Shown here piece by piece: positions 1-64,000 of a stretch of DNA of 64,000 nucleotides. The stretch spans positions 2,346,156 to 2,410,155 of the forward strand of contig CAJSYZ010000006.1 in assembly GCA_910574455.1 (NCBI GenBank), in the 5' to 3' direction. The first letter of the stretch is position 1, and each line of letters begins with the position of its first letter. A model generated the notes under the pieces. It ran no database searches. It saw only the letters and a list, made by a program, of their open reading frames with translations, and was not told the origin of the DNA. This DNA is from Trichaptum fuscoviolaceum (lineage: Eukaryota; Basidiomycota; Agaricomycetes; Hymenochaetales; Trichaptaceae). Both the position numbers and the translations under genes were made by a program.

Positions 1-1205
1 GATCCGCGGAAGTCCTTTCCAGAGTTTCAGAGGATGAAAACGCCGTCCACAGGGCCATACCTCTGCCTGAAGGCGGGAGAGGAGGGGGGGGGAGATAACT
101 CAAGGGGGGCGACCGGCAGAATGTCCGCTATAAGAAGAGGAAGGACCCGCGAACAAGGTTTTGTTCCTCCCGGCGCATGAGGGAAATTCCACAAACGTAC
201 ATGTATATGCTCAACCTAGCTCAGAACGATCGGGGTAATCTGTAATCGCGGCATTTGGAGGTTCTCGTGCCTTCCCCAAGAACCTGTTGTCACATGCACA
301 GATAGCCTATACTGCAGGCTCAATCGCGAGTTTCGGAAGGTCTCCGGAAATAACTTCCTCGACGGAAGGAGAAACAATGAGTCTTCTGGTTAACATTGGA
401 GCCACATGAGAACATAGGTGTATCTGCTTTGAGTTAGACGCTGGCAGATTGTGTTATGAATGCATTGTCTGTTCTTTAAACACGCCTGTAGCGCGCGGGC
501 GTGAGCTGTCTCTAGCTATTGGAAAATACCGGGCTGCGCTTTCGTGATGGCCACTCACGAAGCAATTGAGTGCACTGCCCTTCCTGAAATCTCCCTTGCG
601 CGGAAGCGTACCTCCTATCTGAGTTCAATGCTTGCATGGCTATAGATCGATGCGCAGATAATTTTGGATATCGCTGCGCTCTTCTGCCGGACAATGAGCC
701 TTGCCATCTTCAAGGCTGTGAGAGATATTGTTATACAGGAAATCGATGGATGGCTAGATGGACGGCAGATAGCGTTTGCGAGTGAGAGACTAATGGCTGA
801 ATTACAGGATGACTCCGCTGAAGTCCCTGGCTAATTTCATAGGAACGCAATCCCAGCAGATATAAGTACCGAACTGGGGAAGACGGCTGTGATTCGGAGC
901 ATCTTAATCTATCCGGTCCTCCAAAGACATCTGTATTCGTGACGCTGATCGCCCGAAAGTAGGTGATATATGGGCAGAACGATTTCCAGAGGGCTTAGGA
1001 TGGTAACGGCGAGTATTGAGAGCGGTTCATCTCCGAGGGGAGCCTTCTGTGTACCAGACTACCAGTCGAGAGGCTCACGATAGGAAGTGCTCCGCCAATG
1101 ATTTGCAGTGATTGTCTTGACATCGTGGGGGGGGGGGGTGAAAGTAGATCGTGTGATTTCCGACATTATAGCTAACAGAGGATAGAAGATAAAGGGAACA
1201 AGGGG
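1..1205. other. Stretch without recognisable gene
   Basis: I find no open frame or exon chain that resembles a known protein. Only short unsupported frames occur. A run of 12 G lies at 1127-1138. The right end lies downstream of the Spo7-like gene, which is transcribed leftward, so part of the stretch is probably its 3' UTR. Confidence 0.5.
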
Positions 1206-2320
1206 CTAAGCAAAGTTCTGTTCGCCAGAAAGGAGAAAGCTGAAGCTCTCCACGCGGGTCCTGTTCTCAGGTGTGCTTAGTCTCGACGGGATAGCGCTGG
1301 GCGACCCGCCTCTGCCGCCTGCCCTTGATCTCGGCACTGGACTCGATCGCCGCGATGAGCCAGGTGTGCTCGCCGCACTCTCGGTGGACGCGATCGAATT
1401 GGCGGGACTATGCCCACGAGTCTGCGGAGACGGAAGGAGCCGCCTCTGGAACCAGTTCCATGGCCATGCACGCCAGCCCCGCCACGTCTTCGCCGCCTCC
1501 GCCAGCTGGTGCTCTTCGCGCTTGCGCTCGAACGCCGCCCGATAGCGTTCGTACGACTCGCGAAAGCTGCGGTCGACGCGCGAGGAAAAGATCAGTTCGC
1601 CGCGCGGATTAGACGAAGGCGGAATGGGCGGAATAGGCACGCTCGTACCGCGTTTGCGGCGCCGGTCCGGCGAGGGCGTGCGAAGGGAAGGGGACTGCAC
1701 TTCCCCTTCTTCACCCCGGGAAAGAAAGGCAAAGGGGTTCACGAGTATTCTGGAGCGTAGTGGACGGTACTTGACGTTAAGATACATGTTGAAGCTGCGC
1801 AACGCTCTGTTTGCGTGGTGCACATAGCTACGACAACACACATGTTCAAAGTATTCGTTTCAATGAAGCTACAGCTGCATACCTATTCGCGTACCCTATT
1901 TTCTCTGAGTATAACCCACTAGCAAAGAATAGCGCGAGCGTCGTGACGGTGACAAGTAGAAGGCCTTTCGCAATATAGGGATGAATGTGTACAGGCACTT
2001 CTTCATAGGCATCCGGGAAGGCTTTGCGGAGAGCAAGCTTGTATGGGATGGTCATGAATTGTGTCTGGAGAAAGACCTCAGCCGCAAGAAACAGTATAGA
2101 GATGACCAGCTGCGCAAGAATGACTGTAATGAAGCTCAATCTCTGAAGACTCAAAGAGATTTGAGTAAGACTCACGCTGGTAGCGCGACTTCCTTCTCTT
2201 CAAATTAGCCGCATTCGCTTTGAGCCTTTCTTCAAAGAACAGAAGATCCTTATATGTCGCGCTCTCTCCAGCAGGAGAGAAAGAACCCTTCTGAGGCGGC
2301 GGTGTGCGTCGAGCAATCAT
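1206..2320 (-). CDS. Spo7/TMEM188-like regulatory subunit of the Nem1 lipin phosphatase
   Basis: This protein is probably the membrane partner that anchors and activates the Nem1-type phosphatase at the ER and nuclear envelope. Nem1-Spo7 dephosphorylates lipin (Pah1) and so controls phosphatidate conversion to diacylglycerol. Three exons read right to left: 2320-2176, 2123-1883 and 1827-1206, with introns of 52 and 55 nt that keep frame, giving about 335 residues. Seen directly: the family-like stretch LLFFEERLKANAANLKRRK near residues 26-44, then two hydrophobic segments (ILAQLVISILFLAAEVFL and GLLLVTVTTLALFFASGLY), then ANRALRSFNMYLN. The last 170 residues are Ser/Pro/Arg-rich and probably disordered. 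The start at 2320 is the first ATG of the conserved frame. Family assignment is from remembered Spo7-like and NEP1-R1 features, not a search. Confidence 0.8.
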
Positions 2321-2813
2321 TGCATAGGTTCGAGGAAAAGGTTAACTTTAGAGGGCGGCTAGACTCGCAAGCCAGTCGCAAACTTCGTGAGGTTAGACTC
2401 ACAAGCCAGTCGTCAATTTATCGTGAGGTCGGGAGTGAGATAAATGAGACCTGGCTTGCGACGAAACAATTGACTTTCGAGTCTATCGAGGGGTTGGGAG
2501 TAAGAAATGAAGCGAGGGCGGCACCATCATGGCACGGCTCGTTATTTATGTAAGCTACTACAGTGGTACTAGTATTTAGCTTGAGTGCGAACTCACGCTT
2601 GCGCTTTGACTATAACACCAACTTTGCCGTTTCGGTCATCTATACCACAAAGAAAACTGCACTTGATAGTTTCTATAACTTTGGAGAATTGGGAATCCAC
2701 ACTCGTAAAGCAGCCGCTATCTATCTATCACCCACACAATACATTGTCGACTAGTTCACTTTTTTCAATCACTTACCTTTGGCCGGAAATTCTCATCAGT
2801 TATACTAACAAAC
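2321..2813. repeat. Divergent promoter region with an imperfect tandem repeat
   Basis: This 490-base spacer separates two divergently transcribed genes and must hold both promoters. At 2361-2394 and 2395-2430 a unit of about 35 bp starting AGACTCRCAAGCCAGTCG is repeated in tandem with a few differences. At 2450-2464 the core CTGGCTTGCGACGAA appears in the opposite orientation. No protein-coding signal is seen. Confidence 0.6.
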
Positions 2814-5800
2814 ATGGACTCTACAAGCGGGATATCCGCATTCATTGACAGGCAAATATCGCTTCTCCAGCAAGAAAGAGACACAGAGGTTGAGGAAAGT
2901 AACCTGCTGCTCTCAAACTGCGCACCAAAGCTTCTGGAAAAGAAAGGGCTCGCCTTGTTGAATTTATCTGTTGCAAATGTGCAAGTGGGCCTAGGAGGTA
3001 GAAGGTGAGTAGAACCATGTCCTTCAGGTGTTATTGTGGACATCTACTACAGCTTCCAAGTCTGATAGAACTCGAGCGACCTCAGGCGTTTAATCCGTCT
3101 TCTACCTTTCCCCCTCATACATTCCGGTTCGTCGGTTCGTTTCCCTTTACGTACTCTAAGACTGAGAGTTGGGAAAGTCCCGGTGACATAGCTCGCGTTG
3201 AAAAGTACTCACCATCCGCAGGATCGTCGAAATCGAAGAAGCCGACAAAGTCAACATCGGAGTCCCGCAAGTCGAGCGGCTCGTTTGAAGGCGTGGTCTA
3301 CAAGGTTGGGAAGTTTCTATAGTTGATAGCATCAGAAAAGAACTTTGAGCAGGTCACCGATGGAAAAATTGTTATCGCTGTGGATCCTTCGCAGACAGAG
3401 GGTGGCGACGTCGAGTTTCCGGATCGTTGCGTTTTGTAGGTGTTTTCGCCCTTCATTAATCCTGAAGGCTGAGATGCTTCTGAGACTAAAGCTGGCCAAT
3501 AATATAACGTACGAAAGGTATGAATCCCATATATCCAAATAAAAATTGTTTTAATTATAGCCGAAGGATGGAAAAGACAATGGAATCACTACGCGGGAAC
3601 TTGTGCGAAGAGGACAGCAGCAAAGTGCGTCCGACTTTCGGCAGGCTGATCTTCCTCGCCCTCATAATGCTTCCAGCCACTTCGGCCTGATGTGAGGCAC
3701 TTGGCGAATGTGTTGTTAGGCCTTTCCCAGCGAACGCGATCGAAGGATTGGCATGATGTCGAATTCTATGATGCTTCTCTGAATGATAGCCAACGCCAAG
3801 CAGTCCGTTTTGCTCTCTCATCAAACGAGTTTGCATGCATTCATGGACCCCCAGGTGAGCTAGTCGCGGCAATACATTGACATCGAGTTCCTGAATGAAC
3901 GCCAGGGACGGGCAAGACACACACGCTCATCGAGATCATCCGGCAACTCCTATTTCCGCGCGGGAAGGACATCCCGGAGAATGTCAAGCCGGCACAAAAG
4001 GTGCTGGTCTGTGGCGCGTCCAACCTCGCCGTGGACAACATCCTGGAGCGTCTGTTAGCCCGCCCGCCACCCGGTGTGGAACCCATCAAGTGTACCCGGG
4101 TCGGTCATCCCGCGAGAGTCAAGGGTACAGGGAGTGCCCTTGATTCTACTTTAGATGCGCAAACAAGTCGGAGCGAGCAGGTAGATTATTTGTTCCTCTT
4201 ATTGCTAGAGCTCTCTGACCTTGCGTATGAAGGCAGAACTCGTGAAAGACGTTAAAGCGGAACTATCGAACACACTGTCTCTTCTGGCGGGCTCGGCGAA
4301 GGGCCAAAAGGGAAAGAGACCGAGGGGAGAAGAGCGGAAGAAGCTATGGGGAAGCGTGAAAGAGCTAAGAAAAGAGTAAACTCGAGATGGTCTCTTCTGA
4401 GATTTGCATGCATCGTCCTCACGATAAATTTAGATATAAAGTCCGTGAACGAGGCGTCGTTGCGTCTGTTCTCAGAGAAGCTCAGGTATTCGCTTCATTT
4501 GTAATGCGCCGTCATCCACTTACTCGCGTTTGCACAGGTTGTTCTCGCCACCTGCCATTCATCTGGTGGCCGAGTGCTAGATAATGTGGAATTCGACGTT
4601 GTCATCATCGATGAGGCGACACAGGCCCTAGAAGCTGTACGCAGGCATTCTGCTCTCAGATTGTCCATCTAATGTCCCTTGAAGGCTTGTTGGATCCCTA
4701 TCCTCAAAGGACGGAAGCTCATCCTAGCGGGTGACCCGATGCAGCTGCCCCCGACCGTATTAGCTCAGGCCTCTCGAGTGAAGGGCAAGGCAACTTCGGA
4801 AACATCCGCAAAGAAGCCAGGGCCTGTGAAGGCACCACAAGTAAAGGAAGAAAATTCCTCAGATACTGACGAAGCTTCCGATTCAACATCCGGTTCTGCT
4901 TCTGCAGACGATGCGCCGGTAGAGAAACCGAAGTCTGCGCCCATCAAGAAGTCAAGCCCGTTCCCGAGACCACTGAAGCCTCCAAAGACTCTGGAAGTAA
5001 CAATGTTCGAAAGACTGGAAACAATGTACGGACCTTCTGTCAAGCGCATGCTGGAGGTCCAATACCGGTGCGTCTTCCCTATCTCGCCTGCGTCAAATAC
5101 TGAGCTTTGCACAATAAAGTATGCACGAGACCATCTGTACGTTCCCCTCCAAGACCCTCTACGGCGGGCGACTCCGGTCCGACGCGTCGGTGGCGCGCCA
5201 CCTCCTTCAGGATCTCGAAAACATCAGACTGCCCGCAAGCGGTGGCAGTGGAGAGGCGGCGGTCTCTATCACGGACGAAGACGAGCTGATGCGCACTCCG
5301 GTCGCGTTTTTTGATACGGCTGGGTGTGAGTATTTCGAGAAGAGTGGCGAAGAGGGCGAGGGAGACGAAGGGAGTAAGTGTAACGAGAACGAGGCGACCC
5401 TGGTGAAGAACTGGATCGTGAAACTGGTGAGAGCTTCCAGCATATTAAACGAAGAGCCGGAAGACTCAAGGAATGCAATTCAGGTGGCCGCGGGCGTTCA
5501 ACCGTCTCAGATCGCAGTTCTTACCCCGTCAGTAAACTCCCCATCCCGTCTACTTGCAAAGCAAGCTTCTCACCTTCTCCGGACAGCTACCAAGCCCAAG
5601 TGACTCTGATATCGTCTCTTCTATCCCCGATATACGGAGCCGAGCTCGAGGTGGGTACTGTCGATGGTATGCAAGGCCGGGAGAAGGAGGCGGTTGTCAT
5701 TAGCCTAGTGAGGAGTAACGAGAAAGTGAGCAATGTACGAATGTATAATGGGTCGCTTTTTACTGACATGGCTCACATAGCGTGAAGTAGGCTTTCTGAA

Positions 5801-6070
5801 GGACAAACGGCGCCTGAATGGTGAGCCTCAACTGTGTGACACCCTTAGTGCAAACTAACAGAAGACGCGCAGTCGCTATGACTCGAGCGAAACGCCACAT
5901 GGTACATTTTTTCTATTTGCTCTTTTGCGTGGCGCGTTCATTCAGGGACTTCCATTTAGTGTGTCATCGGCGACTCATCGACAGTCCAACATGGGGGCAA
6001 ATTTTTGAAGAAGTGGATGACATGGCTCGAGGAAAATGCGGAAGTGTACTATGGGGGATTAGAGGGCTGA
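2814..6070 (+). CDS. HCS1: SF1 DNA helicase of the Hcs1 / IGHMBP2 (SMUBP-2) type
   Basis: Probable ATP-dependent nucleic-acid helicase of the UPF1-like SF1B group (yeast Hcs1, human IGHMBP2), found with DNA polymerase alpha in yeast. About 12 short exons are needed. Motifs in order: motif I GPPG|TGKT, split by the intron 3855-3905; motif Ia [13 protein letters not shown] (about 4000-4040); motif II DEATQA (about 4610); motif [12 protein letters not shown] (about 4732-4758); the hallmark QYRMHE, split by an intron (about 5060-5125); motif [14 protein letters not shown] (about 5655-5695); and motif [11 protein letters not shown], split at the 5820-5872 intron. The last exon ends at the TGA 6068-6070 in a Trp/Glu-rich tail. 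An acidic, Ser/Lys-rich insert of about 75 residues lies between motif III and the QYR motif (4765-4990). Frame is kept through every motif, so the gene looks intact. Exact junctions around 3625-3700 are uncertain. Confidence 0.85.
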
Positions 6071-7193
6071 AATCTGCTGATTATCGGAAAGACGGAGCGG
6101 TACGTACAGGATCCTTGCTACTATATACTCCTATCACCGGAACTTTCGATAGCTGTGGACGGCAACAAAGAAACGTGTATCAGACTCGAGAAATGACTTT
6201 CCTACCGGCGTCTGCTCATCAGTATCGGTATTTCCCAGGGTCAGATCAAAAGACGATGCTAGTTATCCGCTCACAATGAAGCTTTTCGGAGGATCCCCAA
6301 TAGAAGCTTCAATCCTCTAGATTGTTCACGGCTTTCACCCACTCAATCATATATCCGACGAAAACATAATGAATATAGTGTTCACTAATGTGGTATAACA
6401 TAGGGTGCCTCATTATTGAATGCTATGAACTCTACAATTTGTTGGAGGCTCTCGTCAAGTCCCTATTGCTATCTCAGATACTTCGACACAGTATCTTTAC
6501 GCGATACAAACGTTGTCCAAGATAGACTACAATTCAACTTTGAAGTGAATCAGCCAATAACCATCATGAATCTAGCAGAAACGTAAGCATCTTTCTGATA
6601 GAAGCTCGAAAGTGGTATTTATGCTAACCCTTTTCTTATGCAGCACAACGACGCTCAGGCTCTTAGTTCATCTCCATGCATACTTCCAGCCCATGAGCTG
6701 CGGCACTCTTCTTTAATTCTGCTCTATTCTCTATAACTGAGACGCTTCGTACTTGTAAGTTCTGTGCCACTCGGGAGGTCGCCACCGGCTACCCTGGGTT
6801 ACTCTGAACGTCGCGTTCAAGACACCGTACAACCAGCAACTGCTATGAGCATATCGCCACTCAGTCAAATTTTTGGTTGAAGCTACTCATTTTCAACATC
6901 CTGATGTGTTGACTGTCTGACAACTTCAAAAACAAACAGGATGTCTCTTTAAAAATAAAGCGTTCTTGTCACTTTCGTGAGCCATATCTTGCCTGCGCGT
7001 CCGACAGGTGGAGGCTCACAGTGGTGTCCGAGATGGCCGCAATGGAATCGTCTACTCGCAAGAATCAGGTATGGGCGGCACCGACACCCGTTCGGCCTAG
7101 TGCATGTGGCGTCCGAGGATGTCGAGTCGCCGGTATACATATATTACCTTTGCTTCGGCACCCCGTAGCGCAAAGTAAGCCTTGAGGCGGCAC
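6071..7193. other. Intergenic stretch
   Basis: The 1.1 kb after the helicase stop shows no exon chain or recognised RNA. It must hold the helicase 3' UTR on the left and the upstream region of the next gene on the right. Confidence 0.5.
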
Positions 7194-7200
7194 TATATAA
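7194..7200 (+). promoter_or_regulatory. TATA box (TATATAA) of the gene starting at 7246
   Basis: TATATAA lies 46 bases ahead of the first ATG of the following gene, a usual position for a fungal core promoter with a short leader. Confidence 0.55.
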
Positions 7201-7245
7201 CCTGGCCTCGGTCGACCCTTCATTTCCACGTACGTGACTTGGAGG

Positions 7246-8609
7246 ATGGAGAATGACTGCTACTTGACAGATGGAAATAAAGATTTTGTGATCAACGACA
7301 ATAGCCTGGTAAGTTGATTTCGGCTCCAGCCCAAACTTACTAACAATGAGTTGTCGTAGCAGTACGTACCTTTCGGTGGCGATACAGAGCTCGGGGCTTG
7401 GCAGGACTACTTGCTTCGCCCAGAAGACAACTACCAGCCTTCCTCAGACTACGTCAGTAGCCTTGAAGATACATCAGTTATCAGCGATTGCAACTCGTTC
7501 GGAGATGGAAATCAAAATGTCTTTCATCATATGGAGCTTTCGTTTACGGATGGCTTCTCAAGCACACAATTTAATACCCTACCTCTGCCAGACTTTCCGT
7601 ACGAACTTCCACTTCTTCCTGGTCCGGAACCTGCAAATATTGGCGAGGACAACCTATTCCTTCCCACTGAATCGAATTTAATAAACAGTACATTATGGCA
7701 GACAGGGGATGGTATATTAGGTGAACAACTCTACTTCGTTGTCATTCGCGTCAAGGGTATTGATGCTTGCCTTTAGGTTATAATCCTCCAGAATTTACGG
7801 AGCCTCAACATTTTCAGGGTGATACTCTACTGTCAGCTCTGCCTTTGCAAGACTCTTCATACGAACCGCAATTACCTGGAGCCTTTCACGAAAGCTCCGC
7901 CTTTTCAAACATCTTTGCGTTCGGAGTCGACATGTCACCGTCGGGTGGAATGCCAACCCAGTTCGATGATAGTTTCAAAATTCATCCAGGTGAGGAGGCG
8001 AAGACAGACGTTTTTAACGACAGCGATCGGTCGAACTCGGTGAAGACCGATAATTTGATAAAGAGCGAGGACTCAGACGTAAGGAAAGGCGAGAAAACTC
8101 GACCCAAGCCCGTCACCATGGAAGAGCTCACACACGACAACAGTCGCTTCGCCAAAGTTGTCAAAGCCTTCCTTTCCATCCACGACGAAGAGAACCGCAC
8201 CGTGCCTGAAATTGCGAAGAAAGTCGGGGAGCTATATTCCGGACAGTATGCTGACTTCGAGACTGTCAAGGTGAGTAGAGATATCTTCCTGCGCGTACTA
8301 TGGAAAGCCCATTAACCAGAATAGAGGATGGTAAATGATGTCTTGCAAAAACATAGGGCTTTTTGGCATCTAGGAAGAGGCGCGCCGTATCATTTGGACT
8401 TGTCAGAGGGTAGGGCTAGACGAGAGTTTCCGTCTAATAACAGATACCAGAAGAAGATGCTGCACCGAGGCCTACACCTCTCGAATAGAAATAAGCATTC
8501 GAGGCACCACAGAAAGGATAGAGCACGAGCGTCGAAAGAGAATGACCTTCAACTTGAAGCAGAGGAAGATTCGATACAGTCTGATGTAAGGAAGTCTTCA
8601 CATCCTTAA
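7246..8609 (+). CDS. Unrecognised protein with possible winged-helix C-terminal domain
   Basis: I do not recognise a family with certainty. Four exons fit: 7246-7308, about 7361 to 7720, about 7775 to 8270, and about 8325 to 8609, with clean GT-AG borders (GTAAGT at 7309, GTGAAC near 7721, GTGAGT near 8271). The first 230 residues are acidic, rich in Ser, Pro, Phe and Asp, as in transcription activation regions. Then comes a Lys/Glu-rich linker and an ordered block: VVKAFLSIHDEENRT, EIAKKVGELYSG, and after the last intron MVNDVLQKHRAFWHLG, GAPYHLDL. Helix-helix-helix followed by the short W...G.PYHL strand resembles forkhead/winged-helix folds, but the forkhead signature residues are not clearly present. 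The tail is basic. Best guess is a fungal transcription factor. Confidence 0.55.
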
Positions 8610-9320
8610 TATTTCCGATAAGCTCATATATGATGATCTTTTTAGGTTACACACGGCACGAAATACAATGAAACAATACCATACAATCCTATACCTTCTT
8701 ATGATACAGTATACAACTTACGACTATAATTTCTAACCTAAGTTATCTTAATTATTGCATGGATTCAGTGCCGCACTGATGGTAGTAGGTACCATTGTAT
8801 GGCCAGAATTGTAGCATAAATCTGTGGTACTGTTTACACCGTGCAATAGTACGATTTTAATCCGTTTAGTTACTTTACAGCCTTTGCATTTAAGGACATC
8901 ATTACTTCGTGCCAGTGATCGGCAAATCTTACGCATCTAATAACGTCAAAGCACTAATGGTTCAATTCAGGCTGCAAGTTGACCTACTGCTTTATCGTGG
9001 GAAACTGATTACAATGTAGACTGCAGATAATATAAACGAAATAATGACATCTGCAATTTAGTTTTTCTCACAATCGCCCTTTGCTCTTGACCACCACCAT
9101 CTTATACATTTCAATCTGCTTGAGCTTTTCTCAGGTCAGTAACAGATTCTCTTTCGAGTCTTCCCTCCCTAAGACTCAAGTTTCCTGAAACGGCCAGCAA
9201 CTTGGATAAAAAACTGTGTGGGAACAAATGCCTGGTAAGTGATATGCGACCGAACCTCGTTTTCGATTGATATGGAACATCCTCTCTGTTTTCGAATATG
9301 CTTCACGCAGCCGCATAGCA
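8610..9320. other. Intergenic stretch
   Basis: AT-rich 700 bases with no supported frame. An ATG at 9229 directly followed by a strong donor (ATGCCTG|GTAAGT) could be an alternative tiny first exon of the next gene. Confidence 0.45.
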
Positions 9321-12289
9321 ATGACTCTTAGTTCGCATCCCTATCGAACGCAAGCCTTGAAATGCAAGAACCCGCTCAGCAAGGCTCCTTGGAAATTGCA
9401 AGGTACATATCGTGAATCGTGCTCGCCACCCAAGAACGAGTCTCATTGCATGCACAGGGAAGCAAAACAGCTCGCGCAACGTTTGAAAGAAGCATCGAAA
9501 GGGAATGCTGAACTCGATAAGGAACTCGAGTTTCAGCGTAAGAAGTGAGCTAGCGCCTGTTTGCTTCTCAATGCGTACTGACACGACATCGGAGTCTGCG
9601 AAAACAATATCTCAAGCTGCTGCTTTTGCATCCCAGCTCGAAGGAAGCCAAGGATGCTGAAACACACATTTGGATGCAGACATCCTACCAGTTCATCTCC
9701 ATCTACAAGCAGAAGATAGCGGTCTTGGATCAGAAGCTATCGACTCGTACAAAAGGTACCACTCGTCAAGATTACAGCGGAGGTGGTCCTGTTGAATATC
9801 GCAAGCTCGTAGCTCGCTTCCGACAGTTTCTGGGCGAGGAAGAGAAGTTCTATGCCCAGCTCCTCATTCGCTTCCAGACTCAGTTTGAACTGAAGGAGAC
9901 GCATGGTGTTTTGGTCAAGGTGGGCGTGCTGTCGGTGGATCCGGACGAGGTCCGAGCAAATGAAGGAGGTCGAAACATATTTCCGGAAGAAGAGATTACG
10001 CCATGTAAATCTGTCGAGGAACATCGTCAGAGACTGGCGACTTTTACGAAGCTCCTCGTTTGCCTGGGCGACATTGCTCGTTATCGTGAGCAGTATAACG
10101 ATGGCCGGGGACGTTCAAGAGGTGGGAATGACCGTAAGGGTAAAAGGACTGCACAGGAAGTTATCCTTCGACCGAAGAATTACGGACGCGCTCAGACAAT
10201 GTACGAGCAGGCTCGCCTCCTCGTGCCCGACGATGGCAACGCCTCACATCAGCTCGCCATTCTGGCCTCATATCAGAAGGATTCGTTCGCTTCCCTGCTA
10301 CATTACTACCGTGCACTGTGTGTGCGACAACCTTACGATACGGCGTCTAATAACATGAATACTGTGCTCAAGAAGGCATTGGAGCAATTCCGGCAGCGAA
10401 ATAACAAGGAGGGCCGTGATCGGGTGGAACGCTACAAAGAATTGGTTGTCGTGCTGCATGGGTTTTGGTATCTCGACTCAGATGAGTAAGTGGCGACTCC
10501 CATTTCTCATTTCGTTTGGCATGGGCCATAACGCCGTTTTACAGGGCTGCCGCTCGGGCGTCCAAGCTCGCCACAAGCATCGTCACAGAGTTTACATCGC
10601 TGGTCTCTGATCGCGAACTTCCCTCGGGCATGATCTGCGACACACTCATGCTTGCGATCGGCGCATTGTGGAAAATTAGGATGATCCGGGATGGCCAGGT
10701 TCGATCGGACAGGAAGGTCATTGAGCCTCTCATGGCTTCCCATATTCTCAATCTATCACGATCCATGCTTAAAGTCAGCAAGAAACAGCTGGAGGAAAAG
10801 CCGGAAGACGAGACTGACCTCGCTCAGAAAATCACTGCGGCTTTTCGAAGGTTACTTCCGGCGCTGCGTATAGGTTCTAAGTGGCTTAGGTCAAATTATG
10901 GGTTTTTGGAGACTTCTTTAGCTGCCGCAGCTACGTCAGATGCCTTTTTGAGCGCTATAAAGAGCTTCTGGGAGGCCTATGCGTCGTTCTTCTCAGCTTT
11001 GAGGAATGCCTTTCCCAAAGAAAAGCTTCCTCAACTTGCAGGTCCTCTTGAAGAGGACGTTTGCATGAGCGGGTTCTCTCCTATCAAGAAGGATTTGCTC
11101 CAACGTATTGCTGCGACAGAGAACGGTCTAGCTCCTGGTCAGGACACCGTACATCCTAATGAAGAGTACCTAATGCGGTTGTCTGACTTGTGGAACGATT
11201 TCCATCTTCTCAAAGATGCAGAGGTCCGTTCCTGTCCCCACGAAGCTGCTCTGTAGCTGATTTATATTATAGAAAACGCCGATCGTTGAGAAGAATGGAC
11301 AGTACACATTCGAGATTTCCTTCCGTACAAATTCGTCGGTTCTCAAATCACCACCTGCTGAGACACTGGCGAACATAATGGAGAGTCATCCGGACCCTCC
11401 TCGTATAGCTCGTGACAGCGATGATGACAACACCACGCAAACATCGCGCACAGAAGATGATGTGATTCGCGAAGCATTTGACGCAGCTCTCGGTGATGAA
11501 GAAGATGATGAGGAGGACGAGATTGTTTGGAGCCCTCCAAGGTTCTTTTTGTTCTTCCATATCTGACCTACTTATAGACTTTTTACCAGGCTCTCTCTCT
11601 CTCTTCAATCAAGGGTTGTGCATCCTCCACAAGGCTCGCCACAGCCGACGACGGCTGCCTGTCTTCCAGCACCGAAAAGCCCACCCGAGTATTTCCCTAC
11701 TGGTATTCCAGCGGCTACTACTGCACAAGATCTTTTGAACAACGTTTTGGGTTTTTCTCGCACAAATGGTGAACCGGCCTTACGTGCTTCTTCCTCTGCA
11801 CCACAGGCATCCATGCTCTTTGGTTCCGGGACGCTAGGCGCACCGACAAAATCGATTTGGACCACCGACTCTGGACTCCGTGGTGCAAATGTCCCGAAGC
11901 GCAGCCTGCTCTCGCAATCGAATCAGATAGCCGTTAGTGGTTCTTACATTGGTCAAGAACGCAGACAGTCGCTCTCTCATATACAGACACCACCTGCGAA
12001 TGGTCGAATGCTGCCAGGATCGTTGTCCTTGGGCTTTTATGCGTCGGCTGGAAACCTTTCTCCCCCACAAATGAAACCACATGGTGTCCCTACCTCCGAA
12101 ATGTATGGACCCCCGTACGACCTACGAACGATACATTCTGCTGCTCCGCCGGGCCAAGCATTCGACGAGCGTTACGTGAACTATACGGGGCAGCAGTACA
12201 ACGCTATACCGCTGCAACCAAGACAGGACACATTTCAAGATGCTTATACGACGCAAGCTCCGCCTATTCAACGCGCTTGGAATACTTGA
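9321..12289 (+). CDS. EST1/SMG7-type protein (TPR, nonsense-mediated decay or telomerase-associated family)
   Basis: The protein carries the EST1 / SMG5-6-7 signature. The stretch YGRAQTMYEQARLLVPDDGN, then HQLAILASYQKDSFASLLHY and YRALCVRQPYDTASNNM (10,180-10,360), matches the TPR-like core that in SMG7 follows the 14-3-3-like N-terminal domain and binds phosphorylated UPF1. Seen: an N-terminal helical region (QLAQRLKEASKGNAELDKEL), the EST1 core, then a helical region to 11,220, an acidic stretch (about 11,490-11,530) and a Pro/Ser/Gln-rich low-complexity C terminus of over 200 residues. At least five introns are needed. Family members act in nonsense-mediated mRNA decay or as telomerase cofactors; sequence alone does not separate these. 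I chose 9321 because it needs no extra intron. An alternative start is 9229 with a tiny first exon. Confidence 0.8.
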
Positions 12290-12883
12290 TTGCAGCCTCA
12301 ACAGCAACATGAACTTGTTCACCCCTTTACTTTCACGTGTCTCAGCATTTACCCTGTCATCCTGTGGTGAATGATGAATGACCAACCCGACCTCAGGTGT
12401 ATCAGAGCCAGACTATCTATCATGCGCCCATACTCACCCCGATGCTGCCGATCTCTTGAGTTGCGGACGCGTTAATGCAGAGGATACCATGATGGGATCC
12501 TCAGGCGTGTAGTAACTTCCGACAATTGCATTACACGAGTAGGAAATAGGATAACTCTTTCAAAGTGCCTGTATCTGTTATTCGTACATCTGAAACTCAG
12601 CTTCGAATTGCAAAAAAATGTTGTTATCTTTACGATTACCTGCTGATGTGAGGAAGGGCGAACATGCCGGAGGCGGGCAGAAAAGTTCCCACGATTATGA
12701 GATGTATATGAAGCGCGACATGACTTAGCAGCCATTTTCCTTCTTAACCTCCCGCCGTCGTTGTCGTCGTTGTGCTCGTTGTGCTCGTTGTGCTCGTTGT
12801 GCTCGAAGGTTGTTCATCGTTGATATCTCGACAGCGACGAGCTGAGCTCTCTTTGCTCGCTGCTTCTAGCCGGTAGTTGGAAG
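12290..12883. repeat. Intergenic stretch with four GTTGTGCTC repeats
   Basis: This spacer holds the EST1-like 3' UTR and the LCB2 promoter and leader. Four perfect tandem units of the 9-mer GTTGTGCTC lie at 12769-12804, about 80 bases ahead of the LCB2 start and so probably in its 5' UTR or core promoter. They are preceded by GTC/GTT triplets. Confidence 0.75.
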
Positions 12884-14960
12884 ATGCCCTCGCCTATGGC
12901 GTTGAACCCTCCGTCTCCGACACCATCTGTGTTTTCTGGCAAGAAAAAATCGACTGTCAACCTCAGGTCGGCAGCATCCTACCTATCGGCTCTCTCACAG
13001 ATGGACGCGATGAGCAGGTCACGCAGCTCGACACCATCTTCGACCCCGGCGCTGTCGTTTTCCTCGTCTCTGACGGCGTCGTCAGCGAGCACCGAAGTGG
13101 GCGACGACGATTACTACAAGGACGGGCTCAGCCTCCCTAGCACGCCCCCGACATCAGAGACGGTATACACGTCTGTTCACGCCGAGTTTGGACATTGCTC
13201 GAACCCAGATTATCGATATGAATCGCACGCACGCCCTGGCGACTGCTACGACGCTATAGAGATAGACCCTCCATACTACGTCCTTTTCACCACATACATT
13301 AGCTACATGATCCTAATTTGCATTGGACACCTTCGTGACTTCGTCGGCAAGCGGCTGGCAGCCTCACGATATGGACATCTCAAAGTGCAGAAGGTATGTC
13401 GCTTGTATTGAGTGAGAGAGGTTTATTGACACATTGTTTAGGGCTACGCCCCTCTTAATTCAGACTTCGACTCGTTCTATACCAGGAGATTGAAGCTGAG
13501 GATTGATGACTGTTTCTCTCGGCCGGTCACCGGTGTTCCTGGACGAACCATTAATTTATTGGACCGTGTCAGTGATGATCACAATAACACCTTCCGGTTG
13601 ACGGGCACGCGTACACGTGCTCTCAATATCTCGGCATACAACTATCTTGGTTTCGCTCAGGCTCAAGGAGGATGTGCGGATGCAGTGGAGGAGGGTGTCA
13701 AGCGTTATGGTGTCAGTGCGTGCGGTTCGCGTCTGGAGGCTGGAACACTCGATCTGCACCTGCAGTGCGAGAAGCTGGTAGCCCAATTTCTGGGCAAAGA
13801 AGATGCGCTTCTTTCTTCCATGGGCTTCGCAACGAACTCGACGATTATTCCTGCACTGGTCTCCAAGGGCTGTCTCGTCATCTCGGACGAGCTTAACCAC
13901 GCCTCCATCCGCCAGGGTGTTCGTTCCAGTGGAGCAAACGTTCGCATGTTCAAGCATAACAACATGGAATCCTTGGAGTCACTCCTGCGCGAAGTCATCA
14001 GCCAGGGCCAGCCGAAGACACACCGTCCTTGGAAGAAGATTCTTCTCATAGTGGAGGGCTTGTTCAGTATGGAAGGGACAATGGCGAACTTGCCGGTCAT
14101 TTTGGAGCTGAAGAAGCGCTACAAGGTGCGTCTTGTTTTATCAAATTTGTGCCTATCTATTCTTATGTGATTCCTAGTTCTATTTATTCATCGATGAGGC
14201 TCATTCTGTTGGTGCACTAGGCCCACACGGTCGTGGAATTGTCGACTACTTCGGCTTTAATCCTGATGAGGTTGACATCCTGATGGGTACTTTCACGAAG
14301 TCTTTCGGTGCTTCTGGCGGATACATTGCTGGAAATAAAGCTTTGGTCGACAGAATTCGGGTTAGGAGCTATGCAGGGCCCTATGCAGAGGCCATGTCAC
14401 CACCTGTCATGACCCAGATTATCGCTAGCATGGCGAGCATCATGGGCGTCTCCCCGCCTGTGTCCCCTCTATCAGACGACGCAAGCACCTACGTATACCC
14501 TGGCCCAACCCCGGCGTCGACTCTTCCATCCTGGGTCTCCCTTCCGCTTGCATTGCGGGATGGCTCCGAGGGACGAGAGCGGTTACACCGCCTTGCCTTC
14601 AACTCCCGCTACCTATCACTTGGGCTGGCTAAGCTCGGGTTCATCACATATGGCAGTAACGACTCTCCGATTGTCCCCCTCCTGATCTTCAACCCCGGCA
14701 AGATGCCTGTCTTCTCCCAGATGATGCTTGCGCGCAAGACGCCTATCGTTGTCGTCATCGTCGCGTATCCTGCCACGCCCTTGGTGACCTCGCGTGTGCG
14801 CTTCTGCGTCAGTGCTTCGCACACGAAGGAGGACATTGACACCGTTCTGCGCGCCTGCGACGAGATTGGCGATGCGTTGGATTTGAAGCATCGTCCTGGC
14901 GAGCGCTGGCCCTTAGACAAAGTAATAGCAAATGCCGTTGAGTTAGTACGTTCTGGTTAG
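12884..14960 (+). CDS. LCB2: Serine palmitoyltransferase subunit 2 (LCB2)
   Basis: Catalytic, PLP-binding subunit of serine palmitoyltransferase, which condenses serine with palmitoyl-CoA to 3-ketodihydrosphingosine, the first step of sphingolipid synthesis at the ER. Three exons: 12884-13393, 13442-14125, 14178-14960. After a disordered Ser/Thr-rich N terminus there is one membrane segment (YYVLFTTYISYMILICIGHL, about residues 125-145). The catalytic domain follows with LNISAYNYLGFA, YGVSACGSRLEAGTLDLH, DELNHASIRQG, IDEAHSVGALGPHGRG and the PLP-lysine motif GTFTKSFGASGGYIAG (about 14285-14332). The TKSFG lysine is kept, which separates LCB2 from the non-catalytic LCB1. Length and motif order are complete. 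Neighbour UGDH is convergent. A 9-mer repeat lies in the leader. Confidence 0.95.
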
Positions 14961-15540
14961 ACTGTTTCTTTATACCGTCATGGAACATCTTTGCATTCCT
15001 ATCAATTTCATACCTAATGACATAACGATGTCTTTATTCCCTAATGTATATTAGCTGATAGTGTTGCGTAAAGGCTTGAATTACCTTTGGTTTTGTAGGT
15101 ACTATACGTACGAACTTTCATTGAAGTAATGTCAACAATAATTGAAGCTGGGATAAAAGTGGTTTACATATTTTCTTTTTCGCCAATGTCTGGTAGAAAT
15201 ATTGGTACTTCTCAAATTTCATTTCTTTAATCCGATGTCTCGCCTTCAAGAAATATGTATATGAGACTCTATCCTTTGCATTGAGATCCGGAATGCATAC
15301 CTTGAAGCCAATATCTTTCAATTGCTCAACATCCCGAAGTGTTGTCCTGGCGAGGCCTGAGACAAAGTAATCGCAAATGCTGAAGTTGAGTCAGTATGGT
15401 GACTTCTGTATACCGTGTCTTAATCCAGAACGTATAATAGCTGATAGTGACGCGTAAATGTCCGTTGGTCTTGGTTTTGTAGGTATTATACGTATGAACT
15501 TTCATCGAACTAATGTCATCTAATTCTTTTATCAATGTCC
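14885..15540. repeat. Imperfect tandem duplication covering the LCB2 and UGDH 3' ends
   Basis: Two copies of about 440 bp stand in tandem between convergent genes. Copy 1 starts in the last LCB2 codons (about 14890) and passes through the spacer into a short relic of the UGDH 3' coding end (15265-15332, minus strand; LKDIGFKV is still readable). Copy 2 restarts at about 15333 with the relic of the LCB2 end (GTCCTGGCGAG...GACAAAGTAAT), runs through a second spacer and meets the real UGDH 3' end near 15700. Shared blocks include TTTTGTAGGTAYTATACGTAYGAACTTTCAT at 15094 and 15474. Identity looks roughly 75 to 85 percent, so the event is old. Confidence 0.8.
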
Positions 15541-15625
15541 AATAGAAACAGAAAATCGTAGTGGTATATGAAAGCTAGTTCACAAATTTAAAGGTCCTCC
15601 TTAATTCCATCTATGTTGTTACATG

Positions 15626-17401
15626 TTAAAGTCTCTCGCCTCGGCCAATGACAACGACCTTCAAGACATAAGTAAGCCTCGATTTATGCACTTAGATATA
15701 AAGAGAAGATACCTTGAAGCCAATGTCTTTCAATTGCTCAACGTCTACGATGATGCGTCCGTCAAAGACGAAAGCAGGTTTCTCCATGCCAGCATAAATG
15801 GTCGCCCAATCCAGCTCCTTGAACTCTTTCCATTCAGTCGCAATAACAACAGCCTCAGCCTTCTTGCACGCCTCAACAGCTGAGCTGCAAATGGAAACCT
15901 GCTTTTGAACTAAAACACGCGTAAGAACAATTAGACAAGAACGAAAACAATCGTACTTTGATCAAGTGAGGTCGTTGGAGCGGCCTCTTGCAGATCTTGC
16001 CAGATCTGTGCATGCTCGACCTTCGGGTCGTAAAGGTTGACTAGCGCCCTTTCGCTCAGGAAGTCCCGGATGAGGGTGATGGCAGCCGACTCGCGGGTAT
16101 CGCCCGTGTCCGCCTTGAACGCGAATCCGAGTACGGCAATGCGCTTTAAAGGAATTATGAGGAGAACGGTGCAGAGAACTCAGAGAGCTTACCTTCCCCG
16201 TGATGGTCTTGAAGAGCGTGTCTACCACCTTCTTCGAGAACCGGCCTTTCTGGTACTCGTTCATCTCGACCACCTGACGCCAGTAAGCAGCAACCTCGGG
16301 GAGGTGTAGACTCTCGCTCAGATACACCAAGTTCAGGATGTCCTTCTGGAAGCAAGAGCCACCGAAGCCGACAGAGGCCTTCAAGAATTTGGGGCCAATC
16401 CGCGAGTCCTTTCCAACCGCATTGGCGACTTCATCGATGTTGGCACCGGTCGCTTCGCAGATTGCAGATAAGGCGTTGATGGAGGAGATGCGCTGGGCAA
16501 GCATGGCATTAGCGGCGAGCTTCGACAGCTCAGATGACCACAGGCCGACGGAGAGGATACGCTCTTTCGGCACCCAGTTCGCATAGACCTCCGCGAGGGC
16601 TTCGCAGGCGCTGATGCCCTCTGGTGTTTGCAGGGAGCCGATGAGAACGCGGTCGGGAGATAAGAGATCGGCAATTGCGGTGCCCTCTGCGAGGAACTCG
16701 GGGTTAGAGAGAATGTCGAATCGGCAGTTTGGCTTCGAGTTGGCTTCGAGAATGGTGCGCATTGACTCCGCAGTGCGGCAAGGCACCGTAGACTTTTCGA
16801 CAACAATCTTGGAGGACTCTGCGACAGCGGCAATGCGACGGGTGGCAAGCTCGACATAGCTATCCCATTCATCAGCGTCTAGTAGATAACATATAGAATA
16901 CAAGACTTACTTCAAGTCTGCAGCAAAACCAGCACCGACACCGCTCTTCTTGGTCGGTGTGTTGACACTGACGAAGATGAGGTCTGCCTCGTTGATCCCC
17001 TTGTCAACATCCGTTGAGAAGAACAGATTGCGGCCTCGCGCCTTCTTGACGACGTCCTCAAGACCTGGCTCGTAGATTGGCAGCGCAAAATCTGGGCTGT
17101 TCCACGCATCAATACGCGCCTGGTTGAGGTCGACTATCGTGACTTGGATATGCGGGCACCTGAGCGCGATGACTGCGCACGTTGGGCCTCCTGTGAGCTG
17201 CCATCAGCAAAGCACAAGCTTTTTGATTTCTCTTCAATGCTCACCGACATAGCCAGCACCGACTTCATCGTGTAAAAGGCTGCTGTTAGTGGACTACAAT
17301 TCAGCTGACTTTTGACACTACGCACTGCAGCAGATCTTCTTAACCTTCCCTGTTGATGACGACGAGATATCCTGGGCTTTAAAACGTTGCGCAATGGCGT
17401 C
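15626..17401 (-). CDS. UDP-glucose 6-dehydrogenase
   Basis: Oxidises UDP-glucose to UDP-glucuronate with two NAD+, supplying UDP-glucuronate and UDP-xylose for fungal glycans. Several exons on the minus strand from MDAIAQRF at 17401. The Rossmann motif GAGYVGGPT is split by an intron near 17240. Then come VDLNQARI, the SVNTPTK motif (about 16960), [40 protein letters not shown], and the catalytic cysteine in [13 protein letters not shown] (about 16340-16380). The C-terminal UDP-binding part has [16 protein letters not shown] (about 16080-16130), then [12 protein letters not shown] and VFDGRII. A last small exon starts after the acceptor near 15659 and ends at the stop 15626-15628. All catalytic motifs are intact. 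A decayed partial copy of its 3' end lies at 15265-15332. Confidence 0.93.
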
Positions 17402-17786
17402 CATGATTTGGCGAGACAATGGTGGTAGGAGGAAGAGAAGTTGAAACGAGGACGTTGAAGGCCGCAAATTACATACTGACTTTTATTGAAGCCTAATTGG
17501 GAACTTGAAACTGGCAGTGGGCGTACTTGGCATTCGGCTGCCGTCCCTTTTTTCTGCCTTACTCGCTTTACAACGAACGTGGAGGAGAGATAAGCTGCAA
17601 GGAGGTAAGCAGGTCGATAGCATTCCCGTATTGTCGTTATTACAGTACAAATACACGAGCTCAGTGACGTCTCGTCTATATCCTAAAATAATGTCCCAAG
17701 AGAAGAGTGCATGAGAACTGATGGCGCTAAGTAAAGATCGCTCGTATCACCGCAGATCCATTTAAAGATACTTCCAGAACCTATGG
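17402..17786. other. Intergenic stretch
   Basis: This is the UGDH promoter and leader on the left and the ArfGAP 3' UTR on the right. I see no further feature. Confidence 0.5.
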
Positions 17787-19591
17787 TCACCCAAATTGTC
17801 GGCCAAAAGGGTTGTTCGAGGAGCCCCCCATCTGCATGTTCTGAAAGAGCTGCTGAGCTTGCTGCATTTGTTGTGAATATGGTGAGTTCGACGCTGCCGA
17901 ATATTGCTGTTGTTGCTGCATTGGCATTTGCTGAGCCTGCATTGGCATCTGCGTGGGCTGAGGGCTCGGTTGGAATGCGCCGGTAGGTGTTGCGGTGGCG
18001 AAAGGCGAAGGCGTATGTCGGAAGGACGACGGTGTGACCTGGAGTGCCCCCACCCCACCACTTTGAGGTAAGAGTGCGTCATGCATAAACATCTGCTGTT
18101 GCTGTTGTTGTTGTTGTTGTTGCTGCTGCTGCTGCACAAACTGCGCGTTGAAGGGATTGTGTGCATAAGATACAGGGATGGGTGACGAGAAGCCTGTGTT
18201 TCCGCCCCCGAATGTCTGTTGCTGCTGATGGAAAGGATTCATTCCCGTAGCCGTCATTGTCAGCGGAGATGTTGAAGTAGGTGCTCCCTGTCCAAAAACC
18301 GGTAGACTTGCACTCCTGAAGCTTGGCGAACGATCAAACGACGATGGGAATGCAGGTCCAGGTCCGGTTGGCGTCGCCGACAGGTTCGCATAAGGATTCG
18401 AACCAGAGAAACTCGTAGGAGGCGAAGACATGACGGGCGAGCTCATCTGTGCCTGCAATTGCTGTCCGAAACTCGATGTTGGTTGGAATTGCAGGGGCAG
18501 CGTGGTGTTCACAGATGGCGCTTGCAGAGATATGAGGTCACTGAATGTGTCGTTGGTGAGAGATGCTTTCTGGTTCGCTGGCACTTGAGTGACTGAGGTT
18601 GGAAAGGGATTCGTGCTTGACGTTCGCGTAGATGCTTGGTTCGCAAACGGCGCGCCCGAGCTGAATGACGCTGGAATGGATGGCACGGTCGGTATCCCAG
18701 CGCTTGCTGAGCGCGTCTGTGAAGTCGAAGGCACAGAGAGGCTCGGTTGTGCTTGAGACATGGATGCAGCAGACGATGAAGGCTGCGGGGTCGTTTCCGA
18801 CCTGATTGGTGCCGTCTTTGACCGTGCTGGCGTATTGAGGGAGGCCTTTGACTGCGATGGTCCCAGAATTTCCGCCGCCCGCTGTGAAAGCATCTTTTCT
18901 TTGTCTCTGAAGCGCTTGAACTCATACTTCGCTGCCAGAATGCCATTAAAAATATAGCTTGACGACGACGAACAAAACAAGACGTACATCGAATATACTT
19001 CTCCAGTTCACTGTCTCGCTCGGATTCCTCCATGTTTGTAGGAGGAGGATTCCGAATTTCATCTGGATTCCACATCTGATTTGCTTTAATATTTCCTATG
19101 TTCTTCATGTTCTGTGTTTCATCGTATGAGCCAAAATACTCCATTCATTCGCGTAACTTTGTCACGTACCTCGACCTGTTCCTTCGACCACTGATCCAAC
19201 GTTAGGCTCTTCCTAACAAAGCCCAATCAACCTCTCTAGCCTTAGCCCACAGAATGAGCAACATACACTTTCGTGATGTGTGTCCCGATCTTGCGGTGAA
19301 TGCTTGCGCATCGTACGCTGATACACCATCAGTCTCCCATCGTATCCTTCAAGTTGTTATTGATATGAAAGCGATACGAACCATAGAAAGATTCCGAGGT
19401 TATGAGACGCCCATCTGGGTGCCCTTCCTTTGCAATCTGCACAGACATCTGTTGATTTGGCCAGCAATCAGCCCCCAAAGGTGCATTTCGCGCTCTTTAT
19501 ACGCTGCATACTGACCATTACCAGGTTGCGCGACCAGTTCGAGTAAGATGCGATGGTTCTTCTCAGCCACGATCTTGCTCACACCTGACAT
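17787..19591 (-). CDS. ArfGAP of the Age2/SMAP type
   Basis: GTPase-activating protein for Arf, acting in vesicle budding at Golgi and endosomes. Five or more exons on the minus strand. The start MSGVSKIVAEKNHRILLEL (19591) precedes the ArfGAP zinc finger: CADCKGRAPRWASHNLGIF then LC|VRC and IHRKIGTHITK, giving the C-x2-C-x16-C-x2-C pattern with the following Arg needed for GAP activity (APRW). The rest of the domain is SLTLDQWSKEQVE, MKNIGNIKANQMWNPDE, PPPTN, then SERDSELEKYIR|SKYEFKRF across an intron near 18950-18990. The remaining 380 residues are Ser/Pro/Gln/Asn-rich with several NPF motifs (TNPFPT, MNPFHQ, HNPFNA, NNPFG), which bind EH domains of endocytic adaptors. Poly-Gln lies at 18089-18135. 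The domain is complete; the gene looks functional. Confidence 0.9.
18089..18135 (-). repeat. Poly-glutamine tract (CAA/CAG repeats) in the ArfGAP gene
   Basis: About 14 to 15 consecutive Gln codons on the minus strand, read on the plus strand as TTG/CTG triplets. They are pure enough to be length-variable between strains. Shorter Gln runs lie near 18215 and 17905. Confidence 0.85.
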
Positions 19592-20140
19592 TCTCGCCCT
19601 TCTTTGAAATACTAACTTCTTGTCGTTGTCGAGTGTGGTTATTGGGTAAGAATAAGAGTGTGGCATGTAACGAGTGTCATCTCATTCATTAGCTAATTTT
19701 AGATGCGTAATATTAACCGACCGATATGTGAAGTAGATAAATGCCAGTGAATTAAACCCGTAATAATGCGAAGTATATTACAGTACAACCTTCAGGCCTC
19801 CTTGCTTTCATACAACTCCTGACATTTACAGTCCAATGCTAGCAGGATCAATGGAGTTGATCGCTGCAATGCTACACATTACTGAACTCAACTAAATGAC
19901 ATTTATCGTATGGTTTTGATTGAGCCTGTAGGTATCAAAATCATCGTGGCTTGACTTTACAAAATGAAGTACCTTGTTCTTGACCTATATCATTCGGTGG
20001 CATATTTACTGTTGAAGCGTACAATATATAAGTACTTAAGAAGTTTACTGGCATTCAGGGTCGGCAACCAGAATATCGTTCCTAAAACTGTCGCTGGCTG
20101 CCAACAACGCGCGCAAGCCATTCGTGACTCGGTGAGCTGG
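19592..20140. other. Divergent promoter region between ArfGAP and threonyl-tRNA synthetase
   Basis: AT-rich spacer with divergent genes on both sides. The frame of the synthetase stays open upstream to an ATG at 19964, but the sequence there reads poorly as protein and the ATG at 20141 fits better. Nothing else is recognised. Confidence 0.5.
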
Positions 20141-23100
20141 ATGCTTGCCAGACTTTTAACTCGCACCCACCATCTCCGTCGCCTTCAGCCCCGCCTACAT
20201 TACCCCTACAGTCCTGCTTTGCGCGCCATGAGCTCGGCAGCGCTATCTGCAGTGGAATCCACGGCACAACCTGCTTCGAACCCTGCAATCCAGAAAGCTG
20301 GAGGTGCAAAGAAGCCGAAGGAGAAGAAAGGGGATGCTGCTGCTGCTTCACATGCCCTCGAAGTAAGAGCTCGCGTTTTACTTCCTTTCAATGACTGACA
20401 AAGCTTAGCTGGACCCCCCACCAGCATTTATCGACCACAGGATCAAGATCTTCGAGAAGTTGAAGGCCGAGTACGATCAGTGGGTCAAAGGTAAGAACAT
20501 ATGCATTCGTCACCCTGAACTTGCTTTAAATATTCCGGCCATATCAGACCAGCCTCGTCAGGAGATCTCTATTGAGCTTCCCGATGGCTCAATCCGAAAA
20601 GGAACAAGTTGGGAGACGAGCCCCATGGACGTTGCGAAGGAGCTTTCCAAAAGTCTTCCAGACCGCATTGTAATCGCGAAGGTGCGTGGCAGCCCACATA
20701 TATTGGTTCTAATGCTGAAACCTACGCAATCATAGGTCGATGGAGAATTATGGGACCTCGAACGACCTTTAGAAAAGTCAGTGAAGTTGGAGCTCTTGGA
20801 CTTCGATCATCCGGAAGGTATGTAGACACTTCTACACCACGGCTTTCGTTCTCAAACAATTTTCCCAGGTAAACGCGTATTCTGGCACTCGTCTGCGCAC
20901 GTCTTGGGCGAAGCTTCTGAGCGCCATTATGGGTGCCACTTGTGCATCGGTCCTCCGACGGACGAAGGCTTTTTCTACGAGATGGCAATCGATGGACGGT
21001 AATTGCAGACCGAACTTCTCCGTTTTTCCTTTCTGATGGTTAGTTAGATCGGTCCTTACTACCGATTATCCTGCGCTTGAAAAAGTTTCGGACAAGGCTA
21101 TCAAAGAGAAGCAAAAGTTCGAGCGCCTTGTCGTCCCGAAGGAAACGCTTTTGGAGATGTTTTCGGTGAGTAGGTTTACATATGATGAACGAAATAGATC
21201 TAACCTCTCTATTAGTACAATAAATACAAAAAACACATTATTGAGACGAAAATCCCTGATGGAACTTCCACGACGGTCTATCGTTGTGGCCCGATGGTAG
21301 ATCTTTGCGTTGGTCCGCATATCCCTAGCACCAATCGTATTAAGGCTTTCATGGTGACGAAGGTGAGTATTATGCATGTGAATCCGTTGCGTAATTCTCA
21401 TCTTCCGTGGTGCAGAGTTCTGCGTCGTACTTCCTCGGTGATCCCGCGAATGATTCGCTTCAACGAATTTACGGTATCTCGTTCCCAAGCAAGAAACAGC
21501 TTGATGAGTACAAGGTTTTCCTTGCTGAAGCCGCGAAGCGGGATCACCGGAAAATTGGCAAAGTACGTATAAAATCTAAGGACAATTGACGGGTATTTAA
21601 CAGCTTGCTCTGACGTAGGAACAAGAACTTTTCTTCTTCAATGATCTCAGTCCGGGGAGCTCTTTCTTCTTGCCTCACGGGACGCGCATCTATAACGCGT
21701 TGATAGAGCTCATGCGAGTAAGCCACGTCACAGCTGACTTGCAGTATGCTTCATTGACGTCCGATTGCTCTAGTCTGAGTATGCCACGCGTGGATACCAG
21801 GAAGGTTCGTACATATAGTTCTTTCACAACTTCAGCTTTCTGAGGATTACTTGCTTGCAGTTATCTCGCCGAACATGTTCAACAGTAAACTTTGGGAGAC
21901 TTCCGGCCACTGGCAGAACTACAAGGACGATATGTTTACGCTTGACGTAGAGAAAGAAAAATGGGCGTTGAAGCCGATGAACTGCCCTGGCCACTGTCTG
22001 ATCTTCGATAGTCGTGATAGGAGTTACAAGGAGCTTCCTATCCGTATGGCCGAGTTCGGTGTGATCCACAGAAACGAAGCGTCTGGCGCCTTGACTGGAT
22101 TGACGCGCGTGCGTAGGTTCGTCCAAGACGATACGCATATCTTCTGTATGCCCTCGCAAGTGCGTAACAAATATCCTCTTTCGTAAACGCTACTGATTGT
22201 TTTCTGTAGATTGAGACAGAAATTGCTGCGCTCTTCGATTTCATGAAAGCCATTTATGGAATGTTCGGATTCGAGTTCCACCTGGAGCTCTCCACAAGAC
22301 CGGAGAAGTACCTTGGCAAGATAGAGACCTGGAACTTCGCCGAGGAGGTTAGTTTCCCCTTTGTCTCATCAATATTAATTTAATCATATTTGAGCGGTTC
22401 TAGCAACTGACAAATGCGTTAAATAAATATTACCCTGGTAAATGGGAGCTGAACCCTGGCGATGGTGCTTTCTATGGACCAAAGATCGACATCACTATTA
22501 AGGACGCTCTTCATCGCTCGTTCCAATGCGCCACCATTCAGCTCGATTTCCAGCTTCCCGAACGATTCAACCTGAAGTACAGGGCTGCCGATGACAACGA
22601 CCAGTCCCCGGACAAGCCGCCAAGTAGGCCAGTCATGATCCACCGGGCTATCCTAGGAAGTTTGGAACGCTTCATTGCCATCATTACTGAGCATTTCGCT
22701 GGCAAATGGTGCTTCATACATTTGAATCATCCTGATTTATTTACTAAATTCTGCTTCTCCCCGCAATGCGTAGGCCATTCTGGTTAAACCCTCGACAAGT
22801 TCTCGTTATCCCTGTAGCTGCTCCATACGTACGTACAGTCTTATTCGACCTCGAATACGGTCTAACAGATACTATCACAGCAAGCGTATGCTTCAGAAAT
22901 AGCCGCAGAGCTCTCTCGCGTTGGCATCTTTGCGGATGCTGACAACGGCGAAAATACCCTGAATAAGAAAATTCGTAACGGCGAGCTTGCTCAGTATAAT
23001 TTCATTCTCGGTCAGTTCTCTCTACCCTTCATCAGATGCTATTCTATTCTGACGTTTTGACGTGCTACTAGTTGTTGGTGAGAAGGAGCTCGAGAGCCGG

Positions 23101-23232
23101 TCTGTCAACGTCCGAAACCGTGATGATGTCGGAACGAAGTCGAGGTCGGATGTGGTTGTGAAATTGGATGATATTCGCGATCAACTGGTTCAGTTGAAAT
23201 CGTCGCGTAGTTTGTTGAACAAATTAGCGTAG
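20141..23232 (+). CDS. Threonyl-tRNA synthetase, probably both mitochondrial and cytosolic
   Basis: Class II synthetase charging tRNA-Thr. About 14 exons. Two in-frame starts exist. From 20141 the protein begins [20 protein letters not shown], an Arg-rich, acid-free amphipathic stretch typical of a mitochondrial presequence; from 20228 it begins [14 protein letters not shown], a cytosolic type. Domains: TGS ([13 protein letters not shown], about 20555-20605), the second additional domain with [19 protein letters not shown], and the catalytic core with [28 protein letters not shown] (zinc-ligand Cys), motif 2 [33 protein letters not shown] and motif 3 [15 protein letters not shown]. The anticodon-binding domain ends at the TAG 23230-23232. 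First introns at 20363-20408 and 20491-20547 are clean. All key residues are present. Confidence 0.95.
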
Positions 23233-23665
23233 AGTCGTTGATGTCAGAAGTAATAAATATCCAACTTGTGCAGTAGATTTATAGGCTTTGACTGCTCGTC
23301 CTTCCAAAGCACCTGAACATTCATCGTGACTGGCTGTTCATGTCAAGCCCGATGCTTCTCCCTTCTGCCAACGCTGAAGCGCAATACTTGTGTCTTACAT
23401 TTATAATGGTTTGTGTAGGAGAAAAGTACCAAATTAAAAGCGGGCCCTGGTGAATAACTTTTTACCACATCTTCACCACAAATAAACTTCGGGAACATGA
23501 CCATGATTATTAGAGGATATTTAACACTGAATATGCTTATGTTCTTAAATAAGGAGATAAAATACATGTACATATGTATCATAAACCACACATGAGCTTC
23601 GAAAAGAAAACCAATACACATTAGATTATGGAGTAGCATTTGTAGGTAATATTGCATTATATAAA
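23233..23665. other. Convergent 3' spacer
   Basis: AT-rich spacer between two converging genes. No further gene seen. Confidence 0.5.
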
Positions 23666-25338
23666 TCATGCGAGCGGTTGTTCAAAATCAGTGCAAACTA
23701 TGTCCTTCGCGTTCGCACTGGACCATTCCTTGCAGTCGCCATTCATCAAGAACAACTGGAAGTCTTCATGGACATCCCTCATTAAGTTTCTGACTCTCCG
23801 GGATCGCTGTATAGCGACATCGACGCACTCCTCTTGCTTGCCTGCGTACGGCGTGGGTAGTCGAAGGGCCTCTAATAGATCGTAGAGCTCGTCGCAGCGC
23901 GCAGACGAGACGTGATGGAGCGGGTACCTTAGGTAAGAAGGGACAGAATAATGTGCCGAGCACGCATGGATCGAGACGAGGATAAAGTGTTTTTTGGCAG
24001 CAGCGACTGCACGGACCTGATCTCTCGTCTCCGGAATCAGCCTCAGCACTTCATTAATGTTCTGAGGAACGATTTCCGGGGGTTGTTTGCGGAAGTCGGC
24101 GAAGAAGGCGATCTCGAGCGCGGGTACGCTCGGAAACTTGCTGCGCGCCTGTGTGGCGATGAATTGCAGGTCCGCAACTATGTACGCCTTGCTCAGGACC
24201 GGGAAGAAATCCTCGTCGCACGAGCCCCAGGCAACTGGTCCAGTAGACAGAATTGAGCTCGGCGCACACTTAACTTAAAGAAATGTGATATTCACCTTTT
24301 TGCACGTCGGGCCTATCGCACTTCGATCTATGGTCTCCGAGAGTCCATGCCTTCACTTGGCAAGTCTGCGAACAATAGAAAGTGCGATTGCACCCACCAC
24401 ATTTGTACATTTCTTGACGATAGGCCTCTACCGCACACTCCTCCTACCAAATAGCGATTCAGAGCTCCGTAAATATATGACCACCTTCAGAATAAAGACG
24501 GTACTCACGTTATCGCATCTTACTTGTATGCTCCGGATCTGAACGGCGTATAACCCCTGAACGGTACACCTCTCCGCCATGAGCTTAAAGAACGCAGCCC
24601 ATTTGTCCCTCAGTGGGCCCGACTGCTGTGCGCGCATAGCCTTCGCTGCCGTATGCCTCCCGCGGATGTCAGAGAGGGAGGTTATTACAGAGTAATAGGA
24701 CATGTACGCCGGGAGCAGTGTCCCAATTATTTCTCCAATGACTTCGTTCAGTTCTTCGACAATATCTGAGAGGATCCCAGTGGTATATTTCTTCAGCTCG
24801 TCCGTAGTTCTCAGCAATATGGATAAGAAGCCGTTTTCAGAAGCCTCTTTCACCCAAGGCACGCCGTTCGAACTCCGCATCGTTATGCGAAGAAAAATGA
24901 AGCACTTCGCGCAGCTCCGAAGGCGATTCGCCTGGAGGCGAATATTGCTGGTACGGATTTCTAGTAATCCGCCTAACAGGCGAACGATCGTAGTGACGAC
25001 CTCATTTATGAGAAAGAATTGCTTCGCTTCTTCGCTAGTGTCGAAGAGTAGTCCGGCCATACGGACTATTTTTTGAATAGAAAGAAACTGGACGGTTGAT
25101 GCTTCTAAGTCTCTAAGTTCTCGCAGGACGACGTCTGGGAATTGGCTTTCGCCTGCGACCATGTGTCCCGCTATCGGAGCACGGAGAGTGTGCTCTCCCT
25201 GTAATCAAGGAGGATGAGGAGAGCAATCGAATGGCACATACAAGCATAACTCACCAAAGATCTCGGAGATAACATCCAGGAGAAAAACTCCTCTCCATCT
25301 AGAGCTGTAATGGAGTTCAGTTGCGCTACAATATCCAT
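23666..25338 (-). CDS. MYND-finger protein, copy A of a local family
   Basis: Member of a four-copy local family (A here, B split at 26794/44489, D at 45130, C at 60371). MYND fingers are zinc-binding protein-interaction modules; no catalytic domain is visible and the role is unknown. Exon 1 starts MDIVAQLNSITALDGEEFF (25338). A helical, repeat-like region of about 245 residues follows (QFPDVVLRELRDLEA; VPWVKEASENGFLSILL; MSYYSVITSLSDIRGRH; SGPLRDKWAAFFKLMAERC), then the MYND finger near 24440-24310 with KCGGCNRTFYCSQTCQVKAW and HRSKC. Its first Cys pair is split by an intron, as in the other copies. The C-terminal region ends EWSSANAKDIVCTDFEQ. A run of 13 G (plus strand) lies just ahead of the start. 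It appears intact. Confidence 0.75.
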
Positions 25339-26675
25339 AATATGCAACAAGCAGAATTATGTAGATTAGGGGGGGGGGGGGAGTTGTGAGAGAGCGTTTA
25401 GTGTGATACGGCACCTGAAGATATAAGGCATTTGTTTTATACTGGCACCCGAACCACTGATGTGTGCCAACCAGTGGCTAACCACTACTATGAATAGAGC
25501 CAATGAGACAATAGAGCCACGATGTCTATGGGGTGTCAACGATGTGGTTTACTTGAAGACAATCACGGACGGCCAGGATTGGCTCGCTAAGGAGCAAGAT
25601 CCGCAGCTTGCAATCAAGTTGTTGCAGAATGGCTGTGATATCTTCGACTCAGAAATGCTCATAAAGCAGAGCGAGTATTTTCGTACCGCTACTGTAGGCT
25701 TGAAGCTACAGGAAACGCTGTAGTAAATACTGTCACAATAGCTTATCGGATAAAATGATCAGAGATAATGCACCGGTGTTCAACTAGCGTATCCTCATCG
25801 CTAGTGATGGACTGCCGACATAAGGGCTTCTGCAGGGTCTGGAATGTCTGAGGGGAGTAACGCTTTATTATTTGTACGTGGTAGATGTTGCCGAGATCGT
25901 TGCCATGTACCACAAGCAGTTTGTTAAACCACAAGTCCATTTCTTCAGTAACAAAGATGCGTTGTTTCCTGTCCGTTAATTAGAGCGCCGTGGATGACTA
26001 AAGTGTGGCTTGCCAGTGGGCCAGGCAGGTAACACTTCGGATCGTACATCACAAGATTGTTCTGTCAAAAAGGCAGTGGATTTCAAAGCTTATATGTCAC
26101 TTAAGTGTACTTATAACATACTATGTGGTTCCTGCCTTCCTAAGTGGCAGATCTCGTCTTTTACGCTCACAAGGAGATTTGCATTGACAATTAGATTCCA
26201 TACTCAGGAAATGTATGTGAAGAGTAATGTCAGTAGAAGAGCAGCGCAAGTAGGCAACTTGAATGCTCCTCAACTCGAATGCCATCTTAGGCTCGAGTTA
26301 ATTCGTGCTGGTGGTTTGTTGTACTATGTGAGAAAGAATTCATTTTGATGTGCGCCGTGCTTTCAACTTTCTCAACTCGGACGAAGTAGGCAGTCGGAAT
26401 GACCGGCCCTAATTACCACCACCACCTAAGAGACAGCGACGAAGAACCACCCACACACAATGAACTTACACAACACTACTGGTCCAAAACTCATACAAGC
26501 AACATAATTATTCCACACCGACTGCACGATTGAATATTGTCAGATGCATGGCAAATACCTATGCACGACGAACCACAAATCACAATGAGCGACGAACCAC
26601 GATGAAAATTTACTCTGTTTCTACTGATGATTGTGTGGCTTTTGAAATGTGCAACCACAAGTGAATGTCCCATAG
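25339..26675. other. Spacer between divergent MYND copies A and B
   Basis: About 1.3 kb without a convincing gene. An 87-codon frame at 25460-25723 (containing CLWGVNDVVYLKTITDG) has protein-like composition but no homologue I recognise and no clear exon partners, so I leave it uncalled. The right 280 bases are rich in ACCAC and CACAC motifs. Confidence 0.4.
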
Positions 26676-26683
26676 TATAAAAA
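26676..26683 (+). promoter_or_regulatory. TATA box of MYND copy B
   Basis: TATAAAAA stands 111 bases ahead of the copy B start codon. Confidence 0.5.
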
Positions 26684-26793
26684 GAGAAACATTATGCTCG
26701 GAGGGACTCCCATCATCGTTCTAACGCTCACACTCGTTAAATTTCTCTCTAATTCATCAATCACTCACTCATTTACATCGCTGGTCGATCACT

Positions 26794-28052
26794 ATGAACT
26801 CACAATTATTCCCAAACATCCCATCTCTCGATAGTCTAGATGGCGAGGAGCTTCTGTCTTATCTATTGGTGACGTTCAAAGGCGACTTCGACGATCACTC
26901 AGTGAGTTGCGCTTACGTATGGCGTTCTTCTGTCTCTCACTACTGTACAACAGGAACAATTAATTTTAGGTCAACTAATCAGGGCCGTCGTGAACTCGGG
27001 GACGAGCAGCCTCCCGAATGCCGTCCTACGACAGCTTGAAAACTTCGAAGTAACAGCGGATCAGCTCCTTCCGATCCAAAGAACTATGAAAATCGCTGGC
27101 GCGCTCCTGGACGCTAATGAAGAGACGATGCGGTTCTTCCTCACCAGAAAGATTGTCACTTCTGTTGTTGTTCTCTTTGACGGCCTTCTAGGTTTGCGCC
27201 CGGAGACGATATCGAGTCAAAAAGAGCGGCTTCAGACATGCATCGCATGCTTCATGTTAGTCATTGTGGCCATGCGATGTTCGAACGGCGTTCCGTGGGT
27301 GGTAGAGGCCTTTGAAAGTGACCTTTTGTCTTTACTACTCAAGGTAACGGATGAGCTGAAGAGCACTCGAGCTTTTGGAGCTCTTGTCAGAAGACTTATC
27401 GGCATCATCGGTGAAGTCTTGGGGACCGTTACAGAGTGCATGTCCTATTACTCTGTAATAACTGCTCTTTCAACTATCAAGGGTAAGCGTAATGCAGCGA
27501 GAGCCGTACGCGCTCAAGAGTCAGGCCCTTTGAAAGACAAGTGGGTTGCGCTTTTCAATCTCATTATTGAGAGGTGTGCGATCCAGGGTTTATTATCTGC
27601 TCGGATTCGGAATGTGCCCATTCCATGCGACAATGTAAGCTTCATCTATGTCAAACGTGCCGCATATTGACTCTTAAACCGATAGGTGGAGTGCAACACA
27701 AAACGCCGCCGTGGTGACATGCTTAAATGCGCGGGGTGTCTATGCACATTCTATTGCTCGCAACCATGTCAAAGGAGGGCTTGGAAGTTCGGCGATCATA
27801 AAGCAGTTTGCACTAGCCCCGATACCAGCGATGGTAGGTCGTCATATTCTATCTTGTTGGTGAGTGCTATTCTAACTGCTCTAAGGTCTCGTCACATGGG
27901 GCTCTCGGGACATGGCGTTCCTCCCCTTGCTGTGCCAGGCATGGGTAGTCAAGAACTCGATTTTCATCTCCGCCCAGGCGCGCAAGAAGTTTCCTCGTGT
28001 GCCGGCACATGACATCGCCTTCTCCGTCGACTTCAGAGATCAACCTCCAAAG
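26794..28052 (+). pseudogene. MYND-finger protein copy B, 5' part, cut by a retrotransposon
   Basis: The first exon (26794-26898) contains IPSLDSLDGEELLSYLL. The second starts at the acceptor near 26954 and includes SSLPNAVLRQLENFEV, GVPWVVEAFESD, MSYYSVITALSTIKGKR and SGPLKDKWVALFNLIIERC. After the 27635-27686 intron comes the MYND finger with KCAGCLCTFYCSQPCQRRAW and GDHKAVC. A final exon (from about 27895) reads WGSRDMAFLPLL, ARKKFPRVPAHDIAF and FRDQPPK, and is cut at 28052 by the copia 5' LTR. The reading frame continues exactly at 44061 after the element once the CAAAG duplication is allowed for. No other lesion is seen, so the gene was probably working until this insertion. Confidence 0.85.
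28048..28052. repeat. Target site duplication CAAAG, left copy (copia element)
   Basis: CAAAG directly abuts the TG of the 5' LTR, and the same five bases directly follow the CA of the 3' LTR at 44056-44060. Five bp is the usual Ty1/copia duplication. Confidence 0.95.
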
Positions 28053-28318
28053 TGTTAGAGTACAATACCGGTTCAACCCGGATTATATAATATATTTCCT
28101 TTTTCGTTAATTTGCAATTACATACGGACTCTAAAAGTTTTCCTTCGTCTGTATGCTACCTCATCGCTATTGCATAGCGCTGAGGTATGTTCAACTTAGT
28201 TTCACTCTTATTTTCTTATGCTGATTATAATGTATTTAGTTTATTATATTTTAGGTAACTAAATACATCAGCCATCGCTATTGCATAGCGCTGAGTTTAT
28301 TATATTTTAGCTCCCGCA
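28053..28318 (+). repeat. 5' LTR of the copia element
   Basis: 266 bp, TG...CA ends. An AT-rich TATA-like stretch (TTATATAATATATT) lies at about 28082-28095. The palindromic word CGCTATTGCATAGCG occurs twice (28165-28179 and 28276-28290). The first is inside a 31-base hairpin, 28157-28187, flanked by TACCTCA/TGAGGTA. Another inverted pair, GTATTTAGTT/AACTAAATAC, lies between them. Confidence 0.95.
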
Positions 28319-28330
28319 GGTTATGAGCCT
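28319..28330 (+). promoter_or_regulatory. Primer binding site of the copia element (half-tRNA-iMet type)
   Basis: GGTTATGAGCC follows the LTR directly. It is complementary to the anticodon arm of initiator tRNA-Met (loop CAU), the priming mode known for Drosophila copia and several fungal copia elements, rather than to a tRNA 3' end. The tRNA itself is not in the window, so this is inference from general tRNA-iMet sequence. Confidence 0.6.
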
Positions 28331-28406
28331 TGCGACGCTGTCAGCGTAAAGCATTAGTGCATCAATCGACATCCATACTATCACCAAAGTCTAAATCCTA
28401 ATTACC

Positions 28407-31400
28407 ATGACTGGTCCCAAGCAAACGGACACGGAGGACAAGGAAGCAAAGGCAGTGTCAAGCACGAGCCAAACTCCTGCCCCGGTGGACAAGCAGAAGA
28501 TCGGGTTGGACGTAATCGAGAAGGCCTTGTATGGGCCCGGCAGCTACAAGCCCCACCCGATTAAGAATGGGAAGCTTAAGGAAATAGGATGGGAACTGTG
28601 GATATCGAATGTATTTGGATTCGTGGTCCGAACATTATGTCAGGGATGTCGGACTGGGACTACGCCCTTGCCCGGACATCAGTGCAATCCCGACGGAAGC
28701 AGAGAAAGAAGCTCTCCTAACGTGGAATCACATGGACCAAAAGGCAAAGACCATTCTCCAACAGGGTCTTTCCGTGGAACACAAGAAGCTAATCCAAGGG
28801 TCGAGCACGGCATACGAAATGTATCGGAAACTCACGATGAACTTCGCAAAGGACGCCCAGTTATCACCGGCGATGGCCCTGTACGAAGTATGCACGCACA
28901 AATGGGATAGTGGGACCTCCACATTCGATGAGAACCTTCAGTATATTCAGGGTCAAATCGAAGACTTACGACAGTACCCGGGCACGAGAGAGCAGCTAAT
29001 AGACCTCATTCACTCGGTTGCCATTCTCAATTCGCTTCCGCCCGAGTGGGAAAGCATTCGAAGCGCCATCTACAACACGGCTAATATCGAAGTCAAAAAC
29101 GTGATCCTCACCACTCGGCGACACGCGCAAACGACGGGATCCGGAAACGGAGACCAAGCCCTGGCCATCAAGGTCAAGGGGCTGGGAAAGGCGAAGGGTA
29201 AAGCCAAGAAAGGGAAGACTGTATGCGAGAACTGCAAAAAGTCAGGTCACACGAAGGCTTCTTGCTGGGCTAAAGGCGGCGGAAATGAAGGCGGCGGACC
29301 GAATAAGAACAAATTTGGTAACGGGTCTTCAAGTGACGCCGGCAAAAGCGAGAAGAAGAAGAAAAGCGCCTATACCGTCACGGCAGACGATGACGATGAC
29401 GACTTCTCCGCCAGTGATGCCACGGCTAACGTAGTCACCCTGGGCCGCAGCCCCGAGTCCCCGCTCGAAGACTCGACTCCCGCACACAGCGAGGAGGACG
29501 AGTGGTTACCATTCCCGTCAATATTGCCAACCGAACGCGCAAATGTCGTCAGTATAGCATCTGCTGTGCCTTCACGCTCCACCCAGTGGATTTTCGACAC
29601 TGGGGCATCCACCAGCCTTACCGGCGATCGCCAGAGTCTCCGTGACTACCAGTCGATCAAGCCTATACCCGTAGGTGGCTTTGGAACTGCGATGACGGCC
29701 CAAGCGATCGGCAAGGGACGCGTCACTCTGCGATTCACGCCCGGTGATCGGGAGACCACCCTGGACCTGGGAAACGTACTATACGTACCCGAGGCCGGGT
29801 GCAATATTATCTCCGCCAGCCGCTTGTTGAAGTCGGGCATATCCTTTGCTAGCACGAGCGACGGAATCAAAATTTTACATAATGGTTCCCTACTGGCTCG
29901 CGCGGCTCGAATTAATGGTCAATTTATTCTCCAGAATATGAGACCCGCGAGACTATACGCAAACGCTGCTGTGACTGAGCTACCCTTCCACGAATGGCAT
30001 ATTCGCTTTGGACACCTCGGCAACACTTACCTAAAGAAGTTGATCGAGAAGAAAATGGTACAGGGTCTTACCATTGACAAAAATACCCTGAAAGCGCCCG
30101 AACACTGTCAACCGTGCGCGCTAGGGAAAATGTCACGGCAACCTTTCCCAAAGTCGAAGTCCAGGGCTACGCGCCCACTGGAACTTATTCATTCCGACTT
30201 AGCCGGACCCCAAAAAGTCAAGTCTCGTAAGGGATTCCGTTATATTCTCACTATTACGGACGATCACACTCGCTTCACATGGGTGTATTTCCTACCCGAG
30301 AAGAGTGCCGTACCGAGCGTATTCAAGGAGGTCATACCTCTGTTCGCACGCCAGTACGGATACGAAATCAAAATAATTCGTACCGATCGAGGGGGGGAAT
30401 TTCTAAACGAGAAAATGACACAGATCTGCCGCCAGCACGGCATACGGCAACAAACGTCAAATGCGTACACTCCACAGCAAAATGGAGTAGCGGAGCGCCT
30501 TAATCGGACGCTAGCCGACAAAGTTCGCTGCATATACGCAGAGCACCCCGACATACCCGCAAATCTGTGGCCCGAGGTTTTTACCCACGTAAATTATTTA
30601 CGAAATCTCTCACCAACTTCGGCACTCCCGAACAAGACACCCTTCGAGGCACTCCACGGGTCTAAGCCCGATGTGTCTAATTTACGTCCCTTCTGGGACG
30701 ATGTCAATGTTCACATCCCCGAAATCGAACGGAATAGTAAATTGAGCCCTCGCGGACGGAGCGCTAAATTTCTTGGATTTCCCGAAGGAGTTAAGGGCAT
30801 ATTGTATTATGACCCTAATTCTCGTAAAGTTTCCACTTCGAGAGACTTCGTCTTCCCGCGGAACCCATTTACTTCCGTGCCGAGCTCAACGAATACCGAT
30901 CCCGCATCGATCGAGGGGGGGAGGCCCAATGGTGGCGATCTCACGGACTCAGATACGGACAGCGAGGACTCAGATGCAGCCGAATCAAATGCACGCAAGC
31001 CGCATACGAACGCAAATGCGCCGTCTGAGCAGCAACAGCAACAGCAACAGCAAACCAAAAAGTCTAGACCTCGCATTGACTACGGCGAGAAGACACGCAC
31101 ATCCGCGCGACTCAACCAGAGAGCGCAAGCTCAACAGCAAGCTACTAACGACGGCACTGTCGAGCCGACTCCCACGGAGTCCCAACCTACCGAATTAGTT
31201 ACGGAACGCAACCAGGAGATCGGTGGAGAAAACTCCATAGCCCACTACGTATATGCGAATATAGTAATGGACGATAGAGACCCACTAGATTACCGGGAAG
31301 CGACCTCCGGACCGAATAGGGAAGGCTGGATAAAATCTATGGAAAAGGAACTCGGAAATATGGAACGCCTTCACGTTTACGATCTAACCGAGTTACCACC

Positions 31401-32636
31401 AGGCCGTAAAGCGATCGGCTGCAAATGGGTTTTCAAGACCAAACGGGGAGCCAACGGCGAGCCGAAGGAGCTCAAGTCCCGGTTGGTCGCCCAGGGGTTT
31501 ACGCAAAAGTACCTGGTCGATTACGACCAAGTACACGCCCCCGTTGCCCGAACAGGGTCAATTAAGCTTTTGGCTGTCCTTGCCGTCCATTTGGGGCTGA
31601 AGGCTCACCAATTAGACGTCAAGGCAGCATTTCTTCACGGCGAACTCAGTGAAGAAATCTATATGCGGCAACCGCCCGGTTTTGTGGACCCGGACAAGAA
31701 GGACTTCGTACTTAGGCTCAAAAAGTCTATTTACGGACTCAAACAGTCTGGGCGCGTATGGAACCAGCGCTTCGACAAGGAGCTGAGGACCTTAGGCTTC
31801 TCTCGCCTTATTAGCGACCCCTGCGTCTATATCCGGCGATCCGAGGCCGGCATTACCATGCTAGGACTCCATGTTGACGATATGGAATTCTTTTGCTCGG
31901 ACGACGCAGCAGTGCCGGAGTTCATCAAACTTCTTGGAGACCGCAATATAGAGTTGGTACATGTGGGGCCTCTTACCTACATGCTAGGGGTGAAATTTAC
32001 TTTCGATTATCGTCTTTGCTCAGTCGGCATTGACCAGCATGGCTATATTGATGTCCTGCTTACTCGATTTGGAATGACGGAAGCAAAAACAGCTCCGACG
32101 CCGTTCCCATCGGGTGCCAAGCTAACGAAAGAAGACTGTCCAAAGACAGACAAGGAGATCAGCGAAATGAAGCATTACCCTTACCACGCATTAATCGGCA
32201 GTTTACTCTATTTGACAGTTTGGAGTAGGCCGGACCTTGCCTTTTATGTTAATGCCCTGGCTCAATATTCCTCGAACCCCGGTAAACGTCACTGGGAGCT
32301 CGGGAAGCATGTCCTCCGATTCCTGAAACATACTCGCGACTCTACACTTATTCTCAAAACGGACGCAGAAGGACCACTCCTTACCGGCTACGCAGACGCC
32401 GACTGGGGCTCAAGCGAAGGTCGCCGTTCGACGACCGGCTACGCATTCACCCTAGGCTCGGGTGCCGTTACCTGGCAATCAAAGAAGCAGCCAACCGTGG
32501 CGCTATCATCTGCCGAGGCCGAGTACATGGCTCTTTCGGCTGCCACCCAGGAGGCCCTTTGGCTTCGTTCTTTACTTTCTGAATTAGGCTTCCCTCAACG
32601 GAAACCGACTATTATTTTTTCTGATAATTTAAGCGC
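28407..32636 (+). pseudogene. Copia gag-pol polyprotein, interrupted
   Basis: The N-terminal Gag part starts at ATG 28407 and reads KLKEIGWELWISN. The rest continues one frame ahead (+1) from about 28588-28611 (MYLDSWSEHYVRD), so a frameshift separates them. Later: zinc knuckle CENCKKSGHTKASC (about 29224-29265), protease FDTGASTSL (about 29595), integrase HHCC with WHIRFGHLGN and HCQPCALGK, integrase core HSDLAGP, TDRGGEFLN and PQQNGVAERLNRTL, a poly-Gln linker (31030-31060), RT with KWVFKTKRG, QLDVKAAFLHGEL and the active site LHVDDME (about 31868), then RNase H with ADADWGSSEGRRSTTGY and SSAEAEYMAL. At 32636 the frame is cut by the gypsy LTR; the remainder is at 43575-43782. Confidence 0.93.
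32632..32636. repeat. Target site duplication AGCGC, left copy (gypsy element)
   Basis: AGCGC before the gypsy 5' LTR is repeated at 43570-43574 right after its 3' LTR. The copia reading frame resumes exactly there. Confidence 0.95.
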
Positions 32637-33186
32637 TGTTACGCATCAAGCTGCTTACCCTTGTTTACACATTGTTTATGTTCCCCCTCATCTTTTTCTC
32701 TCACCCTTTCTACCTGCATGTGCGTACACACATTGCATCATTCTTTCATCATCGACTCCACACTCCGATGGCTCCACTCGCTCCACCTTCACTCCGAGAG
32801 CCCCAGGACCTTCCACTCCGATGATACATCATTCTACTCCACTCTACTCCACCTATGTTCCGATTTGACATCATCCTCCATTAATTAGAGCCACTATGAC
32901 GGACTCACTCCACTTCCGACCCGCGATGATGTAGTTTCATTCCTTGCTCCACTCTATTGTTCTCTGTAGTATATTAAGGCCATGTACATAGCGCCCCAGG
33001 ATGACACTTAAGTCAATCCTCCTATAGTCTTTTACAATCACGTACCAAAGACTCTGTTCACCCACGACTTCCGGTATAGAGACCCTCACAAAGCGGACCC
33101 TCTATACTGTACTTGCTACTTCACCCAACAACGCTTTGGTCACTTATCATTTCCGTGATAAGTCCATCGAAGCCGTGAACGTAACA
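32637..33186 (+). repeat. 5' LTR of the gypsy element
   Basis: 550 bp. TATA-like TATATTAA at 32970-32977. The last ATG is at 33001-33003. The predicted RNA start, by complementarity to the primer site, is 33010 (AAGTCAATCCT). The 3' LTR has TATATAA instead; the extra T in TATATTAA is the one length difference between the LTRs. Confidence 0.93.
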
Positions 33187-33200
33187 ATTAGGATTGACTT
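33010..33200 (+). promoter_or_regulatory. Self-priming pair: 5' RNA end and primer binding site
   Basis: AAGTCAATCCT (33010-33020, in the LTR about 33 bases after the TATA element) is the exact reverse complement of AGGATTGACTT (33190-33200), which begins three bases after the LTR end. This is the arrangement of Tf1/Tf2-type self-priming retrotransposons, where the first 11 bases of the RNA fold back on the primer site and are cut to prime reverse transcription. No tRNA-end match is evident. Confidence 0.8.
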
Positions 33201-33767
33201 CTTTCTCATCTGAGATTGATCTCAACTCCGAAACACCCCCCCTCTACGCTCTACCACATTCTACAGCAGAATAAATCGGTACACCCTACGCATTCCAATC
33301 CGGAATACTGACGGTTAAGTATTACAACTGGCCCTTGTCTACTAACTATCATCTAGGAACGAAAGGAATACGAACGACAGTACGATTGAATACACCAAGC
33401 ATACAGTGCTATACTTGGAAGGAAGCGACAGACAAGTAATCACAGAAATTAAGCAGGTTCACGACAGAATTTACGGTCCTTGTTACGCGTTTGGTTGGTG
33501 ATAGCGTGAAGCAGAGGATCGCGACCCATTCAAGCAGCTTAGCCACGTCCAACGTAACTTGAAGAGAAGAAGGAAGCAGGGGAAAGGTCTCATCCACCAC
33601 AGAAACTGCCACAGCCGGAAGACAAGCATACCCTCACTCGTAGACGACAGCAATACACGGTGAACATCGAAACAGATTATCCAGCGAACCTAGGAAGACA
33701 GAAAGGACAAGGTATCGAAGACGTTAATATCACTCACGCATACTCTTGTAGCTCAAAGGGTTGATAA

Positions 33768-34397
33768 CCCGAGGAAGTGCCCAACCTGAGGATTACTATA
33801 CTACTCGCCAATCGCACGGAACTACCGTTGGCAGGCGTACTAAGGATCAACATCCTTAACCCCGTCTCCATCTACGACTTACAACCCACTTCATACCAAT
33901 CCGACACACCCCCTCATAACCCCTCTGAACTTGACGAAAGCAGGACAGACCCACAGGACTATTCCGAGTACGAACATCGAACACAAGAAGATAACGAAAG
34001 CCTCTACGATCAACTTGTACCCCCTCGATTAGAACCCACCGTTACTCAGGAAACCTACGCATACTCCGCCGAGGAAGGAACAGATTTCGAGAACCCAAGC
34101 CACCATTGGAACGAAGTATCTGAGCACAACAGATTACTACCTCCCGTGACTCCGAATCACTCCAACCCTCCGATCACTACACCCCCAAGCGTAGAACAAG
34201 CCCTACGTCCCTTCCCTCAACTTCGAACGTCCGAACGAACTCCCACACCCGCTCCAGGACCTTCCAGAACTTTAGGAAACCTCAGACAAACTTTCCAAAG
34301 GACAGGAAGACGACTCAGGAATACATTACAACAACCAATCAATCAATCTGGCGAATCAAGCTCCCGCTCCCACCCCCAACTTCGACCAACTAATTGA
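33768..34397 (+). CDS. Leader open frame A, no ATG
   Basis: 209 codons between the stop at 33765 and TGA 34395-34397, with no Met codon. It starts near PNLRITILLANRTELPLAG, an ordered-looking strand pattern, then becomes acidic and Pro/Thr/Ser-rich. Composition resembles protein-coding sequence of the element. Translation would need a non-AUG start (GTG 33777, for example) or another route. It overlaps open frame B by 120 bases in the +1 frame. Function unknown. Confidence 0.45.
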   Translation, partial: PEEVPNLRITILLANRTELPLAGVLRINILNPVSIYDLQPTSYQSDTPPHNPSELDESRTDPQDYSEYEHRTQEDNESLYDQLVPPRLEPTVTQETYAYSAEEGTDFENPSHHWNEVSEHNRLLPPVTPNHSNPPITTPPSVEQALRPFPQLRTSERTPTPAPGPSRTLGNLRQTFQRTGRRLRNTLQQPINQSGESSSRSHPQLRPTN

Positions 34398-34875
34398 AGA
34401 CAACTATCAGCACCTTGTCAATAGTGCATTAGTTCATCCGATCCAACAGAACTCCAAATACGACCTACAATACCTCCAACTCCATCTACACTCTATACGA
34501 CACGACCCCATTAATTGGATCTACCGACACGGCATCTTTTGGTTCGAAGGAAAGCCATACATTCCCGATTGTTACCTTCGCAAAGGCCTTATTGGAATCT
34601 GCCACACCAAAGTTGACAACGCCATTGATCATTTCTCCGAAAGAGAAACCCTCTTGAACCTCACATCAATCGTTTATTGGCCCGGACAACCCCAGGACGT
34701 TGCAACCGAAATACGGAAGTGTATTTGTTACCTACTACACTCTGAACCACCCACCCGAGTTGCCAGCCCACCTCTCGAAGCATCCATCCGATCCATTACT
34801 CCACCCCCTGTTGAACCCGAAGAAGGAAGCCGAACCATTACTCCGACTCCCCCAGCAAACGAAGACACCAACTGA
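34276..34875 (+). CDS. Leader open frame B, no ATG, with H2C2-like zinc-binding pattern
   Basis: 199 sense codons without Met, closed by TGA 34873-34875. The middle reads INWIYRHGIFWFEGKPYIPD, then H-x8-H in ICHTKVDNAIDHF, then IVYWPGQPQDVATEIRKCIC. This order resembles the gypsy integrase H2C2 zinc domain (compare the element's own pol: YVPKNKEIMRNILRLHHDL, YYWPRMQQFISKYVQGCAIC). The C-terminal part is Pro/Thr-rich. It is in the same frame as frame C and gag but separated by TGA and TAA (34885). It may be a captured or decayed integrase module. Whether it is translated is unknown. Confidence 0.5.
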   Translation, partial: ETSDKLSKGQEDDSGIHYNNQSINLANQAPAPTPNFDQLIEDNYQHLVNSALVHPIQQNSKYDLQYLQLHLHSIRHDPINWIYRHGIFWFEGKPYIPDCYLRKGLIGICHTKVDNAIDHFSERETLLNLTSIVYWPGQPQDVATEIRKCICYLLHSEPPTRVASPPLEASIRSITPPPVEPEEGSRTITPTPPANEDTN

Positions 34876-34887
34876 ATTAAATTTCAG

Positions 34888-35886
34888 TAACTCGTTAAAC
34901 TGGCGCCGAAAGACAGACCACCAGTCCCAGGAAAATACGTACCCATAGCAGCCCAAGTACCCGTTGGAGTTACCCGCCCAGAAAACGCCGAATTTGACCC
35001 AGTAAACCGAGCCTGGTACAGACTTGACAAATCCAGACGAAAAGTCTACCTTCATTTTCACTCAGGACACGACACTTGGAGAGCAATCTCACATACCATC
35101 AAGAACCCGACCACATACTACAAACAGGTTAATACTTGGTACGCAGGAATCGAACCCAGTCAGGAAGAAATCGACCAGATACTTGCAAGAACATCAAGAA
35201 CAGGCAGTCGACTTAACTCACCCAGAGTTGTTTCTTCTCAACTCGCATCACCCGCTCCTTCACAACACTCGCCATTAACCACTACTCAACCAGAAGCACC
35301 ACCAGCTAAAACCGAAGCACCACCCGCTGAATCGACAGCACTACCCTCATTATCTTACGCAGCAGCAGCAGCACCTAAAGCTGAACAAACCTCCCCACTC
35401 CTCACATTCACCCAACCGAAGGCTGAAACACCCGCACCTGTTTCTGTACTCGAATCCGAAGAACCAGAACTTGTAGGACAATTCGAAGGACTTCGCATCG
35501 ACACCAGATTTGAAGAAGGCGCAACTTGGATACCCACTTGGACTCCACTTCCCAAGAACTACACTTCGCAGGAGACACAAACTATCCTCACTCTCGAGCA
35601 ACTAGAGAAAGAGGAAGCTGAACTCAGAAGGCGCAGACGAGAATCTGAAGCAGAAACTTCAGACGAATCAGAAGAAGACTCAGAAGCCGAGGACACGGCA
35701 CACACCGCCGAAGGATCTGCACACTCAGCCGCAGGATCTACATCGGTTAACGCCAACAATAGCAACCGAAGCTCACCTATACCCGTAATTCTGGAAAACG
35801 ACGAACACCCCGAACAGGAAAACCTACCACAGCCACCCCCACCCCCACCGTCACCTACACCCCCAGGAACCCCAGTAATAGTCGAA
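34888..35886 (+). CDS. Leader open frame C: 333-codon Met-free extension in frame with gag
   Basis: Open from just after TAA 34885-34887 straight into the gag ATG, with no stop and no Met. It starts with KLAPKDRPPVPGKYVPIAA and an aromatic region (AWYRLDKSRRKVYLHFHSGH). Then comes an Ala/Pro/Glu region, another ordered piece (ELVGQFEGLRIDTRFEEGA), an acidic stretch and a poly-Pro stretch before gag. If initiated at a non-AUG codon it would give an N-terminally extended Gag, comparable in principle to CUG-started glyco-Gag of murine leukaemia virus. That comparison is inference. Confidence 0.5.
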
Positions 35887-37029
35887 ATGGCCGATCAAGC
35901 AGACCATCAACCACGAGGTACCGGAGCAAACAAACCTTTTAACTTTACCGGCAAACGAAGCGAAGCTAGCCGATGGCTTAGCCTTGTTGAAAACTACTTG
36001 GCACTTAACGATTTGGACTATGCAACCGATCAACGCAAAATACGATTTGCACTCTCCTTTTGCACTGAAGGACCCGCTGCAATCTTTGCAAAGAATGTTA
36101 AAGACGAACAGGACAATGCACAATGGGTTATGACTTGGCAACAATTTGTTGACAAATTCAAGTCACATTTCATTTCCACCGATTACATCGCCGACGCATT
36201 CAAGGAACTCTCTAGCCTTAAGCAAGCACCTACGGACAAAATCGACGATTACATTCATAACTTCCAGCGACTCGCACGAGAAGCAAACATCACCGACTTC
36301 ACAGTACTCTTTTCCATGTTCAAGAATGGATTACTGCGACATACGCGAACCGCACTACTTCAAAAGGATATCCCAATTCCAGACAATGGAATAAAGATAA
36401 TGGCACCATACTACGAAGCAGCCAGGAAGATAGGAAAATCATACGAAGAGATCTATCAGGACAACCGCCCGTTCAATCGACTCCGCAACCGTTATGGACA
36501 ATCATCATACAATCGACCTCGATTCAACAAATTTCGCAGACGACGACTCAACGAAATGGACATAGATTCTGAACCCGAATCAGATCAACCCGAGGAACCG
36601 GAAAATCTAGAAGAATCATTCAAGCTCTATGCAATGTACTTCAACAAGCTTACGCCCGAGGAAAAGAAGAAAGCGCAAGCAGATGGACTCTGTTTCTACT
36701 GCAAGAAGGCAGGACATTTTGCAAACAAATGCCCTTCGCGTCCCGCACGCACCCCGAAGTTCCGAAGCTCAGGAAAATCCCCAAGGAAATTCCAGAACAA
36801 CTTCAGACGGAACAATGGACGATTCAAGAAGCGAAACATCAACTCGATGGAACTTGACGAAGAACCCGATGACCCGGACGATTTGATTGCTGAACGCGCA
36901 ATCCAGATCCATGAAATGATGACAGACCTCAATGGACAGGAACAGGAAGCATTGTTCAACATGCTAGACGAAATGCCCGATCCCAATGATGACAACGACG
37001 ATTTTGACGATGATGATGGAAATTTTTGA
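35887..37029 (+). CDS. Gag of the gypsy element
   Basis: 380 residues from the first ATG of the predicted transcript. Retrotransposon Gag (capsid-like) region: NFTGKRSEASRWLSLVENYL, FCTEGPAAIFAKN, WQQFVDKFKSHFI, YIHNFQRLAREANI. A CCHC zinc knuckle CFYCKKAGHFANKC at residues 269-282 is followed by a basic patch (RRNNGRFKKRN) and a very acidic tail of Asp/Asn. Gag packages the RNA and forms the particle. The stop TGA 37027-37029 directly follows a slippery heptamer that leads into pol. Confidence 0.93.
   Translation: MADQADHQPRGTGANKPFNFTGKRSEASRWLSLVENYLALNDLDYATDQRKIRFALSFCTEGPAAIFAKNVKDEQDNAQWVMTWQQFVDKFKSHFISTDYIADAFKELSSLKQAPTDKIDDYIHNFQRLAREANITDFTVLFSMFKNGLLRHTRTALLQKDIPIPDNGIKIMAPYYEAARKIGKSYEEIYQDNRPFNRLRNRYGQSSYNRPRFNKFRRRRLNEMDIDSEPESDQPEEPENLEESFKLYAMYFNKLTPEEKKKAQADGLCFYCKKAGHFANKCPSRPARTPKFRSSGKSPRKFQNNFRRNNGRFKKRNINSMELDEEPDDPDDLIAERAIQIHEMMTDLNGQEQEALFNMLDEMPDPNDDNDDFDDDDGNF
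37020..37026 (+). promoter_or_regulatory. -1 ribosomal frameshift site A_AAT_TTT
   Basis: In the gag frame the bases read GGA AAT TTT TGA. The heptamer AAATTTT fits the X_XXY_YYZ rule. A -1 slip gives AAA TTT TTG ATC, the open pol frame, which has no ATG of its own at its start. No secondary structure was calculated. Confidence 0.75.
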
Positions 37030-40000
37030 TCAACTCCGAGTTGGTTAATCTGATTCAACTCAACACCATCACTATCAACGGAAACACTCACTCTTTTCGC
37101 ATACCCATCACGGTACTCATTAACGGACAACCTCACACACTCTCAGCTCTACTCGACACCGGAGCACAACTCAATTTCATCAACTCAAAACTAGCCAACA
37201 AACTCAAACTAAAAACGCAGAAAATCGACAAACCCATACTAGTCAGTAACGCCGATGGTACACTCAACACAGAAGGCAGTGTCACCAAACGAACTCGAAT
37301 CCACATCACACACCCCCACACTCTTTCACCACATTTCTATCTCACTCATATCCCAAAGGACGACGTTATACTAGGTCTACCTTGGTTTAAACAAGCTAAA
37401 CCAAAGATAGACTGGGGAAACGATGCAATCACCATAAACAAGATTACGATTTCAACCCGAATGGAACAAGAAAAACAACAGAAACTACCACCACCAGAAA
37501 AACTTGACATCCCAAAGGAATATATGCCCTATGCCAATATCTTCTCCGAAAAAGAAATCCAAAAATATCCACCAGCACGACCTTATGATCACGAAATCAA
37601 GACGAAACCCTCCTTCATACCGAAAATCTTCAAAACCTACAATACTCCGTACCACCAAAGACCCATACTCCGTGACCTTATTAATGACCTACTCAAGAAA
37701 GGATTCATTAAACCCTCCGCATCACCGATGGCCTCACCATTATTCTTCATCAGTAAGAAAGATGGAACCCTCCGACCGATTCAGGATTATCGATATCTAA
37801 ACGAGCATACAATCCGCGATGGATTTCCAATACCGAACACCCAGACACTATTGAATCAACTCCAAGGATCCAAATACTTCACCACCCTTGATATTCGACA
37901 AGGATACCACAACATTCGAATCAAGGAAGAAGACCAATGGAAAGCCGCATTCAACTGCGAAGAAGGACACTTTCAACCAACAGTTATGTTCTTTGGCCTA
38001 TGCAATTCACCCGCCACCTTTCAACGTTTCATGAATGATATACTTGCAAAGCAAATCCGCGAAAACAAGTGTATTGTTTACATGGACGACATTATGATCC
38101 ATGCCGCCACTATGCAACAACTTATCTCAAATACCCTCGAAGTTTTCGACGTCCTCAAGAAACACAAGCTATATCTCAAACCTGCCAAATGCCGATTCCA
38201 CCAGACCGAAGTCCCATTCCTAGGATACATTATCTCCGAGTCACAGATCAAGACCGACCCGACGAAGATACAAGGAATAGTTGACTGGCCGACACCAAAG
38301 AATCTACGAGACATACGATCATTTACAGGATTTACGAACTTCTACAGGCGATTCATTCCCCATTATGCCACCATATGCCGACCCCTCGATCAACTAAAAC
38401 GCAAAAACATACCATTCGTTTGGACCGACCGACAACAACATGCTTTTCAAACACTCAAGGACTTATTCTCGAAACAACCACTCCTTATGCAACCCGACCC
38501 GAACAAGCCATTCTACCTCGAAACCGACGCTTCAGCCGTAGCTACTGGTGCAGTACTACGACAACTCGACAAGGATAATCAATTACGACCAATTGGATAC
38601 ATCTCCCAAGCACTTAATCCGACGCAACGAAACTGGCAAATATATGACAGGGAACTATTTGCTATCATCCGCGCATTACAGACATGGCGACACTATCTAT
38701 TAGGCAGCCCACATGTTATCACAGTACATTGTGATCACAAGAACCTAACCTATTGGCGACAACCACAACGATTAACCCCTCGACAAGCCCGATGGCAGAA
38801 CGAACTTTCACGTTACCCCCTCCAAATCCAAGCAGTCCCCGGAAAACACATGATCCAATCCGATGCCCTTTCCCGGAGACCCGACCAATTTAAAACGGAA
38901 GGAGAACTCAACAACGAAGTTACACTTCTACCAGAAAAGGTTTTCATTCAAGAGATGGAAATACTCGAAGCCGAAATAGAAGAACAGGACGATGACGATC
39001 GAAACACCATTGACATCGACGAACTTCATGACAACATTCGACTCGAAACAGGCGACATTCAGAAAGCAATGACACTCATTCAGAAAGAACTACCCCTCAC
39101 GAAACCGAAGATGACCGACTTCTCAATCAAGGATAACCTTGTACACTTTAGGAACAAGATCTATGTTCCGAAGAACAAGGAAATCATGAGAAACATCTTA
39201 CGACTTCATCATGACCTCCCTACGCGAAATCACCCAGGAATAGCAAACACAATGGAACAGATTCGACGCACCTACTACTGGCCCCGCATGCAGCAGTTCA
39301 TTTCGAAATATGTACAAGGATGCGCAATTTGCCAACAGATGAAGATAAATCACCATCCACTCGTACCTCCGCTCAGCCCGATCATCGCAGACAAAGACAC
39401 ATACCCCTTTGCTACAGTCAATATTGATTTCATTACCGACCTACCGGAATCAAATGGCTACAACAGCATATGTGTTATTGTGGACCATGATTGCACCAAG
39501 GCAATAGTACTCACCCCATGCAACAAGACGATCACCGCACTCGATACCGCACAACTCTACATCGACAATGTCTACAAACGATTTGGATTACCCAGGAAAA
39601 TAATCTCAGATCGTGGACCCCAATTTGCATCAACACTATTCAGACAGCTATGCCGCTTACTGCACATCAAGCAGGCTATGTCTACAGCATATCACCCACA
39701 AACTGATGGACAAGCAGAACGAATGAACCAGGAGATCGAAGCATACTTCCGAATTTATGCAGCAAACCACCCCCAACATTGGTCACGATACATACCAATG
39801 ATGGAATTCACTCACAACAATCGCAAGCATTCCACCACAGAGCAGACCCCTTTCCGATTACTTATGGGATACGACCCAACATCATTTCCTACGGAAAAAT
39901 CCGAGATCGACAGTAACATCCCCACACTCCAAACTCGCTTAATCAAGATATTGGAACTCCGAACCGAAGCCGAAGCAGCTCTAACTCTCGCACAAGAATT

Positions 40001-40463
40001 CCAGCGTGAGACACAGGAATCACACTTCCAGCCCTTGGAAGAAGGACAAAGTGTATGGTTAGAAGCCAGGAACCTCCGACGAACCGGACTACCCTCGAAG
40101 TTCCAATCTAAACGAGAAGGACCCTTTACGATCATCAAGAAGCTCAGGGACAATGTCTATCAACTCGATCTTCCAGAGCATTGGAAAATACATCCAGTAT
40201 TTCATGCTTCTCTTCTCACCCCACACAAGGAAACGGACGAACATGGACCATCTTACACACGACCACCACCTGACCTTATCGAAGGAGAAGAAGAATATGA
40301 AGTTGAAGCGATACTCAATCACCGAGGACCTCCGAAGAAGCGCGAATATCTTGTCAAATGGCTAGGATACCCGACATCACAGAATCAATGGATACCCGAA
40401 CATTCACTGGAGAATACACAGGAACTTCTGTCCGAATACAAGAAGGCACACAGGATCAAATGA
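37026..40463 (+). CDS. Pol polyprotein with C-terminal chromodomain
   Basis: 1,145 codons in frame -1 to gag. Order: aspartic protease with LLDTGAQLNFI (Asp about residue 44); RT with FFISKKDGTLRPIQDYRYLN, TTLDIRQGYHNI, FGLCNSPATFQRFMN and active site YMDD (about residue 352); RNase H with YLETDASAVATGAVL and VHCDHKNL; integrase zinc domain RLHHDLPTRNHPG plus GCAICQQMK; integrase core Asp in VNIDFITDLP, Asp in SDRGPQFAS, Glu in QTDGQAERMNQEIE; then the GPF-like stretch SKREGPFTIIKKL and HPVFHASLL. The last 60 residues are a chromodomain (EYEVEAILNHRG, KREYLVKWLGYP, NQWIPE), which in chromoviruses steers integration to marked chromatin. All catalytic residues are intact. The stop TGA overlaps ATG 40460. 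Confidence 0.96.
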   Translation: MINSELVNLIQLNTITINGNTHSFRIPITVLINGQPHTLSALLDTGAQLNFINSKLANKLKLKTQKIDKPILVSNADGTLNTEGSVTKRTRIHITHPHTLSPHFYLTHIPKDDVILGLPWFKQAKPKIDWGNDAITINKITISTRMEQEKQQKLPPPEKLDIPKEYMPYANIFSEKEIQKYPPARPYDHEIKTKPSFIPKIFKTYNTPYHQRPILRDLINDLLKKGFIKPSASPMASPLFFISKKDGTLRPIQDYRYLNEHTIRDGFPIPNTQTLLNQLQGSKYFTTLDIRQGYHNIRIKEEDQWKAAFNCEEGHFQPTVMFFGLCNSPATFQRFMNDILAKQIRENKCIVYMDDIMIHAATMQQLISNTLEVFDVLKKHKLYLKPAKCRFHQTEVPFLGYIISESQIKTDPTKIQGIVDWPTPKNLRDIRSFTGFTNFYRRFIPHYATICRPLDQLKRKNIPFVWTDRQQHAFQTLKDLFSKQPLLMQPDPNKPFYLETDASAVATGAVLRQLDKDNQLRPIGYISQALNPTQRNWQIYDRELFAIIRALQTWRHYLLGSPHVITVHCDHKNLTYWRQPQRLTPRQARWQNELSRYPLQIQAVPGKHMIQSDALSRRPDQFKTEGELNNEVTLLPEKVFIQEMEILEAEIEEQDDDDRNTIDIDELHDNIRLETGDIQKAMTLIQKELPLTKPKMTDFSIKDNLVHFRNKIYVPKNKEIMRNILRLHHDLPTRNHPGIANTMEQIRRTYYWPRMQQFISKYVQGCAICQQMKINHHPLVPPLSPIIADKDTYPFATVNIDFITDLPESNGYNSICVIVDHDCTKAIVLTPCNKTITALDTAQLYIDNVYKRFGLPRKIISDRGPQFASTLFRQLCRLLHIKQAMSTAYHPQTDGQAERMNQEIEAYFRIYAANHPQHWSRYIPMMEFTHNNRKHSTTEQTPFRLLMGYDPTSFPTEKSEIDSNIPTLQTRLIKILELRTEAEAALTLAQEFQRETQESHFQPLEEGQSVWLEARNLRRTGLPSKFQSKREGPFTIIKKLRDNVYQLDLPEHWKIHPVFHASLLTPHKETDEHGPSYTRPPPDLIEGEEEYEVEAILNHRGPPKKREYLVKWLGYPTSQNQWIPEHSLENTQELLSEYKKAHRIK

Positions 40464-40912
40464 CCGAACTTGCATTTGATTTCATTCCGCATCCGGAACA
40501 AACTAAGGACGCCACTCAAAGAAACCTCCAAATCAGACAACAACCCGTTATTCTTCCGATTCATCAAATTCTCAAGAAGTATATCAGCCTCAACCAGACA
40601 CCAACGCTTAGCAAGATGATCAAGCCAGCAGACCTCGCTAACTTCTGCGCATACATCCTCTCACTTGATATCCGACCGGAAATCAAGGATCTTGCACAGA
40701 AATTACTTTACGAGTCTTTCCGACGCATTGACCAAGGCCTAGGACCCTATCGGACCTTTTCTCAACGATTTGTATTCACCTCATCCAATCGAAGAGACAC
40801 CCCGGAGATTACAGTCAGATATGGGCCGAACAATCAGTTCATTATCACGTCAACACCGCACTATCAACCGCCGCCGCCCTACTCCGATACCATCTCCACA
40901 ACCCCTTCGTAA
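40460..40912 (+). CDS. Extra ORF 1 after pol (150 residues), ATGA overlap with pol
   Basis: The start ATG (40460-40462) overlaps the pol stop TGA by two bases (ATGA), the usual layout for termination-reinitiation; an in-frame ATG also exists at 40358 inside pol. The protein begins MTELAFDFIPHPEQT and has a helical region (ADLANFCAYILSLDIRPEIK). It ends with TSTPHYQPPPPYSD, which holds a PPxY motif (40868-40882), the class used by retroviral late domains to recruit Nedd4-type ligases. No family recognised. Confidence 0.6.
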   Translation: MTELAFDFIPHPEQTKDATQRNLQIRQQPVILPIHQILKKYISLNQTPTLSKMIKPADLANFCAYILSLDIRPEIKDLAQKLLYESFRRIDQGLGPYRTFSQRFVFTSSNRRDTPEITVRYGPNNQFIITSTPHYQPPPPYSDTISTTPS

Positions 40913-41444
40913 CGACCCTCCACCCACGGAAATAAGCAAAGAACAAATCCTTAATGACCTTCGCACACTAGCAGCAGAAACTCCGACCAACCGTCAACCC
41001 ACACTCATTTTTCACCTATTCAATTTCATCCATCAACAAGAAGAACCCAACACTCCACCGCTCAATCACCTCATCGATTTCATCGATACTCTTCTTACCC
41101 ATGCGACTCCATTACACCAGGCACACCTTTCGATAGGACTCTACATACTAATTCAAATGGTCAAGACAAATGACCTTGAAGGATCAGTACAACTTCCGAA
41201 TGGATTCCGATTCATTCACCGGCAACCGGCATCCGTTCAGACCTCCGAAACTTCTACTTCCAGAGATTCCACATCCCCTCCGCCCTTGGAACCTTTCTCT
41301 CCCGCATATAGTCCCACTACCTCCACGGAATCGCTCACCAGTCACACTACTGACGACCCGGACTCAGACAAAGAGAACATCCCCACTCAACATGCCATTC
41401 AACTTCGACACCCCTATTCCGACATTCGAAGCACCCCCCTTTGA
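40821..41444 (+). CDS. Extra ORF 2 after pol (207 residues)
   Basis: +1 frame relative to extra ORF 1 and overlapping its last 92 bases. From ATG 40821 it reads MGRTISSLSRQHRT. It has a helical central part (KEQILNDLRTLAAE, HLIDFIDTLLTHATPLHQ, LSIGLYILIQMVK) and a Ser/Thr/Pro-rich tail with DDPDSDKENIP. It stays open 5' of the ATG to 40770 and beyond, so a +1 shift from extra ORF 1 is an alternative to a new start. No homologue recognised. Confidence 0.5.
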   Translation: MGRTISSLSRQHRTINRRRPTPIPSPQPLRNDPPPTEISKEQILNDLRTLAAETPTNRQPTLIFHLFNFIHQQEEPNTPPLNHLIDFIDTLLTHATPLHQAHLSIGLYILIQMVKTNDLEGSVQLPNGFRFIHRQPASVQTSETSTSRDSTSPPPLEPFSPAYSPTTSTESLTSHTTDDPDSDKENIPTQHAIQLRHPYSDIRSTPL

Positions 41445-41943
41445 CGCTGAAGAACACCTCGCAGCCACTGACCCCGGACCTCTACTACCAGCTGAGGATA
41501 TTGATCCCCTCTGGGTAACAGGCTGGGGCAATCATGCAAACGATTGGCAAAACGGAGCATGGCACCCGCAACTGACACCCGCACACCCGGAAAACGACTA
41601 CCCCTCCCCTCCGCCCTCTCCCACTCTACCCCCTCTCAGTCCCTTCGACCTCGTCCGGCACTATATCTTTGACCCCTCCCACTCCGACTATATCAACATC
41701 CGCCGACTCAAGACTCTCAATCCCCATCCCCAACTCACCACCCTCGTCCTCCGCCGCACATTCTTCACTCCGGAGTACGCCACCCCGATTCTACAAGCCC
41801 TACACATCCTCCTCGACCTCCCCTACGTCCCCTGGATAGGCCGACGCGTTCGACACGCAGGAACACCGCATCGACACTTCGTAGCTTACGACGAAGACCC
41901 CATCTGTGTCTGCAGTTGTTGCAGGTATTGCCCCGTTCACTAA
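41392..41943 (+). CDS. Extra ORF 3 after pol (183 residues)
   Basis: Starts MPFNFDTPIPTFEAPPFDAE inside the end of extra ORF 2 (53-base overlap, +1 frame). It is Pro-rich in the first half (PSPPPSPTLPPLSPF), then has an ordered part (RHYIFDPSHSDYINIRRL, TLVLRRTFFTPEYATPIL, HILLDLPYVPWIGRRVR). It ends with a Cys cluster CVCSCCRYC, which might bind metal. No family recognised. Confidence 0.5.
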   Translation: MPFNFDTPIPTFEAPPFDAEEHLAATDPGPLLPAEDIDPLWVTGWGNHANDWQNGAWHPQLTPAHPENDYPSPPPSPTLPPLSPFDLVRHYIFDPSHSDYINIRRLKTLNPHPQLTTLVLRRTFFTPEYATPILQALHILLDLPYVPWIGRRVRHAGTPHRHFVAYDEDPICVCSCCRYCPVH

Positions 41944-41945
41944 CA

Positions 41946-42854
41946 ATGCCAGCTATCCGCAACACTCGTCAAGGACTTCCGAACCGCGTCTTTCGAACCC
42001 CTCATCCTCGAAATGTCAAACCAACGCGACAGCGATTCATTGACGGCACCCTTCCTCCTCCCGATCTCGAGCAACTTCTACCCGGCATCACCTTCCAACA
42101 GACACTACAGACACGACGACAATGTGCAGCTACGCTTCTGCATAATGGCAAACTTCGCGACCTCACTCAGAATGTCACTGTCAGCCCCCTTCCCCATATT
42201 GTCTACACCACTCAGCAAATGTATGACATTTTGGAGACGATGCTGGATCTGTTTGAGAGCAGTCGACGATCGCAACAGAAGGTTGACACCTTTGAACATC
42301 AGGAACTAGTACGTCGTTTGAATCAGGTTCTTATTACTCAACTCGAGAACCAGTTCAACGAATTCGAATTTCAATCGCTCCTCTCTTCGGAGATCGTTAA
42401 CGGAAAGGTCAACGTCCCCACCGACCCGGAACCACAACCCATGGCCGATCCCTCCCCTCTCGAGCTCACTCCGCAGGCTGCGCCCGACGCATATCACGAG
42501 CAGCTACATGTCCCGATCTTCGACCTAGATCGACTCCATAACTTCGAAACCGCTCCGCCGCCGCCTAGCCCTCATCAACAGCTCTATCTCCCTACAGAGG
42601 AAGAACTTGAGACGATCAACCAAGAACTTCAGGACCTCGCCATTCCTGAATTACCCCTCATGGCTCCGCCCGACATAACGATACAGCCGCCTTCGCCGCC
42701 ATACATTGTCAACACTCCTCGACCGGAAGACTTCACTTCACCACCATCATACGCCCCCATTGACTGGACCGACCCCTATTTCCTTTCAATGTATCGACTC
42801 TTCCTTAATAACTTTGATTTCTCTCAGACAGTCACCAATGTACCCAGCGCTTGA
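41946..42854 (+). CDS. Extra ORF 4 after pol (302 residues)
   Basis: ATG 41946 lies two bases after the stop of extra ORF 3; the frame is open a little further upstream. The N terminus is basic (MPAIRNTRQGLPNRVF) with an Arg-rich region. The middle is helical (QQMYDILETMLDLFESSRRS, QELVRRLNQVLITQLENQFN). The C-terminal half is Pro/Glu-rich with PPSY (42741-42752), a second PPxY, and ends with an aromatic helix (WTDPYFLSMYRLFLNNFDF). No hydrophobic membrane anchor is seen, so it is not an obvious envelope protein. Confidence 0.55.
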   Translation: MPAIRNTRQGLPNRVFRTPHPRNVKPTRQRFIDGTLPPPDLEQLLPGITFQQTLQTRRQCAATLLHNGKLRDLTQNVTVSPLPHIVYTTQQMYDILETMLDLFESSRRSQQKVDTFEHQELVRRLNQVLITQLENQFNEFEFQSLLSSEIVNGKVNVPTDPEPQPMADPSPLELTPQAAPDAYHEQLHVPIFDLDRLHNFETAPPPPSPHQQLYLPTEEELETINQELQDLAIPELPLMAPPDITIQPPSPPYIVNTPRPEDFTSPPSYAPIDWTDPYFLSMYRLFLNNFDFSQTVTNVPSA

Positions 42855-42859
42855 ACCCC

Positions 42860-42946
42860 TTATTGGTCTTAACTTGACCCTATAGCGACTGATATTTATC
42901 TTTCTCTTACGCTTTTACTTATTGATCTTAACTTGATCCTATAGCG
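42860..42946 (+). repeat. Two direct 28-bp repeats ahead of the gypsy 3' LTR
   Basis: A 28-bp unit starting TTATTGRTCTTAACTTGA and ending CCTATAGCG occurs at 42860-42887 and 42919-42946 with two differences. It lies between the last ORF and the 3' LTR. The purine tract next to the LTR (GACAGGGTAT) is short. Confidence 0.75.
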
Positions 42947-43020
42947 TTGTACCTTTCTTTGAAATTCTCGCATTCGCATTCTTATGCTACTACGGAATTT
43001 CAATCTTAGTGACAGGGTAT

Positions 43021-43569
43021 TGTTACGCATCAAGCTGCTTACCCTTGTTTACACATTGTTTATGTTCCCCCTCATCTTTTTCTCTCACCCTTTCTACCTG
43101 CATGTGCGTACACACATTGCATCATTCTTTCATCATCGACTCCACACTCCGATGGCTCCACTCGCTCCACCTTCACTCCGAGAGCCCCAGGACCTTCCAC
43201 TCCGATGATACATCATTCTACTCCACTCTACTCCACCTATGTTCCGATTTGACATCATCCTCCATTAATTAGAGCCACTATGACGGACTCACTCCACTTC
43301 CGACCCGCGATGATGTAGTTTCATTCCTTGCTCCACTCTATTGTTCTCTGTAGTATATAAGGCCATGTACATAGCGCCCCAGGATGACACTTAAGTCAAT
43401 CCTCCTATAGTCTTTTACAATCACGTACCAAAGACTCTGTTCACCCACGACTTCCGGTATAGAGACCCTCACAAAGCGGACCCTCTATACTGTACTTGCT
43501 ACTTCACCCAACAACGCTTTGGTCACTTATCATTTCCGTGATAAGTCCATCGAAGCCGTGAACGTAACA
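43021..43569 (+). repeat. 3' LTR of the gypsy element
   Basis: 549 bp, matching the 5' LTR except that TATATTAA there is TATATAA here (43354-43360). The predicted RNA start equivalent is 43393. AGCGC follows at 43570-43574. Confidence 0.95.
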
Positions 43570-43574
43570 AGCGC

Positions 43575-43782
43575 CATTTCTTTAACCGAGGACTCGGTCT
43601 TTCACCAACGGGTCAAACATATTGACATCCGTCACCATTTTATTCGCGACCATGTCAACAAAGGCGCGGTGAAGGCCGAGCACTTACGTACCGAGGACCA
43701 ACCGGCGGACGCTCTCACTAAAGCGCTCCCGAAGTCCTCGCACTCCCGCCTATCCTCTATTCTTGGTATGAACCGGAATTGA
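43575..43782 (+). pseudogene. Copia RNase H C-terminal remainder
   Basis: Continues the copia frame broken at 32636: SLTEDSVFHQRVKHIDIRHH and EDQPADALTKAL are the standard end of copia RNase H. It closes with the stop at 43780-43782, just ahead of a polypurine tract GAGGGGGGG (43781-43789) and the 3' LTR. Frame and sequence are intact apart from the insertion. Confidence 0.93.
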
Positions 43783-43789
43783 GGGGGGG

Positions 43790-44055
43790 TGTTAGAGTAC
43801 AATACCGGTTCAACCCGGATTATATAATATATTTCCTTTTTCGTTAATTTGCAATTACATACGGACTCTAAAAGTTTTCCTTCGTCTGTATGCTACCTCA
43901 TCGCTATTGCATAGCGCTGAGGTATGTTCAACTTAGTTTCACTCTTATTTTCTTATGCTGATTATAATGTATTTAGTTTATTATATTTTAGGTAACTAAA
44001 TACATCAGCCATCGCTATTGCATAGCGCTGAGTTTATTATATTTTAGCTCCCGCA
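43790..44055 (+). repeat. 3' LTR of the copia element
   Basis: 266 bp and identical to the 5' LTR as compared line by line. The target duplication CAAAG follows at 44056-44060. Confidence 0.96.
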
Positions 44056-44489
44056 CAAAGGTCAATGTCCTTCATATTGAGGACGTCATACGCATTTCCC
44101 CAGAATCCACCGGCATGATCCGAGCAGCTTCCGCCGCTAAACAGTTCATATGCCTCTCAAGCTACTCATGGTCTCCAGGTAGCCCCCTCCCCCGCCACCT
44201 ATGCTCCCCAATACAGCGTGTTTCATCTGTAGAGTGCGAAGTTCTTCACAATTTATTGGAGGTTCTCCGACAGTCCACTCCGGACCGGAGGAAACACAAT
44301 GAATGTTTGGATGCCGCCAAGCAGTCTTGTCAGTCATTCGAGACCTTGGTCCGTGAGGTTCATGAAGACTTCCGGTCGTTCTTGGCGGATAGCACCCGCA
44401 GGACGTGGTCCAGCTCGGATGCGAAGGATGTAGTTTGCAGATTCTTTGAAACTGCTGGTTTGAACTGGTTATCTATTAGAACCGCATAG
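44056..44489 (+). pseudogene. MYND-finger protein copy B, 3' part
   Basis: After the right CAAAG the frame continues VNVLHIEDVIRISPES, then CEVLHNLLEVLRQSTPD and WSSSDAKDVVCRFFETAG, matching the C-terminal regions of copies A, C and D. Stop at 44487-44489. It carries no other lesion. Confidence 0.85.
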
Positions 44490-45129
44490 TATATACTTTT
44501 TAAAGTTGATTTGACCCTCATCGAGATGTTACAATGTAGTCAATTATTTGTACTAGTCTTTTATAAAACTTGTATGTGCCTTACCTCACTAAGCTACAAA
44601 GACAAAGCACACTTGTCTAGCGTTTGAGCTCCTCGAGTGGAGAACGGTGCAAGTCTTAGGTCCCATTCAAGACTTTACGATCGTCGTCTTGCGTTGCATT
44701 ATTGCATTGACGCGTCACTGGCAACAGTTTGTAACGTGCTTATTTTCTCATTCATAATACTTGCATATACTGTACATATATTATTTCACTCCATTACGAG
44801 CTGAATAAGCTCATGCCTAGTGATCAATCTCAAGTAATGTAATAACCAAGTTCACTAAAGTCTGATCTACGTGCAATGCCAGTGTATTGAATATTCGCCA
44901 GAAGCACTCTTGGTACAATTTATACAATACATATTTGATGCATATTTACTACTTTTTTTGCTTGTTTCTCAATATCAATAAGCATCACCATCGAGTTGAA
45001 GCTGCTACCATCGGACTGCACGTCGACAGAGTCTTCATTGCCATTAACCCTCCGGTACGGCGTGAAGGAGGTCATGAGCGATACACACTGGCAATCCCGA
45101 AGACAACCCTTTGTAATATACATGTACAT
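44490..45129. pseudogene. Spacer holding a relic of the biotin protein ligase 3' end
   Basis: Between the tail-to-tail ends of copies B and D. At about 44985-45110 the minus strand still reads SVDVQSDGSSFNSMVMLIDI, alignable with the true C terminus of the biotin protein ligase at 62151-62290 (EFIDLQPDGNSFDLMAGLIK). The order MYND copy, then ligase 3' end on the opposite strand, is the same as at 60371-64000. The rest is AT-rich without a gene. Confidence 0.65.
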
Positions 45130-46786
45130 TCATGCGAATAACTCGAAGTCTACAAAGTCCTTACACACTATATCCTTCGCATCAGAGTTAGACCATCTCT
45201 TGCGAGTCTTATCTATCAAGAACGACCGGAAATCACCATGAACCTTTTCGATAAAGTCCGTAACTCTTTTACAGACCAGTTTCGCCGCCTCAAGACAATC
45301 TCTGTAAATTTCCGCATCCGGGTTAGGTTGTCGGGAAATCTCCAAAAGGTCGTACAGCGCAGTGCATCTCACAGGAGAGACGAACTCGATCTTGGGACTT
45401 TCGCCGGAAGGAGATAGACCACCTGCAGAACACGCGTGAATTGAAAAGCAGATGAATAGCCCGTCTAAGGTGCTGGCTCGGACATCATTGGTGATCTCTG
45501 GGGCAATTCGTGCGGCCTCGTTGACATGAAGAACTTTGACCGTAGGTGGCGAGTTCCTAAAGTCAATGGATAGGGAGATCTCATTTGAAGGCAAGCTCGG
45601 AAACTGTCTGCGAGCCTGTGCGGAGATAGAGACGATGTTCTTGAGGATGTGTGCATTGGCAAGGTCGGGAAAGAAGGTCATGTCGCGAGTACCCCAGACA
45701 AAAAGACCTTGGAATAGTTAGAAGCACACTACATGGCGAAAAAATTGTAAGAACCTACCTCGATTCGTGGGTGGACCACTGCAGTCCGCTTTATGGTTAC
45801 CGTGTTTCCATGCCCTCCTTTGGCAAGACGGCGAGCAGTAGAATGCGCACAGACACCCGGCGCACTTTAGCATGTTGCCACGGCGGAGTTCAACGTCGCA
45901 CTCTACCTATAAAGGGATGAATCAATATGCGGCAAGATGTACAACAGATGGGACTTACATTAGCACACTGAATAGGCACTTTCCGGATCCGAGCAGAAAA
46001 CAAGCCTTGAATTGCGCACCTTTCGGTCACGAGAGTGAAAAAAGCGACCCACTTGCCCTTCAACGGGCCCGACTCCTGCGCACGCCTGGCCATCGCTGCA
46101 ACGCGCCTGCCCCTGATGGTAGATATAGCAGTTATCACAGAGTAATAGGACATGTACTTTGGGAGTACTTTCCCGATTATCTCTTCAATCATCCCGTTCA
46201 CTCCTCTGACGGATCCACCTAATCCCCGAATGTGCTTCATCTCGTCCGTTGCCTTGAGTAATATGGTCAACAAACCGTTGTCGAAAGCCTCAACCACCCA
46301 TGGCACGCCATTCAAGCAGGGCATTACCAGGGAGAGAAAAACCAGACACGCAGCACAGGTACGGAGACGTCCTTTTTCAATCGATACCTCCGTGGGATGG
46401 AGATTTAGTAGTCCCTTCAAAAGTACGACAATAGTAGTGACCACGTTTTCAGCAAGAAAGAGTCTCATCATTTCTTCGCTGGTGTCAAAAATCAGTCCTG
46501 CGATTTCGACAGTTCTTTCAATGCGAAGAAGCTGGTCTACTGTTGCCTCTAAGTCTTTGAGTTTGTGCAGGAGCACATCTGGGAACTGGCTTGCGTTCGA
46601 GCCCATGTGAATCTCGATTAATAGGGCGATGTGACCTCGTTCCTGAAAGAGATGAGAAGCAGAAGGATATCGCAGAGAAGCACAACTCACTATACCATCA
46701 TCAAATTCTCCCTGATTCATCTGTACCATGTAAGACAGGATTTCTTCGCTACTAAGGGATGCAATGCATTGTATCGAGGAATCCAT
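45130..46786 (-). CDS. MYND-finger protein, copy D
   Basis: Same architecture as copies A to C. It starts MDSSIQCIASLSSEEILSY (46786), then an intron with GTGAGT near 46690. The helical region contains SQFPDVLLHKLKDLEATVDQ, GVPWVVEAFDNGLLTILL, MSYYSVITAISTIRGRR and SGPLKGKWVAFFTLV. The MYND finger has KCAGCLCAFYCSPSCQRRAW and GNHKADC (about 45800-45900), with the first Cys of the finger in the preceding exon (CANVEC). The C-terminal region contains FPSLPSNEISLSIDF and ends SDAKDIVCKDF. It appears intact. Function unknown; MYND fingers usually bind proline-rich partners. Confidence 0.75.
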
Positions 46787-47230
46787 GATTGTGGTTGACC
46801 AGTGCGAGCGATGTCAAGTTTGAGACGAGAAGAGCGAGTTGCGTGATAGCAAGACCACTTCACATAGCTTGTTCTCTTTATACCTTGAGACTTATGCCAC
46901 AGATGTGGTTGATTACCTTTCTCATTGATCTCAGAGCCACAGATGCTTTGGACCACAGTAGTAATCAAGCATCAGACTCATCCACGTAGTCGAATACTGG
47001 CATTGTCCGAGTCAATGTAGCAGATCGACAATTATCGCGTATCTGACCAAGTCAATTGAGCGGATTGTAAAGAAGACGAGCAAGTGCCAGTGCAGCGGGC
47101 CCGGGAGTTTGCACAGATCACCCGGGCCAGCCAGTGCCAATGGTAAGTGTTGTGTTCCCACGAAACTTTAAGTACGCCTCAACTGTCCAGTTCAAGTGTC
47201 TTTTTTCTCCTACCTTTGATTTCTACAACC
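46787..47230. other. Divergent promoter region
   Basis: Spacer between copy D and the F-box-like gene, which are divergent. No further feature recognised. Confidence 0.5.
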
Positions 47231-49254
47231 ATGATCAAGAAGTTGCCGGACGAGCTGATTATCGCTACGTTGACAAGGCTCTCTGCGAAATCAATCATCT
47301 CCTTCTGCTCCACCAACCACTACTATCACGAATTATACAACGCGACCAATATCTTACAGTATATAGGCGAGTTAGGGAAGGCTGGATGCGAGGACCTTGG
47401 CTGTAAGGTTATATCACCTTTCTATATCCCGAGCGAAGAATTTAGTAGCTCAAGGGAGCGACGAAGCTACTTGGAAGCCAGGGAAACTTTCTGGCGCAGT
47501 CTGGACCTTCGCAGAAAAGTTGTTCGTGTACGTCTAAAGCACAATTTCTTTCGCTCGAATGTGTTTGGCTTGTCTGCCAGCAATCTTGTGTTGAAGAGCA
47601 AGGAAAACGGCGGCCTTCGATGCATCGATCTGAAAGAGACTCTCTCCCATTCGAAAACAGTGCCGTATCCGTCGGATACCCCCACGAGAGACACTACCGT
47701 TCTTCCCGAAACCGAACCGCACTGGCGTCACCTCCCGGTCAAAGGCACTATTGTCAACGTAGGCTTGGCACTCGAGGAGCATGACCTGATAGCAGTAGTT
47801 ACCACCGCTCCAAAGAGAGGAAGCAGAACAAAGTGAGTCCCAGAGACAGAACTTCAGTATCCTCATTAGACTGAACTCCGATTGCAGTAAGCGGAAGGTT
47901 GAAGTAACGTATCTTCAATTCTCGACGGGTAAACCGCACCCACTTGCCAAATACGAAAAAGATTTGCTACTGTACTATCCCAGAGAAAATGGATATTGTG
48001 CTGCAACATTGGATATTGTCGGACAGTATATCATCCTCCTTGTCACTTTCCCGTCTCCAGAACTCGAACTTGAAGGATACCCAAGTGACGACTTGTTTGT
48101 TATCAACTGGCTGACCGGAGAAATAACGGTCGTAAGTTCTTCCTATAAAATCTATGGTTGAGAATCGAAACTAACAATGTCAAATACAGGATTCTTATGG
48201 TTGGAATCGTGCTAGTGGCATCGCGTTCATCACACCCACACTCTTCGTGATGCTCATTCGCGATTGCGCCATTGGGGAAGACGCGGAAAATGCTCTGCAC
48301 CTGGTGCATATACTCACAAAGGAAGATGGAACGGTGGTGATATGCGAGCTACGAACACTCATATTACCAACGCTCGTGAACGGTCATCTCACAGCAAGAT
48401 GCAGATGCAGAGGATACCCTAATCCTATGGGGGATTCTCCGGACTGTATTGCCGAGTACTTGTATGGAGACAGGACAGGTAAGAAATATATGAAGAGACT
48501 GAGTCCGCTTGCGGGAAATGGAATTCGATCGGACCCGGCGAATTCAGTCATTCTATTTTACCTGCAATGTATGCGGGATAGTGGCAGTTTTCAGGACATA
48601 GGCATGGTCGTTCATCGATCCCATCTAGCCAAGCTCGCACTGGAAAGCTTGAGGATGCACACTATTACTCCAGACAGACCACAAGTCGGTTTTGACAATC
48701 TCAAAACTGGCAAGCGCTCATATAGAGCAGCACATCCGGTCTCTGTTGCATTTCCGGGCGACGGAACAGGTGTCAATGAGCGAAAACTCGTTCTTTCCTT
48801 GAATTCCGACGCTAATGGGAATCTGTTCCACAGGATTCCCAGAACTGAGTGGTGCGAGTGGGGTCCGGAAGCTACGCGCTTTCTTCGGTCCGACGAAGAG
48901 CTCGGAGACAACCAGTATCCCGCCTGGATGACCACCACGGCCGGACAACGACAGACCACTATGGAAAAGTACCGAAGCCGCGTCAAAGACTTCAACCCTC
49001 ATTCAATCTACCTTCAGAAGGTGCAATCCGAAACAACTGCTCCGACAGAGGACGTGGATGATACCCTTCAGTGTTCCGTTCGCATACGTGTTGTAGAAGA
49101 CAGCGAACCCCTTCCAAGACAGTTCAAAAAAGGGCCATATGCGTACTCAAGTCTGCCCTACGTAGAATATGCCGTAAAGGCTCCTCCCCATCGAGCGTGT
49201 TACTCCGCCGTTCTCATTGATGATGATTGCCTGATCGGAGTTTCGGTGAGTTAA
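47231..49254 (+). CDS. F-box-like protein
   Basis: Three exons: 47231 to about 47832, about 47888 to 48130, and about 48190 to 49254, with GTGAGT and GTAAGT donors. The N terminus KKLPDELIIATLTRLSAKSI fits an F-box (LPDEL start, then Ser/Cys-rich helix), which would link substrates to SCF ubiquitin ligases through Skp1. The remaining 550 residues have a beta-rich pattern (VNVGLALEEHDLIAVVTT; GQYIILLVTFPSPE; DDLFVINWLTGEI), resembling the WD-like or beta-propeller region common in agaricomycete F-box proteins. I do not recognise the substrate class. No lesions seen. Confidence 0.7.
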
Positions 49255-50001
49255 TAAAGCTCGCTCACTTTCTGTGAACAGCTGATAGATGCAGAATATG
49301 TGTGGCGGGGTGTTTAGGATGTGGACAAGGACCATCAGCACCTCGATATCTTCCCTATGCTGCCTTGACATCAATTTTAATGACAAAAGGTGCGAAACAT
49401 ATAATTTGATGTTCCACAATACTCAGTATCTTAACATTTGGCCATTATTGTAACGTTGCAATTTGATAGGGATATGATTTAGAGTAGACCTACAGCTGTT
49501 CCTCTATACTCAGGTGCTATGATCAGTATTTCATCAGATGTGCTACATACCCAAGCGAGCCTCAGTGCAAACGTTTCAAATCCTTAGTGGTCCTATAATG
49601 AACGTCGTTTGATATTTTCCTTGGGGTATCGACGGTTTGGATTGAAAGGATCCATTCCAAATTGTATAAATCTCTCAACCAAAGTCTATCAAACGTCTTA
49701 TCTTTGATAGTCTCGAAGGTAGATAAGAGGTCAAGCATATGCTCAAAATATTGTAGACAGTGACTGCTACGCAGCTAATTGACTCCTTCCGTTTTGACTT
49801 CAAAGTTACAAACAAGGACACGGTGCGACTCGTCTTGGTCGGTCGGATGTCATGCATGGACTGTATTTTTAGGCGGGCCGGCATACGGAGTACATGTACC
49901 TACGCATATCAGAGGATGGGAAGAAAAAAGGGCGAGCTAGAGCCGACACACATGATGAAGAGCATGCAGCTAAGAGGATGGTGCAAAGAGTAAATGCTTC
50001 T
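49255..50001. other. Convergent 3' spacer
   Basis: AT-rich spacer between the F-box-like gene and eS17. No supported gene. Confidence 0.5.
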
Positions 50002-50641
50002 TCATCGGCCAGCACCTGGAACAGGACCTGCACCCGGGACGTTCCGCCTGTCACCGCCACGACGGTTGACACGCTCGGGGATGCTCGAGAGCGGCTGAGA
50101 TACAGTGACTTGGATAGAGTCAAAGTTAAGGGATGTGAGAAGTGCCTATACAAAGAACATGTGCATTCAGATTCAGATGCAAACAGAAAGGGTTAAGCCA
50201 ATGCACCTTGGTGTCGGGGTCGACCTCAAGACCAGACACTGATGTGTCAAGGGCAGAGACCTCAGGAACGTAGTTGTCCTTGCGTTCACGCTCCTCCTCC
50301 TGGAGCTTGAAGGAAATGCCACGAACGGGCCCGCGCTGGATACGCTTCATCAAGTGAGTGGTGAAGCCGGAGATCTTGTTGCGCAGACGCTTTGAGGGGA
50401 CGACGGCCTGCACTCCCGTATAAGCCTCACGTCAAGCAGCAATCATTGAACCAATATACGCACAACTTCATCGATGATACGCTTGTTGGTGTGGAAGTCG
50501 AGGGTGAGGCGAGGGTAGCTAGACAACACAACGCACATATTTAGTTTAGAGGTTAAGTTTTCTGTATAGATTTAATACGCACTATTTCTCAATGAGAACA
50601 CGAGAAGCCCTCTTGGTCGTCTTTGTCCTAACACGTCCCAT
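50002..50641 (-). CDS. RPS17: 40S ribosomal protein eS17
   Basis: Structural protein of the small ribosomal subunit. Four exons on the minus strand. Exon 1 is 50641 to about 50583 ([19 protein letters not shown]). A short second exon starts after the acceptor near 50523 ([18 protein letters not shown]). The third covers about 50410-50213 ([56 protein letters not shown]). A last exon starts after CTCAG near 50097 and reads [19 protein letters not shown] before the stop 50002-50004. The core is highly conserved. The last exon is my inference from splice sites and the basic, Gly-rich ending, and its junction is less sure. Confidence 0.9.
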
Positions 50642-51687
50642 GTTGTGCTCTTGATGTTGTCGTTAATTGTCGACGGCGAGTAACGAGTCTTGATGGTCTG
50701 CACTTCACCTCGCTATGCGCAATCGGCGCCGTGGCGAATATCCGGAAATGGAAACGGTGGCTTGTGACGTGCTGTACAGTACCAAAAACCGCATCACGTG
50801 GTCAGCCTTATATGAGGACGCGTCGCGAAACCCGCTTTGCATCGTGCCATCGCGACGATGGCCTCTGCGACGTGACCTCTCATTCGGCGAATTTGACTAT
50901 CATGGCTGGACTGGTAGAACTCTGGAGTAATAAGGGTCGGACATATGGTACGTTTCAGCTCTATCTCTATTCGAGCCCATATATTCTTTTCCTCGGAGTG
51001 AAATAACTACGGCAGGCGAAGAAGTGTATCCACTCTCCTCTCGTTTTAACCCTCCGAAATATCAACCCCATATGTCCTGTCAGATAGCCCTTTCGCTCGC
51101 TTTTCTATGAGCTTTGTAGCGGATGGGTTCATTTTTATGGACGACATTCCTCTACACACCTCTCATCACTAGTTCCAATCACACGTATTATACTCTTGCT
51201 GATCATCTTCCTAGTGCTTGTCGGCGATCGTATACCGACTGTTTGAACAAGTTTCGTCATCGTCGCTACGCTACATATGGATACTCTTGAGTGTACATCT
51301 AGCTCAATGACGAATGATGATATATAAACGTATACCAATGTTCAGGTGAACTTGCATTGTATATGTTGTAGCCACCCTCTTTATCCACATGAACAAATAT
51401 AACATCATTTGCTTCCTGTTTATTGTCCGCTGTTGAGCAGGCGTGAGGTAATAACAGCGCAGCCATGTAAATTTCACACCCTCTTAAACGAAAGGACAGT
51501 ACAGTATCTCCCACATTATGATGGTTTGGTGTCTGCATATGCATTCAAGTTCGTAAATTCATCATCATCAAATAAAGCGTCGCACCATTAGTGAAGAACA
51601 TGTGCACCCCGCGACCGCGCGCTCGAAACAATGGACTCAACAAAATCCGTAAATATTATAGACAACAAAGTTCTAAGGCTATTTATA
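50642..51687. other. Spacer with a possible tiny gene
   Basis: Divergent from eS17, ATG 50902 opens MAGLVELWSNKGRTYG, followed by a clean intron (GTACGT to GGCAG, about 50948-51015) and EEVYPLSSRFNPPKYQPHMS, ending after about 46 residues. Size and sequence suggest a small mitochondrial or membrane protein, but I cannot name it. The rest of the spacer shows nothing. Confidence 0.35.
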
Positions 51688-51788
51688 GGCCTTATGGTCT
51701 AGTGGTAAGATACCTGCTTTGGGTGCTGTGGATTTCTTCCATACATCTAGTTTGCAGGTGATCCTGAGTTCAATCCTCGGTGAGGCCC
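51688..51788 (+). tRNA. tRNA-Pro (anticodon UGG) with intron
   Basis: Acceptor arms GGCCTTA (51688-51694) and TGAGGCC (ending 51787) pair over seven bases with one G-T pair. A box is TGGTCTAGTGGTA and B box GAGTTCAATCCTC. Anticodon stem CCTGC/GCAGG encloses the loop TTTGGGT with anticodon TGG. An intron of about 29 bases starts one base after the anticodon, the canonical place. A TTTT terminator lies at 51793-51796. Confidence 0.92.
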
Positions 51789-51989
51789 TATACTTTTGCA
51801 ATATGAATCAGTGAATTTTTGCTTTCAAATTATTGAGTATTTTAAGACGCATGAATGAGTCGGTGGCATCGCCACCGTCGCGGAGGACACGTGGGAACGG
51901 GCGTTTTTGGATTCAGTACGCGGCGTTTCCTTAAAACTGCAGACAACTGAAGTGAGTATATATTCATTCAACTAATTGCTCAGCTTCTC

Positions 51990-53559
51990 ATGTCATCCGA
52001 TATCCCATCGTCTTCAAATCAAGCTCCAACTCGTAAACATTCATTGGATTTCAGTGGAAATGGGAACGAAAGAGCTGTCAAGCTTGCACATACGCCTAGT
52101 ACAAACAGGTCGTCGGTACCGGCCAACTCACCTTTATGGGCGGTAAGCTCTACGTTTCTTTGAAACCGTTGATAACGTATCTGAATCTACGTGTCATGGG
52201 CAACTTTCGTCGGAATATCATGTTTGTGGGTATAGCTGACGCGTCAGCTGCAATTGCGCCTGCAGTATGCTCGGTTGAAGGTGGAACATGGATGGGTATG
52301 TCCTTGCATCTGTTCGACTGCTGCGATCGACTCATTTATGACTTACAGCAAAAACAAAGCTTGAATGAGGTCGAAAACCTGTACTTTCGCCACCATCATC
52401 AGATGCAGATGCAGAGACAAATTTACCGTCGCCCGCAGCAGGTGCGGAATGCAGACGGGACCTTTGCTCCTGCTTCGACTGCACCGGCAGCGAGTGGGCA
52501 TGCTCCTCAAGTAAAGAGGACAGAGGTTGTACAAAGCACTCCCACAGCAACGGTATCGCAAGTGACAGCACCTGCTGTAGCTGCGGCAGAGGATCCATCT
52601 GCACCTCGATCAACTCCGAATCTCACACAGGCACTGCGCGAAACCCATGAAGTTCCCGAAACGCAGACAAGTGGAAACGAGCAGAGTGGTACCACCGATG
52701 TTGCTGCTACTGAAGATCCTTCGCTGGATTTAGATGCGGAAGGCGAGGTCGTTTCTGACTTGGAAGCTGAGGACGAAGAGGACATGCAAGTTGCTGCGAA
52801 AGATACGAGCTCATCGCATGCGCACGAAGAAACGGCAGGGAAATCACAATCACATTCGCAAGCTACAACTACAGCTCTTCAGTCCTCAAAATCGACATCT
52901 TCCTTATCCGTTCTCACTTCCCCTATCACTCTCGCTTCTCCGACACCCGGCACATCCGTCCACACCACCCCGACATCCTTCTCACTCAAGTTCAAGGGCG
53001 AGCCTACCAGCCCTAGCCCAAGTCCACTCACAATGCAGGGTGCGGGCAAATTCAGGTCGTACATGCCTGCTCAAGGGGCTCCAGCGCAATCGGGATACCA
53101 GCCCTCGCCTTTGCCATCATCTGTGGGCGGAGGTACGTTCATGAACTCTTCTCGTACGTTCTCGTCGCTCTCATTCCTTACACCTAATATAACACTTCTG
53201 CGCTTACAGATGCATTTGTCGTATCCATGCCGGGAGCGGGAGGTGCCGTACCCAGTCCCTCTGCCTCCTCGTCAAATACCAGCGCCACGCCAGCACAGGC
53301 ACCCATGGCCTCGCTGACGTACGACGCGTTCTGGTCCTCCCATGCCTCGCCGTACGGAAGCCGCTTTTCATACCGAAATACCGCGAACATCCAGGTCCCG
53401 ACGGGAGCACCTGCGGTTGGCGCTGCGGCATACGCGTCTCTCGCCGTTGCCGACCACGCGAACGTGACACGTCCTGAGGTCCCGACGCCAGATTGGCCTC
53501 CGAGAACGGGAGGGGGGAAGACAGCGACGAAGCCCAGCGAGCCGCCTGAGAAGAGCTGA
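51990..53559 (+). CDS. Unrecognised Ser/Thr/Ala-rich protein
   Basis: Exon 1 is 51990 to about 52140 (MSSDIPSSSNQAPTRKHSLD). A tiny second exon near 52265-52297 contains YARLKVEHGW. The third begins near 52350 (QKQSLNEVENLYFRHHHQMQ) and a fourth near 53212. The only ordered part is the conserved-looking block YARLKVEHGW-QKQSLNEVENLYF, spread over two junctions, which supports the splicing. The rest is low-complexity Ser/Thr/Pro/Ala with an acidic stretch (LDLDAEGEVVSDLEAEDEED). The C terminus is Ala/Ser/Pro-rich. It could be a nuclear or regulatory protein. No family assigned. Confidence 0.6.
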
Positions 53560-54019
53560 TTCGATGGTTTCTTCTCCTTGTGCTGCATCGTTGCAATCGC
53601 CCCTGGCAAAACTATATCTGATAAGGGGCTGTGGGCGCTACACCACAGTGATAGGGGTGAACGGCGCACGGGCACAGCATGAAAGCTGACTTGTACACTA
53701 ACATATGACTCTAACGTACTGTATATATTTTGAACACATATGTGTAGTACCGTACATTCACTGAATAAAACATGTATATTGACCACATCTCGGCCACAGA
53801 ATAAAAGTGTAAAAGTGTATTTACGCTTGTTTGGCGCGAGCAACTATCACGTTTATTTGTTTGGACATTTTGCTTTTGCGGTTCTCCTTCTAACGCTCGC
53901 GTGCCCCTCTGCTGTCTTTGCCGCTGTTGTACACGACGACGACGACAATTACAACGACGACAAAGACGAAATAACTACGACGGCACGCCCTTGTCCTAGC
54001 TGAAGTTGATGACCACACT
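53560..54019. other. Intergenic stretch
   Basis: Contains an ACGACG-rich run at about 53931-53970 just ahead of the next gene. No gene seen. Confidence 0.5.
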
Positions 54020-55278
54020 ATGAACATCCCCGCCGCCGACGCCTTCAGCCTCAACTCACATTCGCACTCATCGAGCAGCCTCTCCATGTCGACCCGACGC
54101 GCCCTCACGCGCTCGCCATCGCCCAGCGTGCTGTTTGCTTCATCATTACCAGGCTCCGAGTCCTCCAAAGCGACTCGGAGATCGAAATTAACGGCGCCAG
54201 CGAGTGGCATTGCGAATGGCGGCCATGGCAAGAACAGCCAATTGCACGACGTCGGTGAAGACGTGAACGGCGAGACAGAACCCAATGCTTCTGAAGAAGT
54301 TGATAAGAAAGGTATTATTCCAGAGAAAAAGAAAATAGACTGGGAGATTCCTCGCAAGCTGCTGCACTCCTCTATCGGTGCGTCATGTTCTCACTTCGGG
54401 GTTCCAAGTATCATTAGCTTACTGTCATTTGCAGGATTCCTCGTCATTCCTCTCTACACCTCCCATACCTCGCCACGACGGGTCGTTCAAGTCCTATCAG
54501 TTGCGGGCGCAGTCATTTCTTCTGTGGACTATGTGCGCCTGCGATCACCCCGTTTCGCTGTAATTTACGAGAAGTTCCTAGGCTTCCTCATGCGGGAGTC
54601 CGAGAAGGTATGTCTACAACATTCTGAAGGTCATCGTCATCTGAAGTGCGTTACTTTGCAGCACAAGACAAATGGCGTCATTTGGTATCTATTAGGCTGC
54701 GTGTTTGTGCTATCAATATACCCTCTAGACATCGCAGTTATCTCCATCCTCATGTGCGTGCTTCTCTGTTCTCTCTTTTGTCTTATAAGTAACATCTCTT
54801 GGTAAAGCTTGTCCTGGTGTGACACGACTGCCTCACTCTTCGGCCGGATGTACGGCCCCCGCACCCCGCCGCTACCTTCCTCCCTCCGCCTTCCCCTTAC
54901 GAACATCCGTGTTCCGCTCCCGTTCGCAAGCCGCAAATCGCTCGCAGGTTGCATTGCAGCCGCTGCGACCGGTGCGCTCATCGCATTCGGCTTTTGGACC
55001 GTGTTGGCACCTCTGGGAGAGCTGCCGCCTTCCATTCCATTCTCCCCCTCCCGTACACCGACGTTCTTCCTGAAACTGGGTGCCGTCTCCGCCGTCACTG
55101 GCATCATCTCTGCCGTTGCTGAGGCAATAGGTAGGCCACATATTGCTTTCTCCTCATAATTATCTAACATAATGATTCTACAGACGTTGGGTCACTAGAC
55201 GATAACCTTACCCTCCCCATCCTCTCCGGCGGCGCCATCTGGGCGTTCTTCAGCCTTGTCAACTACTTTTTCTCGTGA
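54020..55278 (+). CDS. DGK1: CTP-dependent diacylglycerol kinase, Dgk1 type
   Basis: Phosphorylates diacylglycerol to phosphatidate with CTP at the ER and nuclear membrane, opposing lipin. Five exons with introns near 54380, 54608, 54754 and 55130, all in frame. A disordered N terminus of 115 residues is followed by WEIPRKLLHSSIGFLVIPLY (the conserved RK.LH start of the Dgk1/dolichol-kinase/CDP-DAG synthase-like domain), VQVLSVAGAVISSVDYVRL, YLLGCVFVLSIYPLDIAVI, then LSWCDTTASLFGRMYG with the Asp of the CTP-binding D-T/A-S motif, SLAGCIAAAATGALIAFGF and AVTGIISAVAEAI. It ends DNLTLPILSGGAIWAFFSL. Several membrane segments. Dolichol kinase is the alternative, but the short length favours Dgk1. 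Confidence 0.87.
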
Positions 55279-56300
55279 TAGATTCGATTCATAGCGTGGG
55301 TGGAGCGACTAGACTAATGTTATAATGGTGTTCATGAAACGACCTACTGTTGTTTGTACTAGAGACGTCCTTTCTTCTGACTTTCTTGCTTTTACGAACT
55401 AATGATTGCATATAATCTTCACCTTGTCTGCTAAATTGCAATATACATAATGTTTTGAATTTCAAGCATAGCAGAATGCAAGAGTTTTTTAACCATGCCC
55501 GCCGCACGCGTGTGTCACAAATAGTATGTCACGCGATCCATTCCATGATCTTCCGACACGCAACTTGAAGTTCGAGTGAAACAACAGGCAACAGCCTTCG
55601 TTGTGCAAGATCTCGCGATCATGCTGCTTTGACTCACTTCTCTTGGGCTCTTCCACTATCTGCTTGATATCATAATGTTTAATATTGTGGTTGTGGTTTC
55701 TTTTTACGAGGACGTCTGCCAGGGGAGGTGTGCCGTCCAATTCTGCGAGAAGTTGTCGGTCTGGCTTGCACTTACTACCTTGTAAGAGAGACTCAATTCA
55801 TTGTGCTGATTGATTGGTATTGCGAAGCTCTGATACTCTGTCTGCATCTTGGAACCAGAGAAGACATCCTTTCACTGTCAGGTTGAGAGCTGGTCACCAT
55901 CTAGGCTTGGCTTTATTGCCAAATAGAAGTTTGGATGAAATAGCAATCGCGCGCGTGTTGATGCTTCAGGAAAACACTGGCAAGGGTAGCCTTGGCCTCA
56001 GGAAAGTGTCGATAAACACACGATGGGGATATAACGCCGGCACACTACTTCTGTGGTGAGCCAACGACTAGCCTGATCACATCAACTAGACTGCGGAGGG
56101 CACGACAAGCACTGCTACAGTATGTATACAGACTGGAGGCGCTACTCGATAGTATGTGCTCGGCATTCGTCGGCTTGCACTCAATCAAAAATCCTATACA
56201 CATTCTTTATATTATCCGCTGCCGATCAATTTACGCGACCCCACCGCATCGCTTCCCTAGTAAACCAAGCTACTCATCTGAGTGGTAACGGTATCGACAA
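55279..56300. other. Intergenic stretch
   Basis: One kb without supported frame or recognised repeat. Confidence 0.5.
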
Positions 56301-57303
56301 TGCTGACCATCAACGTCGCCTTCACTGCGATCGCCGGGGCTCTCCTTTATGGCATCTATAAGGCCATTTACCAGCTTCTCCTCCCCTATTTCTCGTCATT
56401 GCGAGACATACCCGGACCAAAAGCAACTCCCTCATCTATGGACACGTTAGAGAGCTTCGGGGAATCGAAGATCCGACCCTCCTGCACAAATGGGTCGAGC
56501 AATATGGCAAAGTCGTAAAGATCAGAATGTTCGCAGGGGTACGTTCATATAACTGTATTCGTGCGTTTGAGGTGCTGAAGATGATCCCAATTACATTCAC
56601 AGAGAGAGGCTTTGGTTACAATGCACACCAGAGCGATCAGTCACATCCTGACGCATTCCATGGACTATGAAAAGCCTAAGGAAGGACGGCGTGCTTTGGC
56701 TCGAATTCTTGGGAATGGTACGCCTCCAGCATCACATTTAATATGGTCTGAACTAATAAAATATGTATACCAGGTGTTTTGGTCGCGGAAGGTAATGTTG
56801 CTGGAAACTTGAAGTCTGAAAACTCCCTAACGCAATATCTATACTAGGTGATGAGCATAGACAGCAGGTGCTTGTGATCAATTGTGTATTCTAACGCTCC
56901 GTTACTGATTCGTGGCTTGCGTATCACTAGCGCCGTGTCATGGTCAGTCCATAAAAATAATAGTCTTCTACCAAAGTCCTCACATTCTTCTGCAGAACTC
57001 TTCCTTCGCTCCGGCTTCCGTCAAAGCCTTAACACCCATCTTCTTCCAGAAGTCGGTTCAGGTCTGTTGCTACATTGCATATAATTCTCAATACCTACGA
57101 TATTATCCGGCTTAGAGACGAAATGCGCAAACTTGTTGAGAAAAACCCCTCCGAGCCCGTCGAGGTGTTATCGTGGCTAAGCCGCGCGACTTTGGATATT
57201 ATCGGACAAGTCGGTATACCTCTATCCGCAGTCCTTTCCAGACCTCAGAACACAATGAGACTTAACCGTACAATAGGCTTTAGTTACGACTTTGATGCGC
57301 TTA

Positions 57304-58705
57304 CACGGCAAACATAGGTAGCTGTCTGAAGTGAAGACAGGGCGTGTGAAGCTGTGTCCCTTCTTTAGAACGCTGTTATTGCGCGTGACAGGTATTTGAG
57401 CCAGATTAGGTGTTTAATAGTTAAAAAGGTAACCCGTGAGAAATAAAGTCAGTCTGGCTTTGTTTAAGGGAAACAGCTGTCTGAAACAGCCACTTGAGCC
57501 AGCCTTTCTGTGCTGCAGCGACACAGCTTTGTCACACAGTTTATCTGTCTACTTTGATGTCAGAAAGGCTGTCTTAATGGGCTGTCACACACTGTGTCAG
57601 CCAAACTGTCTCATTGTAAGTCAGACACACGTGACAGCATAACTGTCTTCTTTGACTGACTCGCATTCGGACACCTGTGTTAGTCACCTCAGCTGACTTT
57701 ATTAGAAACAACAAGGCTACCTTTACTGTCTGTCTTTCTTACAGATAGTCTGTCCAGACAGCCCAGCTGTTTTACTTTCAGACAGCAGTAGCCTGCTTAT
57801 TGTCCCGCTCAGTACTCCACTCGATAGCCCACTCTTAACAATTGAAACAGCTGGGCTGTCTGGACAGACTATCTGTAAGAAAGACAGGCAGTAAAGGTAG
57901 CCTTGTTGTTTCTAATAAAGTCAGCTGAGGTGACTAACACAGGTGTCCGAATGCGAGTCAGTCAAAGAAGACAGTTATGCTGTCACGTGTGTCTGACTTA
58001 CAATGAGACAGTTTGGCTGACACAGTGTGTGACAGCCCATTACTGCTCTTTGCAGCTCTATGCGGAATCTGAGAAATTTTGGAGGGCCTTTGTGACAGCG
58101 TGATAACTCGTGAGAACTTGTTAAACCCAAGTAGAGTACCATTTACAGGCCTTTGAGAACCCTTTTTAATGATTGTGTCGTCAGTGAAGTCATTGCCGAT
58201 ATGCCGGGAGCTGATTGATGACAATTATTGGCTGACCTGTAGCTCAGCCGGTTGCCACAAACTTCTCGGATCAGAAGGACCGGAGCAACCGATTGGTAGG
58301 ATTTCTAATTTTTTGGGCGCTTTTCATCGGATCTCTCCGAAGCTCCAGACCGTGATCTAGCGCCGTCACATTTAGAGTAACAAGGCCCTTGACAATTTTT
58401 TTTGCGATTCCGCATAGTTATGCAAAGAGCAGTAAGACAGCCTTTCTGACATCAAAGTAGACAGATAAACTGTGTGACAAAGCTGTGTCGCTGCAGCACA
58501 GAAAGGCTGGCTCAAGTGGCTGTTTCAGACAGCTGTTTCCCTTAAACAAAGCCAGACTGACTTTATTTCTCACGGGTTACCTTTTTAACTATTAAACACC
58601 TAATCTGGCTCAAATACCTGTCACGCGCAATAACAGCGTTCTAAAGAAGGGACACAGCTTCACACGCCCTGTCTTCACTTCAGACAGCTACCTATGTTTG
58701 CCGTG
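57304..58705. mobile_element. Foldback (giant inverted repeat) element, TTA target duplication
   Basis: Starts CACGGCAAACATAGG and ends in its reverse complement, with TTA on both sides (57301-57303, 58706-58708). The left arm 57304 to about 57776 and the right arm (about 57845-58705 less a nested 392 bases) are reverse complements over about 470 bp with very few differences (one seen, near 57745). The loop is about 65 bp. Arms are rich in the words CTGTCTG and AGACAG. No protein is encoded. TTA duplication suggests mobilisation by a PIF/Harbinger-type transposase; this is inference. Confidence 0.88.
58043..58432. mobile_element. TA-flanked 390-bp element nested in the foldback element
   Basis: Interrupts only the right arm of the foldback element. 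Terminal inverted repeats CTGCTCTTTGCA-x4-TATGCGGAATC with TA on each side (58041-58042 and 58433-58434). Removing it with one TA restores the arm. Size, TA duplication and lack of coding capacity fit a Tc1/mariner-type MITE. Confidence 0.85.
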
Positions 58706-59973
58706 TTAGCGTTGGGAAGAAACCCAACGAGCTCAATCAGGCATTCACGACTCTCTTCCACACCAACAGGTCCGTCACGTTACTCAACATCTTGCAAGCC
58801 TTTCTGCCGATCCTCCGTTTCTTCGTAAGTACCAACCCTTTCGGTACTCGATACTTGTTCTAAATTCCGCCTCTGTAGCCGACGAAGAAGGATCGGGAGC
58901 GGGCGAAGGCATTGAGCACGATGAAGCGCATCGGCCATGAGCTCGTCGAAGAGCGTAAGAGCGCTGTGCTCGGCGAGAAACGGAAGGACGACGTTGATCG
59001 TGCGGAGTTGGTGGGACGCAACCTGCTCAGTGCTCCACTTCAGTCGAACATGGACACAGAGCTCCCAGATAACCAGCGGATGAGCGACGAGGACGTCCTT
59101 GCCCGTAAGCGTGCCCCTTTGGACCTCTAATGCACTCTCCTCTGCCGATTTCACTACTTATTACTACATGTACAGAGGTGCCGACATTCCTTGTCGTAGG
59201 CCACGAGACGACGAGCTGGACGCGCTGCCGTACCTCGACATGGTTGTGCGCGAGACGCTCCGCCTGCACGCAGCGGTGACAGTCGTGATGCGCGATGCGA
59301 ATAAGGAGGACGTGATCCCGCTTGCGGCACCGTTCACGGATAATAGGGGTCTGGTGCGCAGCGAGCTTCGGTACGTTCATCTACGCCACTGGCCTATCGG
59401 CAATAGTATGGCTGAAGACACTGACATGTACATGCATCGGAAACTCTAGGGTTAAGAAAGGGGACAGGATATTCATACCCATTCTCGCGCTCAACGTTTT
59501 CAAGGAAATCTGGGGCGAAGACGCGTCCGAGCTCAAGTGAGGCCATACACCTTACATTCATTCATTAAGTCCACTCACCACCACTCTCCAAACAGGCCGG
59601 AGCGGTGGCTGAACCCCCCGGAGGCTGCGTCACAGATCCCTGGTGTATGGGGACACCTGCTGACCTTCCTGGGCGGCACACGAGGCTGCATAGGCTATCG
59701 ATTTGCGCTCATTGAGTGAGTAAAAACCATCGCCCCTTTTCACTTTGGTTGTCAGTCGCACCGATTCTTCGTTTGCTGACTTGGATTATCTTCCTATTTC
59801 TTGGGGTTTCTTGCTTGTGCTGCAGGATGAAAACGCTGCTGTTCACGTTGCTGCGAAGCTTCGAGTTCACCATGGCGTTGCCTGCGGAGAGTATCGAGAA
59901 ACGGAGTGTGATCGTCGCGCGGCCGTATGTGAAGAATGATCCAGCGTCGGGGGCGCAGATGCTTTGGTTGTGA

Positions 59974-60370
59974 GGGTATATAAAGAGAGGGAGGAGGAGA
60001 TCGTTTGATGCAGACGGATTCGGCAGGACGTTCCCGCGCAAACTTAAATTCAGACTTTGATGATTTTCAGGAAGTTGACTCTGTGAACATTACTCCACAG
60101 CATCTCACATACCTCACCACAACTCTTTGAAGCGCTTGATACCGGATATACCTTTTTTGTTTCTTACGCATCATGGACCACAATTGTCGCCTACGACTGT
60201 GGTCCTTGTTCCAGTGTGGCTCTACTAGTATGATGATAATGAGAGGAAGTGGCCAACCGCGCTCTTGGATGTCCCATGGTATATAAGAGAATCATATGTG
60301 GTGGATGGAACTGCCAACATCGCGAAACTCACAATCGTGACTATCCCTTATTTGTTGCTGGTCGACCACT
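59974..60370. other. Intergenic stretch, promoter of MYND copy C
   Basis: A short palindrome GGACCACA...TGTGGTCC lies near 60176-60206. Copy C starts at 60371. Nothing else seen. Confidence 0.45.
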
Positions 60371-62033
60371 ATGGATTCCCGGACAACAAACGTTCCATCT
60401 CTTGATGGCGAGGAGCTTCTATCTCATCTATTGCAGACGTTTCAAGGCAATTTCCTCGATGACTCAGTGAGCTGTGCCTATTCTCACCGTGTTTCTACTT
60501 CTCACTGCTATACTACAGGATCAGGCGAATTTAAAACAACAAATTGATGACCATATGAGCTCGGGGCCGAGCCGTCTCCCGAACGCGGCCCTTCGACACC
60601 TCGAAGACATCGAAGTAACAGAGGAACAGCTGCTTCCAATCCAAAGAACTATCAGAATCGCTGGAATGCTTCTCGGCTCAAACGACGAAACAAGGCGGTT
60701 TTTCCTTTCCAGAAATATTGTCACTACTGTTGTCACCCTTCTGGATGGCCTTTTAGGTCTCCGTTTGGAGACGACATCGAGTCAAAAGAATCGGCTTGAT
60801 TCCTGTTCTGCATGCCTCTTGTTTGTGGTCTTAGCAATGCTTGGTTGGGACGGCGTGACGTGGGTGGTAAAGGCTTTTGAGAATGGCCTCTTGTCTGTAT
60901 TACTCAAGGCAACGGACGAGCTGAAGAATAATCCGGGCTTAGGACGTCCCGGATGCAGGCTGGAAGTAGCTGTTGAAGAGACAATCACGAATGTAACACA
61001 GTACATGTCCTATTATTCGGTAATAACTGCTATATCTACCATCAAGGGCAGGCGCAATGCAGCGAGAGCCATGCGTGCTCAAGAGTCGGGCCCATTGAAG
61101 GACATCTGGATTACATTCTTCAACCTCATGACTGAGAGGTGCATGGTTCAGGGCTTACTCTCTATCCAGCTCCGGAAAGTGCCCATTGAGTGCGCCAATG
61201 TATGCTCCGTCATTATCGCAACTCGCCGTATATTGACTTGTCAATTGATAGGTGGAGTGCACCGTGAAGGCTCGCCGTCCGGACATGCACAAATGCGCCA
61301 GGTGTCTGTGCACATTCTACTGCTCGCAATCTTGCCAAAGGAAGGCATGGAAACACGGCGATCATAAGGCGGAATGCGTCGGTCCCGACGCCAACGACGG
61401 TAGGCCGTTATATCTGATCGACATCAAGTACGATATTAATAACTGTTTAAAGGTTTTTTCACCCAGGGCTCTCGAGACCTGGCTTTTCTTCCCATTCTGA
61501 GTCATGCATGGATAAGAAAGAATATGCTTTTCATAGCCTTTCAGGCTCGAAAGAAGTTTCCTACTCTGCCGGCAAACGAAATCGCGTTCGCCATCGACTT
61601 TACGACACAAATCCCTGAGGTCGAGATACTGCATCTCGACGAGGCCATAAGCCGTGTTCCGCACTTCAATGACACGATCCGGTCTGCTGCCTCTGATAAG
61701 AGGTGCATCTGCCTCTCAACCCACGCGTTCTCTGCAGATTGTCCCAATCCTAGAGCCTACTGCCAACACGTTACGCCTGCGAGATGCGACGAACTCTACA
61801 ATCTATTGGATGCTCTCCGACAGCCCGCTCCGGCCACGAGAAGGCGCGAAGAATGCCTCGAGGCTGCTAAGGAGGCTTGTCAGACATCCGCGAACCTGCT
61901 CAACGCCGTCAGGTTAGACTTTCGGTCGTTTTTGGTGGATAGCAGCCGCAGACATTGGTCCAGTTGGAATGCGAAAGATATTGTTTGCAGAAGCTTCGAC
62001 ACAACCGGTATTTTCTGGGAATCTAATGATTAG
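60371..62033 (+). CDS. MYND-finger protein, copy C
   Basis: Start MDSRTTNVPSLDGEELLSH (60371); the first donor GTGAGC follows DDS near 60468, as in copy B. The helical region has SRLPNAALRHLEDIEVTEEQ, MSYYSVITAISTIKGRR and SGPLKDIWITFFNLM. The MYND finger (about 61255-61380) has CANVEC across the intron, KCARCLCTFYCSQSCQRKAW and GDHKAEC. The last exon begins after the acceptor near 61466 with GSRDLAFLPILSHAW, then ARKKFPTLPANEIAFAIDF, and ends with NAKDIVCRSFDTTG. Closest to copy B by eye. It lies tail-to-tail with the biotin protein ligase, 117 bases apart. It appears intact. Confidence 0.77.
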
Positions 62034-62150
62034 ATTGGCCCTCTTTGTCTCTAGTTCTTGCGGCGATCAGCTTTCCCCTTCAGACGTTGTATTTATTATT
62101 TGGTGTTTGAGTCACAATCTATACAGTATTTAATACATTTTTTGATACAC

Positions 62151-64000
62151 CTATGCCTTGACCTTGATAAGTCCCGCCATCAAATCGAAGCTGTTGCCAT
62201 CGGGCTGCAGGTCGATGAACTCACCGTGACCATGCTCCGGCATCGTGCGTAGGAGGCCGTGGTCAGGCGTGATGCCCACGATCCTAGCCCTCACCGGCGG
62301 GTCGACGGTTGTGAGTGTCACAAATTGGTCTCTGATATAGCAGCATCAGAAGTAAACGAGCACCAGATAAATTGAAAGGGACTCACGAATGCAGCCACCT
62401 CTGCAAGTACATGTCCAAGAGACCCGAGCTCTCAAAGTCGCCTTTATGTTCTAGGAATAGCGTCCAGAGACGGTCAAAGTGCACCATGATGATCGCGGCC
62501 ATACGCTCCATCGACACCTCCGTGTTGGCGATTCCAGGGGGGACAAGCTGAGCGAGGGATGTGAGTGGGGAGGGGCTCAGGACATTGAGACCATGACCTG
62601 TTAATATTGACAGATGTTCCATTGCGATGGGGAGAAGAGACACGTACCTATAACTACGTCCACATTGCCGCCCATGAAGCTCGTGTTCACAAGAATGCCC
62701 CCAACCTTCTTCCACTCTCCCCCCAGTGTCATCGCATAAATATCGTTCGGCCACTTCACGCGGACGTTCCCTCCGAATCTCGCGCCCAGAACTGCGGGGT
62801 CACGACATGCTTCGGCCACGGCTAGAGCGAATAAGTATTGGATGAAGACGAGTTTCGAGGGTGGGATAGTTGCAAGAGAAAGCCTAAGGTAAAGCGAGAA
62901 TTGTAAGCACCCGGGCGGGGAAAGCCAAGTGTTGCTCCCTCGACCACGGCCAGCGATCTGATGCGTAGCAATCGAAACGACGGGAGAAGGAAGATAAGAC
63001 ATTAGTTTCGGGTTCCTGTCCGTCTTAGTTAATATATATCGTTCAAATAATAAAACATATAGCTCACTTGTCTAAGAGTGTCTGAGTGCTTGTCACGACT
63101 TCGCCATACATCAGCACCTCACCGATGCTTGTCGTCTTCCCCTGAAGCGACTCAAAGTACTTTGAAAAGGAGAACTCGCGAGTTAGCTCAGCAGGAGGGA
63201 GCGCAGCGTCCTGAAAGACTATGATATCACGAACAGACGAAGGAGCACCGTCTGAAGGAAGCACGCGATGAAGGTGGAAAGTATCAGCAGCGTCCTTCAG
63301 AACTATCGGTTCTGAATCCACTAGATCTGCAGTCAATCGGTCCAACATCGCCTTTACACTACTCGCTTTTGCTCTCGTAGAAGTCAGGTATTGTGGGAGG
63401 GGATTTATCGCCTTCAAGCTCATGCCAGGTAGAGTGAGGCCCAGCATAGTCAATGTATCTCGCATCAAAGCCCATCGTTTCTCCTCAAGCTCAGGCAGAC
63501 GTTGCAGAAGCTCTGGATGGCAGTTGGAGATGGCAGAGAGGGCTGGGTCGAGTGTCAAAGGGTACTCGGGATGGATTGCCCATAACGCTGCAAGGCCTTT
63601 GTCGACTGTGCATAAAACAGCTGCGGCCTTGTCTTCATTGACTGCATCGTCGTCAGCGTATTTCGCCAGAACTTTTGTTCCTTCTATTCGCTGCGCGTCG
63701 ACAAACTCGCCACCGCCATTATAGTACAAACCTTCCACCACAGCGTCTGAGGCCAATCGCACCTTCACTGCTCGCGCACCATGCTCGCTCTCGTACTCAA
63801 AGCCTGGATACACACACCCCCTGCCAACGCCCTTGAAGAAGCCCAAAGGTCTATTCCCTGACACCTCTTTGTCAGACCCAACCTCCCATTCAAGCCTCCT
63901 GCACGCATAGTATGCTCCAGCACAAATTCCCAAATACTTCCCTCCACCACGCACATACTCCACAATCCCCGCATTCGCCTTCTCCAACGCCTGAAGGTAT
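62151..64000 (-). CDS. BPL1: Biotin protein ligase, N terminus beyond the window
   Basis: Attaches biotin to carboxylases (acetyl-CoA and pyruvate carboxylase) through biotinyl-AMP. The part in the window starts at the right edge inside the fungal N-terminal extension, which resembles a class I glutamine amidotransferase (YLGICAGAYYACRRLEWEV, with the CAGAY nucleophile-elbow-like Cys; YYNGGGEFVDA). Then comes GEVLMYGEVVTSTQTLLDK, an intron near 63063-63005, and the catalytic core: HQIAGRGRGSNTWLSPPGCL (biotinyl-AMP loop GRGRGS), VRVKWPNDIYA, KKVGGILVNTSF. After another intron comes GHGLNVLSPSPLTSL. The C-terminal domain ends DLQPDGNSFDLMAGLIKVKA, stop 62151-62153. All catalytic motifs are intact. 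Confidence 0.93.

Follow-up and report, generated by a model that had tools for sequence, protein, structure and literature searches.

A 2.9-kb ATG-free gag leader with three constrained open reading frames in a chromovirus of Trichaptum fuscoviolaceum

Results

The 64-kb window, by which we mean the whole stretch of DNA analyzed, contains an LTR retrotransposon on its plus strand (Table 1). An alignment of its two LTRs, 550 columns long, shows no mismatch and a single gap, and a target duplication, AGCGC, flanks the element. The order protease, reverse transcriptase (RT), RNase H, integrase, together with a C-terminal chromodomain, identifies it as a Ty3/gypsy chromovirus. Gag matches the Pfam families Retrotrans_gag, Ty3_capsid and zf-CCHC. 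The pol frame is open at -1 relative to gag, with Pfam matches to protease (31-126), RT (245-406), RNase H (494-600), the integrase zinc (721-777) and core (797-894) domains, SH3 (1010-1070) and chromodomain (1094-1143). The element is inserted within a copia element, whose own leader has an ATG at 28407.

Table 1. Features of the chromovirus, in window coordinates
Feature	Position	Strand	Details
5' LTR	32637..33186	+	TATA-like box at ~32970
Predicted RNA 5' end / self-primer AAGTCAATCCT	33010..33020	+	perfect 11-nt complement of primer binding site
ATG-free leader	33010..35886	+	2,877 nt, predicted RNA 5' end to gag
Primer binding site (PBS) AGGATTGACTT	33190..33200	+	Tf1 (self-priming) type; pairs with 33010..33020
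ORF A	33786..34397	+	predicted start CUG (CCCAAC-CUG-A); 203 codons + stop; alternative GUG at 33777
ORF B	34348..34875	+	predicted start CUG (AAU-CUG-GCG); 175 codons + stop
ORF C	34900..35886	+	predicted start CUG (AAA-CUG-GCG); 329 codons in frame with gag
gag	35887..37029	+	AUG context GAA-AUG-G; first AUG on predicted RNA
pol	37017..40463	+	protease, RT, RNase H, integrase, Tf2-type SH3 domain, chromodomain
Predicted -1 frameshift site, gag to pol	37020..37026	+	A AAU UUU heptamer immediately 5' of gag stop
3' LTR	43021-43569		

Upstream of gag, the plus strand has no ATG in any frame from 33004 to 35886, as the initial annotation had reported and our recount confirms. The neighboring ATGs, at 33001 and 35887, lie 2,886 nt apart; the next largest inter-ATG distance in the window is 387 nt on the plus strand, and the maximum on the minus strand is 415 nt. 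The full leader span contains 46 CAT and 27 GAT, close to earlier hand counts of about 43 and 25 over the slightly shorter 33187-35886. From the leader's own dinucleotides, which are already ATG-depleted, 19.9 ATGs would be expected. As controls from the same element, gag-pol has 95 ATGs versus 67.8 expected, and U3 has 10 versus 5.5. Synonymous codon shuffling inside the three leader ORFs gave a mean of 6.6 ATGs and reached zero in 0 of 2000 shuffles. Since CAT, the reverse complement of ATG, is not depleted, the absence is not accounted for by a mutational bias acting on double-stranded DNA.

This genome, the source of every copy studied in all families, holds at least 94 near-full-length leader matches (at least 31, 37 and 26 in three families), and ATGs were counted in 45. 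We fetched 37 loci of the window element's own family (the main family) and aligned 36, leaving out L045, which lies in two pieces. Leaders are ATG-free in 23 of the 36 copies, and the other 13 contain one to three ATGs each; 31 leaders exceed 2.8 kb, and 19 of these are ATG-free. These 20 ATGs fall at 17 sites, 14 of them private and three common to two copies, and at 11 of the 17 the other copies mostly read ACG. A consensus of the most frequent letters never spells ATG. Moreover, ATG-creating variants make up 15 of 251 singletons, 3 of 69 variants found in two or three copies and 0 of 109 found in four or more (singletons versus four or more, Fisher p 0.007). The initial annotation had treated ATGs in sister leaders as grounds for giving up its reading. 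Read literally, 12 of the 31 full-length copies supply them, each site being limited to one or two copies and most sites reading ACG in the others; the observation itself is confirmed.

Families 2 and 3 are diverged from the main family: over the first 400 pol residues one is 71% identical and has an ATG-free leader of 2.76 kb, and the other is 49% identical with a leader of 2.57 kb, likewise ATG-free. Against 19.9, 22.1 and 18.8 ATGs expected in the three families, none is seen, and in each family 0 of 2000 synonymous shuffles gives zero. Among individual copies, leader ATGs occur in two of six from family 2 and three of eight from family 3, in which L051 and L053 apparently have the same two ATGs in common. 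The gag AUG of family 3 has C at -3.

The last upstream ATG ends at 33003, and the predicted RNA 5' end lies 6-10 nt downstream of that ATG. In all three families, an 11-nt perfect complement of the PBS is found at the predicted RNA 5' end; the family 3 pair is the same as that of the main family, and the family 2 pair covaries (AAGTTCGATCT/AGATCGAACTT). From this Tf1-type self-priming pair we infer an RNA 5' end at about 33010, so that the ATG-free stretch would span the RNA from its start to the gag AUG. In all three families the stretch has these two limits, the RNA start as predicted and the AUG of gag. The self-priming pair strengthens the earlier proposal that the desert begins at the predicted RNA 5' end.

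The leader contains three AUG-less ORFs, A, B and C, which are under coding constraint in all three families. Shared variants in the ORFs' own frames (synonymous/nonsynonymous; main family, family 3, family 2) number 11/6, 17/9 and 10/1 for A, and 9/2, 23/13 and 17/5 for B. For C they number 30/27, 129/150 and 41/36, versus 14/43 and 13/44 in the other two frames in the main family and 63/216 and 53/226 in family 3. Constraint on C is far weaker than on gag (30/27 versus 41/2, main family), and in the A/B overlap of family 3 no frame is favored (6/10, 6/10 and 3/13). Family 3 keeps all three ORFs at just 29-38% identity to their main-family counterparts, including A at 38% (E 1e-21 to 1e-22) and C at 31% (L048; E 5e-7). 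For family 2, no similarity of A or C to the corresponding ORFs of the main family or family 3 was detectable. ORF A is broken in 8 of 36 main-family copies. The frame of ORF C stays open through gag, and C is predicted to form an N-terminal extension of Gag.

For each of the three ORFs, translation is predicted to begin at a codon other than ATG. The predicted start triplet of A, with its context, is unchanged in 36 of 36 main-family copies, and the predicted CUG of C is present in all 36. For B and C, the predicted start codon varies among families and its position is constant. B, C and the A of family 2 conform to one pattern, a near-cognate codon with A at -3 and followed by GC. Written as A--[C/G]TG-GC or A--ACG-GC, this pattern, which was recognized after the sites had been inspected, occurs twice in the main leader, twice in that of family 3 and three times in that of family 2, each time heading an ORF of at least 148 codons. 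The A of the main family and family 3 is off-pattern, with CUG followed by A (AAC-CUG-A in the main family), and a further 11 of 236 CUG, GUG or ACG triplets likewise lie near the head of long ORFs. The relative frames of the leader ORFs vary among families, as expected from independent starts: A to B is +1 in the main family, +1 in family 3 and -1 in family 2, and B to C is 0, -1 and -1, respectively. Pol, unlike the leader ORFs, stands at -1 and has the A AAU UUU site in each of the three families, with AAATTTTTGA present at the gag/pol junction in the window element and in families 2 and 3.

ORF B looks like a free-standing integrase N-terminal zinc-domain-like protein. Its score against Pfam Integrase_H2C2 (cut-off 25.5) is 33.0 bits in family 3 and 20.1 bits in the window copy and family 2, and its fold matches the N-terminal region of integrases, with Ty3 integrase and PFV integrase among the matches. 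The residues H, H, C and C are invariant in four of four sequences, two of them from family 3. Integrase N-terminal zinc domains have HHCC ligands with C-x2-C spacing; the last ligand pair of ORF B is C-x-C, and for this variant spacing we term it zinc-domain-like.

Discussion

We consider it quite probable, judging from the sequence, that the leader is a polycistronic scanning track, on which leaky scanning of one RNA would yield A, B, C-Gag and Gag. After loading at the 5' end of the RNA, ribosomes would scan the whole AUG-free leader. A minority would initiate on the way, at near-cognate codons, to produce A, B and N-terminally extended C-Gag; the others would pass these codons by and begin at the gag AUG, the first on the RNA. 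Such weak starts would give graded output, with Gag high and A, B and C-Gag low. An AUG in the leader, whatever its frame, would intercept ribosomes and lower the yield of Gag, and for this reason selection would purge AUGs on the active lineage. The initial annotation had offered two alternatives, selection for scanning or non-AUG translation of the leader frames. Coding constraint on three frames, near-cognate openings with A at -3 and the exclusion of AUG up to gag support both together. Its phrase "leaky-free scanning" holds as to scanning and fails as to "leaky-free", since the scheme proposed here is leaky.

The strongest competing account is that the leader is scanned but never translated, and that A, B and C are relic genes purged of AUGs to spare gag translation. 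Scanning would indeed suffice for the missing ATGs, and the weak constraint on C and the broken copies of A fit such decay. The excess of synonymous changes in each ORF's own frame in three families, most clearly for B, and the persistence of the ORFs in family 3 at such low identity make this account unlikely.

We regard it as very unlikely that gag or the leader ORFs are translated from a spliced subgenomic mRNA whose AUG is created or supplied by splicing. Candidate signals exist: the family 3 leader has a single consensus donor and, at 302, an intron-like stretch of 43 nt; that of family 2 has one donor, at 164; and in the main leader a branch-like TACTAAC site lies at 331 and a single relaxed-donor candidate at 2130. 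The GTRNGT donor is absent from the main leader, however, and introns tolerate AUGs, which leaves their absence over 2.9 kb, coding ORFs included, unexplained. Equally improbable is that ribosomes reach gag by a shunt or at an internal ribosome entry site, with some other mode of expression serving the leader ORFs. Although 2.9 kb is very long for scanning, and rice tungro bacilliform virus (RTBV) is described as shunting over a structured leader before leaky scanning (PMC5902531), either device would relieve the bypassed segment of selection against AUG, and the leader has no AUG anywhere. The sense RNA is also weakly folded, at -22.2 kcal/mol per 150 nt versus -36.4 in a host flank.

Programmed frameshifting that joins A, B and C from a single non-AUG start would accord with the abutting or overlapping ORFs and the -1 slippery site at gag-pol, but is less probable still, as the A-B and B-C frame relations are not conserved and B and C of the main family share a frame with a stop between them. 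Chance or base composition is refuted by the counts: the sense strand is G-poor (17% G), but so is gag-pol (17% G) with its many ATGs, and the dinucleotide expectation, undepleted CAT, shuffles and agreement of three families bear out the earlier judgment that random absence is not credible.

We give roughly even weight to a broader proposal built on the leaky-scanning track. In it, this self-priming chromovirus clade would have a gag leader among the longest AUG-free scanning tracks of eukaryotic RNA, encoding four proteins (A, B, C-Gag and Gag) on one RNA through one AUG preceded by three near-cognate starts in succession, and a free-standing integrase zinc-domain protein would be dosed by weak initiation to control integration. 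From its resemblance to a free integrase N-terminal domain, our guess is that B acts as a low-dose modifier of integrase assembly, which would suggest a new mode of integration control. If correct, the leader would offer a natural, evolutionarily replicated test of ribosome scanning distance and near-cognate start tuning, in a fungal RNA with ~2.9 kb ahead of its first AUG. The three conserved ORFs per element would then also represent LTR retrotransposon coding capacity invisible to AUG-based annotation.

The initial annotation knew of no described fungal retrotransposon with such a leader; we found none in the open-access literature searched, and the wider claim stands only in that form. Among comparable elements, the self-primed Tf1/Tj1 have a PBS that pairs with the 5' end of their own RNA (PMC4600332). 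The PBS of the window element is likewise the complement of its RNA 5' end as predicted here, and the element also has a chromodomain and a Tf2-type SH3 domain; the Tj1 figure legend gives Gag, PR, RT and IN only, and the part of the source drawn on mentions neither leader ORFs nor AUG-free leaders (PMC4600332). Drosophila MDG1-group retrotransposons likewise have constrained accessory ORFs, sORF1 and sORF2, between LTR and gag on unspliced RNA; these are short and were found via canonical start codons, and the part of the source drawn on here describes no AUG-free leader (PMC11952523).

Agaricomycetes cpc-1 N-terminal extensions keep the position of a near-cognate start as its codon changes, as do B and C, but cpc-1 belongs to the host, its leader contains uORF AUGs and, in the portion consulted, it has one extension only (PMC5487733). 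In murine leukemia virus (MLV) and PEG10, a mammalian gene derived from a retrotransposon, a longer Gag is made from a CUG that precedes the gag AUG in the same frame (PMC3542737, PMC2800197). In the window element, similarly, the gag frame stays open upstream without an AUG, and a CUG in strong context stands at its head (AAA-CUG-G, 34900). As presented in the excerpts cited, MLV and PEG10 have a single extension (34 residues in PEG10, versus 329 codons predicted here) and no preceding AUG-less ORFs such as A and B.

The closest likeness is to RTBV and badnaviruses (Caulimoviridae), which use leaky scanning through AUG-free ORFs I and II (PMC5902531, PMC3542737). According to the sections cited, they too are reverse-transcribing, with consecutive long ORFs lacking internal AUG before the capsid ORF, and RTBV makes several proteins per RNA, the first ORF starting at a near-cognate AUU; near-cognate starts are predicted here. 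Their AUG-free span is ~900 nt, versus 2,877 nt here, over three times as long. RTBV ORF II starts at AUG, whereas none of our three leader ORFs does. RTBV requires a shunt over a uORF-containing leader; here no AUG lies between the predicted RNA start and ORF A, and thus no AUG-started short uORF. Unlike these viruses, the window element is an LTR retrotransposon with C fused in frame to Gag. The shared arrangement of AUG-free ORFs before the capsid ORF in plant pararetroviruses and this element raises the question of a convergent polycistronic strategy.

The leader is ATG-free from the predicted RNA start to gag

The plus strand of the window contains no ATG between those at 33001 and 35887, in agreement with the initial annotation, which had placed an ATG-free retrotransposon leader at 33004..35886. 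It exceeds the second longest gap on that strand of the window (387) more than sevenfold. The leader's own dinucleotides predict about 20 ATGs, with none observed. Elsewhere in the gypsy element, ATG lies at or above expectation in gag-pol (95 vs. 67.8 expected), after pol (24 vs. 21.7) and in U3 (10 vs. 5.5), and the lack is therefore limited to one stretch and one strand.

Features of the gypsy element and its surroundings (window positions)
Feature	Position	Detail
Copia element	28052-44055	LTRs 28052-28318 and 43789-44055
Copia ORF	28609-32868	interrupted by gypsy insertion
5' LTR	32637-33186	target duplication AGCGC
Predicted RNA start	33010
Predicted self-primer	33010-33020	AAGTCAATCCT
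PBS	33190-33200	AGGATTGACTT, complement of self-primer
ORF A	from 33768	stop-to-stop
ORF B	from 34276	stop-to-stop; candidate start AAU-CUG-GCG (34348)
ORF C	from 34891	open into gag; candidate start AAA-CUG-GCG (34900)
Subfamily insertion	35466	inside ORF C
Predicted -1 frameshift heptamer and gag stop	37020-37029	A AAU UUU UGA
Four overlapping after-pol ORFs	40307-42851	ATGs present
3' LTR	43021-43569

The two LTRs align over 550 columns with no mismatches and one gap, and this near-identity marks a young insertion. The element sits inside a copia element, whose ORF runs into it, and its pol encodes protease, RT, RNase H, integrase zinc and core domains, a Tf2-type SH3 domain and a chromodomain. 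The predicted frameshift heptamer lies directly 5' of the gag stop and is present in the element's own (main) family and in two diverged families of the same genome, families 2 and 3. The ORFs after pol form a chain; those at 41152-41940 (55% over 103 aa, E 1e-37) and 41673-42851 (31% over 331 aa, E 7e-24) are conserved in one family 3 copy, L061, and matched no Pfam family.

The PBS and self-primer form a Tf1-type pair (11/11 nt complementary); in Tf1 and Tj1, the RNA's own 5' end is described as priming reverse transcription via such a pair (PMC4600332). The pair recurs unchanged in family 3; the family 2 arms both differ from it and remain complementary (AAGTTCGATCT / AGATCGAACTT), a covariation. 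A TATA-like box lies ~40 nt upstream of the predicted RNA start. A spacer of 6 nt in this element and family 3, and of 10 nt in family 2, separates the last upstream ATG from this start, supporting across three families the earlier view that the desert begins at the predicted RNA 5' end.

Leader ATGs in sister copies and diverged families

All copies of the three families come from one genome. We fetched 37 main-family loci and aligned 36, excluding the split L045. The initial annotation had proposed checking sister leaders for ATGs, and the outcome was divided: 13 of 36 carry one to three each, and 23 have none (19/31 among those > 2.8 kb). The 13 ATG-bearing copies have 20 ATGs between them, spread over 17 sites (14 single-copy and three two-copy), and the predominance of ACG in other copies at 11 of these 17 sites suggests recent CpG decay. 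ATG-making variants account for 15/251 singletons, 3/69 variants in two or three copies and 0/109 in four or more (singletons vs. four or more, p 0.007). Since they occur only at low copy number, the active lineage appears to keep its leader ATG-free.

An RT-motif pattern search returned 115 matches, with three main types among the first 100 of 115. Identity to the main family is 71% over the first 400 pol residues and 45% in gag for family 3, and 49% and 27% for family 2. Family 3 has a 2,767-nt ATG gap whose 3' limit is the gag ATG. Leaders without ATG number five of eight in family 3, where the other three carry two each (apparently in common between L051 and L053), and four of six in family 2, where the others carry one and two. 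In clean copies the ATG-free stretch between the predicted RNA start and gag measures 2,758 nt (family 3) and 2,567 nt (family 2).

The leaders contain about twice the expected number of TTG (main 42 vs. 19.3, family 3 45 vs. 22.0, family 2 36 vs. 17.9), and gag-pol shows no such excess (46 vs. 46.2). One family 3 leader (L048) contains a possible 43-nt mini-intron (GTAAGT...CTAAC...TAG) at leader position 302; the main leader has TACTAAC at the matching place, without a consensus donor.

Coding evidence for leader ORFs

No leader ORF contains an AUG. By tblastn, A (38%, best E 9e-22) and B (29%, best E 2e-11) matched both family 3 loci searched, and C matched L048 only (31%, E 5e-7). In hhalign comparisons with main plus family 3 profiles, family 2 B matched (probability 96.8, E 2e-10), and family 2 A and C did not. 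AlphaFold alignments comprised four and five sequences.

We compared synonymous with nonsynonymous variants. Main-family variants present in four or more copies gave 11/6 in A, 9/2 in B, 41/2 in gag and 30/27 in C, vs. 14/43 and 13/44 for C's sites read in the other frames. All two-letter sites in seven family 3 copies gave 17/9 in A, 23/13 in B and 129/150 in C (other frames, 63/216 and 53/226); the A/B overlap favoured no frame (6/10, 6/10, 3/13). Six family 2 copies gave 10/1 for A in the overlap, 17/5 in B and 41/36 in C (other frames, 17/60 and 18/59). Judged by this synonymous excess in the proper frame, the leader ORFs are under coding constraint, weaker in C than in gag. Among main copies, A is open in 28/36, B in 35/36, and C in 29 of the 32 with enough of it. 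Eight of 36 (L032-L039) share the subfamily insertion of roughly 34 nt.

Candidate near-cognate starts

Near-cognate starts are described as requiring strong context (A or G at -3, G at +4), with CUG the most efficient in many systems (PMC3542737). Besides the main-family candidates tabulated, family 3 has AAC-CUG-GCG (B) and ACU-CUG-GCA (C), and family 2 AUC-ACG-GCA (A), AUC-GUG-GCG (B) and ACC-ACG-GCG (C). Products from these GC-following starts would carry Met-Ala at the N-terminus. The motif A--(CUG, GUG or ACG)-GC occurs seven times in one leader per family, each time heading an ORF of at least 148 codons, vs. 11 of the 236 other CUG, GUG and ACG triplets. Control counts, which admit UUG too, are one in gag-pol, zero after pol, and 1, 0 and 1 on the leaders' minus strands. 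The motif was named only after the sites were seen, so these counts describe the sites and do not amount to a blind test.

A opens at CCCAAC-CUG-A in both the main family and family 3, with no G at +4, within an 18-nt block identical between the two; a GUG nine nt upstream is an alternative. The candidate start sites with their flanks are conserved in all 36 main copies for A and B and in 35 for C, where the one exception changes only the -1 letter; the sites are present in 8/8 family 3 and 6/6 family 2 copies. In one family 2 copy (L057), and in none of the other five, a single inserted base separates the A start from the remainder of A. At the gag AUG, the -3 letter is G (main), A (family 2) or C (family 3).

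A proposed scanning model and known systems

We propose that ribosomes would scan the whole leader, from RNA start to gag. Any leader AUG, whatever its frame, would lower Gag; near-cognate codons would be cheap for Gag and would yield A, B and C-Gag, C being a predicted in-frame extension. Capture of scanning ribosomes by any AUG would explain AUG loss in all frames inside coding ORFs, and RNA-start-to-gag scanning the desert's exact limits. Scanning with near-cognate starts would also explain why ORF frame relations shift between main, family 3 and family 2 (A-to-B +1, +1, -1; B-to-C 0, -1, -1). Splicing, frameshifting and internal ribosome entry are unlikely alternatives, and none of them would require AUG absence. 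The initial annotation had offered scanning selection or non-AUG translation; given the coding constraint and near-cognate heads, both together would fit.

This class of mechanism is already known. Scanning across ~900 nt of AUG-free ORFs is described for RTBV, and badnaviruses are similar (PMC5902531, PMC3542737). MLV and PEG10 are reported to make longer Gag proteins initiated at CUG (PMC3542737, PMC2800197), Drosophila MDG1 elements to have short ORFs 5' of gag (PMC11952523), and Agaricomycete cpc-1 leaders to keep the near-cognate start's position constant and vary its codon (PMC5487733). A search of the open-access literature turned up no LTR retrotransposon whose AUG-free leader reaches kilobase scale, and to that extent the earlier claim that no such fungal element has been described stands. 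What appears new is the carrier, the length and a design in which every leader start is near-cognate.
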